Part shown: positions 1 through 64,000 of the stretch, piece by piece
Position numbering within the stretch: position 1 is the first letter of the stretch
How the letters are laid out: each line of letters starts with the position of its first letter
Assembly (NCBI RefSeq): GCF_910592395.1
Contig: NC_088322.1
Location: forward strand, 2,418,001 to 2,482,000
DNA from: Lineus longissimus
Lineage: Eukaryota; Nemertea; Pilidiophora; Heteronemertea; Lineidae
Direction: 5' to 3'
DNA: 64,000 nt
Made by a program: the position numbers and the translations under genes
The notes under the pieces: model-generated
What the model was told of the DNA's origin: nothing
What the model saw: the letters and a program-made list of their open reading frames with translations, nothing else
Database searches by the model: none

Positions 1-1254
1 GCAATACAACCGTTTTAGCTCAGCAGCAAACTCGGAGGCGGACTCTCCTGCTTTTTGGGAGCGACACGAAAATTTGGCTCCATATGATTTTGCTGTTTCA
101 ATCCGCCTAAAGCGGTGATTTAGCTCTCTAATCAAAGCCCTATAATCACCCCTGACTGATTTGTCCAGCTGGCCGTAAACAAATTCAGCCGCGGCGCCCT
201 GGAGCTTAGGGAGGAGGTGGTCCAGCTTCTCCTCAACGGTCCAGCCACATCGGCTGGCCACATCTGAAAATCGGTTATAGTATGCCTCCCAAGATTCCTT
301 GGTGGTGTCTCTGAATGGCGGTAGCTTAGGACCCCTTGACAACTGATGACGGGGCCTTGGGGCTTCATCCTCAGTGTCGCTGTCACACCAGCGATCTAAT
401 GAGTTTTTCCTAGGCCGCTCAGAGCTTGAACTGGAAAGACTAGCCTTTCTAGGCCGTCGCACAGCCTTACTGGACCTGGGGACATGGGGAGTTTGCTGTG
501 GCTCTTTATTCATACTAGCGCCATCCCCAATTGGTGCCTGAGGCGAGGACACATGGCCCTGGCTTGGGCTGGCTGAATGACTCACCAGCACGGTTGGCTG
601 TACGGGCGGCTGCGGGGTCCATGAGGCATAGCCATAGCCATTACTAGTACTCATCAAAGGGTACTGCTGCGGGCCTAACGACATTTGGGGATTACCCATC
701 CCAAACATTTGGCCATAACTCGTCCCCACCATCTGGGATTGGCCATGAGTGGCATAACTACTGGGGTGTGGGATTTGTCCTGCCGTCCAGGGTGGCATAC
801 GCTCGCCCCTGGATGTGTTCAATGCTGGCATCGGCATTGATACGGGATTCAGTAAGGCAGGCCCAGCCACGGACATCATTGTTGATCCGGCCACAGCCCC
901 AGCCATGGTTCGAGTGGTGCTCATCACCACACTTGTACCACTCGTCATCATTACTACACTCGTGGTAGTAGGAGTCGTCACCCGGGACGGCATCATAGAG
1001 GGCCCAGCTCCCTGTGCTGGGGGAGCACTAGAACTCGAGATAGGGAGATTACTGGCTCCCTGATCAGGCCTACCTGCACTACTATCTTCCGCCAACATTA
1101 TGCGTTGGTATACCTCGTCAATGTATTCGTCTGGTATCTCTGTTTCAGCCTCAGTGAAGTATTCATCAGATTCAGATTGAATCTCTCGCGGTAGCAATCG
1201 GATCGGGGTGAAATTCTTCCGTTTGGCTCTCAATCCCACTGATTTCCTGGGCAT
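1..1254 (-). CDS. Ty3/gypsy-type Gag polyprotein, 5' part (runs off window)
   Basis: An uninterrupted minus-strand frame of 418 codons runs from an ATG at 1254-1252 to the first base of the window, so the 3' end is missing. The N-terminal third is acidic, with runs of Glu and Asp around residues 25-50. The middle is low-complexity and rich in Ser, Thr, Met, Pro, Gly and Gln. A basic Ser-rich patch (RRPRKASLSSSSSERPRK) follows, then a segment with the layout of metavirid Gag capsids: LPPFRDTTKESWEAYYNRF, then CGWTVEEKLDHLLPKLQGAA, then a stretch ending ESASEFAAELKRLYC. Gag packages element RNA into cytoplasmic particles. Zinc knuckle and pol would lie to the left, outside the window. The start is supported by a primer-binding site and an LTR end just upstream. 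No stop or frameshift is seen, so this part may be recent. The fold assignment is by motif recognition only. Confidence 0.82.
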   Translation of the reverse strand, partial: MPRKSVGLRAKRKNFTPIRLLPREIQSESDEYFTEAETEIPDEYIDEVYQRIMLAEDSSAGRPDQGASNLPISSSSAPPAQGAGPSMMPSRVTTPTTTSVVMMTSGTSVVMSTTRTMAGAVAGSTMMSVAGPALLNPVSMPMPALNTSRGERMPPWTAGQIPHPSSYATHGQSQMVGTSYGQMFGMGNPQMSLGPQQYPLMSTSNGYGYASWTPQPPVQPTVLVSHSASPSQGHVSSPQAPIGDGASMNKEPQQTPHVPRSSKAVRRPRKASLSSSSSERPRKNSLDRWCDSDTEDEAPRPRHQLSRGPKLPPFRDTTKESWEAYYNRFSDVASRCGWTVEEKLDHLLPKLQGAAAEFVYGQLDKSVRGDYRALIRELNHRFRRIETAKSYGAKFSCRSQKAGESASEFAAELKRLYC

Positions 1255-1313
1255 CGTGGTATCACTGGCATCAAGGGGAGGTTCGCATCACTGGACCCAG
1301 AAAGTATATCTGG

Positions 1314-1331
1314 ATCCCACCGCTGTCACCA
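1314..1331 (-). promoter_or_regulatory. Primer-binding site, tRNA-Leu type
   Basis: On the minus strand the sequence TGGTGACAGCGGTGGGAT begins four bases after the LTR end. It resembles the complement of the 3' end of a metazoan tRNA-Leu (CCA plus a CCCACCGCTG-type acceptor/T arm). This would prime minus-strand DNA synthesis of the gypsy element. Confidence 0.6.
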
Positions 1332-1335
1332 AAAA

Positions 1336-2716
1336 TGTCACAACCTCGGGGCTAAAAGTGCCAGTGGTGACCTCCAGGTCAGAGCCTCTGGCCAAACTTA
1401 CTGATCCTCCTTGTCATAAATTATCTCGGCCAAAATGACGCCCCCTGATATACACTGACATCAGGCGGGTAATCCAATTAAATAAAGTCCAGGCCAACAG
1501 TTAAACTATACGGCATCTATTCTCAATAATCACCCCACCCACACCCGGTTACAACATTAATATATACAGGTACATCACAATAGTCAACACAATCGCACAT
1601 AAATGGTCCCTCATAAAACATCAGGGAGACAGACCACTCATCCGTGGCATACAATAACTTCAGATATACGTCGTCAGGGCAACAGTTAGCAACTGTTGCA
1701 AATCAAGGCAGAATGGCAAGGGGTTAATCCTCAGGAGACCGGCATGGAAAAGTATTCAAAAAAAACCTCTTGGAATAAAACTATTCCAAGAAGAATCAAC
1801 CGACACCTCGATTCCAGGTGTATACAAGTTTTGCCCCAGCAAAACAGAAAGATTCCCGCAATTGAAGTTACCCGATACAAGAGATTCTGGGCCCGTTTAC
1901 CAGTCCAACCTGGTGAGCTCGCCAGAAGCAAAAAAACTGGTTCAAAGAAAATTACGCGAGCTCAACACGCATATCGGGAGGTCTAGCGATTTCGAAATGG
2001 TCTGCAGTGACCGCAAGGCCCCAGTGATCCACCAGCAGCACGAGGGGTATGCAGAAAAAAAAAAGAATTTATATAAGTCAGAGACTTGAGCAAGTCACTG
2101 GCCTCTCCACAGACAGAGGAATAAAAAGGGTACCCTCAACTCCTGAAGAAAGGAGGAGATAAAAAAAACGTACCAATGCTCGACTCTTAGCAAGAGGAGA
2201 AAATCGTCTGCGTCTAATCGCTACTGAGCCGGTCTGCTCGGAAACCCACGCTATCCCATTAAATACCCGAAGTCCACGTGACCACATGATAATTCAACTG
2301 ACATTCCGATCCACAATGCACTGCGCACACAAAGACACCCCCAATTAAAATATGAAAAGATCACCAAGCAACCCGATACAAAAGCCTTCGTTTCCTGGCA
2401 GAGATCGCACTGAATATAACTTAAAACACCGTAGTTCGAGGCACATGCTAAGGAGTGATTAAATAAGCTTACGATTAATCGAGATAAATTCCAAATTTGC
2501 AAGTTAACAGAAGTTTTCGTTAGAGAGGTAACAATGAAATTTTGACTTTTAGCGGTGCTGTAGGAAAGGGATCATTCGGCATTCCTCAGCCACTCACGTG
2601 ATAGGAAGAACCAATAAAAATACGAGAAAATTGTAAACAGTGATGGCCGCCGTCCAGGTCACATGACCGATAAAATGGCGACGCATCCAGGAAATTGATA
2701 GAAAGAGTTGTTGACA
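1336..2716 (-). mobile_element. Probable 5' LTR of the Ty3/gypsy element (far edge uncertain)
   Basis: The inner LTR end is clear: reading plus, TGTCACAACC starts at 1336, next to the primer site. The outer end is uncertain because the partner LTR is outside the window. The best TG..CA-type candidate is a gttgttgaca at 2707-2716, which gives about 1.38 kb. A nearer candidate ends at 2301. A minus-strand TATA-like TTATATAA lies near 2068-2075, preceded by purine-rich sequence. The small ORFs within 1.7-2.5 kb show no recognisable protein and are taken as chance. Confidence 0.4.
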
Positions 2717-2863
2717 ATTTGTCCGAAAATAAACGAAATAAACCGTTGTGCCTGGAACTAGGTTTACATAAAAGGTTACGAAAATGAGAAGGTAATTTTG
2801 GTGACCGTTTCAATTATCATAATCCCCTGAGAACTCTTGATTGATCAACAACGAGGCCAGCAA

Positions 2864-3244
2864 TTAAGTATTAGGTTGGTTAACCAGTGAAATGTTCACT
2901 CCAAAAACGACATGGGAAGAGGAGGGGCTAACCTGCATAGTTTTATCCTTTTCCTCTGCCATGAATGAGTTGACGATATCTTCTGACAACCCTTGACTTG
3001 ATTTCACATCTCTGCTCATTTCGTCATCGGCACAGCCATATCCCTCCGTAAACGAGGATGATGTATCCGCATCATTTTCCATGATGATTGAACTGGTACC
3101 ATTTCCTATCAACTCTGTGATATGGCCACCTTCATTTTGTGGTTGGTGCGCCTCCTCTGAAAAGTTAAGACTGCTTGGTTCCATGTGATTGCCTGGATGA
3201 GTTGACGGGGTAGATGTGACAACTGGCATGACTTGATGATCATC
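2864..3244 (-). CDS. Last coding exon seen of the SET gene
   Basis: The acceptor CACTTTAACAG is followed by a phase 0 frame of 126 codons to a TAA at 2864. It is Ser/Glu/Asp-rich (SLNFSEEAHQPQNEGG, SSIIMENDADTSSSF). A possible internal donor (ATGCAG/GTTAGC at 2933) could splice onward instead, so the true C terminus is uncertain. No minus-strand AATAAA was found close downstream. Confidence 0.5.
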   Translation of the reverse strand, partial: DDHQVMPVVTSTPSTHPGNHMEPSSLNFSEEAHQPQNEGGHITELIGNGTSSIIMENDADTSSSFTEGYGCADDEMSRDVKSSQGLSEDIVNSFMAEEKDKTMQVSPSSSHVVFGVNISLVNQPNT

Positions 3245-6200
3245 CTGTTAAAGTGAAGATGGAAAAGCATGATTTGATGCTAATCCTGGTCAAAATGACA
3301 AGAGTTATGGTAATGGAACTTGGGTCACTTGCCTCCTTTTGTAACACCTTGCTTTCTTTTCCGAAGCTAGTGTTGACAGAAGTTGGGGACAGTGATCTGA
3401 ACGTACTGAGGGAGTTGTTGGACCCAAGGGCCATTGTTTGTGGTTTGCTTTATCGTACACTTATAGAAAGGTTCCTATTTTGGATACTCACCTCAAAATC
3501 AAATAGGCTATCTGGGCTAAGAGGAAGAACCAGACTCTCAGGGGTGAGGGGAAGCAGCATGGAATGCAGGAGGGCGTTATCTGGAAGAAATATTTGCAAA
3601 AGCATATTTAGTTTGTTCGCAAAAGCATAGTGGTGTTCTCAATCGTTTTTACCCCCGCCCATGACATTCACTATGAATTCCTTATGAAGATCTGTGATTA
3701 CTTTGCAGCAGTTCAGCAAAATTTCCCAAGAATACCTGTCGAAGGGCTACTGACTATTCATGCAACCTATGAAAGTCATCAGTACCTAGCAATAAAGTCA
3801 CCATAACGACTCTGGTTGGAAATGCATTAGATAAGAAGTGTTAGGCAAGACAATAACTGTACCTTTGGTATCTTCGCCTTCGGTTTCCTTGTCTCCTCTG
3901 CACATTCCATTTTGGCCAACCCCAGATTTCGTGTTTCCAGGTATTCCTGATCGTTCATCTCCTGCTATTGTTGTTCCTTGGTCTACTTCTTCATTATGAT
4001 CTACGTCCAGGTTTTGACCTCTTCCAAAACTTTCGTTTCCTGTTGCACTCATCCCATCAGCCAGCAATGAATCATCACTGATTATAACCACATCTTTCTC
4101 ATCAAGAGATGTTTCACTGAATAAAAAAACACCTTCCTCGTCAAGAGATGTTTCAATGTCATCATCTTTGATAATCATCGTGTCCGAGGCTTCGTCTTCC
4201 CCAATACCATACTCTCCAGTCTCCTCGCTTTCTCCCGCAGGGCAGACATTGCTTTGTTCCTCAACCACTTCCCCTGTCCGATGTAGCTCATCCTTCTCAT
4301 CATCAGACGTGGCATATTCGATATATTTTTCCATGTCAGCATCACTTTCACAACTGTAGTGATATTCCATGACCTCATTTGCATGAATTACATTACCACT
4401 GACTTCGTCGTTTACATCTCCATAATAATGAGTTACCTCCCTGGCATCTGCATCGCTGTCTTCAACCAACTCCTCAACCGGCTGTAACTCATCACTGCAA
4501 ATTATTCCGTCCGACTTTTTGCCTTCTTTAGCTTCAGGCCTTTTTTCATCTCTGTACTTATCAGCCTCATGTAGCCCATCTCCTTGGTTTTTGTGAACAA
4601 ACGGGGATACTTGGCTCTGTACCGTGGGAGGCATACTTTGGGTTTCTCCCAATGGAACCGTGCCTTGTGCTGAGCTGGCTCCAATATAGGTATTTTTCCT
4701 TTCGATAGCATTACTGGTCTGTTTGGGTGGTGGTCTGACCTTTTTACCTGTAATGAATTTTCATGTGTTTATGAATACCAGGGAACGACCGATACTGCAT
4801 GTAATCGCAACGATGCTGCTGAGAGATGATATTGATGAGGTGAGGTAAGAGTGATATTTCAATTCGATGGTCTATCGTGTATATGCTTTAACGCGCATGA
4901 AGACTGATATGAGAATAGTCGAAAATGTAATTGGGGTTAAATTCATTCCCTCGAATTTCAAAGCTAATATCATCAACTACATAGGTGTTCATTATTTCTC
5001 CGTTTAGAAAAAAAGAGGTTGTTTATCTTTCGGTATCACTTGTTTATGCCGAATTATGATCGAAGAATTCATTTGTCTAAAACAGTGGTTTCCATATTCA
5101 CGGCAAAGTGATTAGAATAAACAAAGAGTGAACCGCAATGTATATTTCTTAGGTTGCGCAACTTCTGTACACCCTGATGCCAGAGAATGCTGAGGAGTGT
5201 GGATCCGAGCAATCGGGACCTCATTCTATGATGACATACTTTCTCTTTTCTTAAAACTTTTGGAAATGTGTAGGAAGCAGTCCACTGTTTAGCATAGGCT
5301 GGGTTGCAGTTCTTCCGTCAATTGAATGTGAGTGTGTGATTGATTGAAAGGGCTGATTATATCATTAAGTAAGATGATTTATCAAACAAGTCAATGACAT
5401 TTAGCAAAATATTGCTCTACTCACGTTTCCTAGCTTGCACAACAGCTGGTGTGCGAAACGCCACGGGGACCTGAGTAGTTTCACTGTGACCTGTAGGCAT
5501 TGTAACAAACGGGGTTACTTGGCTCTGTGCCGTGGGAGGCATACTTTGGGATTCTTGCAATTGAGCCATGCCTTGTGCTGAGCTGGCTCCGATATGGGTC
5601 TTTTGCCTTTCGATAGCCATACTGGTCTGGTTGGGTGGTGGTCTGACCTTTTTACCTGTAATGAATTTGCATGTTTTTATGAATACAATGAAACGACTGC
5701 AACTGCATGCTATCACAACGATGTTGCTGATCGAGGTGATAATGACAGGACGAGGTGAGAATGATATGATTATTTGTTATTAATTACTTATACATGAAAG
5801 CTTACATGAAAATAGTCATCAATAAAATCGGGATTTAATTCATGCTTTCGAACTACAAAGTAAATTCAACACTCTGACGCCAGGGAATGCTGAGTAGTAA
5901 GGACTCGAACCATGGGATGCTGAGTAGTGTGGACTCGAACCATAGGATGCTAAGTAGTGTTGGAGCCGAACCATAGGATACTGAGTAAAGTTGACCCCAG
6001 GGAATGCTGAGTAGTGTAGACTCGAACCATGGGATGCTAAGTTGTGTGGACCCGAACCATAGGATACTGAGTAAAGTGGACCCCAGGGAATGCTGAGTAG
6101 TGTAGACTCGAACCATGGGATGCTAAGTAGTGTTTGACCCGAACCGTAGGATGCTTAGTAGAGTGGACCCGAGCAAAGGGATGCTGAGCAGTGCAGACCC

Positions 6201-9200
6201 GAGCAATGAAGACCTCATTCTCTAGGTACCTCTTTTGTTTTAATTAAAGCTTTAAAGAATGTGACTCTGAACAACAGGTTGTTGATCGACGACTTCATTC
6301 GTCTAAAATAGTGATTTCTATATTTGCTGCAAAGCGATAAGGATAAACATGGTCGAACCACTATTTGAATTTCTTAGGTTGCGCAAGATCTATACACTCT
6401 GATGCCAGGGGATGCTGAGTTGAGTGGACCCAAGCATTCTGGTGACCCACTTTCTCTTTTCTTCAAACTTTTGGAAATGTGCGGGAAGCAGTTAAACAAG
6501 TCAATGACGATTAGCAAAGGATTGCTTTACTCACGTTTCTTAGCTTGCACAACAGCTGGTGTGTGAGACGCCACGGGGACCTGAGTAGTTTCACTGTGAC
6601 CCGTGTGCATTGTAACAAATGGGGTAACTTGGCTCTGTGCCAGGGAACGCATGCTTTGGGGTTCTTGCAATGGAACCGTGCCTTGTGCTGAGCTGGCTTC
6701 GATATTGGTCTTTTGCCTTTCGATAGCCATACAGTGCTGGCTGAGCGGTTGTCTGACTTTTTTACCTGTAATAAATATACATCTACTTATGACAACCAGG
6801 AAACGACCGATACTGTATGTTACCACAACGAAGTGGTTGATAGAGGTGATGTTCTATTGACAAGGTAAGGTGAGAGTAATATTGTCTTTGCATCATCGTT
6901 CATGAGGACTGACAAGAAAAAGGTCATGACCGTAATCGGGGTTGAATTCATTCCCTCGCATTTTGCAGCAAATTATACCAAACAAGTAGCTCATTATTTC
7001 TCCATTTAGACAACAAGAGGTTGTTGATCAACGACTTGTCTTGTATTTGTCTAAAACATCTATACGCTCGATGATGTAATTTTACAGCCAGGGGATGCTG
7101 AGTAGAGTGGACCCGAGCAATTAAAACATCATTCACTGGTGACCCACTTTCTCTTTTTTCTTCAAACTTTTGGAAATGTGTAGGAAGCAGTCCACTGTTT
7201 TGCATAGGCTGGGTGGCAGTTCTTCCGTCAATTGGATGTGATTGTGTAATTGATTGAAAGTGCTGATTATATCATTAAGTAAGATGATTTATCAAACAAG
7301 TCAATGACATTTAGCAAAATATTGCTCTACTCACGTTTCCTAGCTTGCACAACAGCTGGTGTGTAAGACGCAACGGGGACCTGAGTAGTTTCACTGTGAC
7401 CTGTAGGCATTGTAACGAACGGGGTTACTTGGCTCTGTGCCGTGGGAGGCATACTTTGGGATTCTTGCAATTGAGCCATGCCTTGTGCTGAGCTGGCTCC
7501 GATATGGGTCTTTTGCCTTTCGATAGCCATACTGGTCTGGTTGGGTGGTGGTCTGACCTTTTTACCTGTAATGAATTTGCATGTTTTTATGAATACAATA
7601 AAACGACTGCAACTGCATGTTATCACAACGATGTTGCTGATCGAGGTGATATTGACAGGGTGAGGTGAGAATGATATGATTCTTTGTTATTAATTACTTA
7701 TACATGAATGCTTACATGAAAATAGTCATCAATAAAATCGTGATTAAATTCATGCTTTCGAACTACAAAGTAAATTCAACACTCTGACGCCAGGAAATGC
7801 TGAGTAGTAAGGACTCGAACCATGGGATGCTGAGTAGTGTGGACTCGAACCATAGGATGTTGAGTAGAGTGGACCCGAGCAAAGGGATGCTGAGCAGTCA
7901 GTGCGGACCCGAGCACTGAAGACCTCATTCTTTAGGTACCTCTTTTATTTTACTTAAAGCTTTAAAGAATGTGACTCTGTGTTTGTTCTGCTTTGAGCCG
8001 AACTGGATCTATAAATGTTTCCTTTACGTTTTATACTTAGACTGCAAGCCGGAAGGACCGACAACATGAGACTGCCATTATTCGCAAGCCGGAAGGACCG
8101 ACAACATGAGACTGCCATTAATCAACTCATCACTGAGATCACTCAAATGCGACGTGACGACACAAAAAAATCAAGACCACTGCTACTTACATTTTTTGGG
8201 CTGTATGGCTGTTGAACTCTCCATAGCCATGGTGACCTTTGAATTGCGAACCTGATCATTTGTCGTTTCAGATGGATCCTTCTTTTTCTTGCAGACTGGG
8301 GTAACGTGTCGCTGCGACTGAGCAGGGCCACTGGGGGTTTCTGGCAATGGAGCCCTGCCATGGTCTGAGCTTGATCTTCTCTGCCTCTTTGAAGCCCTAT
8401 AGTCATGCGTTGGTGGTGGCTTCACTTCACTACCTAAAATAAAATGCACATAAACATTAAGCATTAAGCATTACTTTTCATTCTCTGACCGCTGCACTTC
8501 AGTGCTGTTCCCTGAACAAGAAATATATGTTAATATGCAGTTTTGTGCATGCAGTAGGAAGCCTTTGTTACCATTTTAGGAGACCAGGTCTGAGTTACCC
8601 ATTGGTCAGAGTTGTTTTCTCATAGATGTCCTCCACTGATAGAGGGGTACTCACAGTGGTCTTACGCAGCACACCAGGGGCAAGGAGTGGCCTTCAGTAG
8701 CACACCAGCATATCTAAATTTGCAACATTTTTTTTTCAAGTCTGGAAAGACAGCTTACTTTTCTTTGGTTGCACCTCTACTGCACTTTTCGGCACCATGG
8801 GGACCAGGGTAGTCTGAGAATTATAGTCATGCGTCCTGGAAGTCTTCGGTACACGTTCCTTTTTCTTTAAGACTTGGCAATGTCCATGTGCGAGAGCAGA
8901 TGAAAATGAACTCTCTGGTACTTTAATGAGTTGTTGTTTTTACTCCAACTTGGAGGCTACTTGGTCGCTTGTCGACTTCATCAGGGCTGGCCTGTAGTCG
9001 ATTTCGGTCATCGCTTGATTTTCGGACGCCGTTTTGTCCTGGGTTGTTGTTGCTTCTATTTTCCTACCTAAAATTTAATTAGATGCATCAAGCATTAAGC
9101 ATTATGTTCTTTACTTACAAACTATTTCTCCTGGTCTAAAAAATGATAATCGGTGACAAGTGGGAATATTGACTACTGATTAGTTGATTAATGGAACGCT

Positions 9201-12200
9201 AAAAAAAAGAGCATATTAAGGAAAATCTTTCAAATTGAATATGTTAGACAACAATGCTGACTATTAGCAAAATTAAACTGCTACTTACCTTTCTGAGTCT
9301 GCACAACTGCCGATCCCTCTGATGACATGGGGACCGTAGCCTCTGCGAACTTCGATATAGTTTCCCTTTTCTTGAGAATCAAAGGAACGCGTATTTGTGC
9401 CTGGTCATACAAACTGGGCGATTCAGGCAATTGAGCCACGCCTTGGGCTGAACTGGATCTAACATCGGTCTGCTGTTCTTTTAAAGTTGCATTATTCTTG
9501 GATGGTGGTACTTTGACATTCGTTCCTAAAATAAAGTTGTAGTAATATTGTTAGCCTAAGATTGTAGGTGACTAGATCTAGGAGGAATGCATTAGGCACA
9601 TATACAACTTGATACACTGATCGAACTCGACTCCTCAGCGGTGACCTCCAATGTCTAACAGACTGGGAGCCCAGTTTAGTTCGTTTACATTATTTACCAC
9701 ACAATGTTTTCATTTATCAGCAAAAAGTCCTCAGCGGTGACCTCTAATGTCTAACAGACTGGGAGCCCAGTTTAGTTCGTTTACAATATTTACCACACAA
9801 TGTTTTCATTTATCAGCAAAAAGTCATTACTAATAGATTTTGCATTCCTGGGCTTCAGAGACGGTACGCTCACCAGCCCCCCGGTCAGGCTTGGGGTGTG
9901 GTCGTGTGTGTTCTTGGGTTAGTGGTGTGCCAGGCAAAAAAAGGCCAATCGGAAATAATTGATTGCTTCAATGATTTGAACATGGACTGGGCGACAGTAC
10001 ATCTGTCAATTGGATGTGATTGTGTAATTCATTGAAAGGACTGATGATATCAGTCGGTGAGATGACTTACAAAAACAAGTCAATGGCGATTAGCAAATGA
10101 TTGCTCTACTCACGTTTCGTTACGGGGACCTGAGTAATTTCACTTTGATCCCTGTGCATTGTAACAAACGGGGTAACTTGGCTCTGCGCTGAAGGCATTC
10201 TTTGGTTTTCTCCCAATGGAGCCGTGCCTTGTGCTGAGCTGGCTCCGATATAGGTATTTTGCCTTTCGATAGCCATACTGGTCTGGTTGGGTGGTGGTCT
10301 GATTTTCTTACCTGTAATGAATAAACATGTGCTTACATGGCTTGTGAATACCAGGAAACGACCAATACTGCATGTAATCACAACGATGTTGCTGATTAAG
10401 GTGATATTGACAAGGTGAGGCGAGAGTGATAATTCTGTGATTGTCTATGCTTTAACGTACATAAAAACTCATACGAAAACAGTCATTAACGTAATCGGGA
10501 TCGAATTCATATCTTCGATTTTTTAAGTAAATTTTAACCAACTAAGTGAAGTGCTCATTATTTCTCCGTTTAGACAACAAGAGGTTGTTGATGTAGGATT
10601 TAATTTGTCTGACACAGTAATTTCCATATGTGCTGCATAGTGATAAGGAAAAACAAGTAGTGAGCCGCTATTCATATTTCTTAGGCTGGTCAATTAACTT
10701 CTATATACTCTTATGCCAGGGGATGCTGAGTAGTGTGGACCCGAGCAATTGGGACCTCATTCTCTGGTGACCCACTTTCATTTTTTTCAAAGTGTAGGAA
10801 GCAGTTAACTGTTTCGCATGGGCTGGGTGGCAGTACATCTGTCAATTTGATGTGATTGTGTTATTGATTGAAAGGGCTGGTGATATCAGTTAGTAAGATG
10901 ATTTATCAAAACAAGTCAATGACATTTAGCACAATATTGCTCTACTCACGTTTCTTAATTTGCACAACAGCTGGTGTGTGAAGCGCCACGGGGACCTGAG
11001 TAGTTTCACTGTGACCTGTAGGCATTGTAACAAACGGGGTAACTTGGCTCTGTGCCGTGGGAGGCATACTTTGGGTTACTCCCAATGGAACCGTGCCCTG
11101 TGCTGAGCTGGCTCCGATAGCTGTCCTTTGCCTTTCGATAGCCATAATGTTCCGGTTGGTTTGTGGCCTGACCTTTTTACCTGTAATGAATTTACATGTG
11201 CCTATGAATACCAGGAAACGACCGAAACTGCATGTAGATCACAATACGATGTTGCTGTTAGAGGTGACATTAACAAGGTGAGGTAAGAATGATATTTCTG
11301 TGATTGGCTATGCTTTGGCGTACACGAAAACTCACATGAAATAAGTCATTAACGAAATCAAGGTTGAATTCATTCCTTCGAATTTCAAAGCACTCTGAAG
11401 ACAGGGTATGCAGAGTAGTGTGGACTCAATCAATTATAAGACCGCATTATCATCTGCTTTGAGCTGAACTGGATCTATGAACGTTTCCTTTACGTTAAAC
11501 ACTTAGGCTGCAAACCAGAAATATTGGATCGACACGCACAACATGATACTGCCATTAATCAACTCATACTGAGGTGAAATGTAATTTGTATATGTAAAAT
11601 GATTGTTAAATGCCACTCTGCATAAAGCATCGAGATCACTCAAATGCGACGTGAAGACACAAAATACCAACTTATTATGCTCATCCCCAGAGAGTCAGAT
11701 TGGTTATCAACACATTCAGTACTTACATATTTTTGGCTGCATGGCTGTTGTACTCTCTACAGCAATTGTGACCTTTGAAGTGCGGACCTGATCATTCGTT
11801 GTTTCTGATGGCTCCTTCTTGTTCTTGCAGACTGGGGTAACGTGTCTCTGCACCTGAGCAGGGCAATTGTGGGTTTCTGGCAATGAAGCCCCGTCATGGC
11901 CTGAGCTTGATCTTCTCTGCCTCTTCGAAGCCCTATATTCATGCGTTGGTCGTGGTTTCATTTTACTACCTAAAATGAAATGCACATAAACATTAAGCAT
12001 TACTTTCATTCTCTGACCGTTTAAACTCAGTGCTGTACCAAGAAAAAGAAATATATGATAATTTGCAGTTTCGTGTATATTGGAGGACGCCTTGTGCAAC
12101 CAATTATTAAATGAGACCAGGGCTGAGTTGCCCATTGGTCATTTTCTCATAGATGTCCTCCACTGATCGATGTCTTCCACTGATAGCGGGACACTCACAG

Positions 12201-15200
12201 TGGTCTTATGTAATACACCAGGGGCAATTAGTGGCCTTCAGTAGCACATCAGCAGATCTAAAACTTCGCAACATTTTTTTTTCAAGTCAGGAAAGTCAGC
12301 TCACCTTTCCTAGGTTGCACAACAACTGCACTTTTCGGCACTATGGGGACCAGGGTAGTTTGAGCAATGCAGTCTTGCGCCGTCGTAGTCTTCGATTCAC
12401 GTTCCTTTTTCTTTATGACTTGGCAATGTCCCTGTGTGAGAGCAGATGAACGTGAACTCTTTGGTACTTGAATGTGGTATTGTTTCTCCATTTTGGAGGC
12501 TACTTGGTCGCTTGTCGACTTCATCAGGGCTGGCCTGTAGCCGTTTTCGGTCGTCGCTTGATTCTTGGACGCCGTTTTGTCCTCGGTTGTTGTTGCTTCT
12601 ATGTTCCTACCTGAAAATAAGTTAATTAGATGCATCAAGCAATAAGCATTATGTTTTGTATTTACAAATCATTTGTTTTGGTCTAGACAGTGATAATCTG
12701 TGACGAGTGGGATATTGACTACTGGTTGGTTGATTTATGGACCGCTCAAAATAGCACAAGAAGGACCTTTTATATTGAATATGTTAGACAACTATGCTGA
12801 TTCCTCTTGTAGCCCAGATTCTGTGGTTACTTAGATGAAATATGTCTCATCTGAGTGGCTGAGTTCAGTGGCAGACCGAATTTCTTCTCAAACAACCCAA
12901 TACTTCCTTGGCTGTAGAAATGGTGAGTGGATCATTTTATTTGACATCTAATATAAAGCAACCCGTGTATATTAATGGTATCACAATGTTGTTCACCACA
13001 TTCAGTTTGACCTGATCACCATCAGAACACGAATGACTTTTGCACAAATTCCGACCCCTGATGATTCTGGTTATGTCATCGGTTGTCATAAGGGGGTCCT
13101 CGCCGAATAGGGCGTTATCTCTGCTAGGTCTATCTACAATTATATTGTTAAATGCCATTAGATCACATAGGACCGAAAGAAAACAATGATCAGCGATTTT
13201 AGTTGCTCATTCAACTACAATCTATCCTTTGCTTAAACAACAAACATTCTTACCCTCCGATTTATCATTCTTTTGTTTCATATGTTGGTCAGGGCAGTCA
13301 GATGGTGTTTGAATACCTGTACGAGATGTATCATTCTGAAAGATTAGCAAAAAAACGAACATGTCACACATTCCAGTCATTCAGTCTCTCCCTCTGTCAG
13401 TCAATTAAAAACGCTCTCAGGAGACGTTTGATACTACATTTATTTCACTCGCATTGCATGCATAGTCACGTGCTCATGGACTTACAGCACACTGAAATCC
13501 ATCATGGTGTAATATTAAATCTTTTTAATAAAAGTCCAATATTTAAGCTTTAATACAACAAAACTGCCCCCCCCCCCCCCCCTTACGTGAGACTGCAGTA
13601 TCTTTACTTTTTGGCGAAATTGAGATTTTCTTTGACATATTAAAAGTTACCCAAGTGACCGAAATGTTTCCCTGGTAGCTGAGGATACCTATATTCTGTT
13701 GTGCAGTCCTTCAGTAAGCCTTTTAACCCAAAGTCTGACCATTAAGCCATGCGGAAGGAGTTTCCTGCAATTATTGATTACTAGGCCTACGTAAGCTTAC
13801 CTTTTGAGATCGCCAAGGTAGATCATCTACTCCACAGTCATAGCGTAGTTCTTCGCCAATGTTTATATCACGTTTGGCAAAAAGACAGAGGGCTGGACTC
13901 CCGTCTGCTGCTAAAACCTTTTTCATTAGGCAGTTGTCTGCACCATTCCACGCGTCGTTTGCCAGCCTCCCTAGTGTGCCAGTGTCTTTGGTGGCATCAA
14001 CACTATAAAGAAATAAATGTGTAATAAAGTGGTAATACATAGACAGGCCACACTTAATACTGGCGACTGGGGAGGGGGGGGGTGAATTATATTGATCGGG
14101 TAAGAACATCTGTGACTGCCGAGAATGACATTTGCAAATATTCAGTATAGCCATATAGGGAGTGTAGTGAGATCGAACTTGAGATATCTTCCTAGACTAC
14201 AAGTCAGTCGATCAGGTGCTGCACATGATATTTACCATAGGGTGCTAGTGTTGTGTTTGAAATAAAACATGAAGGAGCCTTTCTTTTTCTTGTCGTAGGT
14301 TTTCTCTCGACGCCGTGCCTCATCTTCTTTGATTAAAACGCCGTGATAGACGAGCAAGAAGGAGCCTTTGAAATGCTTCCTGCAGGCGAATACGCCCCAA
14401 CCTAGAAGTAGATTATTATTGAATAGAACAATAAAAATGTAAAGGCTGGCAAATGGATAACAAGCAGTTGTCACACCGGTGGCCCAGTGGTAGCGCGTCG
14501 GTTTTGTGATCGGAAGGTCGTTGGCTCGATACCCGACCGACGAGTCGTTACTATGTTTCTCCTACTGGTTAAGTTCAAGACGTACGGCCGCTGAGGGGCT
14601 CCTAGTGAAACCCCTCATTGATTTCTCTGGATTCTGAAATAATAATAATCCAAAGCGCTGGGACGAGCTGTGAAAATAGATGAAGTTATCATTATTACCG
14701 GCATTTAACATCTTGATTATATGAAATGAATTACTGAGCTGTTTCACTAAGGCTATTAACCCACTGCACTTTTGACATTTACTTGGCTAGGCGCCACCCA
14801 TAAGGACGCAGGGTGATGTTGGCTATACCACTATAAAGTGTTTTTCTCACTATTTTTCGCTTGTTTTGACTAATTAATTTAAATCATTAGCAATGGTACA
14901 CTCATGGTCAAAAGTTTATGGACACCAGTTATTGCACATTTTCTCAGAAACGGCTGATCCTCTTTAACCCAAATTGTTACCACTGGTGAAAAAACTCCTT
15001 GGCTATCGAATGATATCATAGTTCATATCAAAGTTATTACATAATTTTGAGAGGCGTGTATTTTTTACTTTTTTGTTGAAGGATTTTTCAAAATCAAAGT
15101 AATCTGGCATCATACAGATAACAATGCTTAGACTTTCTGTGAAGAAATTTTTTGAAAATATCATTTACTTTTCATGATGTATCAAAATATCAAAGTGTTG

Positions 15201-17429
15201 AGATTCTGAAAATTTTGAGATTTTTCTGATTTTTCGATATATCCTGGTAGTACACATGTCCCCTGAATGATTGGTGAATTTTTCTTATTTTCAACTAAAG
15301 GAACATCTCAGAACTATGATTTGAAAATTTTGATACTTCCCAGTATCGACCTTTTCTCAGCAATATGAGTTGCTAGCTGGGCTAAATTGGTGCCAATCCT
15401 TAATTGGGTATGACTTCTCAATGATACAGTTGCAAAAACCCCAAAAATATCAAAATATCAGAATTTTTATTTTTTAATACATCTCAAAACTGAAATGAGA
15501 TTTTTCATTTGTTTCACAGATAGTCTTAACAATGTGTACGGTATAATGTAGGGTAAATTTGGGTTTGAAAAATCAATTCACAAAAAAGTGAAAAATAGAT
15601 GCCTCTCAAAATTATGTAATAACTTCGTTATGCAATTGGTCCGTATAACAACTATGATATAATTCGATAGCCAAGAAAATTCTCCACAAGTGGTGAAAAT
15701 TTGGGTTCAAGAGTATCAGCCATTTCGGAGAAAATGTGCAATAACTGGTGTCCATAAACTTCTGACCATGAGTGTACTTATGAAGCAGAAAGTTAAATTC
15801 GTAAGGAAATGGCTCAGACAAGGCTGGTAAGTGGATGACAGTGTAGACCGTAATTAGGAAGTCGGAATCATTCTTGGTGATTCATTCAATCTTGGAGGAA
15901 TTAAAGCCATACTATTTTACCAACCGCCGCACTAGACTCGTACATTATTCCTAGACATCCTATGTGCACCTTCAGGAATCTCCTCATGAAAGACAAAAAC
16001 CTCAATTCAGGATAACGATGGGACATTTACTTGTGAAATGCCGGTCATTAGATAGGCCGAGCTAGAGGAGGAAAGCAATATATCTGTATAGCATTGGTAT
16101 GCCTGCCTTCCCCTCCGACATACGACGTATGTGCAGACAAAATAAAACATATTGCTCATTTTGCTTCAGGGTAACTTGTGATTCGCAAGTATGACTACAT
16201 TTTCATTTGATTGAGTTGTTTGACAAAGAGAGGGCACGGAAGTTTCTGTTTTGCTTTGATCAATACATGTGAGTTAGGCATGTTATAGGTGGACCAGTAT
16301 AACATGCCAGGTTTATGTCTCCCTCTGACCAGGCGCCTGCCTACCTTAAGCTACATGTACATGATCTTAGGTGAACCAGTATAACATGCCAGGTGTATGT
16401 CTCCCTCTGACCAATGCCACACAAACAGGCGCCTGCCTTCCTTGAGCTACATGTACATGATCTTAGGTGGACCCGTATAACATGCCAGGTTTATGTCTCC
16501 CTCTGACCAAAGCCACACAAAAAGGCGCCTGCCTTCCTTGAGCTACATGTACATGATCTTAGGTGGACCAGTATAAAACGCCAGGTTTATGTCTCCCTCT
16601 GACCAATGCTACACAAACATGTCCCCCCCCCCCCCCCGCTGTCATCGCATTAAATGGCAAATGCAACGGAATAAAAATAAATTTACGTCTTGCCCAGAAA
16701 TCGATTCACCAAAATGATATGGACTAGAGGGTTTAATCTTACACATAATCAGCTAGTTTGATCACACACAATGGGAAGGGCTAGATAAGGGATAAGTATT
16801 GAATCTGAGCTAATGAAGATAAACAACAGCACAGAAATACTGGCAATTTCACAATGAAGAGGAATAACGGAGGGAAATTAGTCATTTTGCTCAAATGCCG
16901 CTATTGCGCCCAGTCATATGTCACAAGTTATAAACCATCAAGCACTTGGACAATGGTGCCCTAATAACAATGTTGGTGATAATACCCAACCCACCCCTCT
17001 TATCTGGGACAATTAAGCATTCGTTTTAATGAAACAACCCCATGTGATCGCCGGCCATGCATCTTGCAGTTTGCCCATTTGATCAAATTACCTCCCGTAA
17101 TCAGTTGAACCATCAAAGGCGCGAGGGACATGAGTGAATAATCTAGGCTAATTGATCCTATTTAAGGCCTATAAGATATTTAGCTGTCACACAGGCATTA
17201 CATTTTCACCGTTGATTCAGGCATGCACACTTTAAAAGGTGATACGTGTACTACAGTATTACAGCAAAACGTTGTTATCTGACAAATAGTGACGGAACTT
17301 ACCGATAGATTTGTCAATATAACGCCTCTCAAATCCCGGTGGATCAGTGCCTTTCACCAAGTACTCCTCATATGATGGACTATCAGAAGAAGCACTTTTG
17401 ATCCGTCTGCTAGATCTTCTCATCATTAT
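2864..17429 (-). CDS. KMT5A/SETD8-like SET-domain gene with a tail of repeated phase 1-1 exons (whole gene)
   Basis: This multi-exon minus-strand gene was reconstructed from reading frames and splice sites. Coding exons in order: 17303-17426 (ATG at 17426), 14236-14401, 13801-14002, micro-exon 13317-13335, optional 13020-13133. Repeat exons follow: 12305-12610, 11727-11969, 10950-11180, 10114-10311, 9289-9525, 8759-9067 (contains a stop), 8191-8433, 7335-7565, 6535-6765, 5425-5655, 3863-4747. The terminal exons are 3492-3580 and up to 3244. Phases agree at every junction. With the stop-bearing exon skipped, the product would be about 1370 aa. The N terminus is a SET lysine methyltransferase domain closest to the KMT5A family, known for histone H4K20 mono-methylation in the nucleus. 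The tail is Ser/Thr/Gln/Pro-rich with basic patches and matches no domain I know. The repeat exons can be skipped freely without a frame change. Activity is doubtful because key SET residues differ. Confidence 0.72.
3492..3580 (-). CDS. Penultimate exon (phase 1 to 0)
   Basis: The very good acceptor ATTTCTTCCAG is followed by 89 nt and the strong donor GAG/GTGAGT. It encodes DNALLHSMLLPLTPESLVLP then LSPDSLFDFE, a hydrophobic, Pro/Leu-rich segment unlike the rest of the tail. It converts phase 1 to phase 0, which fits the next exon. Confidence 0.6.
3863..4747 (-). CDS. Giant repeat exon: A-type head fused to a long acidic tail
   Basis: This 885-nt exon is phase 1 at both ends. Its first ~60 codons are A-type (VRPPPKQTSNAIERK, IGASSAQGTVPLGETQSM, VQSQVSPFV). 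The next ~235 codons are strongly acidic, rich in Glu, Asp, Ser and Gly, with repeated ETSLDE motifs and stretches such as SDDEKDELHRTGEVVEEQ. The acidic tail is predicted to be disordered; comparable tails are known to contact histones or other basic partners, but that is inference. The donor is AAAG/GTACAG. Confidence 0.68.
5221..5960. repeat. Intragenic segmental duplication, partner at 7130-7860
   Basis: Exon, both introns and the start of the 30-bp minisatellite are repeated at an offset near 1.91 kb with about 95% identity by eye. It carries A exon copies 5 and 3. Confidence 0.7.
5425..5655 (-). CDS. Repeat exon, A type, copy 5
   Basis: This 231-nt exon is phase 1 at both ends, the near-twin of 7335-7565. 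It encodes KKVRPPPNQTSMAIERQ, SSAQGMAQLQESQSMPP, QVTPFVTMPTGHSETTQ and PAVVQARK. The 3' splice context is shared with all other A exons. Confidence 0.72.
5882..6207. repeat. Intronic minisatellite, ~30-bp unit, ~11 copies
   Basis: The unit resembles GGATGCTGAGTAGTGTGGAC followed by CGAACCAT, with variants of 25-31 bp. It lies in the intron 3' of the exon at 6535. Single copies of the same unit occur near 5175, 6405, 7090 and 10720. Confidence 0.85.
6535..6765 (-). CDS. Repeat exon, A type, copy 4
   Basis: This 231-nt exon is phase 1 at both ends. It is more divergent than its neighbours: KKVRQPLSQHCMAIERQ, IEASSAQGTVPLQEPQSM, LAQSQVTPFVTMHTG, AVVQAKK. Splice sites TTACAG and AAAC/GTGAGT are preserved and no stop is present, suggesting that the frame is maintained. 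Confidence 0.7.
7335..7565 (-). CDS. Repeat exon, A type, copy 3
   Basis: This 231-nt exon is phase 1 at both ends. It is almost identical to 5425-5655 (main difference ASYTP versus AFRTP), and the flanking introns match over several hundred bases, so the duplication is recent. Blocks are KKVRPPPNQTSMAIERQ, HIGASSAQGMAQLQESQSM, SQVTPFVTMPTGHSETTQ and AVVQARK. Confidence 0.72.
7792..7918. repeat. Intronic minisatellite, ~30-bp unit, ~4 copies
   Basis: This is the same unit as at 5882-6207, in the duplicated intron, with fewer copies. Copy number has changed since the duplication. Confidence 0.8.
8191..8433 (-). CDS. Repeat exon, C type, copy 2
   Basis: This 243-nt exon is phase 1 at both ends, from TTTTAG to AAAT/GTAAGT. 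It encodes GSEVKPPPTHDYRASKRQRR, PLPETPSGPAQSQRHVTPVC, KKKKDPSETTNDQV and AIQPKK. Equal length and conserved splice sites relative to 11727-11969 indicate duplication of the exon with its introns. Confidence 0.7.
8759..9067 (-). CDS. Repeat exon, D type, copy 2, with in-frame stop
   Basis: This is the paralogue of 12305-12610 (309 nt, phase 1-1, TTTTAG to AAAA/GTAAGC). Both splice sites remain intact and the frame is otherwise open. A TAA at 8940-8942 interrupts it after ASKLE, where the other copy reads ASKMEK. If spliced in, translation ends here, giving a shorter protein. It could be a poison exon or a decaying copy. Confidence 0.55.
9289..9525 (-). CDS. Repeat exon, E type
   Basis: This 237-nt exon is phase 1 at both ends, from TTTAG to AAAG/GTAAGT. 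It encodes GTNVKVPPSKNNATLKEQ, then SSSAQGVAQLPESPS, ILKKRETISKFAEATVPM and GSAVVQTQK. It aligns with the A exons at SSAQG.AQLPES and at AVVQ..K but is otherwise divergent. No second copy is seen. Confidence 0.6.
9633..9824. repeat. Tandem duplication, 96-bp unit, 2 copies
   Basis: 9633-9728 and 9729-9824 differ at only two positions by eye. They lie in the intron between repeat exons E and A copy 2. Confidence 0.9.
10114..10311 (-). CDS. Repeat exon, A type, copy 2 (shortened)
   Basis: This 198-nt exon is phase 1 at both ends. It carries the A-type blocks (KKIRPPPNQTSMAIERQ, IGASSAQGTAPLGENQRM, SQVTPFVTMHRDQSEITQ). The usual PAVVQ segment before the terminal KRE is missing, an in-frame loss of 11 codons against the 231-nt copies. 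Confidence 0.65.
10950..11180 (-). CDS. Repeat exon, A type, copy 1
   Basis: This 231-nt exon is phase 1 at both ends, from ATTACAG to AAAC/GTGAGT. Key blocks are KKVRPQTNRNIMAIERQRT, IGASSAQGTVPLGVTQSM, SQVTPFVTMPTGHSETTQ and PAVVQIKK. It has the same length and splice-site sequences as the A exons at 7335, 6535 and 5425. Confidence 0.7.
11727..11969 (-). CDS. Repeat exon, C type, copy 1
   Basis: This 243-nt exon is phase 1 at both ends, from TTTTAG to ATAT/GTAAGT. It encodes GSKMKPRPTHEYRASKRQRR, a basic cluster that could act as a nuclear localisation signal. Then come PETHNCPAQVQRHVTPVC, KNKKEPSETTNDQV and AMQPK. It is the same length as the copy at 8191-8433 and about 85% identical by eye. 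Confidence 0.7.
12305..12610 (-). CDS. Repeat exon, D type, copy 1 (intact)
   Basis: This 306-nt exon is phase 1 at both ends, from TTTTCAG to AAAG/GTGAGC. It encodes about 102 residues starting GRNIEATTTEDKTASKNQ and ending KSAVVVQPRK. It has a basic Lys/Glu patch (IKKKERESK) and is Thr/Ser-rich. The C-terminal AVVQ..K signature is shared with the A and E exon types, showing common descent. No known domain is recognised. Confidence 0.65.
13020..13133 (-). CDS. Candidate optional phase 1-1 exon (DNAL type)
   Basis: These 114 nt lie between TTGTAG and GATG/GTGATC, phase 1 at both ends, encoding a segment with DNALFGEDPLMTTDDITRI. An alternative acceptor at 13118 would start it at DNAL. The start resembles the penultimate exon at 3492-3580 (DNALLHSM). 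Splice sites are weak, so this may be a decayed copy. Confidence 0.33.
13317..13335 (-). CDS. Candidate 19-nt micro-exon linking SET domain to repeats
   Basis: The acceptor has a good pyrimidine tract ending CTAATCTTTCAG. It is followed by 19 nt and a GTATTC donor. The length of 3n+1 converts the phase 0 end of the SET exon into the phase 1 start needed by all repeat exons. It would encode NDTSRT plus one base. The phase logic is the main support; the donor is only moderate. Confidence 0.5.
13801..14002 (-). CDS. SET gene exon: C-terminal half of the SET domain
   Basis: This 202-nt exon runs from the acceptor TTTATAG to the strong donor AAAAG/GTAAGC, ending in phase 0. It encodes VDATKDTGTLGRLAND, then CLMKKVLAADGSPALCLFAK, RDINIGEELRYDCG and VDDLPWR, the core of KMT5A-like SET domains. 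Two expected residues differ: the His of the NHS or ND.H motif is Trp (NDAWNGADN), and the second Tyr of ELxYDYG is Cys (YDCG). Both positions normally shape the AdoMet/lysine pocket, so catalysis may be weak or absent. Confidence 0.85.
14236..14401 (-). CDS. SET gene exon: N-terminal half of the SET domain
   Basis: This 166-nt exon is phase 1 at its start and phase 2 at its end. It begins after CTTCTAG and ends at TATG with a GTAAAT donor. It encodes GWGVFACRKHFKGSFLLVYH, the SET-N AdoMet-binding glycine motif. Then come GVLIKEDEARRREKTY and FMFYFKHNTSTL. The split Cys codon gives CVDAT with the next exon. Order and spacing match KMT5A, where YHGDLIE, YMYYF and YCVDAT occupy the same positions. 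Confidence 0.85.
14475..14700 (+). mobile_element. tRNA-derived SINE-like element (His-type head)
   Basis: It has an A-box-like tggcccagtggtagcgcg and a B-box-like ggctcgatacc about 45 bp apart, with GTG in the anticodon position (ttttgtgatc). A non-tRNA body and an aataataataat tail follow. It lies in the intron between SET gene exons 17303 and 14401. Confidence 0.55.
14899..15774. mobile_element. Tc1/mariner-type MITE, 876 bp, TA duplication
   Basis: Ends begin CACTCATGGTCAAAAGTTTA and are inverted over about 130 bp, flanked by TA on each side (14897-14898, 15775-15776). The interior is AT-rich with many 'atcaaaatatc' words and no transposase. It lies in an intron of the SET gene. A truncated second copy is at 61921-62588. 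Confidence 0.88.
16288..16619. repeat. Tandem repeat, ~96-bp unit, ~3.6 copies
   Basis: Units begin ggtggaccagtataacatgc and end with acatgtacatgatctta. The first unit lacks about 14 bp. It lies in the first coding intron of the SET gene. Confidence 0.88.
17303..17429 (-). CDS. SET gene exon: start codon and pre-SET segment
   Basis: The acceptor GTTGCAG is followed by ATAATGATG, with tandem ATGs at 17426 and 17423. The exon ends at a GTAAGT donor in phase 1. It encodes MMRRSSRRIKS, a basic N terminus like the KMT5A pre-SET region, then EEYLVKGTDPPGFERRY, a motif typical of the KMT5A-like proteins found in invertebrates and fish. It joins in phase to the GWGVFA exon at 14401. With only about 41 residues ahead of the SET domain, the protein lacks the long N-terminal region of vertebrate KMT5A. 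Confidence 0.7.
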
Positions 17430-18235
17430 CTGCAACAATGCAATACATGTACATGTACATGGTTATGATATAATTCTACATCATGCGGACTGTCTCAACG
17501 GAACGTGGAATTCGGGCTGTTTGTCGTGGATGAGCGACATCGCCTAGCCTCAACACCAATGAGTAAAAAAACGGAATGCCTACAAAAATGGTTAGGCTCC
17601 CCAACCAAAAGCATACCAGCGACACATCTGTATGAAGGAGGGGTTCACCCTGCCCCCCGAATGGGTATTTCCGGTAATTCCGAAGGGGGGTTCGTTTTCG
17701 CAAAATAAATAGATTTAGAAGAGGCAATTCTTTCTCTTGGAATCTCGCGCTAACGGGGTTGTTCGCTGCCCCGGCAGCCCCCCCCCCTTTACTCATGCAC
17801 AGACTCGCCCGTTTCCTGAATATAATCAACCCAATGATTCGGAAAAAGCCTCCTTGATTTCTTATACATGTACATGTACCTCACAAATTAATGCTCCTGT
17901 CGATCCGAGATCGCTTGATTCCTTGCATATTTCACAATGAATCATTTCAAAATTAATAATGTCTCATATCATTCCCAATAATTTCACGACGACCTAAATA
18001 TTCTCAAAAATACGACCGGGATGGGCCGGAGCAACCACCGACTTGGACCGGGAAACTTGTTAAGTGAAGTTTATGGGAAATGATTTCAGCTGGAGGAGGC
18101 CAAATGCCAATGATTTTATGTCTTCTTGTAAGCTCAATCAAGCAAAAATTCGTTACTAACAATGCATGAAAATTCCTTGACAAGTAAGACCTAGAATGAG
18201 TTAGAATAGTATCAAAATGAAGAGAGGATACTTAC

Positions 18236-18400
18236 CCGCGCAATACGTATCGCAACACCGAATAAAAAGCTATGAACAGCTCGGCAGGATCGTTACTTGT
18301 GATGCCAAAGTCGGCTGTATGCGCCTCGGAATTTACGCGCCTAAAAAATATTTGCATACAAAGCACCTTTTTTTTCGCTTGGGATGGTTACCAGTTCCCG
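18236..18400 (-). other. Candidate 5' UTR exon of the SET-domain gene
   Basis: A strong minus-strand donor (GCGG then GTAAGTATCC) lies at 18236/18235. The sequence upstream of it is relatively CpG-rich. The first coding exon at 17429 begins right after an acceptor, so a non-coding first exon must exist upstream; this is the best candidate. The transcription start is not determined, and 18400 is a nominal edge. Confidence 0.35.
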
Positions 18401-18439
18401 CTCTTCGAGGACATGGTGATAAGAAACAGGAAATGTGCG

Positions 18440-19850
18440 GCCTGTGACAATTATACAAAAACTTTTTTTAGCTGTATATGAGCTATGTGGTTGCATCAAA
18501 GTGTGTGAATCGAGGCTCGGAGGTCACTTCAAAAACTTCGAAATCTTGCACAAGGCCGATAGCTGTTTGGGAGTGGATAGTTTTGCTTCCGTAGCATTAC
18601 AAACGGTTATCTAAATTTGAACGGCATACCGATATCATTTCTTTCAAGTGAAGAAAGTATCTATGTAGGCCTAGCTCCACACAAAACTTCCCTTTGACTG
18701 GCGACAAAATGCTCCCCGCCGGCCATGCAAAATCACATATACCGTAACGTGGACCTATGCAACGACTGTGACCAGTCGCAGTTATAGAGGGGCAATAAAG
18801 ATACGGATTTGGCGTTCCATAGAGTCATCAACTGTATTATCTCCAACATAACAGCAACACTCGAAGAGACGTCACAGACATGATCAGCGGGTATAACTGG
18901 CCAGCCGGTCAACGGTGATCGGTAGCCGTGGAGCTCACATGCAACAATTGCCAATTTGCTATTTGCCTATTTTCAAACTTGCCCAATGACCACAATAAAA
19001 CAGACCCGCTTGGCACAGGCTTATACTTTACAATAGAATCTGGGCTGTCCCGACATTTGGTCCTAAGGGGTCAATTAATTAATTCAATTGATTTATTCAT
19101 CAACACCTGCAAATGAGAAATAGTTATACATCATTCACGTCACAGAAAACAGACCAATGCAAACCCAAGCATTCTGGCTACGGCCGATGCAACGGGCGAG
19201 GAGAGAATGATTATGTCATGTCGGCCTGTCAGGACATACCAGATTAGATTCTTCAATATGTGACAACAGATTATTGCCCATGTGGAATGGAGTCTACAGT
19301 AGTGATTCATCTTTATGAGGACAATGTTTTTTTTTCAACGGCGTGGTCCATATCGACCGCAGAATGAATCATCGTATCTCACCGCATCATAACAAGTGTT
19401 TTTTTCCCCTAAGCAGCACAGATTTTGCACAATTAGGCCAAAAGTAGCGAACACACCATCTCCAAAATGTTCACAGCCAAGAATTTGCTAAAACGGACAA
19501 ATTTAGCATAGACTGCTGACCTGAACCCCTCCTCCTCCTCCAAGTATGATATACATTATACACCGGGCTCACTTCTGATGAATGACTGAACTTGCCGAAC
19601 TTGGGAACGGAGGCAGTTACCGTTCTCAGGGGACTCGAAATACTAGGGAGGTTAAGAACTCAAACGATAAACTAACGGTAACGGCATTGAAGTCTACCGT
19701 TTCAATGATGGATATATGTCGTTTGGTTCAGAAGGTCATTACATTTTTATCTTGGAGTAACATACGTTCAATTTATGCGCCTTTTGTGAGCGTAGTGCAG
19801 ACCTTTATTCTGATTATGAAATGTGTAACGAAGCTGTGGGACACAACAAC
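18440..19850. other. Intergenic stretch, nothing recognised
   Basis: Unique-looking sequence upstream of the SET gene. ORFs are short and lack codon or motif signal. No repeat or RNA gene was seen. Confidence 0.5.
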
Positions 19851-19852
19851 CC

Positions 19853-20076
19853 AGCTGGGTCCGGTTGCTCAATCAGCATTATCGTTAACTCCAACGTCAG
19901 CGCTTTTTCCAAATCGATGATATTCAACTGTCACACAAGTGTCTGGATGCGATAGTGCGTAAAATAACAAAGGAGATGAGCGTGATGCGCCAACGCCGAC
20001 GCTCATATGGAAACGGGCCTTTAGTGCTAACGTTGGCGTTAATTCTAAGGCTGATTGAACAACCGGGCCCAGGTAA
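19853..20076. mobile_element. Short MITE, family 'CCGGTTGCTCAATCAGC', copy 1
   Basis: The left end gggtccggttgctcaatcag and the right end ctgattgaacaaccgggccc are inverted over about 45 bp. The core contains a 'gatgatattcaactgt' word shared with copy 2. Non-coding. Confidence 0.78.
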
Positions 20077-20079
20077 GGT

Positions 20080-21490
20080 TGCGCTTAACTATAATCTGCA
20101 ACAAAGGAACTCGACGACTTCATTCACTCTAACAGAAGGACCGGTGTAGAAGTTTAAAATGTCCTGGGATAAAATGTCCGGGAACAAAGGATTCCTTTTT
20201 GCGGTGAGCCATTGGACTTGCATTCTTTTACACCGGGAACGTCTAAATTACTCAAAGCTGATGAGGTAATGCATTGAAACGCAGTGTACAATTATAGGCC
20301 TTTGGTAGGCCAAGAGATGTTTGCGCACGTTTCGATTGTAACAAGTCACACTAAGGCATTATATAAGTCAGTTAATATGCCTTCTTCTGGTTTTCCTGAC
20401 TCGGACCAGTGTTAGCCTCACGAACATTTTACGTTTCCCGAAGTATGCCTCTCAACCCAGCGCTATTTATTTACAATAAACGTACCGTTGTCGCTTATCG
20501 TTTAAGTTCTTGACCTCCCTAATAAGAAACAAGATATGCGCGGGCATTGAGGCAATCAAAAATACATTAAACTTTTTTAGCTCGGGGAAGCAAGCACTTG
20601 TGCTAGAAATACGTCCTTATTTCAAGTTATGACTCAGCGTATCATCCGGACACGTTAACCCATCTGCCCTCCAGCATAGGCTTTTCAGAAACGACAAGTG
20701 CCTTATCGCAGTCCTTGGTCCTTTTAATTACGACCACCCCTGTTTAATTACTGCAAATAGCCCCCCCCCCCCCCCCCCCTCCTGTAACGGGCCTGCAAGA
20801 GAGTCTTTATGCTGTCGTGATTCTAGTTTATCTCCACATGGCCACCGACAGAACACTCGAAATGTGACATCACAGACAAGATACTTCGACGTGACTTTGC
20901 CGAAGACAAATACCTGAGTGTGCGACCATGAACGGCAATCGGACTTTTGACCAGGACAATGTGTTATCATCGCCCGCTAGCCATGGCTTGTTCATTCGTT
21001 GATGCCTCCCAAGGAAACATGACAACAAGGTTTTGCTGCGGGGGCGATGACCTTACCACTAATTGATATGTACGCATATTATTGATCGGTATCAGTTTTT
21101 CGACTCCTGGAAGTTTGGCCTACAAGCAAGGAGAACCTATAATGTGCAACTATATGATCCCAATCGCCGGTCGGCGAGTCCATTATGAGCTACTGAATTG
21201 TTAGGATCACATGTACTTGTACATGCGTTGGAAATCGTTGCTACAAGCAGGAACCGGTCTTCCCTGGCCGTAATCATTTTTAAACTCGAATTGTTCAGCC
21301 AAAACTGTAATCCCAAGCAGTTGCCTCCGCATGGAAGAATTGGAGTAAAATGCAACTTGTTATCTGAATTTTTTTTGCTCGCAAAGACACGCGTCGTTAT
21401 CACCATTTGCCCGCGAATTTTAGAACTGGCCAAATCTATAAATCATAAGTACTGTTAAATCATATTAATCAACACGCCGCATTTCTATCC
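20080..21490. other. Intergenic stretch with a C19 tract
   Basis: No gene is supported. A run of 19 C lies at 20761-20779. Short ORFs around it are chance. Confidence 0.5.
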
Positions 21491-21494
21491 AACT

Positions 21495-21728
21495 GGACCC
21501 GGTTGCTCAATCAGCACTGGAGTTAACGCCAACGTTAGTGCTCACGCTGGCTTTAATTATAAGAGCTGGTAAGAGTTTAATTTGGATTGACATTCCAAAT
21601 TACTGTAACGTGACACAGTTTTTGCCTAAAATCGATGATATTCAACTGTTACACAAGTGAGATTTTAAAGCCAGCGTCAGTGCTAACGTTGGTGTTAACT
21701 CTAACACTGATTAAGCAACCAGTCCCGG
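21495..21728. mobile_element. Short MITE, family 'CCGGTTGCTCAATCAGC', copy 2
   Basis: It has the same inverted ends as the copy at 19853 (gacccggttgctcaatcagc on the left, gattaagcaaccagtcccgg on the right) and a shared internal gatgatattcaactgt word. Confidence 0.78.
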
Positions 21729-22484
21729 GTCATGAAAAATCCTTATCTTACTGCGGTCATTCGGGTTTTTTACCATAGATTTCTTCACCTTATGGCGATA
21801 TCATCACTTTTCCCGGCCCGAGATGAGATGCCGCTGCAGAAAGAATCAATTATTTCGGTATCCTATCAGGCCTACCAAACAGATGAAAAAGCAAAAAAAA
21901 ACAAGAGTTTTCATCACTCCACTGCTCACCAAAATAGTCACGAAAACTGGTTCAGTCAAAAAAAACTTGGCCCTTTTCAAGCCGCTTGTAATAGCTGAAT
22001 GGCTCAGGCACAGAGATGAAGAATCAGAGTATGGGGAAACAGATGGCAAAGTTACTTGGAAAGTTTCGTTCGTTGGTTAGGTGGAGCAATAGAGAAAGTC
22101 TTTCTCTATCGGGTTTGTGCCACAAAATTTCCTAATGCTTCTACCTACACAATGCCGAAAACCGTGCTGAAAACAATTGCATCTTGAGGAAGTTATAAAA
22201 CAGCAACATTCGGCAACGTTTTTTGCACCCTTCATATCAATCCTAGGATTTTTTTTAAGCCAGGGAGGTAGGCTATTCTCTGCCAAATCCGGACACCAAC
22301 TCAATACACCTTCCCTAAAGGACTTTCCGACAGTATGTATTGGGGCGAAAGTGGCAGTTGCTAATGTAGGCTATCTATAGATAGGCCTGTGTAGGCCCAC
22401 TGGCTAACTTGTCAACGATAGGTCTCTTTTTAAATATTTTGCGGCCCTTAAAAGGGCCATTGATCTTGCTATTCCAGCAGCGAA

Positions 22485-22850
22485 TCAGTCTTGTGTCTCT
22501 TCCGCGGAAGATTCAGAGTCTGATTCAGATTCAGAGTCTGAAGAGTCTGAGGAGACAGAATGTTCCGATCCCGGTTCCAACTCATCGATCCGGTCTTGGA
22601 GATCTTTAACCTCTTGCGCCTGGATGCGGGCATAATGATTATACATATGATTCATCATCTCTGCCGTTGTCAATCTCATCTTGATCACATATCGCAAGCC
22701 TCGGTGACCGCTGGTGGTGGCTCTAGCTAACTTGTTCCGGATACGGCGAATGTGTCTCTCCAAGACGATTATCTGATCAACCGCCTTCATAAATTTCCGG
22801 AAGGCTTCGTTACGCTTCGTGGTCAGGAGGCTGGTACTTGCTGGATTCAT
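22485..22850 (-). CDS. Small hypothetical protein with acidic Ser-rich tail (121 aa)
   Basis: An ATG-initiated frame on the minus strand, not recognised. Residues 10-90 are rich in Arg, Lys, Met and Glu with heptad-like spacing (AVDQIIVLERHIRRIRNKL; IQAQEVKDLQDRIDELE), suggesting a coiled coil. The last 30 residues are a Ser/Asp/Glu run, like an acidic disordered tail. The composition is more protein-like than neighbouring ORFs. A second minus ORF (22967-23155, 62 aa, with FITVEWIEPLPQDLSKML) lies just upstream and could belong to the same transcript or element. No splice sites clearly join them. It could be an ORF of an unrecognised mobile element. Confidence 0.4.
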   Translation of the reverse strand: MNPASTSLLTTKRNEAFRKFMKAVDQIIVLERHIRRIRNKLARATTSGHRGLRYVIKMRLTTAEMMNHMYNHYARIQAQEVKDLQDRIDELEPGSEHSVSSDSSDSESESDSESSAEETQD

Positions 22851-22966
22851 CTTGAGTTGGGATATGACGATTTAGATCTCTGGCTGGGTTTTTATCTACT
22901 ATCCACCAGCGTCACATTCCATTAGTGTCAAGTGTGACAAATGCCTGTTTTTTGTTGGACCTAGCG

Positions 22967-23155
22967 TCAGTGTTTAAATTGTTGTTCACTGCAGCTGTGA
23001 TTGTTGACTGCTTGGGGTACGACACCTAAGGTGATTAGCATCCTTTCCCGATATTCTTGGATGGGCAGGTGCTTCAACATCTTGGATAAGTCTTGCGGCA
23101 ATGGCTCAATCCATTCGACCGTAATGAAACCGGGGTGGAACTTGCTTTTTCTCAT
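22967..23155 (-). CDS. Small hypothetical ORF upstream of the 121-aa ORF (62 aa)
   Basis: An ATG-initiated minus frame beginning MRKSKFHPGFITVEW and containing PLPQDLSKMLKHLPIQEYRE. Its spacing (about 116 bp) and strand suit a second cistron or an exon ahead of 22850. Function unknown; it may be chance. Confidence 0.28.
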   Translation of the reverse strand: MRKSKFHPGFITVEWIEPLPQDLSKMLKHLPIQEYRERMLITLGVVPQAVNNHSCSEQQFKH

Positions 23156-23263
23156 TTGCTCTCATTTCTTGGACTACTGTACGTCACGTCACCAGCTAAC
23201 AGCTGCCGTCGACGTAGCTAGGCTTATTGTATTCGGCTAAGAGTGAGTCACATTAGGCATATA

Positions 23264-23777
23264 GTCGGATTTATAAGTAAATGTCACTGCCCTTTTGGGT
23301 CGCTGTGCAAAAACTACTGGGCCGGTTTCTTCAAAGTTTGGTTTTTCTTGAATCTAATTTCGGGACTCAAAACAATTTCCAGGTTAGAGCTTTGCAAATC
23401 AAGAAGAAAAAAATTGTTGACTTTGGAGCCCTTTGGCCATTTTGGGGTAATCTGGACAGGGCCCGATTTTTTTAGTGGATAGTTTTAAATGAAACTTGGC
23501 ACCTTTGCAGATACACACGAAAAAAAAATAACCTGAACGTTTCAGCAAAATGCATCCAGAAATAAGCAGTAGAGGCGAAAATGTAAAAATCAATGCCCTA
23601 CGTCATTGTACACGAATACATACAAAAACATTTTTTTCGTAACCATGGTTACTGAAGTATGAAAATCCTCTTGGGTCCCGAAATTAGATTCAAGAAAAAC
23701 CAAATTTTGAAGAAATCGGCCCAGTAGTTTTTGCACAGCGACCCAAAAGGGCAGTGACATTTACTTATGAATCCGAC
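23264..23777. mobile_element. MITE with ~115-bp inverted arms, TA duplication, copy 1
   Basis: Ends GTCGGATT and AATCCGAC are flanked by TA. Arms contain cactgcccttttgggtcgct and its complement. The middle has 'accatggttactgaagtatg'. It is paralogous to 51532-52047. Confidence 0.85.
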
Positions 23778-23779
23778 TA

Positions 23780-25160
23780 TAGGTCTACGTTGCCATGTCA
23801 AATAAACACCTCAACAAAAGTACACTGAAAAAAAGGACCATTTTAATTCACATAAACCTCTTCTTTTTCCTGACTCATTAATATGCCAAAAGACTCATGC
23901 GTAACAGTGCACGTTTTTCACCAAAATCTCATGGTGTCCCACAATACTACCCCCTAGTCCTAGCAACTTGGGCGTTAGTGATGCCATGACCCTGTAGTTT
24001 GGCACACGTATTCCAAACATGATAGGCTTTGATGCTATGTATGTTTCTGATGTAATGAACTTTTGAGTTCTTGGGTAGTTTATCCGTGAATCCAGTTTCT
24101 CCAGCCAGCCCACATCAGGAATGTGAAAGCGTGTCAGTAATTACTGTTTATGGCAGGCACAATGAGTTATCAGAAGTAACTGATACCAGAGACAAGTGTC
24201 CTAAATAAAACGATGGCCATGCAACTTGCTGCATGTGGGTATACACAATGCTATATCTTTGCTAGACATACGGTATACGGTGAAAACGCTCAAAATGATA
24301 CACTAGCATTCGTGTATGATAGGAAAGAGGACCAATAGGATTTTCAGAAGTCGGTGTCCAGTGTTGAATCATGTCGACATTGGTATCATGAGTATTGCGG
24401 GTAAATTGTAACATGTATTTGTTAACGTGGTTAAGGCCCCCTCGACAGACCTGGAACCCTGTATGGAGGGTCAAAAAAGGAGCTTTAGTCCCCCTCCCCC
24501 TTGCGTACTTCAAGGGCGTCACTGACGTTGCAGGAAATGTCTTTCACGACATGACTTATTCGTGCTAAAGACAATTAGAAACCCTGTTTTCTACAATTTT
24601 GAGAGTTGAAATTTTTTGGTGAAAAACGTCAAAAATTTTAGGAAGTATACTTTCCTAATCCATTTTCTAGCAACATTCCTATGATTCGGCAGACGGTTCA
24701 CGGCCGAGGCCGGGGCCCTCATTGTCTTTATATAGGCCTAGCTTAGGTCTAGTATTAAGATCTTCATCATTAAATTGCATGATCTTATTTCACATGTTCA
24801 TTTTTCAGAGCAGCAAGGTGGTTACCTCATTCATTTTTTCCCCAGGGTCATACACTAACTGTATGGCAACACTATCCGACAATGATACTGATAGGCCCAA
24901 ATTATGGCAACTGCCCCAACCCTGCCTGACATTTTGAGTCAACCATGTTCCTAAACTGCTGGACCTTGACTAACAGGGGGTCAGAGTCAGCTCATAATTG
25001 GCCAAACACAGGGTGTCTCAAAAAAGGTTATCCTGGTAGAAGGGGTTGATAGGCTATGGGCAGGATGTTTGCTTCTTACCAAAAAAACAAGATAATCATA
25101 ATGAGCATCACAATGAGGAAGTGTGGTGGTGGCATCATTCCTACTAGCCCAAGCTAGAGG
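23780..25160. other. Intergenic stretch, nothing recognised
   Basis: No coding or RNA feature is supported. Short ORFs lack motifs. Confidence 0.45.
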
Positions 25161-25163
25161 GAA

Positions 25164-25393
25164 ATTCCCTTTAGCTCAGTCGGTAGAGTGATGGCCTTGT
25201 ACACCAGAGGTCCAGGTGTGATAGAATCAAATGCCCTCCTTTTCCTGATGCCCGCATGTATTGTTCGTCTTCGGATTAAGGGTCTTGGCCTCTTTAGACT
25301 CCAATTGAATGGTGCCGTGTTCTATTGTTGAGGGCATTTAATATCAGGGGGCATCTGCTTCTATTACACCGGGTTCAATCCCCGGCAGGAACT
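25164..25393 (+). tRNA. tRNA-Thr(UGU)-like sequence split by an insertion
   Basis: The 5' half has an A box (tagctcagtcggtagag, 25172-25188) and an anticodon loop with TGT (ccttgtac). The 3' half has a perfect T arm, CCGGG TTCAATC CCCGG, at 25369-25385. The acceptor ends ttcc and ggaa can pair. The halves are separated by about 150 bp that should not be there. The insert carries inverted ends (tgatagaatcaaatgccctc and gagggcatttaatatca, about 25219-25346), so it looks like a tiny MITE. The tRNA is therefore broken, or is the head of a SINE. Confidence 0.6.
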
Positions 25394-26630
25394 TGGTGTT
25401 GTCCCTCTGTTACAGAAGCAATATGCTTTCCAGTTATAATTATGTTGGTTATCTGTCTAGGGTCATGCATGACTGAGCACCATTGCCTTCAACTTGCTGT
25501 GCAAAGGTCGGCTTGATTCACTCTTCGAACAAAGCTTTTTAATCAACTGTTTTTATGCCTTGAATAAAACATTTCACATCTGCATTGGTTTCAGGCCTTC
25601 TCTTAACATGCTTAAGCACCTACACCCTCCACGTGTCAACCTCAGCTCCTCTGGCCAAACACAGCTAAACGCATGTGTTGCTTGTTGCACCATCGCAGGT
25701 TACTGACCACTGGAGGTCAGCCACCTGTCTGATGGGCAACATGAACATTCAGGCCATTTTATCCTGAAGTAGTTGCATAACCAGCGACGGCATTTGGTAT
25801 TTCTTGCCTACACCAAAAAACAACCCTGATTATGGTGCCTCAATTGACAATGGTAACTGAGAGATAACCAGAGCCTTTGGACATCGCTTTCAACACAATG
25901 GTACTGCACAAAGGTAATATAGATGGATGCAAAAATTTACACAAACAATATAACACAGTAAAGTTACTAAAGCTAGAGGGATTAACATCGAAGGCGAAAA
26001 CATGCCAAACTAGAATAGCCTATCTGAATAATTACATTGGGAATTCTTCTTTACCCATCTCTAAACGGAATCTTGTGCAATGTAATCCGATAAATTTGGA
26101 AATGAACAAAGATGGATCACAAAAAAAATCGAGATGTTTTGGAGTCTTTCAAGCACGTGTATGAATGGTGACTCGAACTAGGCTAAAAGCGATTGTGCTA
26201 GAGCATGGAGACAATTAGTCCATAAGATAAGAAAAATGTCCCAGGAAGCAAATAGGAGCGTACTTTCTACATAATGGTTTTGATTACTTGTTCAGGGGCG
26301 TCGTAGCGAGCTTTCAGGGGGGGAGGGGCAAAGGGCTCTCTGGGGGAGGGTTCAAAGTGACACTTTTCTAACATTTTTCGGCCAAAATCACGGTTGATAA
26401 CATATGTTTTTGTGACCTCTGAGGGAGGTGCATCTGCCCCTGCCCCCCGCCCCCCACGCTAGCAACGCTCTCTTGGTTGTCATGTACCAAACATCCTTTA
26501 GATATACTGACATGCGTGGTCTGTAACGGGGCTTAGTAGGTCGCTGACCAATGTTTATCGTTGGTAGGCTTACTGTGCTGAGTGAATATTCAGAATCGTG
26601 CCGGTCAAGAGGGTTTAGAGTAGTTCGCCG
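25394..26630. other. Intergenic stretch, nothing recognised
   Basis: No gene supported. ORF 25877-26164 (95 aa) has no motif or splice context. Confidence 0.45.
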
Positions 26631-26631
26631 T

Positions 26632-26686
26632 GGCTTGTGGTATTCGACTCGATGACTCGACGACGCGATGACTCGATGACGCGATC
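26632..26686 (+). repeat. 55-bp inverted repeat, left copy
   Basis: It begins GGCTTGTGGTATTCGACTCG and continues as GACTCGATGACGCGAT-type subrepeats. Its inverted partner at 33135-33189 has the same length with one mismatch. Together they bracket the MULE gene. Confidence 0.75.
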
Positions 26687-27507
26687 AAGTTCGATTTTTT
26701 TTAAAGAATATCACTGCCTGGACTGTAATTTATACATAGAATCATAAGTGGAGGAAAATGAAAAAGAACCGATTATTACCAACCCCTTTCCAGCTGTTTT
26801 CACCGTATCTAATCCGACCATTTTTCGTTTCCCACAAGTTTGCATTTTTGATAAAACCATGCGCCATGTTGCTATGCAAGCCACTGGTATCTTACCGTGA
26901 ATACAGCTAAATACACCTAAATATAGCTGGTTCAGATCAACCTCCTACCCAGGTTCTTTACAAGCAGAAATTCCAATGTTAAAATGACACGCGAGTTCCT
27001 GGAGACAAGGTTTGCTCTGGATATCCGTTCAGCACGGTAGAAGTGGAAATGTCCAAACCGGTATCACCAAATGAGAAAACACAACATGTTCGACATGTGC
27101 GAGTGACATCAAATTTTTATTCCTCGTTAACAAACAAAATATTGAAGGTAAGGTTGAAGAAAAATTAGCTGGGTCTAGATGTATTGAACGGGCACATCTC
27201 CTGGAAAATGTAGACTAGGTATTGATGATATAGGCTAGGCCTAGATGCAACATGTCAAATCAACAAACTATCATTCCTTGCTCACTGACGAGTATGACTA
27301 TGACAACTTACTCTCAGGTTTCTAGTGAGAAATTTATTTAAAACACTTTGGACGTGGTTTTGTTGCTACGGGTAGGCCTAGGCCTAGGCCGACAGGAGTT
27401 CTTCAAATGTACATCGAATGCCGTACCTCTAAATAGTCAGTTCTTAAACGTTTATATTGAAATTGACTGAATGAAAAGATTTTTATGGGCTTCTTTTATG
27501 TTTTCAG

Positions 27508-30500
27508 ATGATGGATGATTCACTGACAGTGACAATGCTTTGCCCTAACTGCAGTCGCATGATTCCTACAGAAGGGTACTTTTGTTGTTACTGTGGTTTT
27601 GAAAAGGTATGCACGCTTCAAAAAGAGGTTTGTTAAAGGCCAAGTTGGGCATAAGAAATGTTGGTTTTTCATGCAAAAAAGGCTTCCAGCAGGACCGCAA
27701 CAGGATCAATAAAAAATTGTTGAACTATACAGTAAACAACTCACTAGAACCATGAGAACTTAGGCCTGATTGAAATTCGCAAGCCATATCCAAAACAGCC
27801 TAAGTAACACTTTGCGAATATCATCAACATCAGTGTGATACTACAGGTGGCGGCGCATGGTGTCAAGTAAGCACATTATCCTCCTGGCCAGGTAAATCTC
27901 ATGCCCTACTTGTCCCTATGCCAGCTAATTCTTTCTAAAATCCTAGTCACGCATTTTTAAACTAATGTTTTCCGATTTCATTTTCTTCAGCCAATTTCCA
28001 ACAGCCCCGAGTTGAAACGCAGAAAGATACAGCATGTACTCATTTCCAGCAGTGACGATGAAAAAGACGGGGGTAAAGATTATCCTGACATCGAATGTTT
28101 TGACATTGATCTTGCTGATAAGGTGAGGAAAAATCAACCTCATTATTCCAAAGAAACAGCGCCTGGTCCTGATCCTCCTCTGACTCCAATTAATGAAATA
28201 CCTCAGTGCAGTGGCATCCAAATCATATAAACAATAGCCGTGGGTAAACACAATCTGTCTTTATTATTTATTCGCCTCCTGTGGGCATGAACCACGTGCA
28301 ACTGTAAATACAAATACAACCCTATAAGTAAAGTACCAACAATAATAAAGTTGGCTCAATGGTCCATCCAGCATCCAGCTGCAGCTAACCAGTCAGGTAC
28401 TGCCATCTATCAACACCCACTAGGAACTACAGCGCCACCATGATTTTACAATACTCCACAGCCCTGTAAGGACCGCTATACATGTACTAAGTTATGGTTT
28501 AACTATGATTTTGAACTGCAGAACCTTTATTGTCATTCTTTCAATCTACTAATTTTTTTTTAAATTTCATTAACTGCAGCCAATTTCCAACAGCCCTGAG
28601 ATTGAACGACGAAGAATACGCCGTGTGATAACTGATAGTAGGGATGATGATGAAGAAGATGATCCTGACATCGTATGTCTTGACAATGATCTTGATAAGG
28701 TGGGGAAAATCAACTCCAACATTCCACAGGAAAACGACATTGCCTATATCAGCCCAGCTGTTGCAATGCCAGAAAATGTTGTCAAGATGTCATTTAAAGG
28801 ACAGTGGCCCATATATAGCCGAAAGGTGACAGGCTACAGTTACAAGGAAGCTGTCGGTATCTTAACTAACAATGACAATGACATTTTTTTACTTTCATCC
28901 ATTCCATTGCGATGCAGAGAAAATGCCACATTTTTGATCAACATGAACCAAGTGGAGCCCCGTGATTTTGTTGCAGATGAAAACGGAATATGGGGGAAGC
29001 CATCAGGGGACAAGACATATTTAAGTAAGAAAGGAGATAGTCTTGTGAAAGTAGGTAAAGGCGAGAAGCATAGTTATGTGCTTTCTCGATACTATTACCG
29101 CCACAAAGGTACCCCTGAGTTTCACAAAGCAACCTATACGTTGTATGACAGCCAGAAGAATGCATTAAGGTGTATACTGCAGTACTATTTTAAAGATGGT
29201 ATTGTAAGGGAGGTCGTTCTCCCAGCTCATGGCAACAGTAAATCAAGGAAGCCATTACTGCATACCAAACCAAGTGTGATCAGGCAAATGAAAACATCGG
29301 TTAAAGATCTGCCACCGAAACAAGTGATTGCTAACATATTCGAATCGGCCGGTGGTGCACTGGGAATACAGTCTCAGGGATCTGTTGTGCGCGATCGGCA
29401 ACAGATCTACAACGTGAACAAGAGTGTTCCACTGCATTTCAAGTCTCAAAGGGGTGGGACAAATAAGAAAACAGATTTTACTGAAATCTTGAAACTCAGC
29501 ATGGAGGGTAAATTTGTTCGTAGTTTTGATTGTGCGCAAAACAATTCTCATGCTTTCCTCGCTACTGATCAGCAGGTGAAGGACCTCAAGTCATTCTGCT
29601 GTTCAACAAAGTGCAGCACTGTTTTAGGTATTGACCCAACATTTAACTTGGGCCAGTTTTATGTAACCTTCACTACCTTTCGCCATCCTTGGTTCGTTGA
29701 TGCCAAGACTGGTAACAATGTGCTAGTACCAGGTTCAGCAATGATCCATGTGTCAAGAGCGACAGAAGATTATGAATACATGGCGGTAAAAATCCGTGAC
29801 CACTGTCATCTTGGGAACATGAAAGTTAGAGCTTGGGGCACTGATGGGGAAAGTGCCTTAATTGATGGATTCAAGAACTGCTCCAGTTTTCTTGCCCCTA
29901 GCACCCATTTAAGATGCTTCTTGCACATGATTGATAATTTGAAGCGAAAGATGACAACTCTGAATTTTTCAGAAGGCCTGAAATCTCGGTTCATAACTGT
30001 ACTTTTTGGCAAAGAGTGGCAAGATGACACAGGTCGGCATAGACGACCAGGTTTGGTTGACGCAAACTGTCCTGAGGCTTTTGATAATATCTTCGATGAC
30101 CTGAGGGATAAGATGAACAAGGAGGAGACTAAAGAGACAACGAAGGCATCTCAATTCTATGATTGGTTCTTGAAAAACCATGCTACTGCAATGCGAAACT
30201 GCATGATAGCAGGGGTTCGAAAAGCTGCTGGTCTTGGTTCCCCACCACAAAGATTTACCACAAATGATAATGAATCGTGGAATTCCCTTTTCAAGAGGTC
30301 TATCAATTGGGAGAAGCAAACTTGGGATGGAATTGCAAATGCCATACAGGCAGAGGTAAACCGTGTGTATAGTGATCTCCAGAAAGCTGTCTTTGGAATG
30401 GGTCCCTATCAGTTTGTCCCCGAGTGTTCAAATTTGTTAGTTTCCACAGAAACCTGGATTGACATGACCAAGGCCCAACGAAAAGCTCATTTAGCGACAG

Positions 30501-31387
30501 TCTTCAAAGAGTGTGACCCAAACTCATTCGCCATTTTCTCCACTGATGGCGATGATTGTATTGCACAAGAACTTTCCATCTCATTTCTCGACAGCGGGTT
30601 GAAGTCGGTCAACACCCAATTTCTGAGTTCTGTATGGAGGGATGCCAGTCTATATCTTGGGGAAAATTGTCGGTTGGTACAGGTGCCGCAGAATCCACAT
30701 AAAACGGCAGTGCTTGAAAAGGAGTGTCACATAGTTGAGCAACGGGGCAATTCTTTTATGTGCGAGAAATGCACGTATTTTGCTGAGTATGGTCTATGTG
30801 GACATACTTTGGCAGTCGCAGAGCATGTAGGGTCCCTTGCACCTTTTCTTACTTACATAAATGAACAAAGAGACAAGGAATCATGGAGTGATGTCTTAAA
30901 TAGTCAGGTCAGCAAGAGTGCTGGGGAAAAGGGAGGAAAGAAACGGAAAGGCCCCAACAATACCCGAAGTAAACCAGTCCTGCATGCAGATGAGGCAAAT
31001 CTGCAAGCCGATTTGCTAACAGTTGGTGCTGAACTTTTATTTAGTCACCCTTACCACAACAACAACCAGTTCTTTCTGAAGAAAACACAGGATTGCCCAT
31101 CTGCCAAGAAATGTGCGTCCTGTGGTAATGATTTCCCCCAGGCTCTGCGAATCCCCCCGTATGATATTTTGTTGGAGCACTTTGAGCGTTACGAGTACTT
31201 AGACAAAAGTACAGGTTCGTGGGTGTACACAAGGAAGAAAGAACGGGCTGTATTTTACCATGCCTCAATGGCATGTGTGATGATTCGCCATCCATTCTTC
31301 AGTCGTACTTTGTATACTGAACTGCCACAGCTTTCAGCTGCACACAGGTGGTATTTGAGAGCCAATTTATTCGGTGATTCCGACTAG
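27508..31387 (+). CDS. MULE-type transposase with SWIM finger and N-terminal zinc ribbon (three coding exons)
   Basis: Coding exons are 27508-27606, 27991-28122 and 28580-31387, all phase 0, giving about 1012 aa. Exon 1 encodes a zinc ribbon (CPNCSRMIPTEGYFCCYCGF). Exons 2 and 3 both begin PISNSPE and carry an acidic segment. Exon 3 holds a MULE-like catalytic core: DPTFNLG (first Asp, near residue 429), WGTDGESAL (second Asp, near 498), HLRCFLHMIDNLKRKM, and NDNESWNS (candidate Glu, near 642). A SWIM-like finger follows (CEKC..YGLCGH, near 805-820) and a C-terminal Cys cluster (CPSAKKCASCG). MULE transposases cut and join DNA at inverted ends. The frame is fully open with no stop. The acceptor directly before the ATG implies a 5' UTR exon, likely ending at 27147 (GAAG/GTAAGG). 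An AATAAA at 32279 could end the transcript. It may be an autonomous element or a domesticated gene. Confidence 0.8.
28580..28712 (+). repeat. Exon-scale duplication within the MULE gene (partner 27991-28140)
   Basis: The start of exon 3 and the whole of exon 2 are homologous, from PISNSPE through the acidic DPDI/YPDI segment to DKV. Similarity continues past the exon 2 donor: GATAAG/GTGAGG in exon 2 corresponds to GATAAGGTGGGG, which is read as coding in exon 3. Confidence 0.75.
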
Positions 31388-32300
31388 TTGTTGTGTTGAA
31401 CCCTTAAGGCCTGTTTCCACTAGAGATGTTTTCCACTGAGGTCGCCACTGCAGAAAACCATACTCAATGCAATTTTAGCTTTTTCTTTGTGGAAAGCGCA
31501 GCAGTTTATTACCCGCTCTTGTGGAAACCAGCCTTAACATCCTATTCCTGTTCAATTGTGCTTGTCCATGATAGCCAAGTCCTTATACATGTTATAGCCA
31601 ACAACTTTATATGCCTAGGTTGAGAATGCTCCTGGGAGCGAGCTTAACATCATCGATACAACATTTCAAGTGTCTTTTCATGACAGAAAAGCCCACAAAC
31701 TTGAGAACCCCCTGAGAAATCTCGACCTCGGCATCTAAAGGAAAGTGCATTTGGGGGAGAGAAGTTGAGAATTTTATGTTGACAGGATATGGCCGTACTG
31801 TGGCTTCCTCAAGAGGGCATGATCATGATTTATAAATTTTTTAGTCAACTGAGGTCGTGCTGCAATGAAACACCATTTGGAAATGACACTTGATTTATTT
31901 TTGTGGCATGGTTCCCTTCCCTTCATTCGAGTGGTGAGTGCATAATATGGGAATCATGGCTAGTCCATACCCTGTGCAATATACTGCGTAGACTCTATTT
32001 AGCCGGTCGGAATATAAGCCTTTTGTGCAGGCACCCTTAAACCGGCTTAATAGCGTCTCCACAGTATTCATCAAAACTATGTTCATGTATGTATGTATGT
32101 ATGTACAAAATATATTGATATATCCTTACTAATACATTTACAGTTGAAGTTTTATGTTCTGAGTTTATACTAACTTGAATTCTTTACAATGTCTTCAGTC
32201 TCACCTCAGGGTGTTTTAAGTTTTTGATAGTTTGTATTTGCAATATATAATGCACAGTTTACGAGTTTGTTGAAAAGAATAAAGATTTTAACTTAACGAA
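31388..32300 (+). other. Probable 3' UTR and flank of the MULE gene
   Basis: No further ORF is supported. It includes a short (ATGT)n run at about 32085-32105 and an AATAAA at 32279-32284 followed by a T-containing tract, the best polyadenylation candidate. Confidence 0.4.
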
Positions 32301-32532
32301 TATGATTAGTTTTTCTATTGCATCATGTGTTGATATCACTTATCAAATAAAGGATGGATGGTGTACTCTTGAGATTATTCCTGTCTTGCCAACCCCACCA
32401 GAGGTAAAGAGTATTGGTCCTGACCAAATATACTGCCCCTGTATATACTGGACGATTATCGGACATCCCCCCGGACATTGTCTCTTCCGAGGACAACTCC
32501 TCTTCGGCATAAAAGCAAAATAAAACAAAAGT

Positions 32533-32600
32533 CCCAGTGAAGGATTCGAACCCACGGCCAAAAGATGTCTCCAGATCGGCGAAGAAGAAGTGACCGCCAA
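32533..32600 (-). tRNA. tRNA-like remnant (B box, Leu-like 3' half)
   Basis: On the minus strand TCTGGAGAC...GTGGGTTCGAATCC resembles the variable and T arms of tRNA-Leu, with a perfect B box (GGTTCGAATCC). The 5' half with an A box is not convincing, so this is a fragment or a SINE head. Confidence 0.33.
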
Positions 32601-33134
32601 GTGAGGCCACACATCAGCAAACACCAGCTGCCAATGATCATGCAGCCAATCGAACTCCGAGAATTATTTTAAGTGTCAGTTTAGTTTGGGAATTATAAAT
32701 CCTCGTATGACATCTTTCCCCTTGGGGCATCTCCAACCAGGACATGTCCATAAATGTCCTGTAGGGGCTGATGTCTTGGGGGGGGGGGGGGGGGGGGCAG
32801 ATGTCAAGGGACGGAAGAGGGACTGAGTGACTGAATCTAAAAAACTGCACATGTGCGAAATTCCGATTGTTGACAGACTACCATATGACATCTGACATTG
32901 GCCAATTAAATCTCAGGTCATTTTGCATGCTATGAAACTTCCGCGGGTCCTTTAAATATCAAAATCAATCGCGGGGACCAATCTTCAGTGGCCATGGCTG
33001 GGGGGGGGGGGGGGCACATCCTTCCACATACCGTAGCTGGGTATGGGAAGGCCGAGCTAAAACCTCTGCTGTTGCAGCGGTAGCCCGGAGACCAGGATCA
33101 TGGGATTCCGTATTTTAGCAAAATCCATAGCAAC

Positions 33135-33189
33135 GATCGCGTCATCGAGCCATCGCGTCGTCGAGTCATCGAGTCGAATACCACAAGCC
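33135..33189 (-). repeat. 55-bp inverted repeat, right copy
   Basis: The reverse complement of 26632-26686 with one difference. Outer ends read GGCTTGTGG in both copies, as expected of terminal inverted repeats 6.56 kb apart. No clear 9-bp target duplication is seen. Confidence 0.75.
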
Positions 33190-33254
33190 GTTGGGGCTCC
33201 AACGCCGTGGCTTGACCTGGCCGTAGGCACTCAGGCTACTATTTTGGCTAGCGC

Positions 33255-33413
33255 TTGAAATCTTAGGGCTATTAGAACTCCCTCAAAACGAAATTGATAC
33301 CATGCAATTTCATGGGTGGGATGCAGTTCCCTGGAGAAACGAGAATTGCATTCCATCATTGAATTTTGGATTCACTTCATTTTGAAGGATTTCTAATTGC
33401 TCTAAGATTTCAC
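33255..33413. mobile_element. Small fold-back MITE, ~158 bp
   Basis: Arms of about 38 bp (tgaaatcttagggctattag on the left; ctaattgctctaagatttca on the right) with a partly palindromic core. Confidence 0.6.
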
Positions 33414-36400
33414 GTTCTATTATAGACAACATGGTGGTGCTTTATAGCTGAATATAACTTCCCCGTACCAATCTGAAGGAACAACGGCGCAAGAGCAAAT
33501 CTTGCCACAACTGTGACAAAATCACCCCCCCCCCCCCCCCCCCATCTTCTAGGCCTACCTACTCCTTCTTTTCTCACCATGGATGTATACCGCCATGATC
33601 TCACCAACATTTTACTACCATCACCATGCATCAGCAGATATGTAGGCCTGTCGCGTTGTAAGCAATACTCGAGGTTTTTTTCATTAAATGGGTCAACATC
33701 CACTCTTTTTTCAGATCGGAATGCTGCTCCAGGCGTATACACTAAAATCGCAATGATAAGAAAATTAACTCTTTTTACCCTAGGCATTGGACCGACGAGA
33801 ATTCTAAAGCCATGGCTCGAAACATTGGGGTCGATGTGCCGATGTAAAAGTAAAAAGTGTCCCCCCGGAAAAAGTATCTAGACTTATTGTACAAAATTAA
33901 TTCTGATTACGACATTAACCTCTACACCGGTATGATAAATGGATAAAAAATGCCTCTATTCATTCGACAACAAATATGGGAAACTACAGGGTGTTTTAAA
34001 AGACGGGTAATCAAAGTTCGGGGGCAATAATGAGGCGACAAGTGTAGGAGTGGTCATGCCTTCAGCACACGATTGATCTCGGTCACTGCCGTAGTGATCT
34101 ATATCAGGCGTAAAGTACAGTAGTGGTCATGCCGTCTGCTCGTGATTGATCTCGGTCACTGCCGTAGTGGTCTATATCAGGTGTCAAGTACAGTAGTGGT
34201 CATGCCGTCTGCACACAATTGATCTCGGTCACTGCCAAAGTGGTCTATATCAGGTGTCAAGTACAGTAGTGGTCATGCCGTCTACTCACGATTGATCTTA
34301 GTCACCGCCGTGATGGTCTATATAAGGTGACAAGTACAGTAGTGGTCATGCCGTCTGCTCACAATTGATCTCTGTCACTGCTGTAGTGGTCTATATAAGG
34401 TGACAAGTACAGTAGTGGTCACGCCGTCTGCTCACAATTGATCTCGGTCACAGCCGTAGTGGTCTACATAAGGTGTCAAATACAGCAGTGGTCATGCCGT
34501 CTGCTCACAATTGATCTCGGTCACTGCCGTAGTGGTCTATATAAGGTGTCAAGTACAGTAGTGGTCATATGGTCTGCTCACGATTGATCTCGGTCACCAC
34601 CGAGATAGTCTGTATCAGGTGACAAGTACAGTAGTGGTCATGCCACCTGCTCACGATTAATCTCGGTCACTGCTAAAGTGGTCTATATCAGATGGCAAGA
34701 ACAGTAGTGGTCATGATTTCTCCACATGACTGATCTCGGTCACTGCTGTAGTGGTCTATATAAGGTGTCAAGTACAGTAGTGGTCATGCCGTCTGCTAAC
34801 GATTGATCTCGGTCACTGCCGTAGTGATCTTTATAAGGTGTCAAGTACAGTAGTGGTCATGCTGTCTGCTCACGATTGATCTCGGTCACTGCCGTAGTGG
34901 TCTATATAAGGTGTCAAGTACAGTGGTGGTCATGCCGTCTGCTAACGATTGATCTCGGTCACTGCCGTAGCGGTCCATATAAGGTGTCAGGTACAGTAGT
35001 GGTCATGCCGTCTGCTCACGATTGATCTCGGTCACTGCCCTAGTGATCTATATCAGGCGTAAAGTACAGTAGTGGTCATGCCGTCTGCTCGTGATTGATC
35101 TCGGTCACCGCCGTGATGGTCTATATAAGGTGTCAAATACAGCAGTGGTCATGCCGTCTGCTCACAATTGATCTCGGTCACTGCCGTAGTGGTCTATATA
35201 AGGTGTCAAGTACAGTAGTGGTCATATGGTCTGCTCACGATTGATCTCGGTCACCACCGTGAAAGTCTGTATCAGGTGACAAGTACAGTAGTGGTTATGC
35301 CGTCTGCTCACGTTTGATCTCGGTCACTGCCGTAGTGGTCTATATAAGGTGTCAGGTACAGTAGTGGTCATGCCGTCTGCTCACGATTGATCTCGGTCAC
35401 TGCCGTAGTGGTCTATATAAGGTGTCAAGTACAGTGGTGGTCATGCCGTCTGCTCACAATTGATCTCGGTCACTGCCGTAGCGGTCTATATAAGGTGTCA
35501 GGTACAGTAGTGGTCATGCCGTCTGCTCACGATTGATCTCGGTCACTGCCCTAGTGATCTATATCAGGCGTAAAGTACAGTAGTGGTCATGATTTCTGCA
35601 CATGACTGATCTCGGTCACTGCTGTAGTGGTCTATATAAGGTGTCAAGTACAGTAGTGGTCATGTTGTCTGCTCACGATTAATCTCGGTCACTGCTAAAG
35701 TGGTCTATATCAGATGGCAAGTACAGTTGTGGTCATGATTTCTGCACATGACTGATCTCGGTCACTGCCGTAGTGGTCTATATTAGGTGTCAAGTACAGT
35801 AGTGGTCATGCCATCTGCTAACGATTGATCTCGATCACTGCCGTAGTGATCTTTATAGGGTGTAAAGTACAGTAGTGGCGATGTTGTCTGCTCATGATTG
35901 ATCTCAGCCACCGCCGTGATGGTCCATAAGGTGACAAGTACAGTAGTGGTCATGCCATCTGCTCACGATTAATCTCGGTCACTGCCGTAGTGATCTTTAT
36001 AGGGTGTAAAGTACAGTAGTGGCGATGTTGTCTGCTCATGATTGATCTCAGCCAACGCCGTGATGGTCCATAAGGCGACAAGTACAGTAGTGGTCATGCC
36101 ATCTGCTCACGATTGATCTCGGTCACTGCCGTAGTGGTCTATATAAGGTCTCAAGTACAGTAGTGGTCATGCCGTCTGCTCACGATTGATCTCGGTCACT
36201 GCCGTAGTGGTCTATATAAGGTGTCAAGTACAGTAGTGGTCATGCCGTCTGCTCACGATTGATCTTGGTCATTGCCGTAGTGGTCTATATTAGGTGTCAA
36301 GTACAGTAGTGGTCATGCCGTCTGCTAACGATTGATCTCGATCACTGCCGTAGTGATCTTTATAGGGTGTAAAGTACAGTAGTGGCAATGTTGTCTGCTC

Positions 36401-36513
36401 ATGATTGATCTCAGCCACCGCCGTGATGGTCCATAAGGTGACAAGTACAGTAGTGGTCATGCCGTCTGCTCACGATTGATCTTGGTCATTGCCGTAGTGG
36501 TCTATATTAGGTG

Positions 36514-38023
36514 TCAAGTACAGTAGTGGTCGTGCCATCTGCTCACGATTGATCTCGGTCACTGCCGTAGTGATCTTTATAGGGTGTAAAGTACAGTAGT
36601 GGCGATGTTGTCTGCTCATGATTGATCTCAGCCACCGCCGTGATGGTCCATAAGGTGACAAGTACAGTAGTGGTCATGCCATCTGCTCACGATTAATCTC
36701 GGTCACTGCCGTAGTGATCTTTATAGGGTGTAAAGTACAGTAGTGGCGATGTTGTCTGCTCATGATTGATCTCAGCCAACGCCGTGATGGTCCATAAGGC
36801 GACACGTACAGTAGTGGTCATGCCATCTGCTCATGATTGATCTCGGTCACTGCCATAGTGGTCTATATAAGGTCTCAAGTACAGTAGTGGTCATGCCGTC
36901 TGCTCACGATTGATCTCGGTCACTGCCGTAGTGGTCTATATAAGGTGTCAAGTACAGTAGTGGTCATGCCGTCTGCTCACGATTGATCTTGGTCACTGCC
37001 GTAGTGGTCTATATTAGGTGTCAAGTACAGTAGTGGTCATGCCGTCTGCTAACGATTGATCTCGATCACTGCCGTAGTGATCTTTATAGGGTGTAAAGTA
37101 CAGTAGTGGCGATGTTGTCTGCTCATGATTGATCTCAGCCACCGCCGTGATGGTCCATAAGGTGACAAGTACAGTGGCGGTCATGCCGTCTGCTCACAAT
37201 TGATATCGGTCACTGCCGTAGTGGTCTATATAAGGTGTCAGGTACAGTAGTGGTCATGCCGTCTGCTCACGATTGATCTCGGTCACTGCCGTAGTGGTCA
37301 ATATAAGGTGTCAAGTACAGTAGTGGTCATGCCGTCTGCTCACGATTGATCTCGGTCACCTCTTTGATGGTCCATAAGGTGACAAGTACAGTAGTGGTCA
37401 TGCCGTCTGCTCGCAATTGATCCTGGTCACTGACGAAGTGATCTTTATAGGGTGTCAAGTACGATAGTGGTCATGTTGTCTGCTCATGATTGATCTCAGC
37501 CACCGCCCTGATGGTCTATATAAGGTGACAAGTACAGTGGCGGTCATGCCGTCTGCTCACAATTGATATCGGTCACTGCCGTAGTGGTCTATATAAGGTG
37601 TCAGGTACAATAGTGGTCATGCAGTCTGCTCACGATTGATCTCGGTCACTGCCGTAGTGGTCTATATAAGGTGTCAAGTACAGTGGCGGTCATGCCGTCT
37701 GCTCACGATTGATCTCGGTCACTGACGTAGTGGTCTATATAAGGTGTCAGGTACAATAGTGGTCATGCCGTCTCCTCACGTTTGATCTCGGTCACTGCCG
37801 TAGTGGTCTATATAAGGTGTCAGGTACAGTAGTGGTTATGCCGTCTGCTCACGTTTGATCTCGGTCACTGCCGTAGTGGTCTATATAAGGTGTCAAGTAC
37901 AGTAGTGGTCATGCCGTCTGCTAACGATTGATCTCGGTCACTGCCGTAGTGATCTTTATAAGGTGTCAAGTGCAGTAGTGGTCATGCTGTCTGCTCACGA
38001 TTGATCTCGGTCACTGCCGTAGT
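36514..38023. repeat. Higher-order duplication inside the satellite (partner 38544-40053)
   Basis: About 1.51 kb recurs at an offset of exactly 2030 bp, including variant-specific words such as gcgacacgtacag and ttgatcctggtcactgacg. Another block, 38024-38785, recurs at 41874-42635 (offset 3850). Confidence 0.85.
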
Positions 38024-41000
38024 GATCTTTATAGGGTGTAAAGTACAGTAGTGGCAATGTTGTCTGCTCATGATTGATCTCAGCCACCGCCGTGATGGTC
38101 CATAAGGTGACAAGTACAGTAGTGGTCATGCCATCTGCTCACGATTGATCTCGGTCACTGCCGTAGTGATCTTTAAAGGGTGTAAGGTACAGTAGTGGCG
38201 ATGTTGTCTGCTCATGATTGATCTCAGCCACCGCCGTGATGGTCTATTTAAGGTGACAAGTACAGTGGTGGTCATGCCGTCTGCTCACAATTGATCTCGG
38301 TCACTGCCGTAGTGGTCTATATTAGGTGTCAAGTACAGTAGTGGTCATGCCGTCTGCTCACGATTTATCTCGGTCACCTCTTTGATGGTCCATAAGGTGA
38401 CAAGTACAGTAGTGGTCATGCCGTCTGCTCGCAATTGATCTCGGTCACTGACGAAGTGATCTTTATAGGGTGTCAAGTACGATAGTGGTCATGTTGTCTG
38501 CTCATGATTGATCTCAGCAACCGCCGTGATGGTCCATAAGGTGACAAGTACAGTAGTGGTCGTGCCATCTGCTCACGATTGATCTCGGTCACTGCCGTAG
38601 TGATCTTTATAGGGTGTAAAGTACAGTAGTGGCGATGTTGTCTGCTCATGATTGATCTCAGCCACCGCCGTGATGGTCCATAAGGTGACAAGTACAGTAG
38701 TGGTCATGCCATCTGCTCACGATTAATCTCGGTCACTGCCGTAGTGATCTTTATAGGGTGTAAAGTACAGTAGTGGCGATGTTGTCTGCTCATGATTGAT
38801 CTCAGCCAACGCAGTGATTGTCCATAAGGCGACACGTACAGTAGTGGTCATGCCATCTGCTCACGATTGATCTCGGTCACTGCCATAGTGGTCTATATAA
38901 GGTCTCAAGTACAGTAGTGGTCATGCCGTCTGCTCACGATTGATCTCGGTCACTGCCGTAGTGGTCTATATAAGGTGTCAAGTACAGTAGTGGTCATGCC
39001 GTCTGCTCACGATTGATCTTGGTCACTGCCGTAGTGGTCTATATTAGGTGTCAAGTACAGTAGTGGTCATGCCGTCTGCTAACGATTGATCTCGATCACT
39101 GCCGTAGTGATCTTTATAGGGTGTAAAGTACAGTAGTGGCGATGTTGTCTGCTCATGATTGATCTCAGCCACCGCCGTGATGGTCCATAAGGTGACAAGT
39201 ACAGTGGCGGTCATGCCGTCTGCTCACAATTGATATCGGTCACTGCCGTAGTGGTCTATATAAGGTGTCAGGTACAGTAGTGGTCATGCCGTCTGCTCAC
39301 GATTGATCTCGGTCACTGCCGTAGTGGTCAATATAAAGTGTCAAGTACAGTAGTGGTCATGCCGTCTGCTCACGATTGATCTCGGTCACCTCTTTGATGG
39401 TCCATAAGGTGACAAGTACAGTAGTGGTCATGCCGTCTGCTCGCAATTGATCCTGGTCACTGACGAAGTGATCTTTATAGGGTGTCAAGTACGATAGTGG
39501 TCATGTTGTCTGCTCATGATTGATCTCAGCCACCGCCCTGATGGTCTATATAAGGTGACAAGTACAGTGGCGGTCATGCCGTCTGCTCACAATTGATATC
39601 GGTCACTGCCGTAGTGGTCTATATAAGGTGTCAGGTACAATAGTGGTCATGCAGTCTGCTCACGATTGATCTCGGTCACTGCCGTAGTGGTCTATATAAG
39701 GTGTCAAGTACAGTGGCGGTCATGCCGTCTGCTCACGATTGATCTCGGTCACTGACGTAGTGGTCTATATAAGGTGTCAGGTACAATAGTGGTCATGCCG
39801 TCTCCTCACGTTTGATCTCGGTCACTGCCGTAGTGGTCTATATAAGGTGTCAGGTACAGTAGTGGTTATGCCGTCTGCTCACGTTTGATCTCGGTCACTG
39901 CCGTAGTGGTCTATATAAGGTGTCAAGTACAGTAGTGGTCATGCCGTCTGCTAACGATTGATCTTGGTCACTGCCGTAGTGATCTTTATAAGGTGTCAAG
40001 TGCAGTAGTGGTCATGCTGTCTGCTCACGATTGATCTCGGTCACTGCCGTAGTGGTCTATATATGGTGTCAAGTACAGTGGTGGTCATGCCGTCTGCTCA
40101 CAATTGATCTCGGTCACTGCCGTAGCGGTCTATATAAGGTGTCAGGTACAGTAGTGGTCATGCCGTCTGCTCACGATTGATCTCGGTCACTGCCCTAGTG
40201 ATCTATATCAGGCGTAAAGTACAGTAGTGGTCATGATTTCTGCACATGACTGATCTCGGTCACTGCTGTAGTGGTCTATATAAGGTGTCAAGTGCAGTAG
40301 TGGTCATGTTGTCTGCTCACGATTAATCTCGGTCACTGCTAAAGTGGTCTATATCAGATGGCAAGTACAGTTGTGGTCATGCCGTCTGCTAACGATTGAT
40401 CTCGGTCACTGCCGTAGTGATCTTTATAGGGTGTAAAGTACAGTAGTGGCGATGTTGTCTGCTCATGATTGATCTCAGCCACCGCCGTAAAGGTCTATAT
40501 TAGGTGACAAGTAAAGTGGTGGTCATGCCGTCTGCACACAATTGATCTCGGTCACTGCCAAAGTGGTCTATATAAGGTGTCAAGTACAGTAGTGATCATG
40601 CCGTCTGCTTACGATTGATCTCGGTCACTGCCGTAGTGGTCTATATAAGGTGTCAAGTACAGTAGTGGTCATGCCGTCTGCTAACGATTGATCTCGGTCA
40701 CTGCCGTAGTGATCTTTATAAGGTGTCAAGTACAGTAGTGATCATGCCGTCTGCTCACGATTGATCTCGGTCACTGCCGTAGTGGTCTATATAAGGTGTC
40801 AAGTACAGTAGTGATCATGCCGTCTGCTAACGATTGATCTCGGTCACTGCCGTAGTGATCTTTATAATGTGTCAAGTACAGTAGTGGTCATGCTGTCTGC
40901 TCACGATTGATCTCGGTCACCGCCGTATTGTCTATATAAGGTGTCAAGTACAGTGGTGGTCATGCCGTCTGCTCACGATTCATCTCCGTCACCTCCTTGA

Positions 41001-44000
41001 TGGTCTATATAAGGTGTCAGGTACAGTAGTGGTCATGCCGTCTGCTCACGATTCATCTCCGTCACCTCCTTGATGATCTATATAAGGTGTCAGGTACAGT
41101 AGTGGTCATGCCGTCTGCTCACGATTCATCTTGGTCACCTCCGTGATGGTCTATATAAGGTGACAAGTACAGTAGTGGTCATGCCGTCTGCTCACAATTG
41201 ATCTCTGTCACTGCCGAAGTGGTCTATATAAAGTGTCAAGTGCAGTAGTGGACATACCGTCTGCTCACGATTGATCTCGGTCACTGCCGTAGTGGTCTAT
41301 ATTAGGTGTCAAGTACAGTAGTGGTCATGCCAACTGCTAACGATTGATCTCGATCACTGCCGTAGTGAACTTTATAGGGTGTAAAGTACAGTAGTGGCGA
41401 TGTTGTCTGCTCATGATTGATCTCAGCCACCGCCGTGATGGTCCATAACGTGACAAGTACAGTAGTGGTCATGCCATCTGCTCACGATTAATCTCGGTCA
41501 CTGCCGTAGTGATCTTTATAGGGTGTAAAGTACAGTAGTGGCGATGTTGTCTGCTCATGATTGATCTCAGCCAACGCCGTGATGGTCCATAAGGCGACAA
41601 GTACAGTAGTGGTCATGCCATCTGCTCACGATTGATCTCGGTCACTGCCGTAGTGGTCTATATAAGGTCTCAAGTACAGTATTGGTCATGCCGTCTGCTC
41701 ACGATTGATCTCGGTCACTGCCGTAGTGGTCTATATAAGGTGTCAAGTACAGTAGTGGTCATGCCGTCTGCTCACGATTGATCTTGGTCACTGCCGTAGT
41801 GGTCTATATTAGGTGTCAAGTGCAGTAGTGGTCATGCCGTCTGCTAACGATTGATCTCGATCACTGCCGTAGTGATCTTTATAGGGTGTAAAGTACAGTA
41901 GTGGCAATGTTGTCTGCTCATGATTGATCTCAGCCACCGCCGTGATGGTCCATAAGGTGACAAGTACAGTAGTGGTCATGCCATCTGCTCACGATTGATC
42001 TCGGTCACTGCCGTAGTGATCTTTAAAGGGTATAAAGTACAGTAGTGGCGATGTTGTCTGCTCATGATTGATCTCAGCCACCGCCGTGATGGTCTATTTA
42101 AGGTGACAAGTACAGTGGTGGTCATGCCGTCTGCTCACAATTGATCTCGGTCACTGCCGTAGTGGTCTATATTAGGTGTCAAGTACAGTAGTGGTAATGC
42201 CGTCTGCTCACGATTTATTTCGGTCACCTCTTTGATGGTCCATAAGGTGACAAGTACAGTAGTGGTCATGCCGTCTGCTCGCAATTGATCTCGGTCACTG
42301 ACGAAGTGATCTTTATAGGGTGTCAAGTACGATAGTGGTCATGTTGTCTGCTCATGATTGATCTCAGCTACCGCCGTGATGGTCCATAAGGTGACAAGTA
42401 CAGTAGTGGTCATGCCATCTGCTCACGATTGATCTCGGTCACTGCCGTAGTGATCTTTATAGGGTGTAAAGTACAGTAGTGGCGATGTTGTCTGCTCATG
42501 ATTGATCTCAGCCACCGCCGTGATGGTCCATAAGGTGACAAGTACAGTAGTGGTCATGCCATCTCCTCACGATTAATCTCGGTCACTGCCGTAGTGATCT
42601 TTATAGGGTGTAAAGTACAGTAGTGGCGATGTTGTCTGCTCACGATTGATCTCGGTCACTGCCGTAGTGATCTTTAAAGGGTGTAAAGTACAGTAGTGGC
42701 GATGTTGTCTGCTCATGATTGATCTCAGCCACCGCCGTGATGGTCAATTTAAGGTGACAAGTACAGTGGTGGTCATGCCGTCTGCTCACAATTGATCTCG
42801 GTCACTGCCGTAGTGGTCTATATTAGGTGTCAAATACAGTAGTGGTCATACCGTCTGCTCACGATTGATCTCGGTCAATGCCGTAGTGATCTTTAAAGGG
42901 TGTAAAGTACAGTACTGGCGATGTTGTCTGCTCATGATTTATCTCAGCCACCGCCGTGATGGTCTATTTAAGGTGACAAGTACAGTGGTGGTCATGCCGT
43001 CTGCTCACAATTGATCTCGGTCACTGCCGTAGTGGTCTATATTAGGTGTCAAGTACAGTAGTGGTCATGCCGTCTGCTCACGATTTATCTCGGTCACCTC
43101 TTTGATGGTCCATAAGGTGACAAGTACAGTAGTGGTCATGCCGTCTGCTCGCAATTGATTTCGGTCACTGACGAAGTGATCTTTATAGGGTGTCAAGTAC
43201 GATAGTGGTCATGTTGTCTGCTCATGATTGATCTCAGCCACCGCCCTGATGGTCTATATAAGGTGACAAGTACAGTGGCGGTCATGCCGTCTGCTCACAA
43301 TTGATATCGGTCACTGCCGTAGTGGTCTATATAAGGTGTCAGGTACAGTAGTGGTCATGCCGTCTGCTCACGTTTGATCTCGGTCACTGCCGTAGTGGTC
43401 TATATAAGGTGTCAGGTACAATAGTGGTCATGCAGTCTGCTCACGATTGATCTCGGTCACTGCCGTAGTGGTCTATATAAGGTGTCAAGTACAGTGGCGG
43501 TCATGCCGTCTGCTCACGATTGATCTCGGTCACTGCCGTAGTGGTCTATATAAGGTGTCAGGTACAATAGTGGTCATGCCGTCTCCTCACGTTTGATCTC
43601 GGTCACTGCCGTAGTGGTCTATATAAGGTGTCAGGTACAGTAGTGGTTATGCCGTCTGCTCACGTTTGATCTCGGTCACTGCCGTAGTGGTCTATATAAG
43701 GTGTCAGGTACAATAGTGGTCATGCCGTCTGCTCACGATTGATCTCGGTCACTGCCGTAGTGGTCTATATAAGGTGTCAAGTACAGTGGCGGTTATGCCG
43801 TCTGCTCACGATTGATCTCGGTCACTGACGTAGTGGTCTATATAAGGTGTCAAGTACAGTAGTGGTCATGCCGTCTGCTCACGATTGATCTCGGTCACTG
43901 CCGTAGTGGTCTATATTAGGTGTCAAGTACAGTAGTGGTCATGCTGTCTGCTAACGATTGATCTCGGTCACTGCCGATGTGATCTTTATAGGGTGTAAAG

Positions 44001-44959
44001 TACAGTAGTGGCGATGTTGTCTGCTCATGATTGATCTCAGCCACCGCCGTGAAGGTCTATATAAGGTGACAAGTACAGTGGTGGTCATGCCGTCTGCTCA
44101 CAATTGATCTCGGTCACTGCTGTAGTGGTCTATATAAGGTGTCAGGTACAGTAGTGGTCATGCCGTCTGCTCACGATTGATCTCGGTCACTGCTGTAGTG
44201 GTCTATATAAGGTGTCAAGTACAGTAGTGGTCATGCCGTCTGCTCACGATTGATCTCGGTCACTGCCGTAGTGGTCTATATTAGGTGTCGAGTACAGTAG
44301 TGGTCATGCCGTCTGCTAACGATTGATCTTGTTCTATGCCGAAGTGGTCTATATGAAGTGTCAAGTACAGTAGTGGTCATGCCGTCTGCTAACGATTGAT
44401 CTCGGTCACTGCCGTAGTGATCTTTATAGGGTGTAAAGTACAGTAGTGGCGATGTTGTCTGCTCATGATTGATCTCAGCCACCCTCGTGAAGGTCTATAT
44501 AAGGTGACAAGTACAGTGGTGGTCATGCCGTCTGCTCACAATTGATCTCGGTCACTGCCGTAGTGGTCTATATAAGGTGTCAGGTACAGTAGTGGTCATG
44601 CCGTCTGCTCAAATTTATCTCGGTCACCTCCTTGATGGTCCATAAGGTGACAAGTACAGTAGTGGTCATGCCGTCTGCTTCCAATTGATCTCGGTCACTG
44701 TCGAAGTGGTCTATATGAAGTGTCAAGTACAGTAGTGGTCATTGTCTGCTCACGATTGATCTCGGTCACTGCCGTAGTGGTCTATATAAGGTGTCAGGTA
44801 CAGTAGTGGTCATGCCGTCTGCTCACGATTATCTCGGTCACCTCTTTGTTGGTCCATAAGGTGACAAGTACAGTAGTGGTCATGCCGTCTGCTCGCAATT
44901 GATCTCGGTCACTGCCGAAGTGATCTTTATAGGGTGTCAAGTACGATAGTGGTCATGCT

Positions 44960-45093
44960 GTCTGTGTATGAAAAGTTATGTGTAAAAAAAGTTATCCTTG
45001 CTGCATGTGCCAATTTTGTCTCAAATGTCATTGGACAGCAATTTTGTACCATATACAGAAAATAATTGACAATATTCAATTCCAAAGAGGCCC
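44960..45093. other. Non-satellite insert in the array, ~130 bp
   Basis: AT-rich unique sequence (gtgtatgaaaagttatgtgt ... ttccaaagaggcc) interrupts the array between normal units. No clear inverted ends. Confidence 0.75.
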
Positions 45094-48000
45094 TGCTCAT
45101 GATTGATCTCAGCCACCGCCGTGATGGTCTATATAAAGTGACAAGTACAGTGGCGATCATGCCGTCTGCTCACAATTGATATCGGTCACTGCCGTAGTGG
45201 TCTATATAAGGTGTCAGGTACAGTAGTGGTCATGCCGTCTGCTCACGTTTGATCTCGGTCTTTGCCGTAGTGGTCTATATAAGGTTTCAGGTACAGTAGT
45301 GGTCATGCTGTCTGCTAACGATTGATCTCGGTCACTGCCGTAGTGATCTTTATAGGGTGTAAAGTACAGTAGTGGTCTTGTTGTCTGCTCATGATTGATC
45401 TCAGCCACCGCCGTGATGCTCTATATAAGGTGACAAGTACAGTGGCGGTCATGCCGTCTGCTCACAATTGATCTCGGTCACTACCGTAGTGGTCTATATA
45501 AGGTGTCAAGTACAGTAGTGGTCATGCCGTCTGCTCACAATTGATCTCGGTCACTGCCGTAGTGGTCTATATAAGGTGTCAAGTACAGTAGTGGTCATGC
45601 AGTCTGCTCACGATTGATCTCGGTCACTGCCGTAGTGGTCTATATAAGGTGTCAAGTACAGTGGCAGTCATGCCGTCTGCTCACGATTGATCTCGGTCAC
45701 TGCCGTAGTGGTCTATATAAGGTGTCAGGTACAATAGTGTCATGCCGTCTCCTCACAATTGATCTCGGTCACTGCCGTAGTGGTCTATATAAGGTGTCAG
45801 GTACAGTAGTGGTCATGCCGTCTGCTCACGTTTGATCTCGGTCACTGCCGTAGTGGTCTATATAAGGTGTCAGGTACAAGAGTGGTCATGCCGTCTGCTC
45901 ATGATTGATCTCAGCCACCGCCGTGATGGTCTATATAAGGTGACAAGTACAGTGGCGGTCATGCCGTCTGCTCACAATTGATATCGGTCACTGCCGTAGT
46001 GGTCTATATTAGGTGTTAAGTACAGTAGTGGTCATGCCGTCTGCTAACGATTGATCTCGGTCACTGCCGTTGTGATCTTTGTAGGGTGTAAAGTACAGTA
46101 GTGGCGATGTTGTCTGCTCATGATTGATCTCAGCCACCGCCGTGAAGGTCTATATAAGGTGACAAGTACAGTGGTGGTCATGCCGTCTGCTCACAATTGA
46201 TCTCGGTCACTGCTGTAGTGGTCTATATAAGGTGTCAGGTACAGTAGTGGTCATGCCGTCTGCTAACGATTGATCTCGGTCACTGCCGTAGTGATCTTTA
46301 TAGGGTGTAAAGTACAGTAGTGGCGATGTTGTCTGCTCATGATTGATCTCAGCCACCGCCGTGAAGGTCTACATGAGGTGACAAGTACAGTAGTGGTCAT
46401 ACCGTCTGCTCACAATTGATATCGGTCACTGCCGTAGTGATCTTTATAGGGTGTCAAGTACGATAGTGGTCATGTTGTCTGCTCATGATTGATCTCAGCC
46501 ACCGCCGTGATGGTCTATATAAGGTGACAAGTACAGTGGCGGTCATGCCGTCTGCTCACAATTGATATCGGTCACTGCCGTAGTGGTCTATATAAGGTGT
46601 CAGGTACAGTAGTGGTCATGCCGTCTGCTCACGATTGATCTTGGTCACTGCCGTAGTGGTCTATATAAGGTGTCAAGTACAGTAGTGGTCATGCCGTCTG
46701 CTAACGATTGATCTCGTTCACTGCCGTAGTGGTCTATATAAGGTGTCAAGTACAGTGGCAGTCATGCCGTCTGCTCACGATTGATCTCGTTCACTGCCGT
46801 AGTGGTCTATATCAGGTGTCAAGTACAGTAGTGGCGATGTTGTCTGCTCATGATTGTTCTTGGTCACTGCCGTAGTGGTCTATATAAAGTGTCAAGTACA
46901 GTAGTGGTCATGCCGTCTGCTCACGATTCATCTCGGTCACCTCCTTGATGGTCCATAAGGTGACAAGTTCAGTAGTGGTCATGCCGTCTGCTCACAATTG
47001 ATCTCAATCATTGCCGTGGTGGTCTATATAAAGTGTCAAGTACAGTAGTGGTCATGCCGTCTGCTCACGATGGATCTCAATCACTGCCGTAGTGGTCTAT
47101 ATAAGGCACCAAGTACAGTAGTGATCATGCCGTCTGCTCACGTGTATCTTGGTCACCTCCATGATGGTCCATTAGGTGACAAGTACAGTAGTGGTCGTGT
47201 TGTCTAATCACGGTTGATCTCAGTCACTGCGGTAGTTGTCTATATAAGGTGTCAAGTACAGTAGCGGTCATGCAGTCTGCTCATGATTGATCTTGGTCAC
47301 TGTCGTAGTGGTCTATATAAGGCGTCAAGTGCAATAGTGGTTTAGCCGTTTGCTCACGATTGATCTCGGTCACTGCCATAGTGGTGTATATAAGGTGTCA
47401 AGTACAGCAGTGGTCATATTGTCTTCTCACGATTGATCTCGGTCACTGCCGTAGTGATCCATATAAGGCGCCACATACAGTAGTGGTCATGCCGTCTGCT
47501 CACGATTGATCTCGGTCCCTGCGGTAGTGGTCTATATAAAGTGTCAAGTACAGTACAGTAGTGGTCATGTTGTCTGCTCACGATTGATCTCGGTTACTGC
47601 CGTAGTGATCTATATAAGGCGCCACGTACAGTAGTGGTCATGCCGTCTGCTCACGATTGATCTCGGTCCCTGCGGTAGTGGTCTATATAAAGTGTCAATT
47701 ACAGTACAGTAGTGTTTATGTTGTCTGCTCACGATTGATCTCGGTCACCGCCGTGATGGTCTATATAAGGTGACAAGTACAGTTGTGGTCATACGGGATG
47801 CTCACGATTGATCTCGGTCACTGCCGTAGTGATATATATAAGGTGTCAAGTACAGTAGTGGTCATGTTGTCTGCTCACGATTGATCTCGGTCACTGCCGT
47901 AGTGGTCTATATAAAGTGCCACGTACAGTAGTGGTCATGCCGTCTGCTCACGATTGATCTCGGTCCCGGCGGTAGTGGTCCATATAAAGTGTCAATTACA

Positions 48001-48753
48001 GTACAGTAGTGGTTATGTTGTCTGCTCACGATTGATCTCGGTCACTGCCGTAGTGGTCTATATAAAGTGCCACGTACAGTAGTGGTCATGCTGTCTGCTC
48101 ACGATTGATCTCGGTCACTGCCGTAGTGATATATATAAGGTGTCAAGTACAGTAGTGGTCATGTTGTCTGCTCACGATTGATCTCGGTCACTGCCGTAGT
48201 GGTCTATATAAAGTGCCACGTACAGTAGTGGTCATGCTGTCTGCTCACGATTGATCTCGGTCACTGCCGTAGCGGTCTATATAAAGTGTCAAGTACAGTA
48301 CAGTACTGGTCATGCCGTCTGCTCACAATTGATCTCGATCATCCCCGTGATGGACTCTTTAAGGTATCAAGTACTGTAGTGGTCATGCCGTCTGCTCACG
48401 ACTGATCGCGAGCACTGCCGTAGTGGTCTATATAAGGCGCCAAGTACAGTAGTGGTCATGCCGTCTGCGAGTCGTTTGATATGCTACACATGGGTCTCAG
48501 ATGTATAGGATGGCACTGGGGCTCCTCCGAAAATATGAGCCGCGAACCCGCATTTGACAGAGATTTCACTTACAGATGCGCGATTTCTAGCCAATTCAAG
48601 TTCAGTGCCTATCATGTTCCGGTGGCTCCTGAGAGGTCTCTATTAGCCGTAGGAGTATAATTCTCATGGTTTTGAGCTCTGCATTGGACCCTGAGTGCAT
48701 CTGGAGTGGATGATTTGAGATATTTTGATATCTAGAATATGCCATATGCAGGC

Positions 48754-49862
48754 TTAAGGCCTCACTCCACAGTTTCATGAAATCCATCAGAAGTGACGTC
48801 AAAACAGCGCCTCATGGGACACACAAGGCAACCCCTAAATGGATACTGTGAACTGACTACTGGCACTGGATACCCAAACATGCACATTTTTAATGAGCCA
48901 GAGTCCTAAGGAAACTGCTAGGGCACTTTTAGTGCATTTGATTAGTTTCGATGCCTGTAGGTTGCGCCACATTTGATACCACTCAGTTCCAGCAAGCGGT
49001 CAAAATTGAGCAAAAAAATGTGGAAAAGTTGGCCAAGTTTACGCTGAATTAATATACTCGGAGGGAGAAATTTACTGGCACATAAGCCGACCAGGAGATA
49101 GGCCATTTAATGTAGTTTTAAATTTTAGAAAGAAAGGCATGGATCAAAACGGCGCAAAGCGGTCTATTCTGCCCTTGAACCGGGAACACCCCAAAACGCG
49201 TGTGTCAAGCCGACGTCAAGCCAGTGCCTAGTGTGACACACAAGACATCACCTAATAGATGCTGGGAACAGACTGCTGGCACTAGATACCCAAACCTGCA
49301 CATGTTTATGGAGGCAGAGTCTTAAGGAAGCTTTTTAGGGCATTTTAGTACTTAATTAGTTTCGTTAACAGCAGGTGGCGCCACACTTGATACCACCCGT
49401 ATCCTGCTCGGTGGTCCAGAATGAGGAAAAAAAAAATTGAGGTCTGCAGAGTCCATGCCGCATATACTCAGAAAGAAGAATTATCTGGAGCATGCGCTTA
49501 CCACCATGAGATAGGCTATTTAATGTACTTTCATATTTTAGAAAGAAAATCCGGTGTCAAAACGGCGCAAAGTGGTCTATTCGTCCGTTGAAGCAGGAAT
49601 ACCCCAAAATGACGTCACGTTTTGAAGGGACATCTCACCCAGTGCCAAGCTTTGTGTCACTTCGCACCCTAGCCTAAACACGAAATCATCGTGACCAACA
49701 CATTTTGGTTGACAGAGGCCAAATCTCTGTTGCTCTAGCTCACTAAAGATGTTTTCCATAATAAACAGGCTCGATTGGTAGCCAAGGCACGGCTGATTCA
49801 ATGGAACACACCATTTTAATACGAACTTGGGCCGATTTGAAACTGTGGAGTGAGACCTTAGT
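48754..49862. mobile_element. Putative DNA element with internal ~420-bp tandem duplication
   Basis: Ends taaggcctcactccacagtt and aactgtggagtgagacctta are inverted. Inside, 48820-49210 and 49243-49615 are diverged direct repeats (shared words: ctggcactggatacccaaac, gatagg.catttaatgta, aaaacggcgcaaag). No transposase. Confidence 0.55.
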
Positions 49863-49989
49863 ACGATCTACTTTTATGTAAACCATAACCACCCTCCGAA
49901 CCCTTGAGTGAGACCTACGCCTACGGTCCGTCCAATCCCGCGCTTGGCCTGCTGCATGCCTGGTTTCTGAGCTTGTTGGAGACAACGTG

Positions 49990-50380
49990 AAAAGGTAAGA
50001 ACATTATTGTGTTCATGTTTTAGGCCTGTGATCAATTATTTGAATGTTATTGAAACAAAGTTACTTAGCAATTCATTTGCTGTGTAATTTGTGAGCCTAA
50101 GCTTTCCTTTGGCCATTATTGCATCCGGCAACTGATTGTTTCTAGCATCAGAGCATGCTAAGCCTGTTCACTGATTGGCACTGTAGTACAGTGTACTGGC
50201 CGCTGGGAATCCATTTTCGGACAATTTCTTTCTCATCGCCCCCTTTGGCATAGAGGATATTGATCGAAAAAGGGCCAATAGATAGGCCCTATATGATAAG
50301 GAACAGTGGAAAGACAACCACCGTTTTGATTTTTTGGTCTGGATTGTGAAATATATGAAATCACACTCCGACCGTCAAGT
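49990..50380. other. Short unassigned stretch after a donor-like site
   Basis: A donor-like AAAAG/GTAAGAAC at about 49995 follows a CpG-richer patch. It could mark an untranslated first exon on the plus strand, but no partner exon is seen. Confidence 0.2.
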
Positions 50381-50382
50381 AT

Positions 50383-51470
50383 AATGCCCGGATTACGGGC
50401 AAGGGTTTGTTTACAAATAGAGGGGTACAAATGCTGTACTAAAAGGTCACTGATGCACACAAAACTCGCTTATTCAAAAGAATAAAATAACCTAACTTTC
50501 CTTGAGCATGGCAACATATATTTGAAACATAATTCCATTAACAGTTTTGATTTAAGTATTTTTGACTTCATCTAAAAAGGAAAATAATGACAAAAAGTTG
50601 AGAATATTTGGTCACATGATGTGCCATGTGACCAAATATTCGGCTTATTATAAACCGCGAGATGCGTAGTGCGAAATCGCGAGATGCCAACCTCGGTGAG
50701 AGTACCACCCGCTCACATGAAGTATTGCAAATAGGAACCTGAAAAGGCGAACATTCATGAGACCGAGGCCACGTTGGGGAGGTATCCTTATTTTGATGAT
50801 CCCATTTGAATATACTCCAATATGCAATGCCTCGCTCTGTACTATACATCGATCTGATGAATAGCTGTTTGGAGTGTGGCCGGGTCAGACTTTATGACCT
50901 AGTGCTATTTTAGGCATGACGAGACGGTCACCGCGTGCAATGCCCTGTGTCGGTCAATCGCTGTCTGTATGGTGGTGACTAACATGTATGACGCTATATG
51001 CGTATTGCAGAAATATTTGATGCGAATAAGTTCTCAACTTGTCCTGTGTTTGAAGATACAGTTGCACGTAGTCTTTGTTTTGACGTTAGCCCCACTCTCA
51101 TTGAAAGAAGAAGTTCACATATATAAATTTAGGCCTAGGTATCGGAAATGATGGTTATTGTGATGGTCTAGTGAAGTAGAAAAAAAATGATTACCCATCT
51201 CAAGATATCGCGATTTCGCATCTCACGGTTTATAATAAGCGCAAATATTCTCAACTTTTTGTGAATGTTTTCCTCTTTATTCAGAGTCTGAAACAGATAA
51301 AATGAGCTAAAGTTATTAGGAATATGATTCATTATATCATTTCATCACTCAAATGAAGTAAAGTTACTGAATTCCTCAAAATAAGTGAGTTTTGTGTGCA
51401 TCAGTGACCTTTTAGTACAGCATTTGTATACCTCTGTTTGTAAACAAACCCTTGCCGTAATCCGGGCATT
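50383..51470. mobile_element. MITE family 'AATGCCCGGATTACGGGCAA', copy 1 (with nested insert)
   Basis: Inverted ends AATGCCCGGATTACGGGC (50383) and taatccgggcatt (ends 51470) enclose arms with 'actaaaaggtcactgatgca'. The centre is the near-palindrome ttggtcacatgatgtgccat. It is split by the 601-bp element at 50642-51242. Host-site duplication at the outer ends is not evident. Confidence 0.8.
50642..51242. mobile_element. Nested hAT-like MITE, 601 bp, 8-bp duplication
   Basis: Ends ggcttattataaaccg and cggtttataataagcgc are inverted over about 43 bp. The 8-bp target duplication AAATATTC is at 50634-50641 and 51243-51250. The paralogous site in copy 2 of the host MITE (near 52665) has a single AAATATTC, an empty site that confirms the insertion. 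Confidence 0.9.
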
Positions 51471-51531
51471 CCTCCAAGTCCAAGCGCTGTCCAATGTACG
51501 TCTACCGGAGTACAGAGCTATAGTCATGATA

Positions 51532-52047
51532 GTCGGATTCATAAGTAAATGTCACTGCCCTTTTGGGTCGCTGTACAAAAACTACTGGGCCGATTTCTTC
51601 AAAGTTTGGTTTTTCTTGAATCTTATTTCGGGACCCAAGAGGATTTCCAAGTTAGAGATTTGCAAATTATGAAGAAAAAATTTGTCAACTTTGGAGCCCT
51701 TCGGCCATTTTGGGGAAATCCAGACAGGCCCCGATTTTTTTTGTGGATCGTTTTAAATGAAACTTAGCTCCTTTGGAGATACACACGAAAAAAAATTAAC
51801 CTGAACGTTTCAGCAAAATGCATCCAGAAATAAGCAGTACAGAGGAGAAATTGTCAAAATCAATGCACTACGTCAATGTACACGAATACATACAAACATT
51901 TTTATTTCGTAACCATGGTTACTGAAATATGAAAATCCTCTTGGTTCCCAAAATTTGATTCAAGAAAAACCAAACTTTGAGGAAATTGGCCCAGTAGTTT
52001 TTGCACAGCGACCCAAAAGGGCAGTGACATTGACTTACGAATCCGAC
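51532..52047. mobile_element. MITE with ~115-bp inverted arms, TA duplication, copy 2
   Basis: Paralogue of 23264-23777. Ends GTCGGATTC and AATCCGAC are flanked by TA at 51530-51531 and 52048-52049. Confidence 0.85.
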
Positions 52048-52765
52048 TATAATACAATCGCCATGTAACAACTTGGAAAGTCATCAAATTTTACCAAAAC
52101 AAAACCTCTCCCAACACAACCTTGGCACTTTTCAGACATGTCAGATACTTGATAATCATTAGTACATACATGTAGGCTATGCCATGAAACTCGGCGGATA
52201 ATCGTTTGAGACCTTTCCTATCCTGCCGAGTACATGTTCTCGCAGGGGAAGGCAGCAGTGGTGAGATTAAACCTTTTTGGGGCGCACATTTGACATTCCC
52301 ACAAAGAACCCACCGTCACATTTTGATATCCATTATGTTCACAAGAGTCTAAACTCCACAATAAACACGTCCACGAAGTAATTTTGACTAAGTAAACCTT
52401 ATGAATCGGGGAACCAATGCCCGGATTACGGGCAAGGGTTTGTTTACCAACAGAGGTATACAAGTGCTGTACTAAAAGGTCACTGATGCACACAAAACTC
52501 ACTTATTTTGAGGAATTCAGTAACTTTACTTCATTTGAGTGATGAAATGATATAATGAATCATATTCCTAATAACTTTAGCTCATTAATCTGTTTCAGAC
52601 TCTGAATAAAGAGGAAAACATTCACAAAAAGCTGAGAATATTTGGTCACATGGCACATCATGTGACCAAATATTCTCAACTTTTTGTCATTATTTTCCTT
52701 TTTAGATGAAGTCAAAAATACTTTAATCAAAACTGTTAATGGGATTATGTTTCAAATATATACAC

Positions 52766-53515
52766 ATCAACAAAAGTAAGTCCCCCCCCCCTAAACAATT
52801 GATCATAACTTTTATAGTATTAATGAGAATGCAATGAAAATTGCAGGACATCATGATAAGATACTTTGACACAATCGGTAAAAGTTACAGCGCAATACAT
52901 ATTGTTACGCATGAATGAGCCTCAATTGAATGAAAAGAGTGCCATTTCAAAAATAACAAAACCTTGTATATCTTTCAAAATGTATTCTTTTCGAATTACA
53001 GATCGATTTCGGCTACTGTTAAACATTTTCAGTAGCTGGTGTATCCACTGTTGCTGTATTCTTATGACTTGAAGGTACCTATTGCGCATTCTGTGGATCA
53101 AGTGCCGTATCCTGCTGTCGGATGTAAATCCACACCAGTCCCGTTGCAGGTATGCTGCCAAATCGTTCAAGTTGGATTGTTCTGTGATCCTACGATAAAC
53201 TCACCTCTTGAGTTAGTCCCAAAGGTGTTCAATCGGATTTAAATCCGGGGAATTTGCTGGCCAAACCATCCTCTTAAAATGTTCCTCTGGTTAAGAACTG
53301 GTCAACAACTCAGTGCGGACAACTTGTTGGGCCAATCTTGTTATTTTTGAAATGGCACTCTTTTCATTCAATTGAGGCTCATTCATGCGTATTAAGTATT
53401 GCGCTGTAACTTTTACCCATTGTGTCAAAGTATGGTATCATAATGTCCTGCAATTTTCATTGCATTCTCATTGATACTTTAGAAGTTATGATTAATTGTT
53501 TAGGGGGTGACTTTA
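52766..53515 (-). pseudogene. Decayed Tc1/mariner element with transposase remnant
   Basis: Inverted arms of about 200 bp (left 52768-52975 with ctaaacaattgatcataact; right to about 53513) surround a minus-strand transposase C terminus. After the frame is broken by stops, PDLNPIEHLWD can be read near 53200-53250. The longest piece (52922-53170) reads LAAYLQRDWCGFTSDSRIR then HLIHRMRNRYLQVI, as in Tc1 transposases. Stops and loss of the N-terminal half make it inactive. The right end lacks about 15 bp of the left terminal repeat. Confidence 0.78.
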
Positions 53516-53519
53516 TGTT

Positions 53520-53973
53520 CAGGGTCCCTCCACATCCTTGAATTTCTTGAAATCCTTGAATTATGCCTTTTGTCCTTGAAAACCTTGATTTCCTTGAATT
53601 ACAGTACATTCAGGCCTAAATTCTGGGATTATCCTTGAATTAACTGTTATGGCTTACATTCATTTTCTGAGCTTGTTTGTTTGGGCCCTGGCGGTGTTGT
53701 TTTTGCATCAAACCTAATTTACGATCCTGATTGTTCCCTGCCGGTCAGGCTCGAGTACATGTGAAGAGCTGATTACTGTACACACACATTGCCAACTCCA
53801 TGACTGTCACCATCCTCAAAATTACTCATTTATGTTTTTCTTGTAGTTATGTCTTCGTAATTTATGTGAATTGTTTAAAAATAATTTGGGATACTTGAAT
53901 TTCGCTTTTTCTGACCTTGAGATATCCTTGAGATATCCTTGAATTTTTTGCAGTACCTGGTGGAGGGACCCTG
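53520..53973. mobile_element. Non-autonomous element with CAGGGTCCCTCCAC ends, 454 bp
   Basis: Ends CAGGGTCCCTCCAC and GTGGAGGGACCCTG are perfect inverted repeats. The target duplication TATGTT is at 53514-53519 and 53974-53979. The interior has repeated 'ccttgaa' words. The ends resemble hAT termini, but the duplication is 6 bp as read. Confidence 0.85.
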
Positions 53974-55235
53974 TATGTTGCCATGCTCAAGGAAAGTTAG
54001 GTTATTTTATTCTTTCGAATAAGTGAGTTTTGTGTGCATCAGTGACTATTTAGTACAGCATTTGTACCCCTCTATTTGTAAACAAACCCTTGCCCGTAAT
54101 CCGGGCATTCCGAGTTCCTGTACATTGAGAAAACAGTGGCAGCCATTTTCCAACATGTAAACAGGTTGTGTTTATTTCCATGTCTGCCTTGTACCGAACA
54201 TCAAGCCATTTCTGACTTCAGTACAAATCCGCAGATTTCCGTTTGCGAACGTGACTGACACTCGAGAGAATCGGGCAATATCTGGCGCTTTGAATTGTTG
54301 AACCCCTGGATCAGGCTGTAATTTTTAGTGTTGGTTGACTATAACCCCCATTCCTCAAAACTGAAATTGTTCCACAATCAGACCGACGGTTCCGGAGTTA
54401 TGCCACCTTTGGCCCTTTTTGGGCAACTGTGCATGGTAACAAGTTTGAAGCCCAAAATGTCCTTACTTAAAGAGTGTCCCAAATAAAAGCTTTGTGATAG
54501 TCATAGTGGACCTATGGGTGGATGAGAATGTGTCACAACTGCTTTTTATTTTGGACACTCATGAAGTAGTCAAATAGGTGGCGATAAAGTAGCTCCAGAG
54601 AGAAATTTTCCTGAAATTGTTACATGTATGGCAAAAATATGAAAACTAAAAGAGTACCCCAAATGTTCCTTTTCAGTAATTGGTTGCCTGGGAGTATCTA
54701 GACTAGATGAGATACCAAACAATGCCAAAGGCAGTTATTTGGGGTACTTTCTAGGTAAGGAGAAACAGGAGCTCATAAATGGCTGTTTTCGCAAAACTGC
54801 AGTATGTTCGGACACTTATCCGGTTACTTCAATAGTCAACTTGAAAACTGATTGGTACATGTTACAGACAATATGCTATTGCTAGATCACTGTAGATATT
54901 CAATTAGAAAGTACCCCAAATAACTGCCATTGGTATCTCATCTAGATACTCCCAGGAAACTAATTACTGAAAAGAAACATTTGGAGTACTCTTTCAGTTT
55001 CCAGTATCTGCCATAACAATTTCAGGAAAATTGCTCTCCAGAGCTACTTTAGCGCCACCTATTTGACCACTTATGAGTGTCCTAAATAAAACGCAGTTGT
55101 GACACATTCTCATCTACCACGTCCACTATCAAAAAGTTTCCATTTGGGACACTTTTGAAGTAAGAAAATTGTGGGCTTCAAAGTTGTTACCATCCACAAT
55201 TGCCCAAAAAAGGCCAGAATTTTGGGGGGGGGGGG

Positions 55236-55428
55236 TGTCGGGGATGCCCAGGTTCTAAGGGAATAACGACCACCCAGTTCTATGTAAAACTTCAACTGAT
55301 TTATTACTAGACTCGAGTCAGAATGAACATGTGATATAGTTACATAATTCAGAAATACATGTTTCTAAAAGACATTCAATAACTCCAATAGACCAGCTAT
55401 TGGCGGCGACTATAATCTGTTCCCAACA
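55236..55428 (-). repeat. BEL 3' LTR (minus-strand sense)
   Basis: Plus reading starts TGTCGGGGATGCCCAGG and ends TCTGTTCCCAACA; 193 bp. It has 'ttacataattc' where the other LTR has 'ttacatgattc'. Confidence 0.95.
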
Positions 55429-55768
55429 TTACTCCCGGGCGGGAAGTGACTGGAACATAAACTAATAATTGGGTGAAACGCACATCAAAATACAATGATG
55501 TTATGAAATGGCAAACTATTTTTTGGATTTTCTCAAACATACAAATATTGAATAAATAGAATTGAGTGACTAGATTCAAACGCAACCAAATGTGAAAGAA
55601 TGATTAAAACCATCGAAGTATGTAGCAAAGATGAAATGCGTAAACAACAGATAAAATGAATCAAAATATTGACACTAGAATCAGTTGACCGTTTAAGATT
55701 ATGTCATGTCATCAAAACACTCAGGTCAGTATTCAAAATGTTCAGCTCAATAAAGGCATGAAATCCAT

Positions 55769-58700
55769 TTACGGATCGGACATAAGTGCAATGCGTCGGC
55801 GCGCTTCAATGGCGGCTTGTCTAACAGGCCTGTGCTCAGCTGCACACTCGGAATTGTCTGACAAAGGAACACGCGAGTTGTGTTCAATAGGCCTCGATAA
55901 TGTCTCGCCATTGTTGGTTTCCAAAGGATACAATTTGGTTATCGGGCGGTTTGTCTGACCACGGCTTGTTTTGATGTCTACAGAACGCACTAAACCATCA
56001 TTACCGCGATTCAATCTCAACACACGCGCAAGTTGCCACTTTACACGTGGTACGCAGTCTTCATGAATGAGCACTATGTCCCCAACTTGAATCTGATTTT
56101 GCGTAATGCCCTTACCACAATTGCGATCTCTTTCACGTAAAGCCGCTAGGTACTCTTGTGACCACCGGTTCCAAAACTGTGCTTGCACACTGGCCATCAA
56201 CACAGCGCGTCGTTGCAATTCTGACTGACTGCCAAACGTTGGGTCACGCAACTCATCAGTATCGTACAACTCATGAGGAACAGTAGACAGTGATCTACCA
56301 TGTAAAAAATGCGATGGCGTAAGCGGTTGTAAATCATCAGTATCTGAGGACAGGTATGTGATCGGTCGGTCATTGAGTATGGCCTCAATCTCGGTGAGGA
56401 CAGTCTGTAACTCATCAAGCGTTAAGAAACGGCGGCCTAGCACCTTTTTCAAGGCTGTCTTTGTCAACCCAATCAACCGTTCCCAAAAACCACCGTACCA
56501 AGGTGCCCGTTTCGGTATGAACAACCATTCAACACGGCGGTTAGCTAAATAGGTTTTGACTGATTCAGATTCAAACAACTGCTTGAGTTCTGCAGCCGCA
56601 GAGAGATAGGTTGACGCATTGTCAGAAATCATTTTGCTCGGAAGCGATCTCCGGGCGGCAAAACGTCTGAACGCACGAAGGAATGTTCCAACTGAGAGAT
56701 CAGTAACAAGTTCCAGATGAACGGCTCTGATAACGGCGCATGTAAAGAGGCACACGTACGCCTTCGATTCTGAGTGTTCGTTTCGTATGAATAAAGCACC
56801 ACTGAAATCTACACCAGTCACAGTAAATGGGGGTGCCTTAAGTAGTCTCGACGCTTGTAATGGTGGTGGAATAGGTGACCTATATGGTTTCCCCATAACC
56901 CTCTTGCAAGTGACACACTGCCGTAACAACGATTTTACGCGCTGTCTAATGTTGGTAATCCAGAAACGCTGGCGAATATGCGTGATAGTAGATTGTAATC
57001 CTGAATGAAGAACGTTCGTATGTGCATTCCAAATGATAAGTTCCGCGAATCGATGTCTAGATGGAATCAGAATCGGAAATTTCGTTCCGTAGTCAATAGG
57101 CGCGTTATGCAATCGTCCGCCTGCGCGTAATATTCCATCGTTGTCAAGAAATAACCGAAGTTGTTTCACGAGTGGACCTGCTGTCCTACGTTTTGACATT
57201 AACGTCTTGATCTCATCTCCGTAGCTCTGACGTTGAACATGTTTAATCCACATTGTTTCTGCGTCTTGAATTTCACCTGCCGTGAGCGGTCCAACGTTTT
57301 GTAGTTGGGGATTTTTTTTCGCATTTGCAACAAATCTGAGTACGAGAGCACTGATGCGCAACAGTTTCGTATACGAACTGTAACGTTCGGGGTCGATTAC
57401 GTTGGTGATGCGCATGTCTACATCAGGTTCACCGACTGCGTTGGTTACAATGACGACCGGATCACGATCAGCGTTGTCAGTATCCATTGTATGCGATTTA
57501 CCATCGAATAGCTCGCATTGTGGCCACTCAGAAGTTCTAAGCCAGTGTGGACCGTTCCACCAGAGTATGGCGTTTTGAAGATCTGATGCATTCATTTCCC
57601 GAGTAAGAATATCGGCAGGGTTATCCTTTGTGGGACAGTATTTGAATCTGGTTATGACTTGGCAAGCACGTATTTCTCTTACACGGTTCTCAACGAATAA
57701 AGGCAGCTTTTTCTCACTGTGTATCCAGTGTAGAACTATCTGACTGTCCGACCAAAGGAATGCATGTTCAATGTTGATCAGTGGTTTGAGGTTTCTGTGA
57801 AGATAGTTCAGTAAACGTGATCCGATTAAAGCGGCCATTAGCTCTAATCTAGGCAGCGAGATGGGTTTGATCGGCGCAACCCGAGTTTTTGCCATCACAA
57901 GTGAAGTGCATCCGCCACATTTCAAATATGCAACAGCCCCGTAGGCCTTTGGGCTCGCGTCTGCAAATACATGAAGCTTATACAAATCGTTGCTAGTGTT
58001 TTGACAATCGAAGTATTTGCGATCAATGGCACATGACTGTGTCACGGTTGACAGCTCCTGACTCAACCTTCTCCAAGTATGGTTAAGCTCGTCCGGCAGC
58101 GGTTCGTCCCAATCTAACTTGTGTGTCCATAGCTCTTGTATAAATATCTTAGCCATAACATGTACTGGAGACAGAAGTCCAGGTGGATCGTATATACTGC
58201 TAGTAACTTGAACAACTTCACGTTTTGTCACCAGATTGTCTATTGAAGGTTCAATTTTCCGCTTTGAATATCGCAGAATGTCCTGTTCAGTATCCCAGTC
58301 TAGTCCAAGCACATTGGCAATTCGATCTGGGTTGAAAACGTTGTCTGCTTCAGCCAATTTCCGAAGTTCAGGGCAATTGGACGACCATGCTCGGAGATTG
58401 AATCCACCAGATTTCATTACCTTTCTGGATTCCTGGTAGTATTTCACAGTGTCATGTGTGCTTTCAGCTCCACTCGCTACATTGTCAACATAGATATTGT
58501 CCTTCATATCGGCTGCAACTGGGGATTCGTGTTTGTCTAAGTGTGACCTGACAGTGGCGTTTAGAATAAAAGGTGAGCACACTGCTCCGAAAAGCACCAC
58601 TTTAAACTGGTACACCTTGAAGGCACTGTTTGGGTCGTTACTATCCGTCAACCACAGAAATTTTGTAAACTTCCGATCCTCTGCGTCAAGCCCAACGTTC

Positions 58701-60211
58701 AGAAACGCCTTTTCAATGTCAGTTGCTAGAGCGTAGTGATGTAGGCGAAATCTAACAAGGATTGCAGCAAGATCGTTCTGAAGTGGCGGTCCCGTCTCTA
58801 AACAGTCATTAAGGCTAGCTCCTTCACCAACTTTACAGCTACAGTCGTATACTATTCTTATTGGAGTTGTAGCTGAATCTTTCTTGACTGGCCTATGTGG
58901 GAGATAGTGACCACAGGCTACATCATCTATGGGAACTTCTTCAATGAAGTCACGTCTGGTTTGATCCTGGATAATGTCATTGTACATCTTGCGTAAGTCG
59001 GGTGATAGCTTTCGAATCATATTTCGTGTACGTCGCACGCACACGTCATAATTCGTTGGCAAGGGTGGATATTCTGCTTTCCACGGAAGTCTTGCAATGT
59101 AGCCATTGTCCTCAAACCGTAAATGCGTTTCACAGTATGACTCAAAATCCATTGACTTGCATAGGTCAGATGGGTCATCTTTGATACCTATCGTTTCTAA
59201 ATCCCAATATTCCTGAAGTTTGGTTTTCTCATCGAGAATATTAGTAGCTATGTGTAATATCGTAGTGTTCGATTCATGAGATTCCTTGTATATCGGGCCA
59301 GAGAGTAAGTAACCGAGCTTGGACTGCACTGCAGTGGGTCCAGGGCCTCGTATTACGTGATCCATCATGAAATCCCAATAGAAATCGGCCCCGATGAGAA
59401 CCGATATCTCGAACGAATCCACATTGGAAACTGGATGAGCGAAAGGTAATTCCCGTAGGTGAGGTAAATCCAAGAGTGAAGCATTAACGAAGTTTTTGAT
59501 GGGAGCGGAAATTTTCGGAACTACAAGTGCTGAAATATCCATCTTTCCACCGGTGATCGTATGCACTGCGAATGACACCTTATCGTAGGATTTGACATGA
59601 GAAGGTTTGCCACCGAATGCAGCAAGTTGAATTTTCTGCGATCCCTCCGGCGTGATATCCAACTTTCGTGCGAAATCCTTCGTTATAAACGATCGTGTTG
59701 CGCCTCCGTCGAAAAGTATCGTCGCTGTATAAGTATTTGATCCAGAAGAGATTTCAGCAACGGCTGTTTTCAGTAAAACTGTTCCCGACTTCGACAAACC
59801 GTCAACATTGACGTCACCTGCTGACACCGACTTAGCGTGAACTTGCGTCGTATTTCGACAGGCTTTAACTTCGTTATCCGTACACGTAGTTGATTGCGTC
59901 ACTAATGTTTCGGATCCCGTATTGGTTGACCTACAGAGGGACGTGTGATGTTTCCGGCTACAGTGGCGACATGTTCGTTTCGACTTACAGTCCTTTATTT
60001 TGTGATTGCCAAGGCAGTTAAAGCAAAGACGATCGCGCTTTACGATTTGTTGACGTTTGTCATGATCTATTACTGTCTTGCAATTCACCGAATTATGTGA
60101 AGCGTCCTTACAGAATGCGCATGTCTTATGAAACGGTTTAGTATCCGTATGGAAAGTGCAGTTGAAGACGAGATAGCACTGGGAGTTGTGTAACTGGTCA
60201 CATTTCCTTCT
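55769..60211 (-). CDS. pol: BEL/Pao Pol polyprotein
   Basis: The frame is open from a TGA at 60212 to a stop at 55769 (about 1480 codons) and overlaps Gag by about 127 nt in the -1 frame. Order from the N terminus: three Cys/His knuckles (CAFCKDASHNSVNC, CFNCLGNHKIKDC, CRHCSRKHHTSLC); an aspartic protease with FDGGATRSFI; a reverse transcriptase with IYVDNVASG (YVDN instead of YVDD); RNase H with FADASPKAYGA; and integrase. Integrase shows an N-terminal zinc-binding part (H..H then CVTCKR), then the catalytic triad VDFSG, SDNAST and FWERL, with 46 residues between the last Asp and Glu. It copies element RNA to DNA and inserts it. No ATG precedes the knuckles, so expression probably depends on a frameshift from Gag or reflects a 1-nt change. 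No internal stops. Confidence 0.93.
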   Translation of the reverse strand, partial: RRKCDQLHNSQCYLVFNCTFHTDTKPFHKTCAFCKDASHNSVNCKTVIDHDKRQQIVKRDRLCFNCLGNHKIKDCKSKRTCRHCSRKHHTSLCRSTNTGSETLVTQSTTCTDNEVKACRNTTQVHAKSVSAGDVNVDGLSKSGTVLLKTAVAEISSGSNTYTATILFDGGATRSFITKDFARKLDITPEGSQKIQLAAFGGKPSHVKSYDKVSFAVHTITGGKMDISALVVPKISAPIKNFVNASLLDLPHLRELPFAHPVSNVDSFEISVLIGADFYWDFMMDHVIRGPGPTAVQSKLGYLLSGPIYKESHESNTTILHIATNILDEKTKLQEYWDLETIGIKDDPSDLCKSMDFESYCETHLRFEDNGYIARLPWKAEYPPLPTNYDVCVRRTRNMIRKLSPDLRKMYNDIIQDQTRRDFIEEVPIDDVACGHYLPHRPVKKDSATTPIRIVYDCSCKVGEGASLNDCLETGPPLQNDLAAILVRFRLHHYALATDIEKAFLNVGLDAEDRKFTKFLWLTDSNDPNSAFKVYQFKVVLFGAVCSPFILNATVRSHLDKHESPVAADMKDNIYVDNVASGAESTHDTVKYYQESRKVMKSGGFNLRAWSSNCPELRKLAEADNVFNPDRIANVLGLDWDTEQDILRYSKRKIEPSIDNLVTKREVVQVTSSIYDPPGLLSPVHVMAKIFIQELWTHKLDWDEPLPDELNHTWRRLSQELSTVTQSCAIDRKYFDCQNTSNDLYKLHVFADASPKAYGAVAYLKCGGCTSLVMAKTRVAPIKPISLPRLELMAALIGSRLLNYLHRNLKPLINIEHAFLWSDSQIVLHWIHSEKKLPLFVENRVREIRACQVITRFKYCPTKDNPADILTREMNASDLQNAILWWNGPHWLRTSEWPQCELFDGKSHTMDTDNADRDPVVIVTNAVGEPDVDMRITNVIDPERYSSYTKLLRISALVLRFVANAKKNPQLQNVGPLTAGEIQDAETMWIKHVQRQSYGDEIKTLMSKRRTAGPLVKQLRLFLDNDGILRAGGRLHNAPIDYGTKFPILIPSRHRFAELIIWNAHTNVLHSGLQSTITHIRQRFWITNIRQRVKSLLRQCVTCKRVMGKPYRSPIPPPLQASRLLKAPPFTVTGVDFSGALFIRNEHSESKAYVCLFTCAVIRAVHLELVTDLSVGTFLRAFRRFAARRSLPSKMISDNASTYLSAAAELKQLFESESVKTYLANRRVEWLFIPKRAPWYGGFWERLIGLTKTALKKVLGRRFLTLDELQTVLTEIEAILNDRPITYLSSDTDDLQPLTPSHFLHGRSLSTVPHELYDTDELRDPTFGSQSELQRRAVLMASVQAQFWNRWSQEYLAALRERDRNCGKGITQNQIQVGDIVLIHEDCVPRVKWQLARVLRLNRGNDGLVRSVDIKTSRGQTNRPITKLYPLETNNGETLSRPIEHNSRVPLSDNSECAAEHRPVRQAAIEARRRIALMSDP

Positions 60212-61086
60212 TCAATAGCTTCGATTTCTTTCAAAAGATTCTTTCGTAAGTCTTTCAACTTCCAATCACTACTACCGTGGGTTCTTGCCAATTGTTGTCG
60301 AATAGATCCTGGAAGCTTCTCAAGGACGATAGGTACTAACAGGTCACCGTAGGTATTCTCTGACTTTCCCAGGGTATCTAATCCACGAATAAGAATTTCA
60401 AGAGTGTCATAGAAGTGACGTAATCCAGTGAATTCACCACTTGGCTTAGGGAGGTCCCATAAAGCTTTCATGTATGCACTAGAAAGTTTATGCGGTTGTC
60501 CGTAACGGTTTCGTAATAGTTCCAGGGCGTGTGCATAGTTTGCATTAGTTAATGCTAGTCCTTGAATAACACGAGATGCTTCTCCTGTAAGCTGAGCCTT
60601 TAGGTACTGGAATTTATGGAAACCGTCTAAGTCTGGGTCACTATGCACCGATGCTGCGAAACTGTCATAAAAGCTCTGCCACTTGAGTAAATCCCCATCG
60701 AAGGACGTTAGGCTTAGTTTAGGAAGTCGGACGGTCTTCGCCTTCGGTGGTACAACTGCGGGAGTGGGCGTTGGCTTTTTTTTGTGTGTTTGTCTCTCAA
60801 TATGTCTTTTGAGTTTCAGGAGGTATTCCTCAACTTCAGCGTTATGGTCGTCAGCCTCTACGATTACCTCTGCTACGTCGTCGTCCTTAGTAATTTCAAG
60901 CAGCTCAGCATCTAACTTCTTAACTTGCTCGAATGCCTTAGTTATATGTTGTTCGACTGCTGTGAGTTGATCTAGATGGTCTTCTGTTAATTCTATACTG
61001 GTGATCGTTTCGGCTTTCGTGATGGACTTCGAGATTTGTCCGCGGTACGCGCCTCTTGACTTTCGAATTCTAGTGTGCGTTGCCAT
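60085..61086 (-). CDS. gag: BEL/Pao Gag protein (333 aa)
   Basis: ATG at 61086, 40 bases inside the 5' LTR; stop at 60085. The N terminus is helical and charged (residues 25-95 have coiled-coil character), followed by a Lys/Pro linker (HKKKPTPTPAVVPPKAK). The capsid-like part matches the DUF1759 family of BEL Gag: VRLPKLSLTSFDGDLLKWQS, FHKFQYLKAQLTGEAS, LLRNRYGQPHKL, PIVLEKLPGSIRQQLA. The last ~30 residues leave the frame that encodes the zinc knuckle, which continues in the -1 frame as Pol. Gag forms the cytoplasmic particle. Confidence 0.9.
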   Translation of the reverse strand: MATHTRIRKSRGAYRGQISKSITKAETITSIELTEDHLDQLTAVEQHITKAFEQVKKLDAELLEITKDDDVAEVIVEADDHNAEVEEYLLKLKRHIERQTHKKKPTPTPAVVPPKAKTVRLPKLSLTSFDGDLLKWQSFYDSFAASVHSDPDLDGFHKFQYLKAQLTGEASRVIQGLALTNANYAHALELLRNRYGQPHKLSSAYMKALWDLPKPSGEFTGLRHFYDTLEILIRGLDTLGKSENTYGDLLVPIVLEKLPGSIRQQLARTHGSSDWKLKDLRKNLLKEIEAIEEGNVTSYTTPSAISSSTALSIRILNRFIRHAHSVRTLHIIR

Positions 61087-61103
61087 CTTCGAGAGAGAGT
61101 CCT

Positions 61104-61122
61104 GGACCTAGTCACGGCACCA
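61104..61122 (-). promoter_or_regulatory. BEL primer-binding site
   Basis: On the minus strand the LTR end CCCCGACA is followed by TTT and TGGTGCCGTGACTAGG. The TGG start fits a tRNA CCA end. The tRNA is not identified. Confidence 0.6.
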
Positions 61123-61125
61123 AAA

Positions 61126-61318
61126 TGTCGGGGATGCCCAGGTTCTAAGGGAATAACGACCACCCAGTTCTATGTAAAACTTCAACTGATTTATTACTAG
61201 ACTCGAGTCAGAATGAACATGTGATATAGTTACATGATTCAGAAATACATGTTTCTAAAAGACATTCAATAACTCCAATAGACCAGCTATTGGCGGCGAC
61301 TATAATCTGTTCCCAACA
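61126..61318 (-). repeat. BEL 5' LTR (minus-strand sense)
   Basis: 193 bp, matching 55236-55428 except one base seen by eye. It begins TGTTGGGAACAG and ends CCCCGACA in element sense. Confidence 0.95.
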
Positions 61319-61666
61319 GGGGGGGGGGTGACTCGGGTCGAGTTGGTCTGACTGAGATCGACTTGGTCGAAATAAAGTCTGGGAGGTATAGCCAACAACT
61401 TCTCCAAATTTCAGCCAAATCCAGGGGGGTCAACAATTCAGATTGCCTGAAGTGAATCTCTCAATTGCAATGACTGAGTCTTAACAGAGGGACCTGATGA
61501 AAATATTTTTTTTCATTTTAGCATTTCATGTACCCCACAAACAAAAGCCAAAAGGTCCTAGCTATCCTACTCAGTCGACTAGGTTGGTCAGCTCCACAAC
61601 CAATCTTATTATCTCGGAAAGTTGCTCTTAAAAAAAATATTTTTTGCTGTCCTTTCCTTTTACTAG

Positions 61667-61802
61667 GGCCGAAATGGCTGAAGGTCATGACATGCATGAA
61701 GTTTGTACCAGAGCAAAAAGATTGGCCGACGGGGATGGAGATGAAGGAGGTGCAGGTGAACCAAAGGCAAAGTTGAGACGGAGGCATCTGGAGGATTCTT
61801 AT
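61667..61802 (+). CDS. Candidate first coding exon of a plus-strand gene
   Basis: A strong acceptor (tcctttccttttactag) and a strong donor (TTAT/GTAAGTAAG) bound an open segment. ATG at 61674 sits in good context (gaaATGg) and gives 43 codons ending in phase 0: MAEGHDMHEVCTRAKRLADG, then Gly/Asp/Glu-rich, then a basic PKAKLRRRHLEDSY. An upstream non-coding exon is implied by the acceptor. The remaining exons are not identified; they may lie beyond the right edge. Family unknown. Confidence 0.5.
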
Positions 61803-61920
61803 GTAAGTAAGTCATCTGGGATAAATTCTGTATCAGTGTGGTAGCCCAGTGTGGCATTGCCGAGGGGTATTGTCGTCATCTGGGGCATCCGTCTGTCCGT
61901 CCATCGAGACGACGTTGATG

Positions 61921-62588
61921 GATTTTAAAAAATCGAAGTAATCTTGCATCACAGAGATTATACAATGTAACGATGTTAAGACTTTCTGTGAAGAAATTTT
62001 TTGAAAGTATCATTTACTTTTCATGATATCAAAATATCAAAATCTTGAGATTCTGAAAATTTTGAATTTTTTCTGATTTTTTTATATATCCTGGTAGTAC
62101 ACAATCATGTCCCCTGATTGAATGGTGAATTTTTTCTTGTTTTCAACTAAAGGAACATCTCAAAATTATAATATGAAAATGTTCATACTTCCAAGTATCG
62201 ACCTTTTTCTCAGCAATATTAGTTACTAGCTGTGCTAAATTGGTGCCAATCATTATTTGGGAATGTGTTCTCAATGTTTCAATTGCAAAAAAAACAAAAA
62301 TATCAAAATATCAAAATTTTGATTTGATATATCTCAAAACCAAAATGAGATTTTTCGAATTTTTTCCACAGAAAATCTTAGCTTTGTGTAAGGTAATGTA
62401 GGGTAAATTTGGTTTGGAAAAATCCATCAACAAAAAAGTGAAAAAAAGATGCCTCTCAAAATTATGTAATAACTTTGTTATGCAATTGGTCTGAATAAAC
62501 TATATGATATTGGGTTTCAAGAGGATTTGCCGTTTTTGAGAAAAATGTGCAAAAATTGGTGTCCATAAACTAATGACCATGAGTGTAC
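61921..62588. mobile_element. Truncated second copy of the 14899 Tc1-type MITE
   Basis: Similar to 15085-15774 from 'gattttaaaaaatcgaagta' to the terminal ccatgagtg followed by TA. The left terminal repeat is missing and several small indels are present. Confidence 0.85.
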
Positions 62589-63140
62589 ATGTAAAACTTA
62601 TCAGTAGGACTAGGAGCAGGTCGCTATTTAAAACCGCCTCGATCCGATTCACCGTTTCACCCCTAGGGGGCATCAGCTCAAAACACAAAATTGGCCATAA
62701 CTCCTAGTCCTATTATTTCAACTTGACCGAATTTGATAAAATTCACATGGTATGTGAATCTGCTGAGGATGTATAATATTTTGCAAGGTCACAGAGGTCA
62801 AAGGTCAAAAGTCCCTGGACCAACGACGTTTACAAACGCTCTAACTTGAGACTGCTTCAAGATTTTCATTTCATATGTGGTACTTGCATGACTTGTAATG
62901 TAAAGCTTATCAGTAGGAGCAGGTCGCTATCTAAAATCGTCTTCATCCGATTCACCGTTTCACCCCTAGCGGGCCTTAGCTGAAAACACAAAATTGGCAA
63001 TAACTGACTATTCAACTTGACCGAATTTGATAAAATTCACATGGTATGTGTATCTGCTGAGGATGTATCAGCACACCCAGGTTTTTGGTTTGATCTCATT
63101 TTCAAGTTCACAGAGGTCAAAGTTCAAAAGTCCCTGACAT
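62589..63140. repeat. Diverged direct repeat, ~240 bp, two copies
   Basis: 62589-62820 and 62898-63140 share blocks such as cttatcagtagga, gattcaccgtttcacccct, accgaatttgataaaattca and cacagaggtcaaag. Non-coding. Confidence 0.8.
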
Positions 63141-63193
63141 AGGTCAGGCTGATATTGCACTTCTCACAATAAATTTATCTTTATTAATATTAC

Positions 63194-63228
63194 CTTACCC
63201 TATTATAAGAATCTTATAATAGGGTAAG
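63194..63228. repeat. Perfect hairpin, 16-bp stem, 3-nt loop
   Basis: CTTACCCTATTATAAG, loop AAT, then its exact complement. Isolated in AT-rich sequence. It could be a cruciform, an RNA stem or a collapsed mobile-element end. Confidence 0.8.
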
Positions 63229-63580
63229 ATGTACAATAGCTTTGAACTAGAAATGCAGTATAATAGTTTAAGTATTGCATCGATACAATGTAGGTGCATT
63301 TGGTGCAATTTTCTGTAAATATAACCAAATTTGAAAAAAAGCAGTAAAGTTTAAAAAATTGCATGTATTGTGTAAAAAATCTAAATTGGAACATTTGTGA
63401 GGGTCTATGTTGTTTTCTGGGATTGACATAGTTTTCACATTTTAATACATAAACTCAAATACCCTTTTTAATGGTAAATTCAGGCTCAAAAACAAATATT
63501 ATAGCACATTTTCAAAAAATTCAAATATTTTCAATAAATTATTTCTCAAATGCAAATAAAAAACAGATCTGAAGTATCAA
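63229..63580. other. AT-rich stretch, nothing recognised
   Basis: No gene or repeat supported between the hairpin and the following MITE. Confidence 0.45.
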
Positions 63581-63583
63581 TTT

Positions 63584-63836
63584 CAATGAGGAACCGCCGT
63601 GGAAACTAAGATTATAGGCTGCGCTGAGGCACAACTCAGTTCAACAGAGGCGCTGACCTGCAGCCAGGATAAAATAATGACTGTGACGTCGTGTCGCGTC
63701 ACTACGTCCCCCACTCGCAAGGCATGATGTCGCCATTTGCTCTGTTCTAGAGGAAAATATCGTGACGCCTCCTATCGTCAAGACTGAGTTGTGCCTCAGC
63801 ACCGCCTGTAGTTTTAGTTCCTCCGGTTCCTCATTG
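63584..63836. mobile_element. MITE, ~253 bp, with ~54-bp inverted ends
   Basis: The left end caatgaggaaccgccgtgga and the right end ccggttcctcattg are inverted and extend through gaggcacaactcag / ctgagttgtgcctc. Target duplication unclear. Confidence 0.8.
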
Positions 63837-64000
63837 GATTATAATGTTTTTTTTATAGTCCCAAGAAGGGCAATAGTCTGATCTACATCATTGATTTGGG
63901 TGAACCCGCCGCCTGGCTCTAACAAGCCAGTTGCTAAGCTGTCCCCTTAGGTTCTCCATGGCCAGTTCTCAAACACGTAAATGGATATCTTTGGAATGGA

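Follow-up and report, generated by a model that had tools for sequence, protein, structure and literature searches.

We consider it probable, if by no means certain, that the locus at 17429..2864 on the minus strand of the 64-kb stretch of Lineus longissimus DNA analyzed here (hereafter, the window) is the 5' half of a gene in which a SET domain is fused to a tyrosine recombinase (YR), that it encodes a large nuclear protein, and that the linker between both parts is specified by an exon array extended by duplication. In the mechanism that we propose, a KMT5A-like SET domain would be joined to a DNA-handling half, Cys/His-rich and tyrosine-recombinase-like, by a basic, disordered linker that tandem exon duplication would lengthen or shorten; with exons of phase 1-1 each gain or loss would be frame-neutral, and skipping would likewise be permitted. 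The YR half might bind particular DNA and bring the SET domain to that chromatin, by analogy with the transposase half of SETMAR, and the number of modules would tune reach and charge rather than confer distinct functions.

Exon anatomy, near-identical copies and the SET domain

The rebuilt locus comprises 17 exons with compatible phases and consensus-like splice sites, arranged 5' to 3' as E1, SETa, SETb, E4, C1, B1, A1, A2, D, C2, B2, A3, A4, A5, A6L, F1 and F2 (Table 1). Without C2 the frame is open over 1360 residues (1359 from the first ATG), whereas its inclusion brings in a stop inside that exon. Chance exon-like frames were ruled out by the splice sites, the phases and the indels. The sequence-only reading had described about ten repeat exons, every one a multiple of three and of phase 1 at both ends, and this holds for 11/11 module exons; its further statement that all of them share a set of landmarks stands for SSAQG in the A and D modules only, the other landmarks being missing from some modules.

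Table 1. Features of the locus, with positions in the window
Feature	Position	Strand	Remarks
E1, first coding exon (MMRRSSRR...)	17303..17429	-	ends in phase 1; 62.5% identity in paralogue P0006
Alternative first coding exon (MLNA)	14699..14711	-	fits start of RefSeq P0004
SETa, SET domain, first half	14236..14401	-	100% identical to P0004
SETb, SET domain, second half	13801..14002	-	ND for NH; YDCG, YDYG in P0004
E4, linker exon, phase 0->1	13254..13335	-	100% identical to P0004
Module exon C1, 306 nt, phase 1-1	12305..12610	-	
Module exon B1, 243 nt, phase 1-1	11727..11969	-	
Module exon A1, 231 nt, phase 1-1	10950..11180	-	
Module exon A2, 198 nt, phase 1-1	10114..10311	-	shorter, in frame, than in P0002, P0004
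Module exon D, 237 nt, phase 1-1	9289..9525	-	
Module exon C2, 309 nt, phase 1-1	8759..9067	-	in-frame TAA; no stop in P0002, P0004
Module exon B2, 243 nt, phase 1-1	8191..8433	-	
Module exon A3, 231 nt, phase 1-1	7335..7565	-	
Module exon A4, 231 nt, phase 1-1	6535..6765	-	
Module exon A5, 231 nt, phase 1-1	5425..5655	-	DNA 97.8% identical to A3; protein 100% in P0001
A6L, 885 nt, phase 1-1	3863..4747	-	truncated A module (+4), then strongly acidic stretch (-50)
F1, 89 nt, phase 1->0	3492..3580	-	100% identical to P0005
F2, acidic exon, phase 0-0	2933..3244	-	donor at 2933, where P0005 departs; read-through stop at 2864
Open frame resembling retrotransposon gag (no database match)	4..1254	-	beyond F2, runs off the window

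Several other features of the window were recorded along the way. The intron before SETa holds a stretch (14500-14640) that looks by eye like a tRNA-derived SINE; a 6.5-kb element at 26632-33189, bounded by 55-nt inverted repeats (98% complementary) made of 8/16-nt tandem units, looks like a DNA transposon and carries a 937-residue open frame (28574-31387) with no Pfam match at E 0.001; a 73-nt tandem satellite of some 200 copies fills about 14 kb (34049-48468); and the minus strand at 55769-61107 contains BEL/Pao retrotransposon frames (Peptidase_A17, RVT_1, Integrase_H2C2, DUF1759). Rfam and tRNA (ARAGORN) scans of the 64 kb returned zero matches each.

Protein searches yielded four RefSeq proteins of L. 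longissimus that are near-identical to the window (P0001, P0002, P0004 and P0005) and, at a greater distance, the paralogue P0006, located on a 221,868-base scaffold. P0004 (754 aa) lies on a 20.96-Mb contig and the other three near-identical proteins on one of 23.94 Mb, which by their lengths correspond to chromosomes 8 and 5, respectively, according to the table excerpted from PMC8593623. The window sequence matches none of them exactly and may therefore represent another haplotype or a further copy. In P0004 the series SETa-SETb-E4-C1-B1-A1-A2-D-C2-B2 is joined in genomic order, at 97-100% identity and with zero modules skipped, so that this RefSeq model splices the SET exons to seven modules, in agreement with the proposal of the sequence-only reading that both kinds of exon belong to a single gene. 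The opposite arrangement, i.e. SET exons and repeat exons as separate neighbouring genes, could appeal to the way in which RefSeq divides near-identical sequence among P0001, P0002, P0004 and P0005, but it is very improbable and was rejected on the SET-module splice of P0004 (a gene model, not a proven transcript), all the more so as repeats also stand behind SET in the gene models P0006, P0014 and P0015.

A KMT5A-like SET domain ahead of the repeat exons had likewise been proposed, and the PDB search agrees: the best solved-structure match of the window SET is KMT5A (SET8, SETD8, PR-Set7) at E 1.5e-20, the best 14 rows are all KMT5A/SETD8/SET8, and EZH2 follows at E 7.6e-13. Taken separately, the second half of the domain matches Pfam SET at E 2.8e-05, and the first half, at E 0.0011, misses the cut-off. 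Compared to KMT5A, the family differs by its long repeat tail, by a YR half in relatives and by the replacement of NH in the GRLxNHS motif by ND, which is found in the window and in 6/6 relatives that have the motif (P0004, P0006, P0007, P0008, P0014 and P0015); NH is kept in P0003, a protein named as an H4K20 methyltransferase. The window copy also lacks the tyrosine of DYG, which we take to be an active-site residue and which is present in P0004 and in 7 other relatives.

This Tyr-to-Cys change, together with the in-frame deletion in A2 and the stop in C2, sets the window apart from P0004, where none of the three occurs, and makes it probable from sequence comparison that the window holds an allele or duplicate that has been damaged or is decaying. 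On the strength of the same changes the locus could be held to be a pseudogene in decay, a duplicate that is already dead and from which little can be learned about what the gene does today. We regard this as doubtful, albeit a view to be reckoned with: the remaining 14 coding exons are open, the A2 loss is in frame, and the copy may belong to a functional gene as one of its alleles; even if correct, it would be compatible with the SET-YR fusion as an explanation of the family.

An exon array with a constrained reading frame

DNA identity between module copies is 84-98% over nine pairs (97.8% for A3/A5, 84-90% for the other eight), and protein comparison shows the A, B and D modules to be homologous, with scores of 37.7 bits for A3/B2, 45.4 for A3/D and 40.4 for B2/D that 0/100 shuffles reach in each pair; the C module is weakly related to the others, its three pairs being equalled by 1, 3 and 1 of 100 shuffles. 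Intron sequence is also common to the copies, and the sharing of both intron and exon sequence implies tandem duplication of genomic segments. Since copies inherit symmetric phase from one another, the 11/11 phase 1-1 exons do not amount to 11 independent facts. A 30-nt minisatellite in the introns beside A modules (5880-6193, 7797-7898) was seen to be copied along with them. No informative match came from a PDB profile search started from A1.

The reading frame of the module exons is constrained. Across five exon pairs, 3/3 exonic indels are multiples of three (one of them introduces the C2 stop), whereas in the 150-nt flanks 12/19 are of other lengths, and identity is 87.2% in the exons versus 77.5% in the flanks; frame-breaking indels in the exons thus number 0 against 10.3 expected, with P ~3e-5, a value that is too small by some factor because the pairs share members. 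One stop was seen versus about 5 expected in a simulation scaled to a lower bound of 77 A-module changes, but given the roughness of the simulated counts it is on the indel test that the frame constraint rests.

The amino acids of the modules, conversely, are under weak constraint and drift nearly neutrally. Nei-Gojobori estimates pooled over the 15 pairs of A modules give pS 0.173 and pN 0.136, i.e. a ratio of about 0.8 (0.43-1.59 in single pairs), and the ratio is 0.62 for B1/B2 and 1.15 for C1/C2. The comparison of dN/dS between A exons that the sequence-only reading had suggested hence argues against strongly selected distinct functions of the modules. The disorder it had supposed for the tail is in keeping with the AlphaFold2 model of P0004, which, built from 9 aligned sequences, has a predicted pLDDT of ~30 past the SET domain and no notable helix or strand along the array. 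The module exons from C1 to A5 are basic in 10/10 cases (+3 to +8), as is the module part of A6L, and F2 carries a charge of -16. It was also observed that basic modules followed by an acidic block extend over 3863-12610, such that the charge balance of the linker shifts with module number.

The sequence-only reading had drawn a different consequence from the symmetric exons, namely that phase-1 modules, spliced in many combinations, would yield a large set of methyltransferase-like proteins that differ in their tails. It is correct that each module can be removed without a frameshift. A large family of isoforms is only a possibility, and one that we judge quite improbable, in spite of the 11/11 symmetric exons, of the C2 stop, which the window copy could bear without harm only by skipping that exon, and of P0001, a protein that contains part of a different C module (74% to C2), continues with B2-A5-A6L, A3 and A4 being absent, and departs from the window frame inside A6L. 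The B2->A5 junction of P0001 may reflect either exon skipping or a shorter array, the latter being suggested by a C module that differs from both window copies. In addition, P0002 (A1-A2-D-C2, in genomic order without skipping) and P0004 carry all their own modules in order, combinatorial splicing not being seen among these RefSeq gene models, and the symmetric phase is already predicted by exon duplication; the pooled dN/dS speaks against it as well.

The tyrosine-recombinase half in relatives

The end of the gene had been placed at 2864, where in fact only an open frame closes: the relative P0005 parts from the window at 2933, the donor of F2, and enters a Cys/His-rich (zinc-finger) region followed by a YR-like domain. 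Hence, the gene very probably continues from the window into a tyrosine-recombinase half, the array would then be its linker, and the YR exons of this locus would then lie off the window, within which the rest of P0005 was not found. No AATAAA or ATTAAA occurs in the <=870 nt past the 2864 stop. Pfam and PDB sequence searches with P0005 gave no useful YR match, and at E 0.1 Pfam recognized neither YR nor DUF3504 in any of 13 YR-family proteins; it was fold comparison that assigned the domain in relatives, with moderate scores, to the XerD/XerH/Cre type of tyrosine recombinases. Among the residues that, by motif, we take to be the catalytic R-H-R-Y set, the first Arg, the Tyr and the LGH His are present in 13/13 proteins and the second Arg in 12/13, whereas the His of HxxR is Thr in 13/13. 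A Myb/SANT-like patch at the end of the YR half is a weak possibility. The doubled motif inside F1 (LPLTPESLV/LPLSPDSLF), a possible protein-binding motif, was noted beside a doubled LPISPTIFMDQR stretch in P0008. The possibility that the SET or YR parts stem from a virus was dismissed, as zero of the 24 and 25 pattern matches in two viral-contig scans were confirmed.

SET and YR are combined in one protein in a second L. longissimus gene, a paralogue with a partial SET, and in two Acropora genes with a full SET, P0014 and P0015, which must be regarded as paralogues and not as proof of splicing since they bear different LOC numbers. In the coral proteins a 58-residue unit stands in tandem between SET and YR, with 5 copies in P0014 and 7 in P0015; 9/11 worm module exons are unmatched by this unit at E 10, and the matches to D (E 0.77) and to the acidic part of A6L (E 0.029) were taken as chance, just as the resemblance of the coral repeat to Beta-Casp and Myosin_N in Pfam was taken as spurious. 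P0006 for its part shows six KKVKP-type starts behind SET. To judge by these predicted proteins, a repeated linker behind an ND-type SET recurs with differing sequence. Members of the YR family with other N-terminal parts were also encountered (P0011, P0016), LEDGF-like in Diadema and an Ulp1 protease in Montipora, as if the YR half were swapping partners.

The copies on different chromosomes admit a further explanation, i.e. that a large YR element, still mobile and with an acquired SET, has the whole gene as its coding portion, the near-identical copies being recent insertions. The 100% identity of P0002 and P0004 (different contigs) over 296 residues of weakly constrained modules, the window as a further, slightly different version and the existence of other YR-family genes on other L. 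longissimus chromosomes (P0008, P0009) are consistent with mobility, and so is the retention of Tyr and both Arg, given that domesticated DUF3504 genes have lost the catalytic Tyr and the second Arg according to the excerpt of PMC3212892. We nonetheless deem this explanation unlikely, for segmental duplication or an assembly duplicate would account equally for the copies and the HxxR His is replaced throughout. An intron-rich gene of >14 kb would, moreover, be unusual for a Crypton. The broader proposal that large mobile or recently mobile YR elements of marine animals encode their own KMT5A-like methyltransferase in one intron-rich gene, with linker exons that multiply in tandem, is to our mind a rather unlikely one; if true, the element would move from one chromosome to another, its copies would vary in how many modules they have, and chromatin at its own recombination sites would be marked by the SET domain.

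Known systems and the meaning of the probable fusion

The nearest idea to the SET-YR fusion that we favor is SETMAR (Metnase) of anthropoid primates, likewise a SET methyltransferase and a transposon recombinase half in one protein, in which the DNA-binding domain of the transposase directs the methylase to remnants of transposon ends (PMC6326780, in excerpt). It differs in its SET lineage (KMT5A being the closest here), in a mariner half versus a YR fold in relatives, in its occurrence in primates versus a nemertean and corals, and in having no exon-array linker. Animal YR proteins are otherwise represented by Cryptons and by the DUF3504 genes (ZMYM2/3/4, QRICH1, KCTD1, KIAA1958, WOC), repeatedly domesticated as per the excerpt of PMC3212892, from which the worm and coral family is distinguished by its fused SET and by the residue pattern described above; ALOG is another YR-derived DNA-binding family of marine animals (PMC3537659, in excerpt). 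As regards the SET half, the same kind (ND, LPWR ending) is found at 42-44% identity in P0007, a SET and zf-CXXC protein of Haliotis asinina, which differs by the CXXC finger after SET, has no module-exon match at E 1e-4 and is absent from the YR matches. Capitella has three KMT5A paralogues, but this annelid expansion was discarded as a precedent, as the available portion of PMC12153100 mentions no fusion. Our literature search, covering the listed titles and starts of abstracts with most subscription journals outside its scope, found among them no SET-YR or KMT5A-YR gene, and within that literature the SET-YR fusion is without prior description. In genes such as elastin and titin (PEVK region), disordered repeats are likewise encoded by arrays of symmetric exons, the skipping of which leaves the frame intact; the worm array, by comparison, connects a chromatin-enzyme domain to a recombinase.

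Fusions of a SET domain to a recombinase are best known from a single primate case, SETMAR. The involvement of a different SET lineage and a different recombinase class, in a nemertean and in corals, suggests that the pairing of histone methylation with transposon-type DNA binding is recurrent, and older or more widespread than SETMAR alone would indicate. Furthermore, the worm exon array and the different coral repeat that occupies the same place constitute a natural series for the effect that the length of a linker has between DNA-targeting half and chromatin enzyme.
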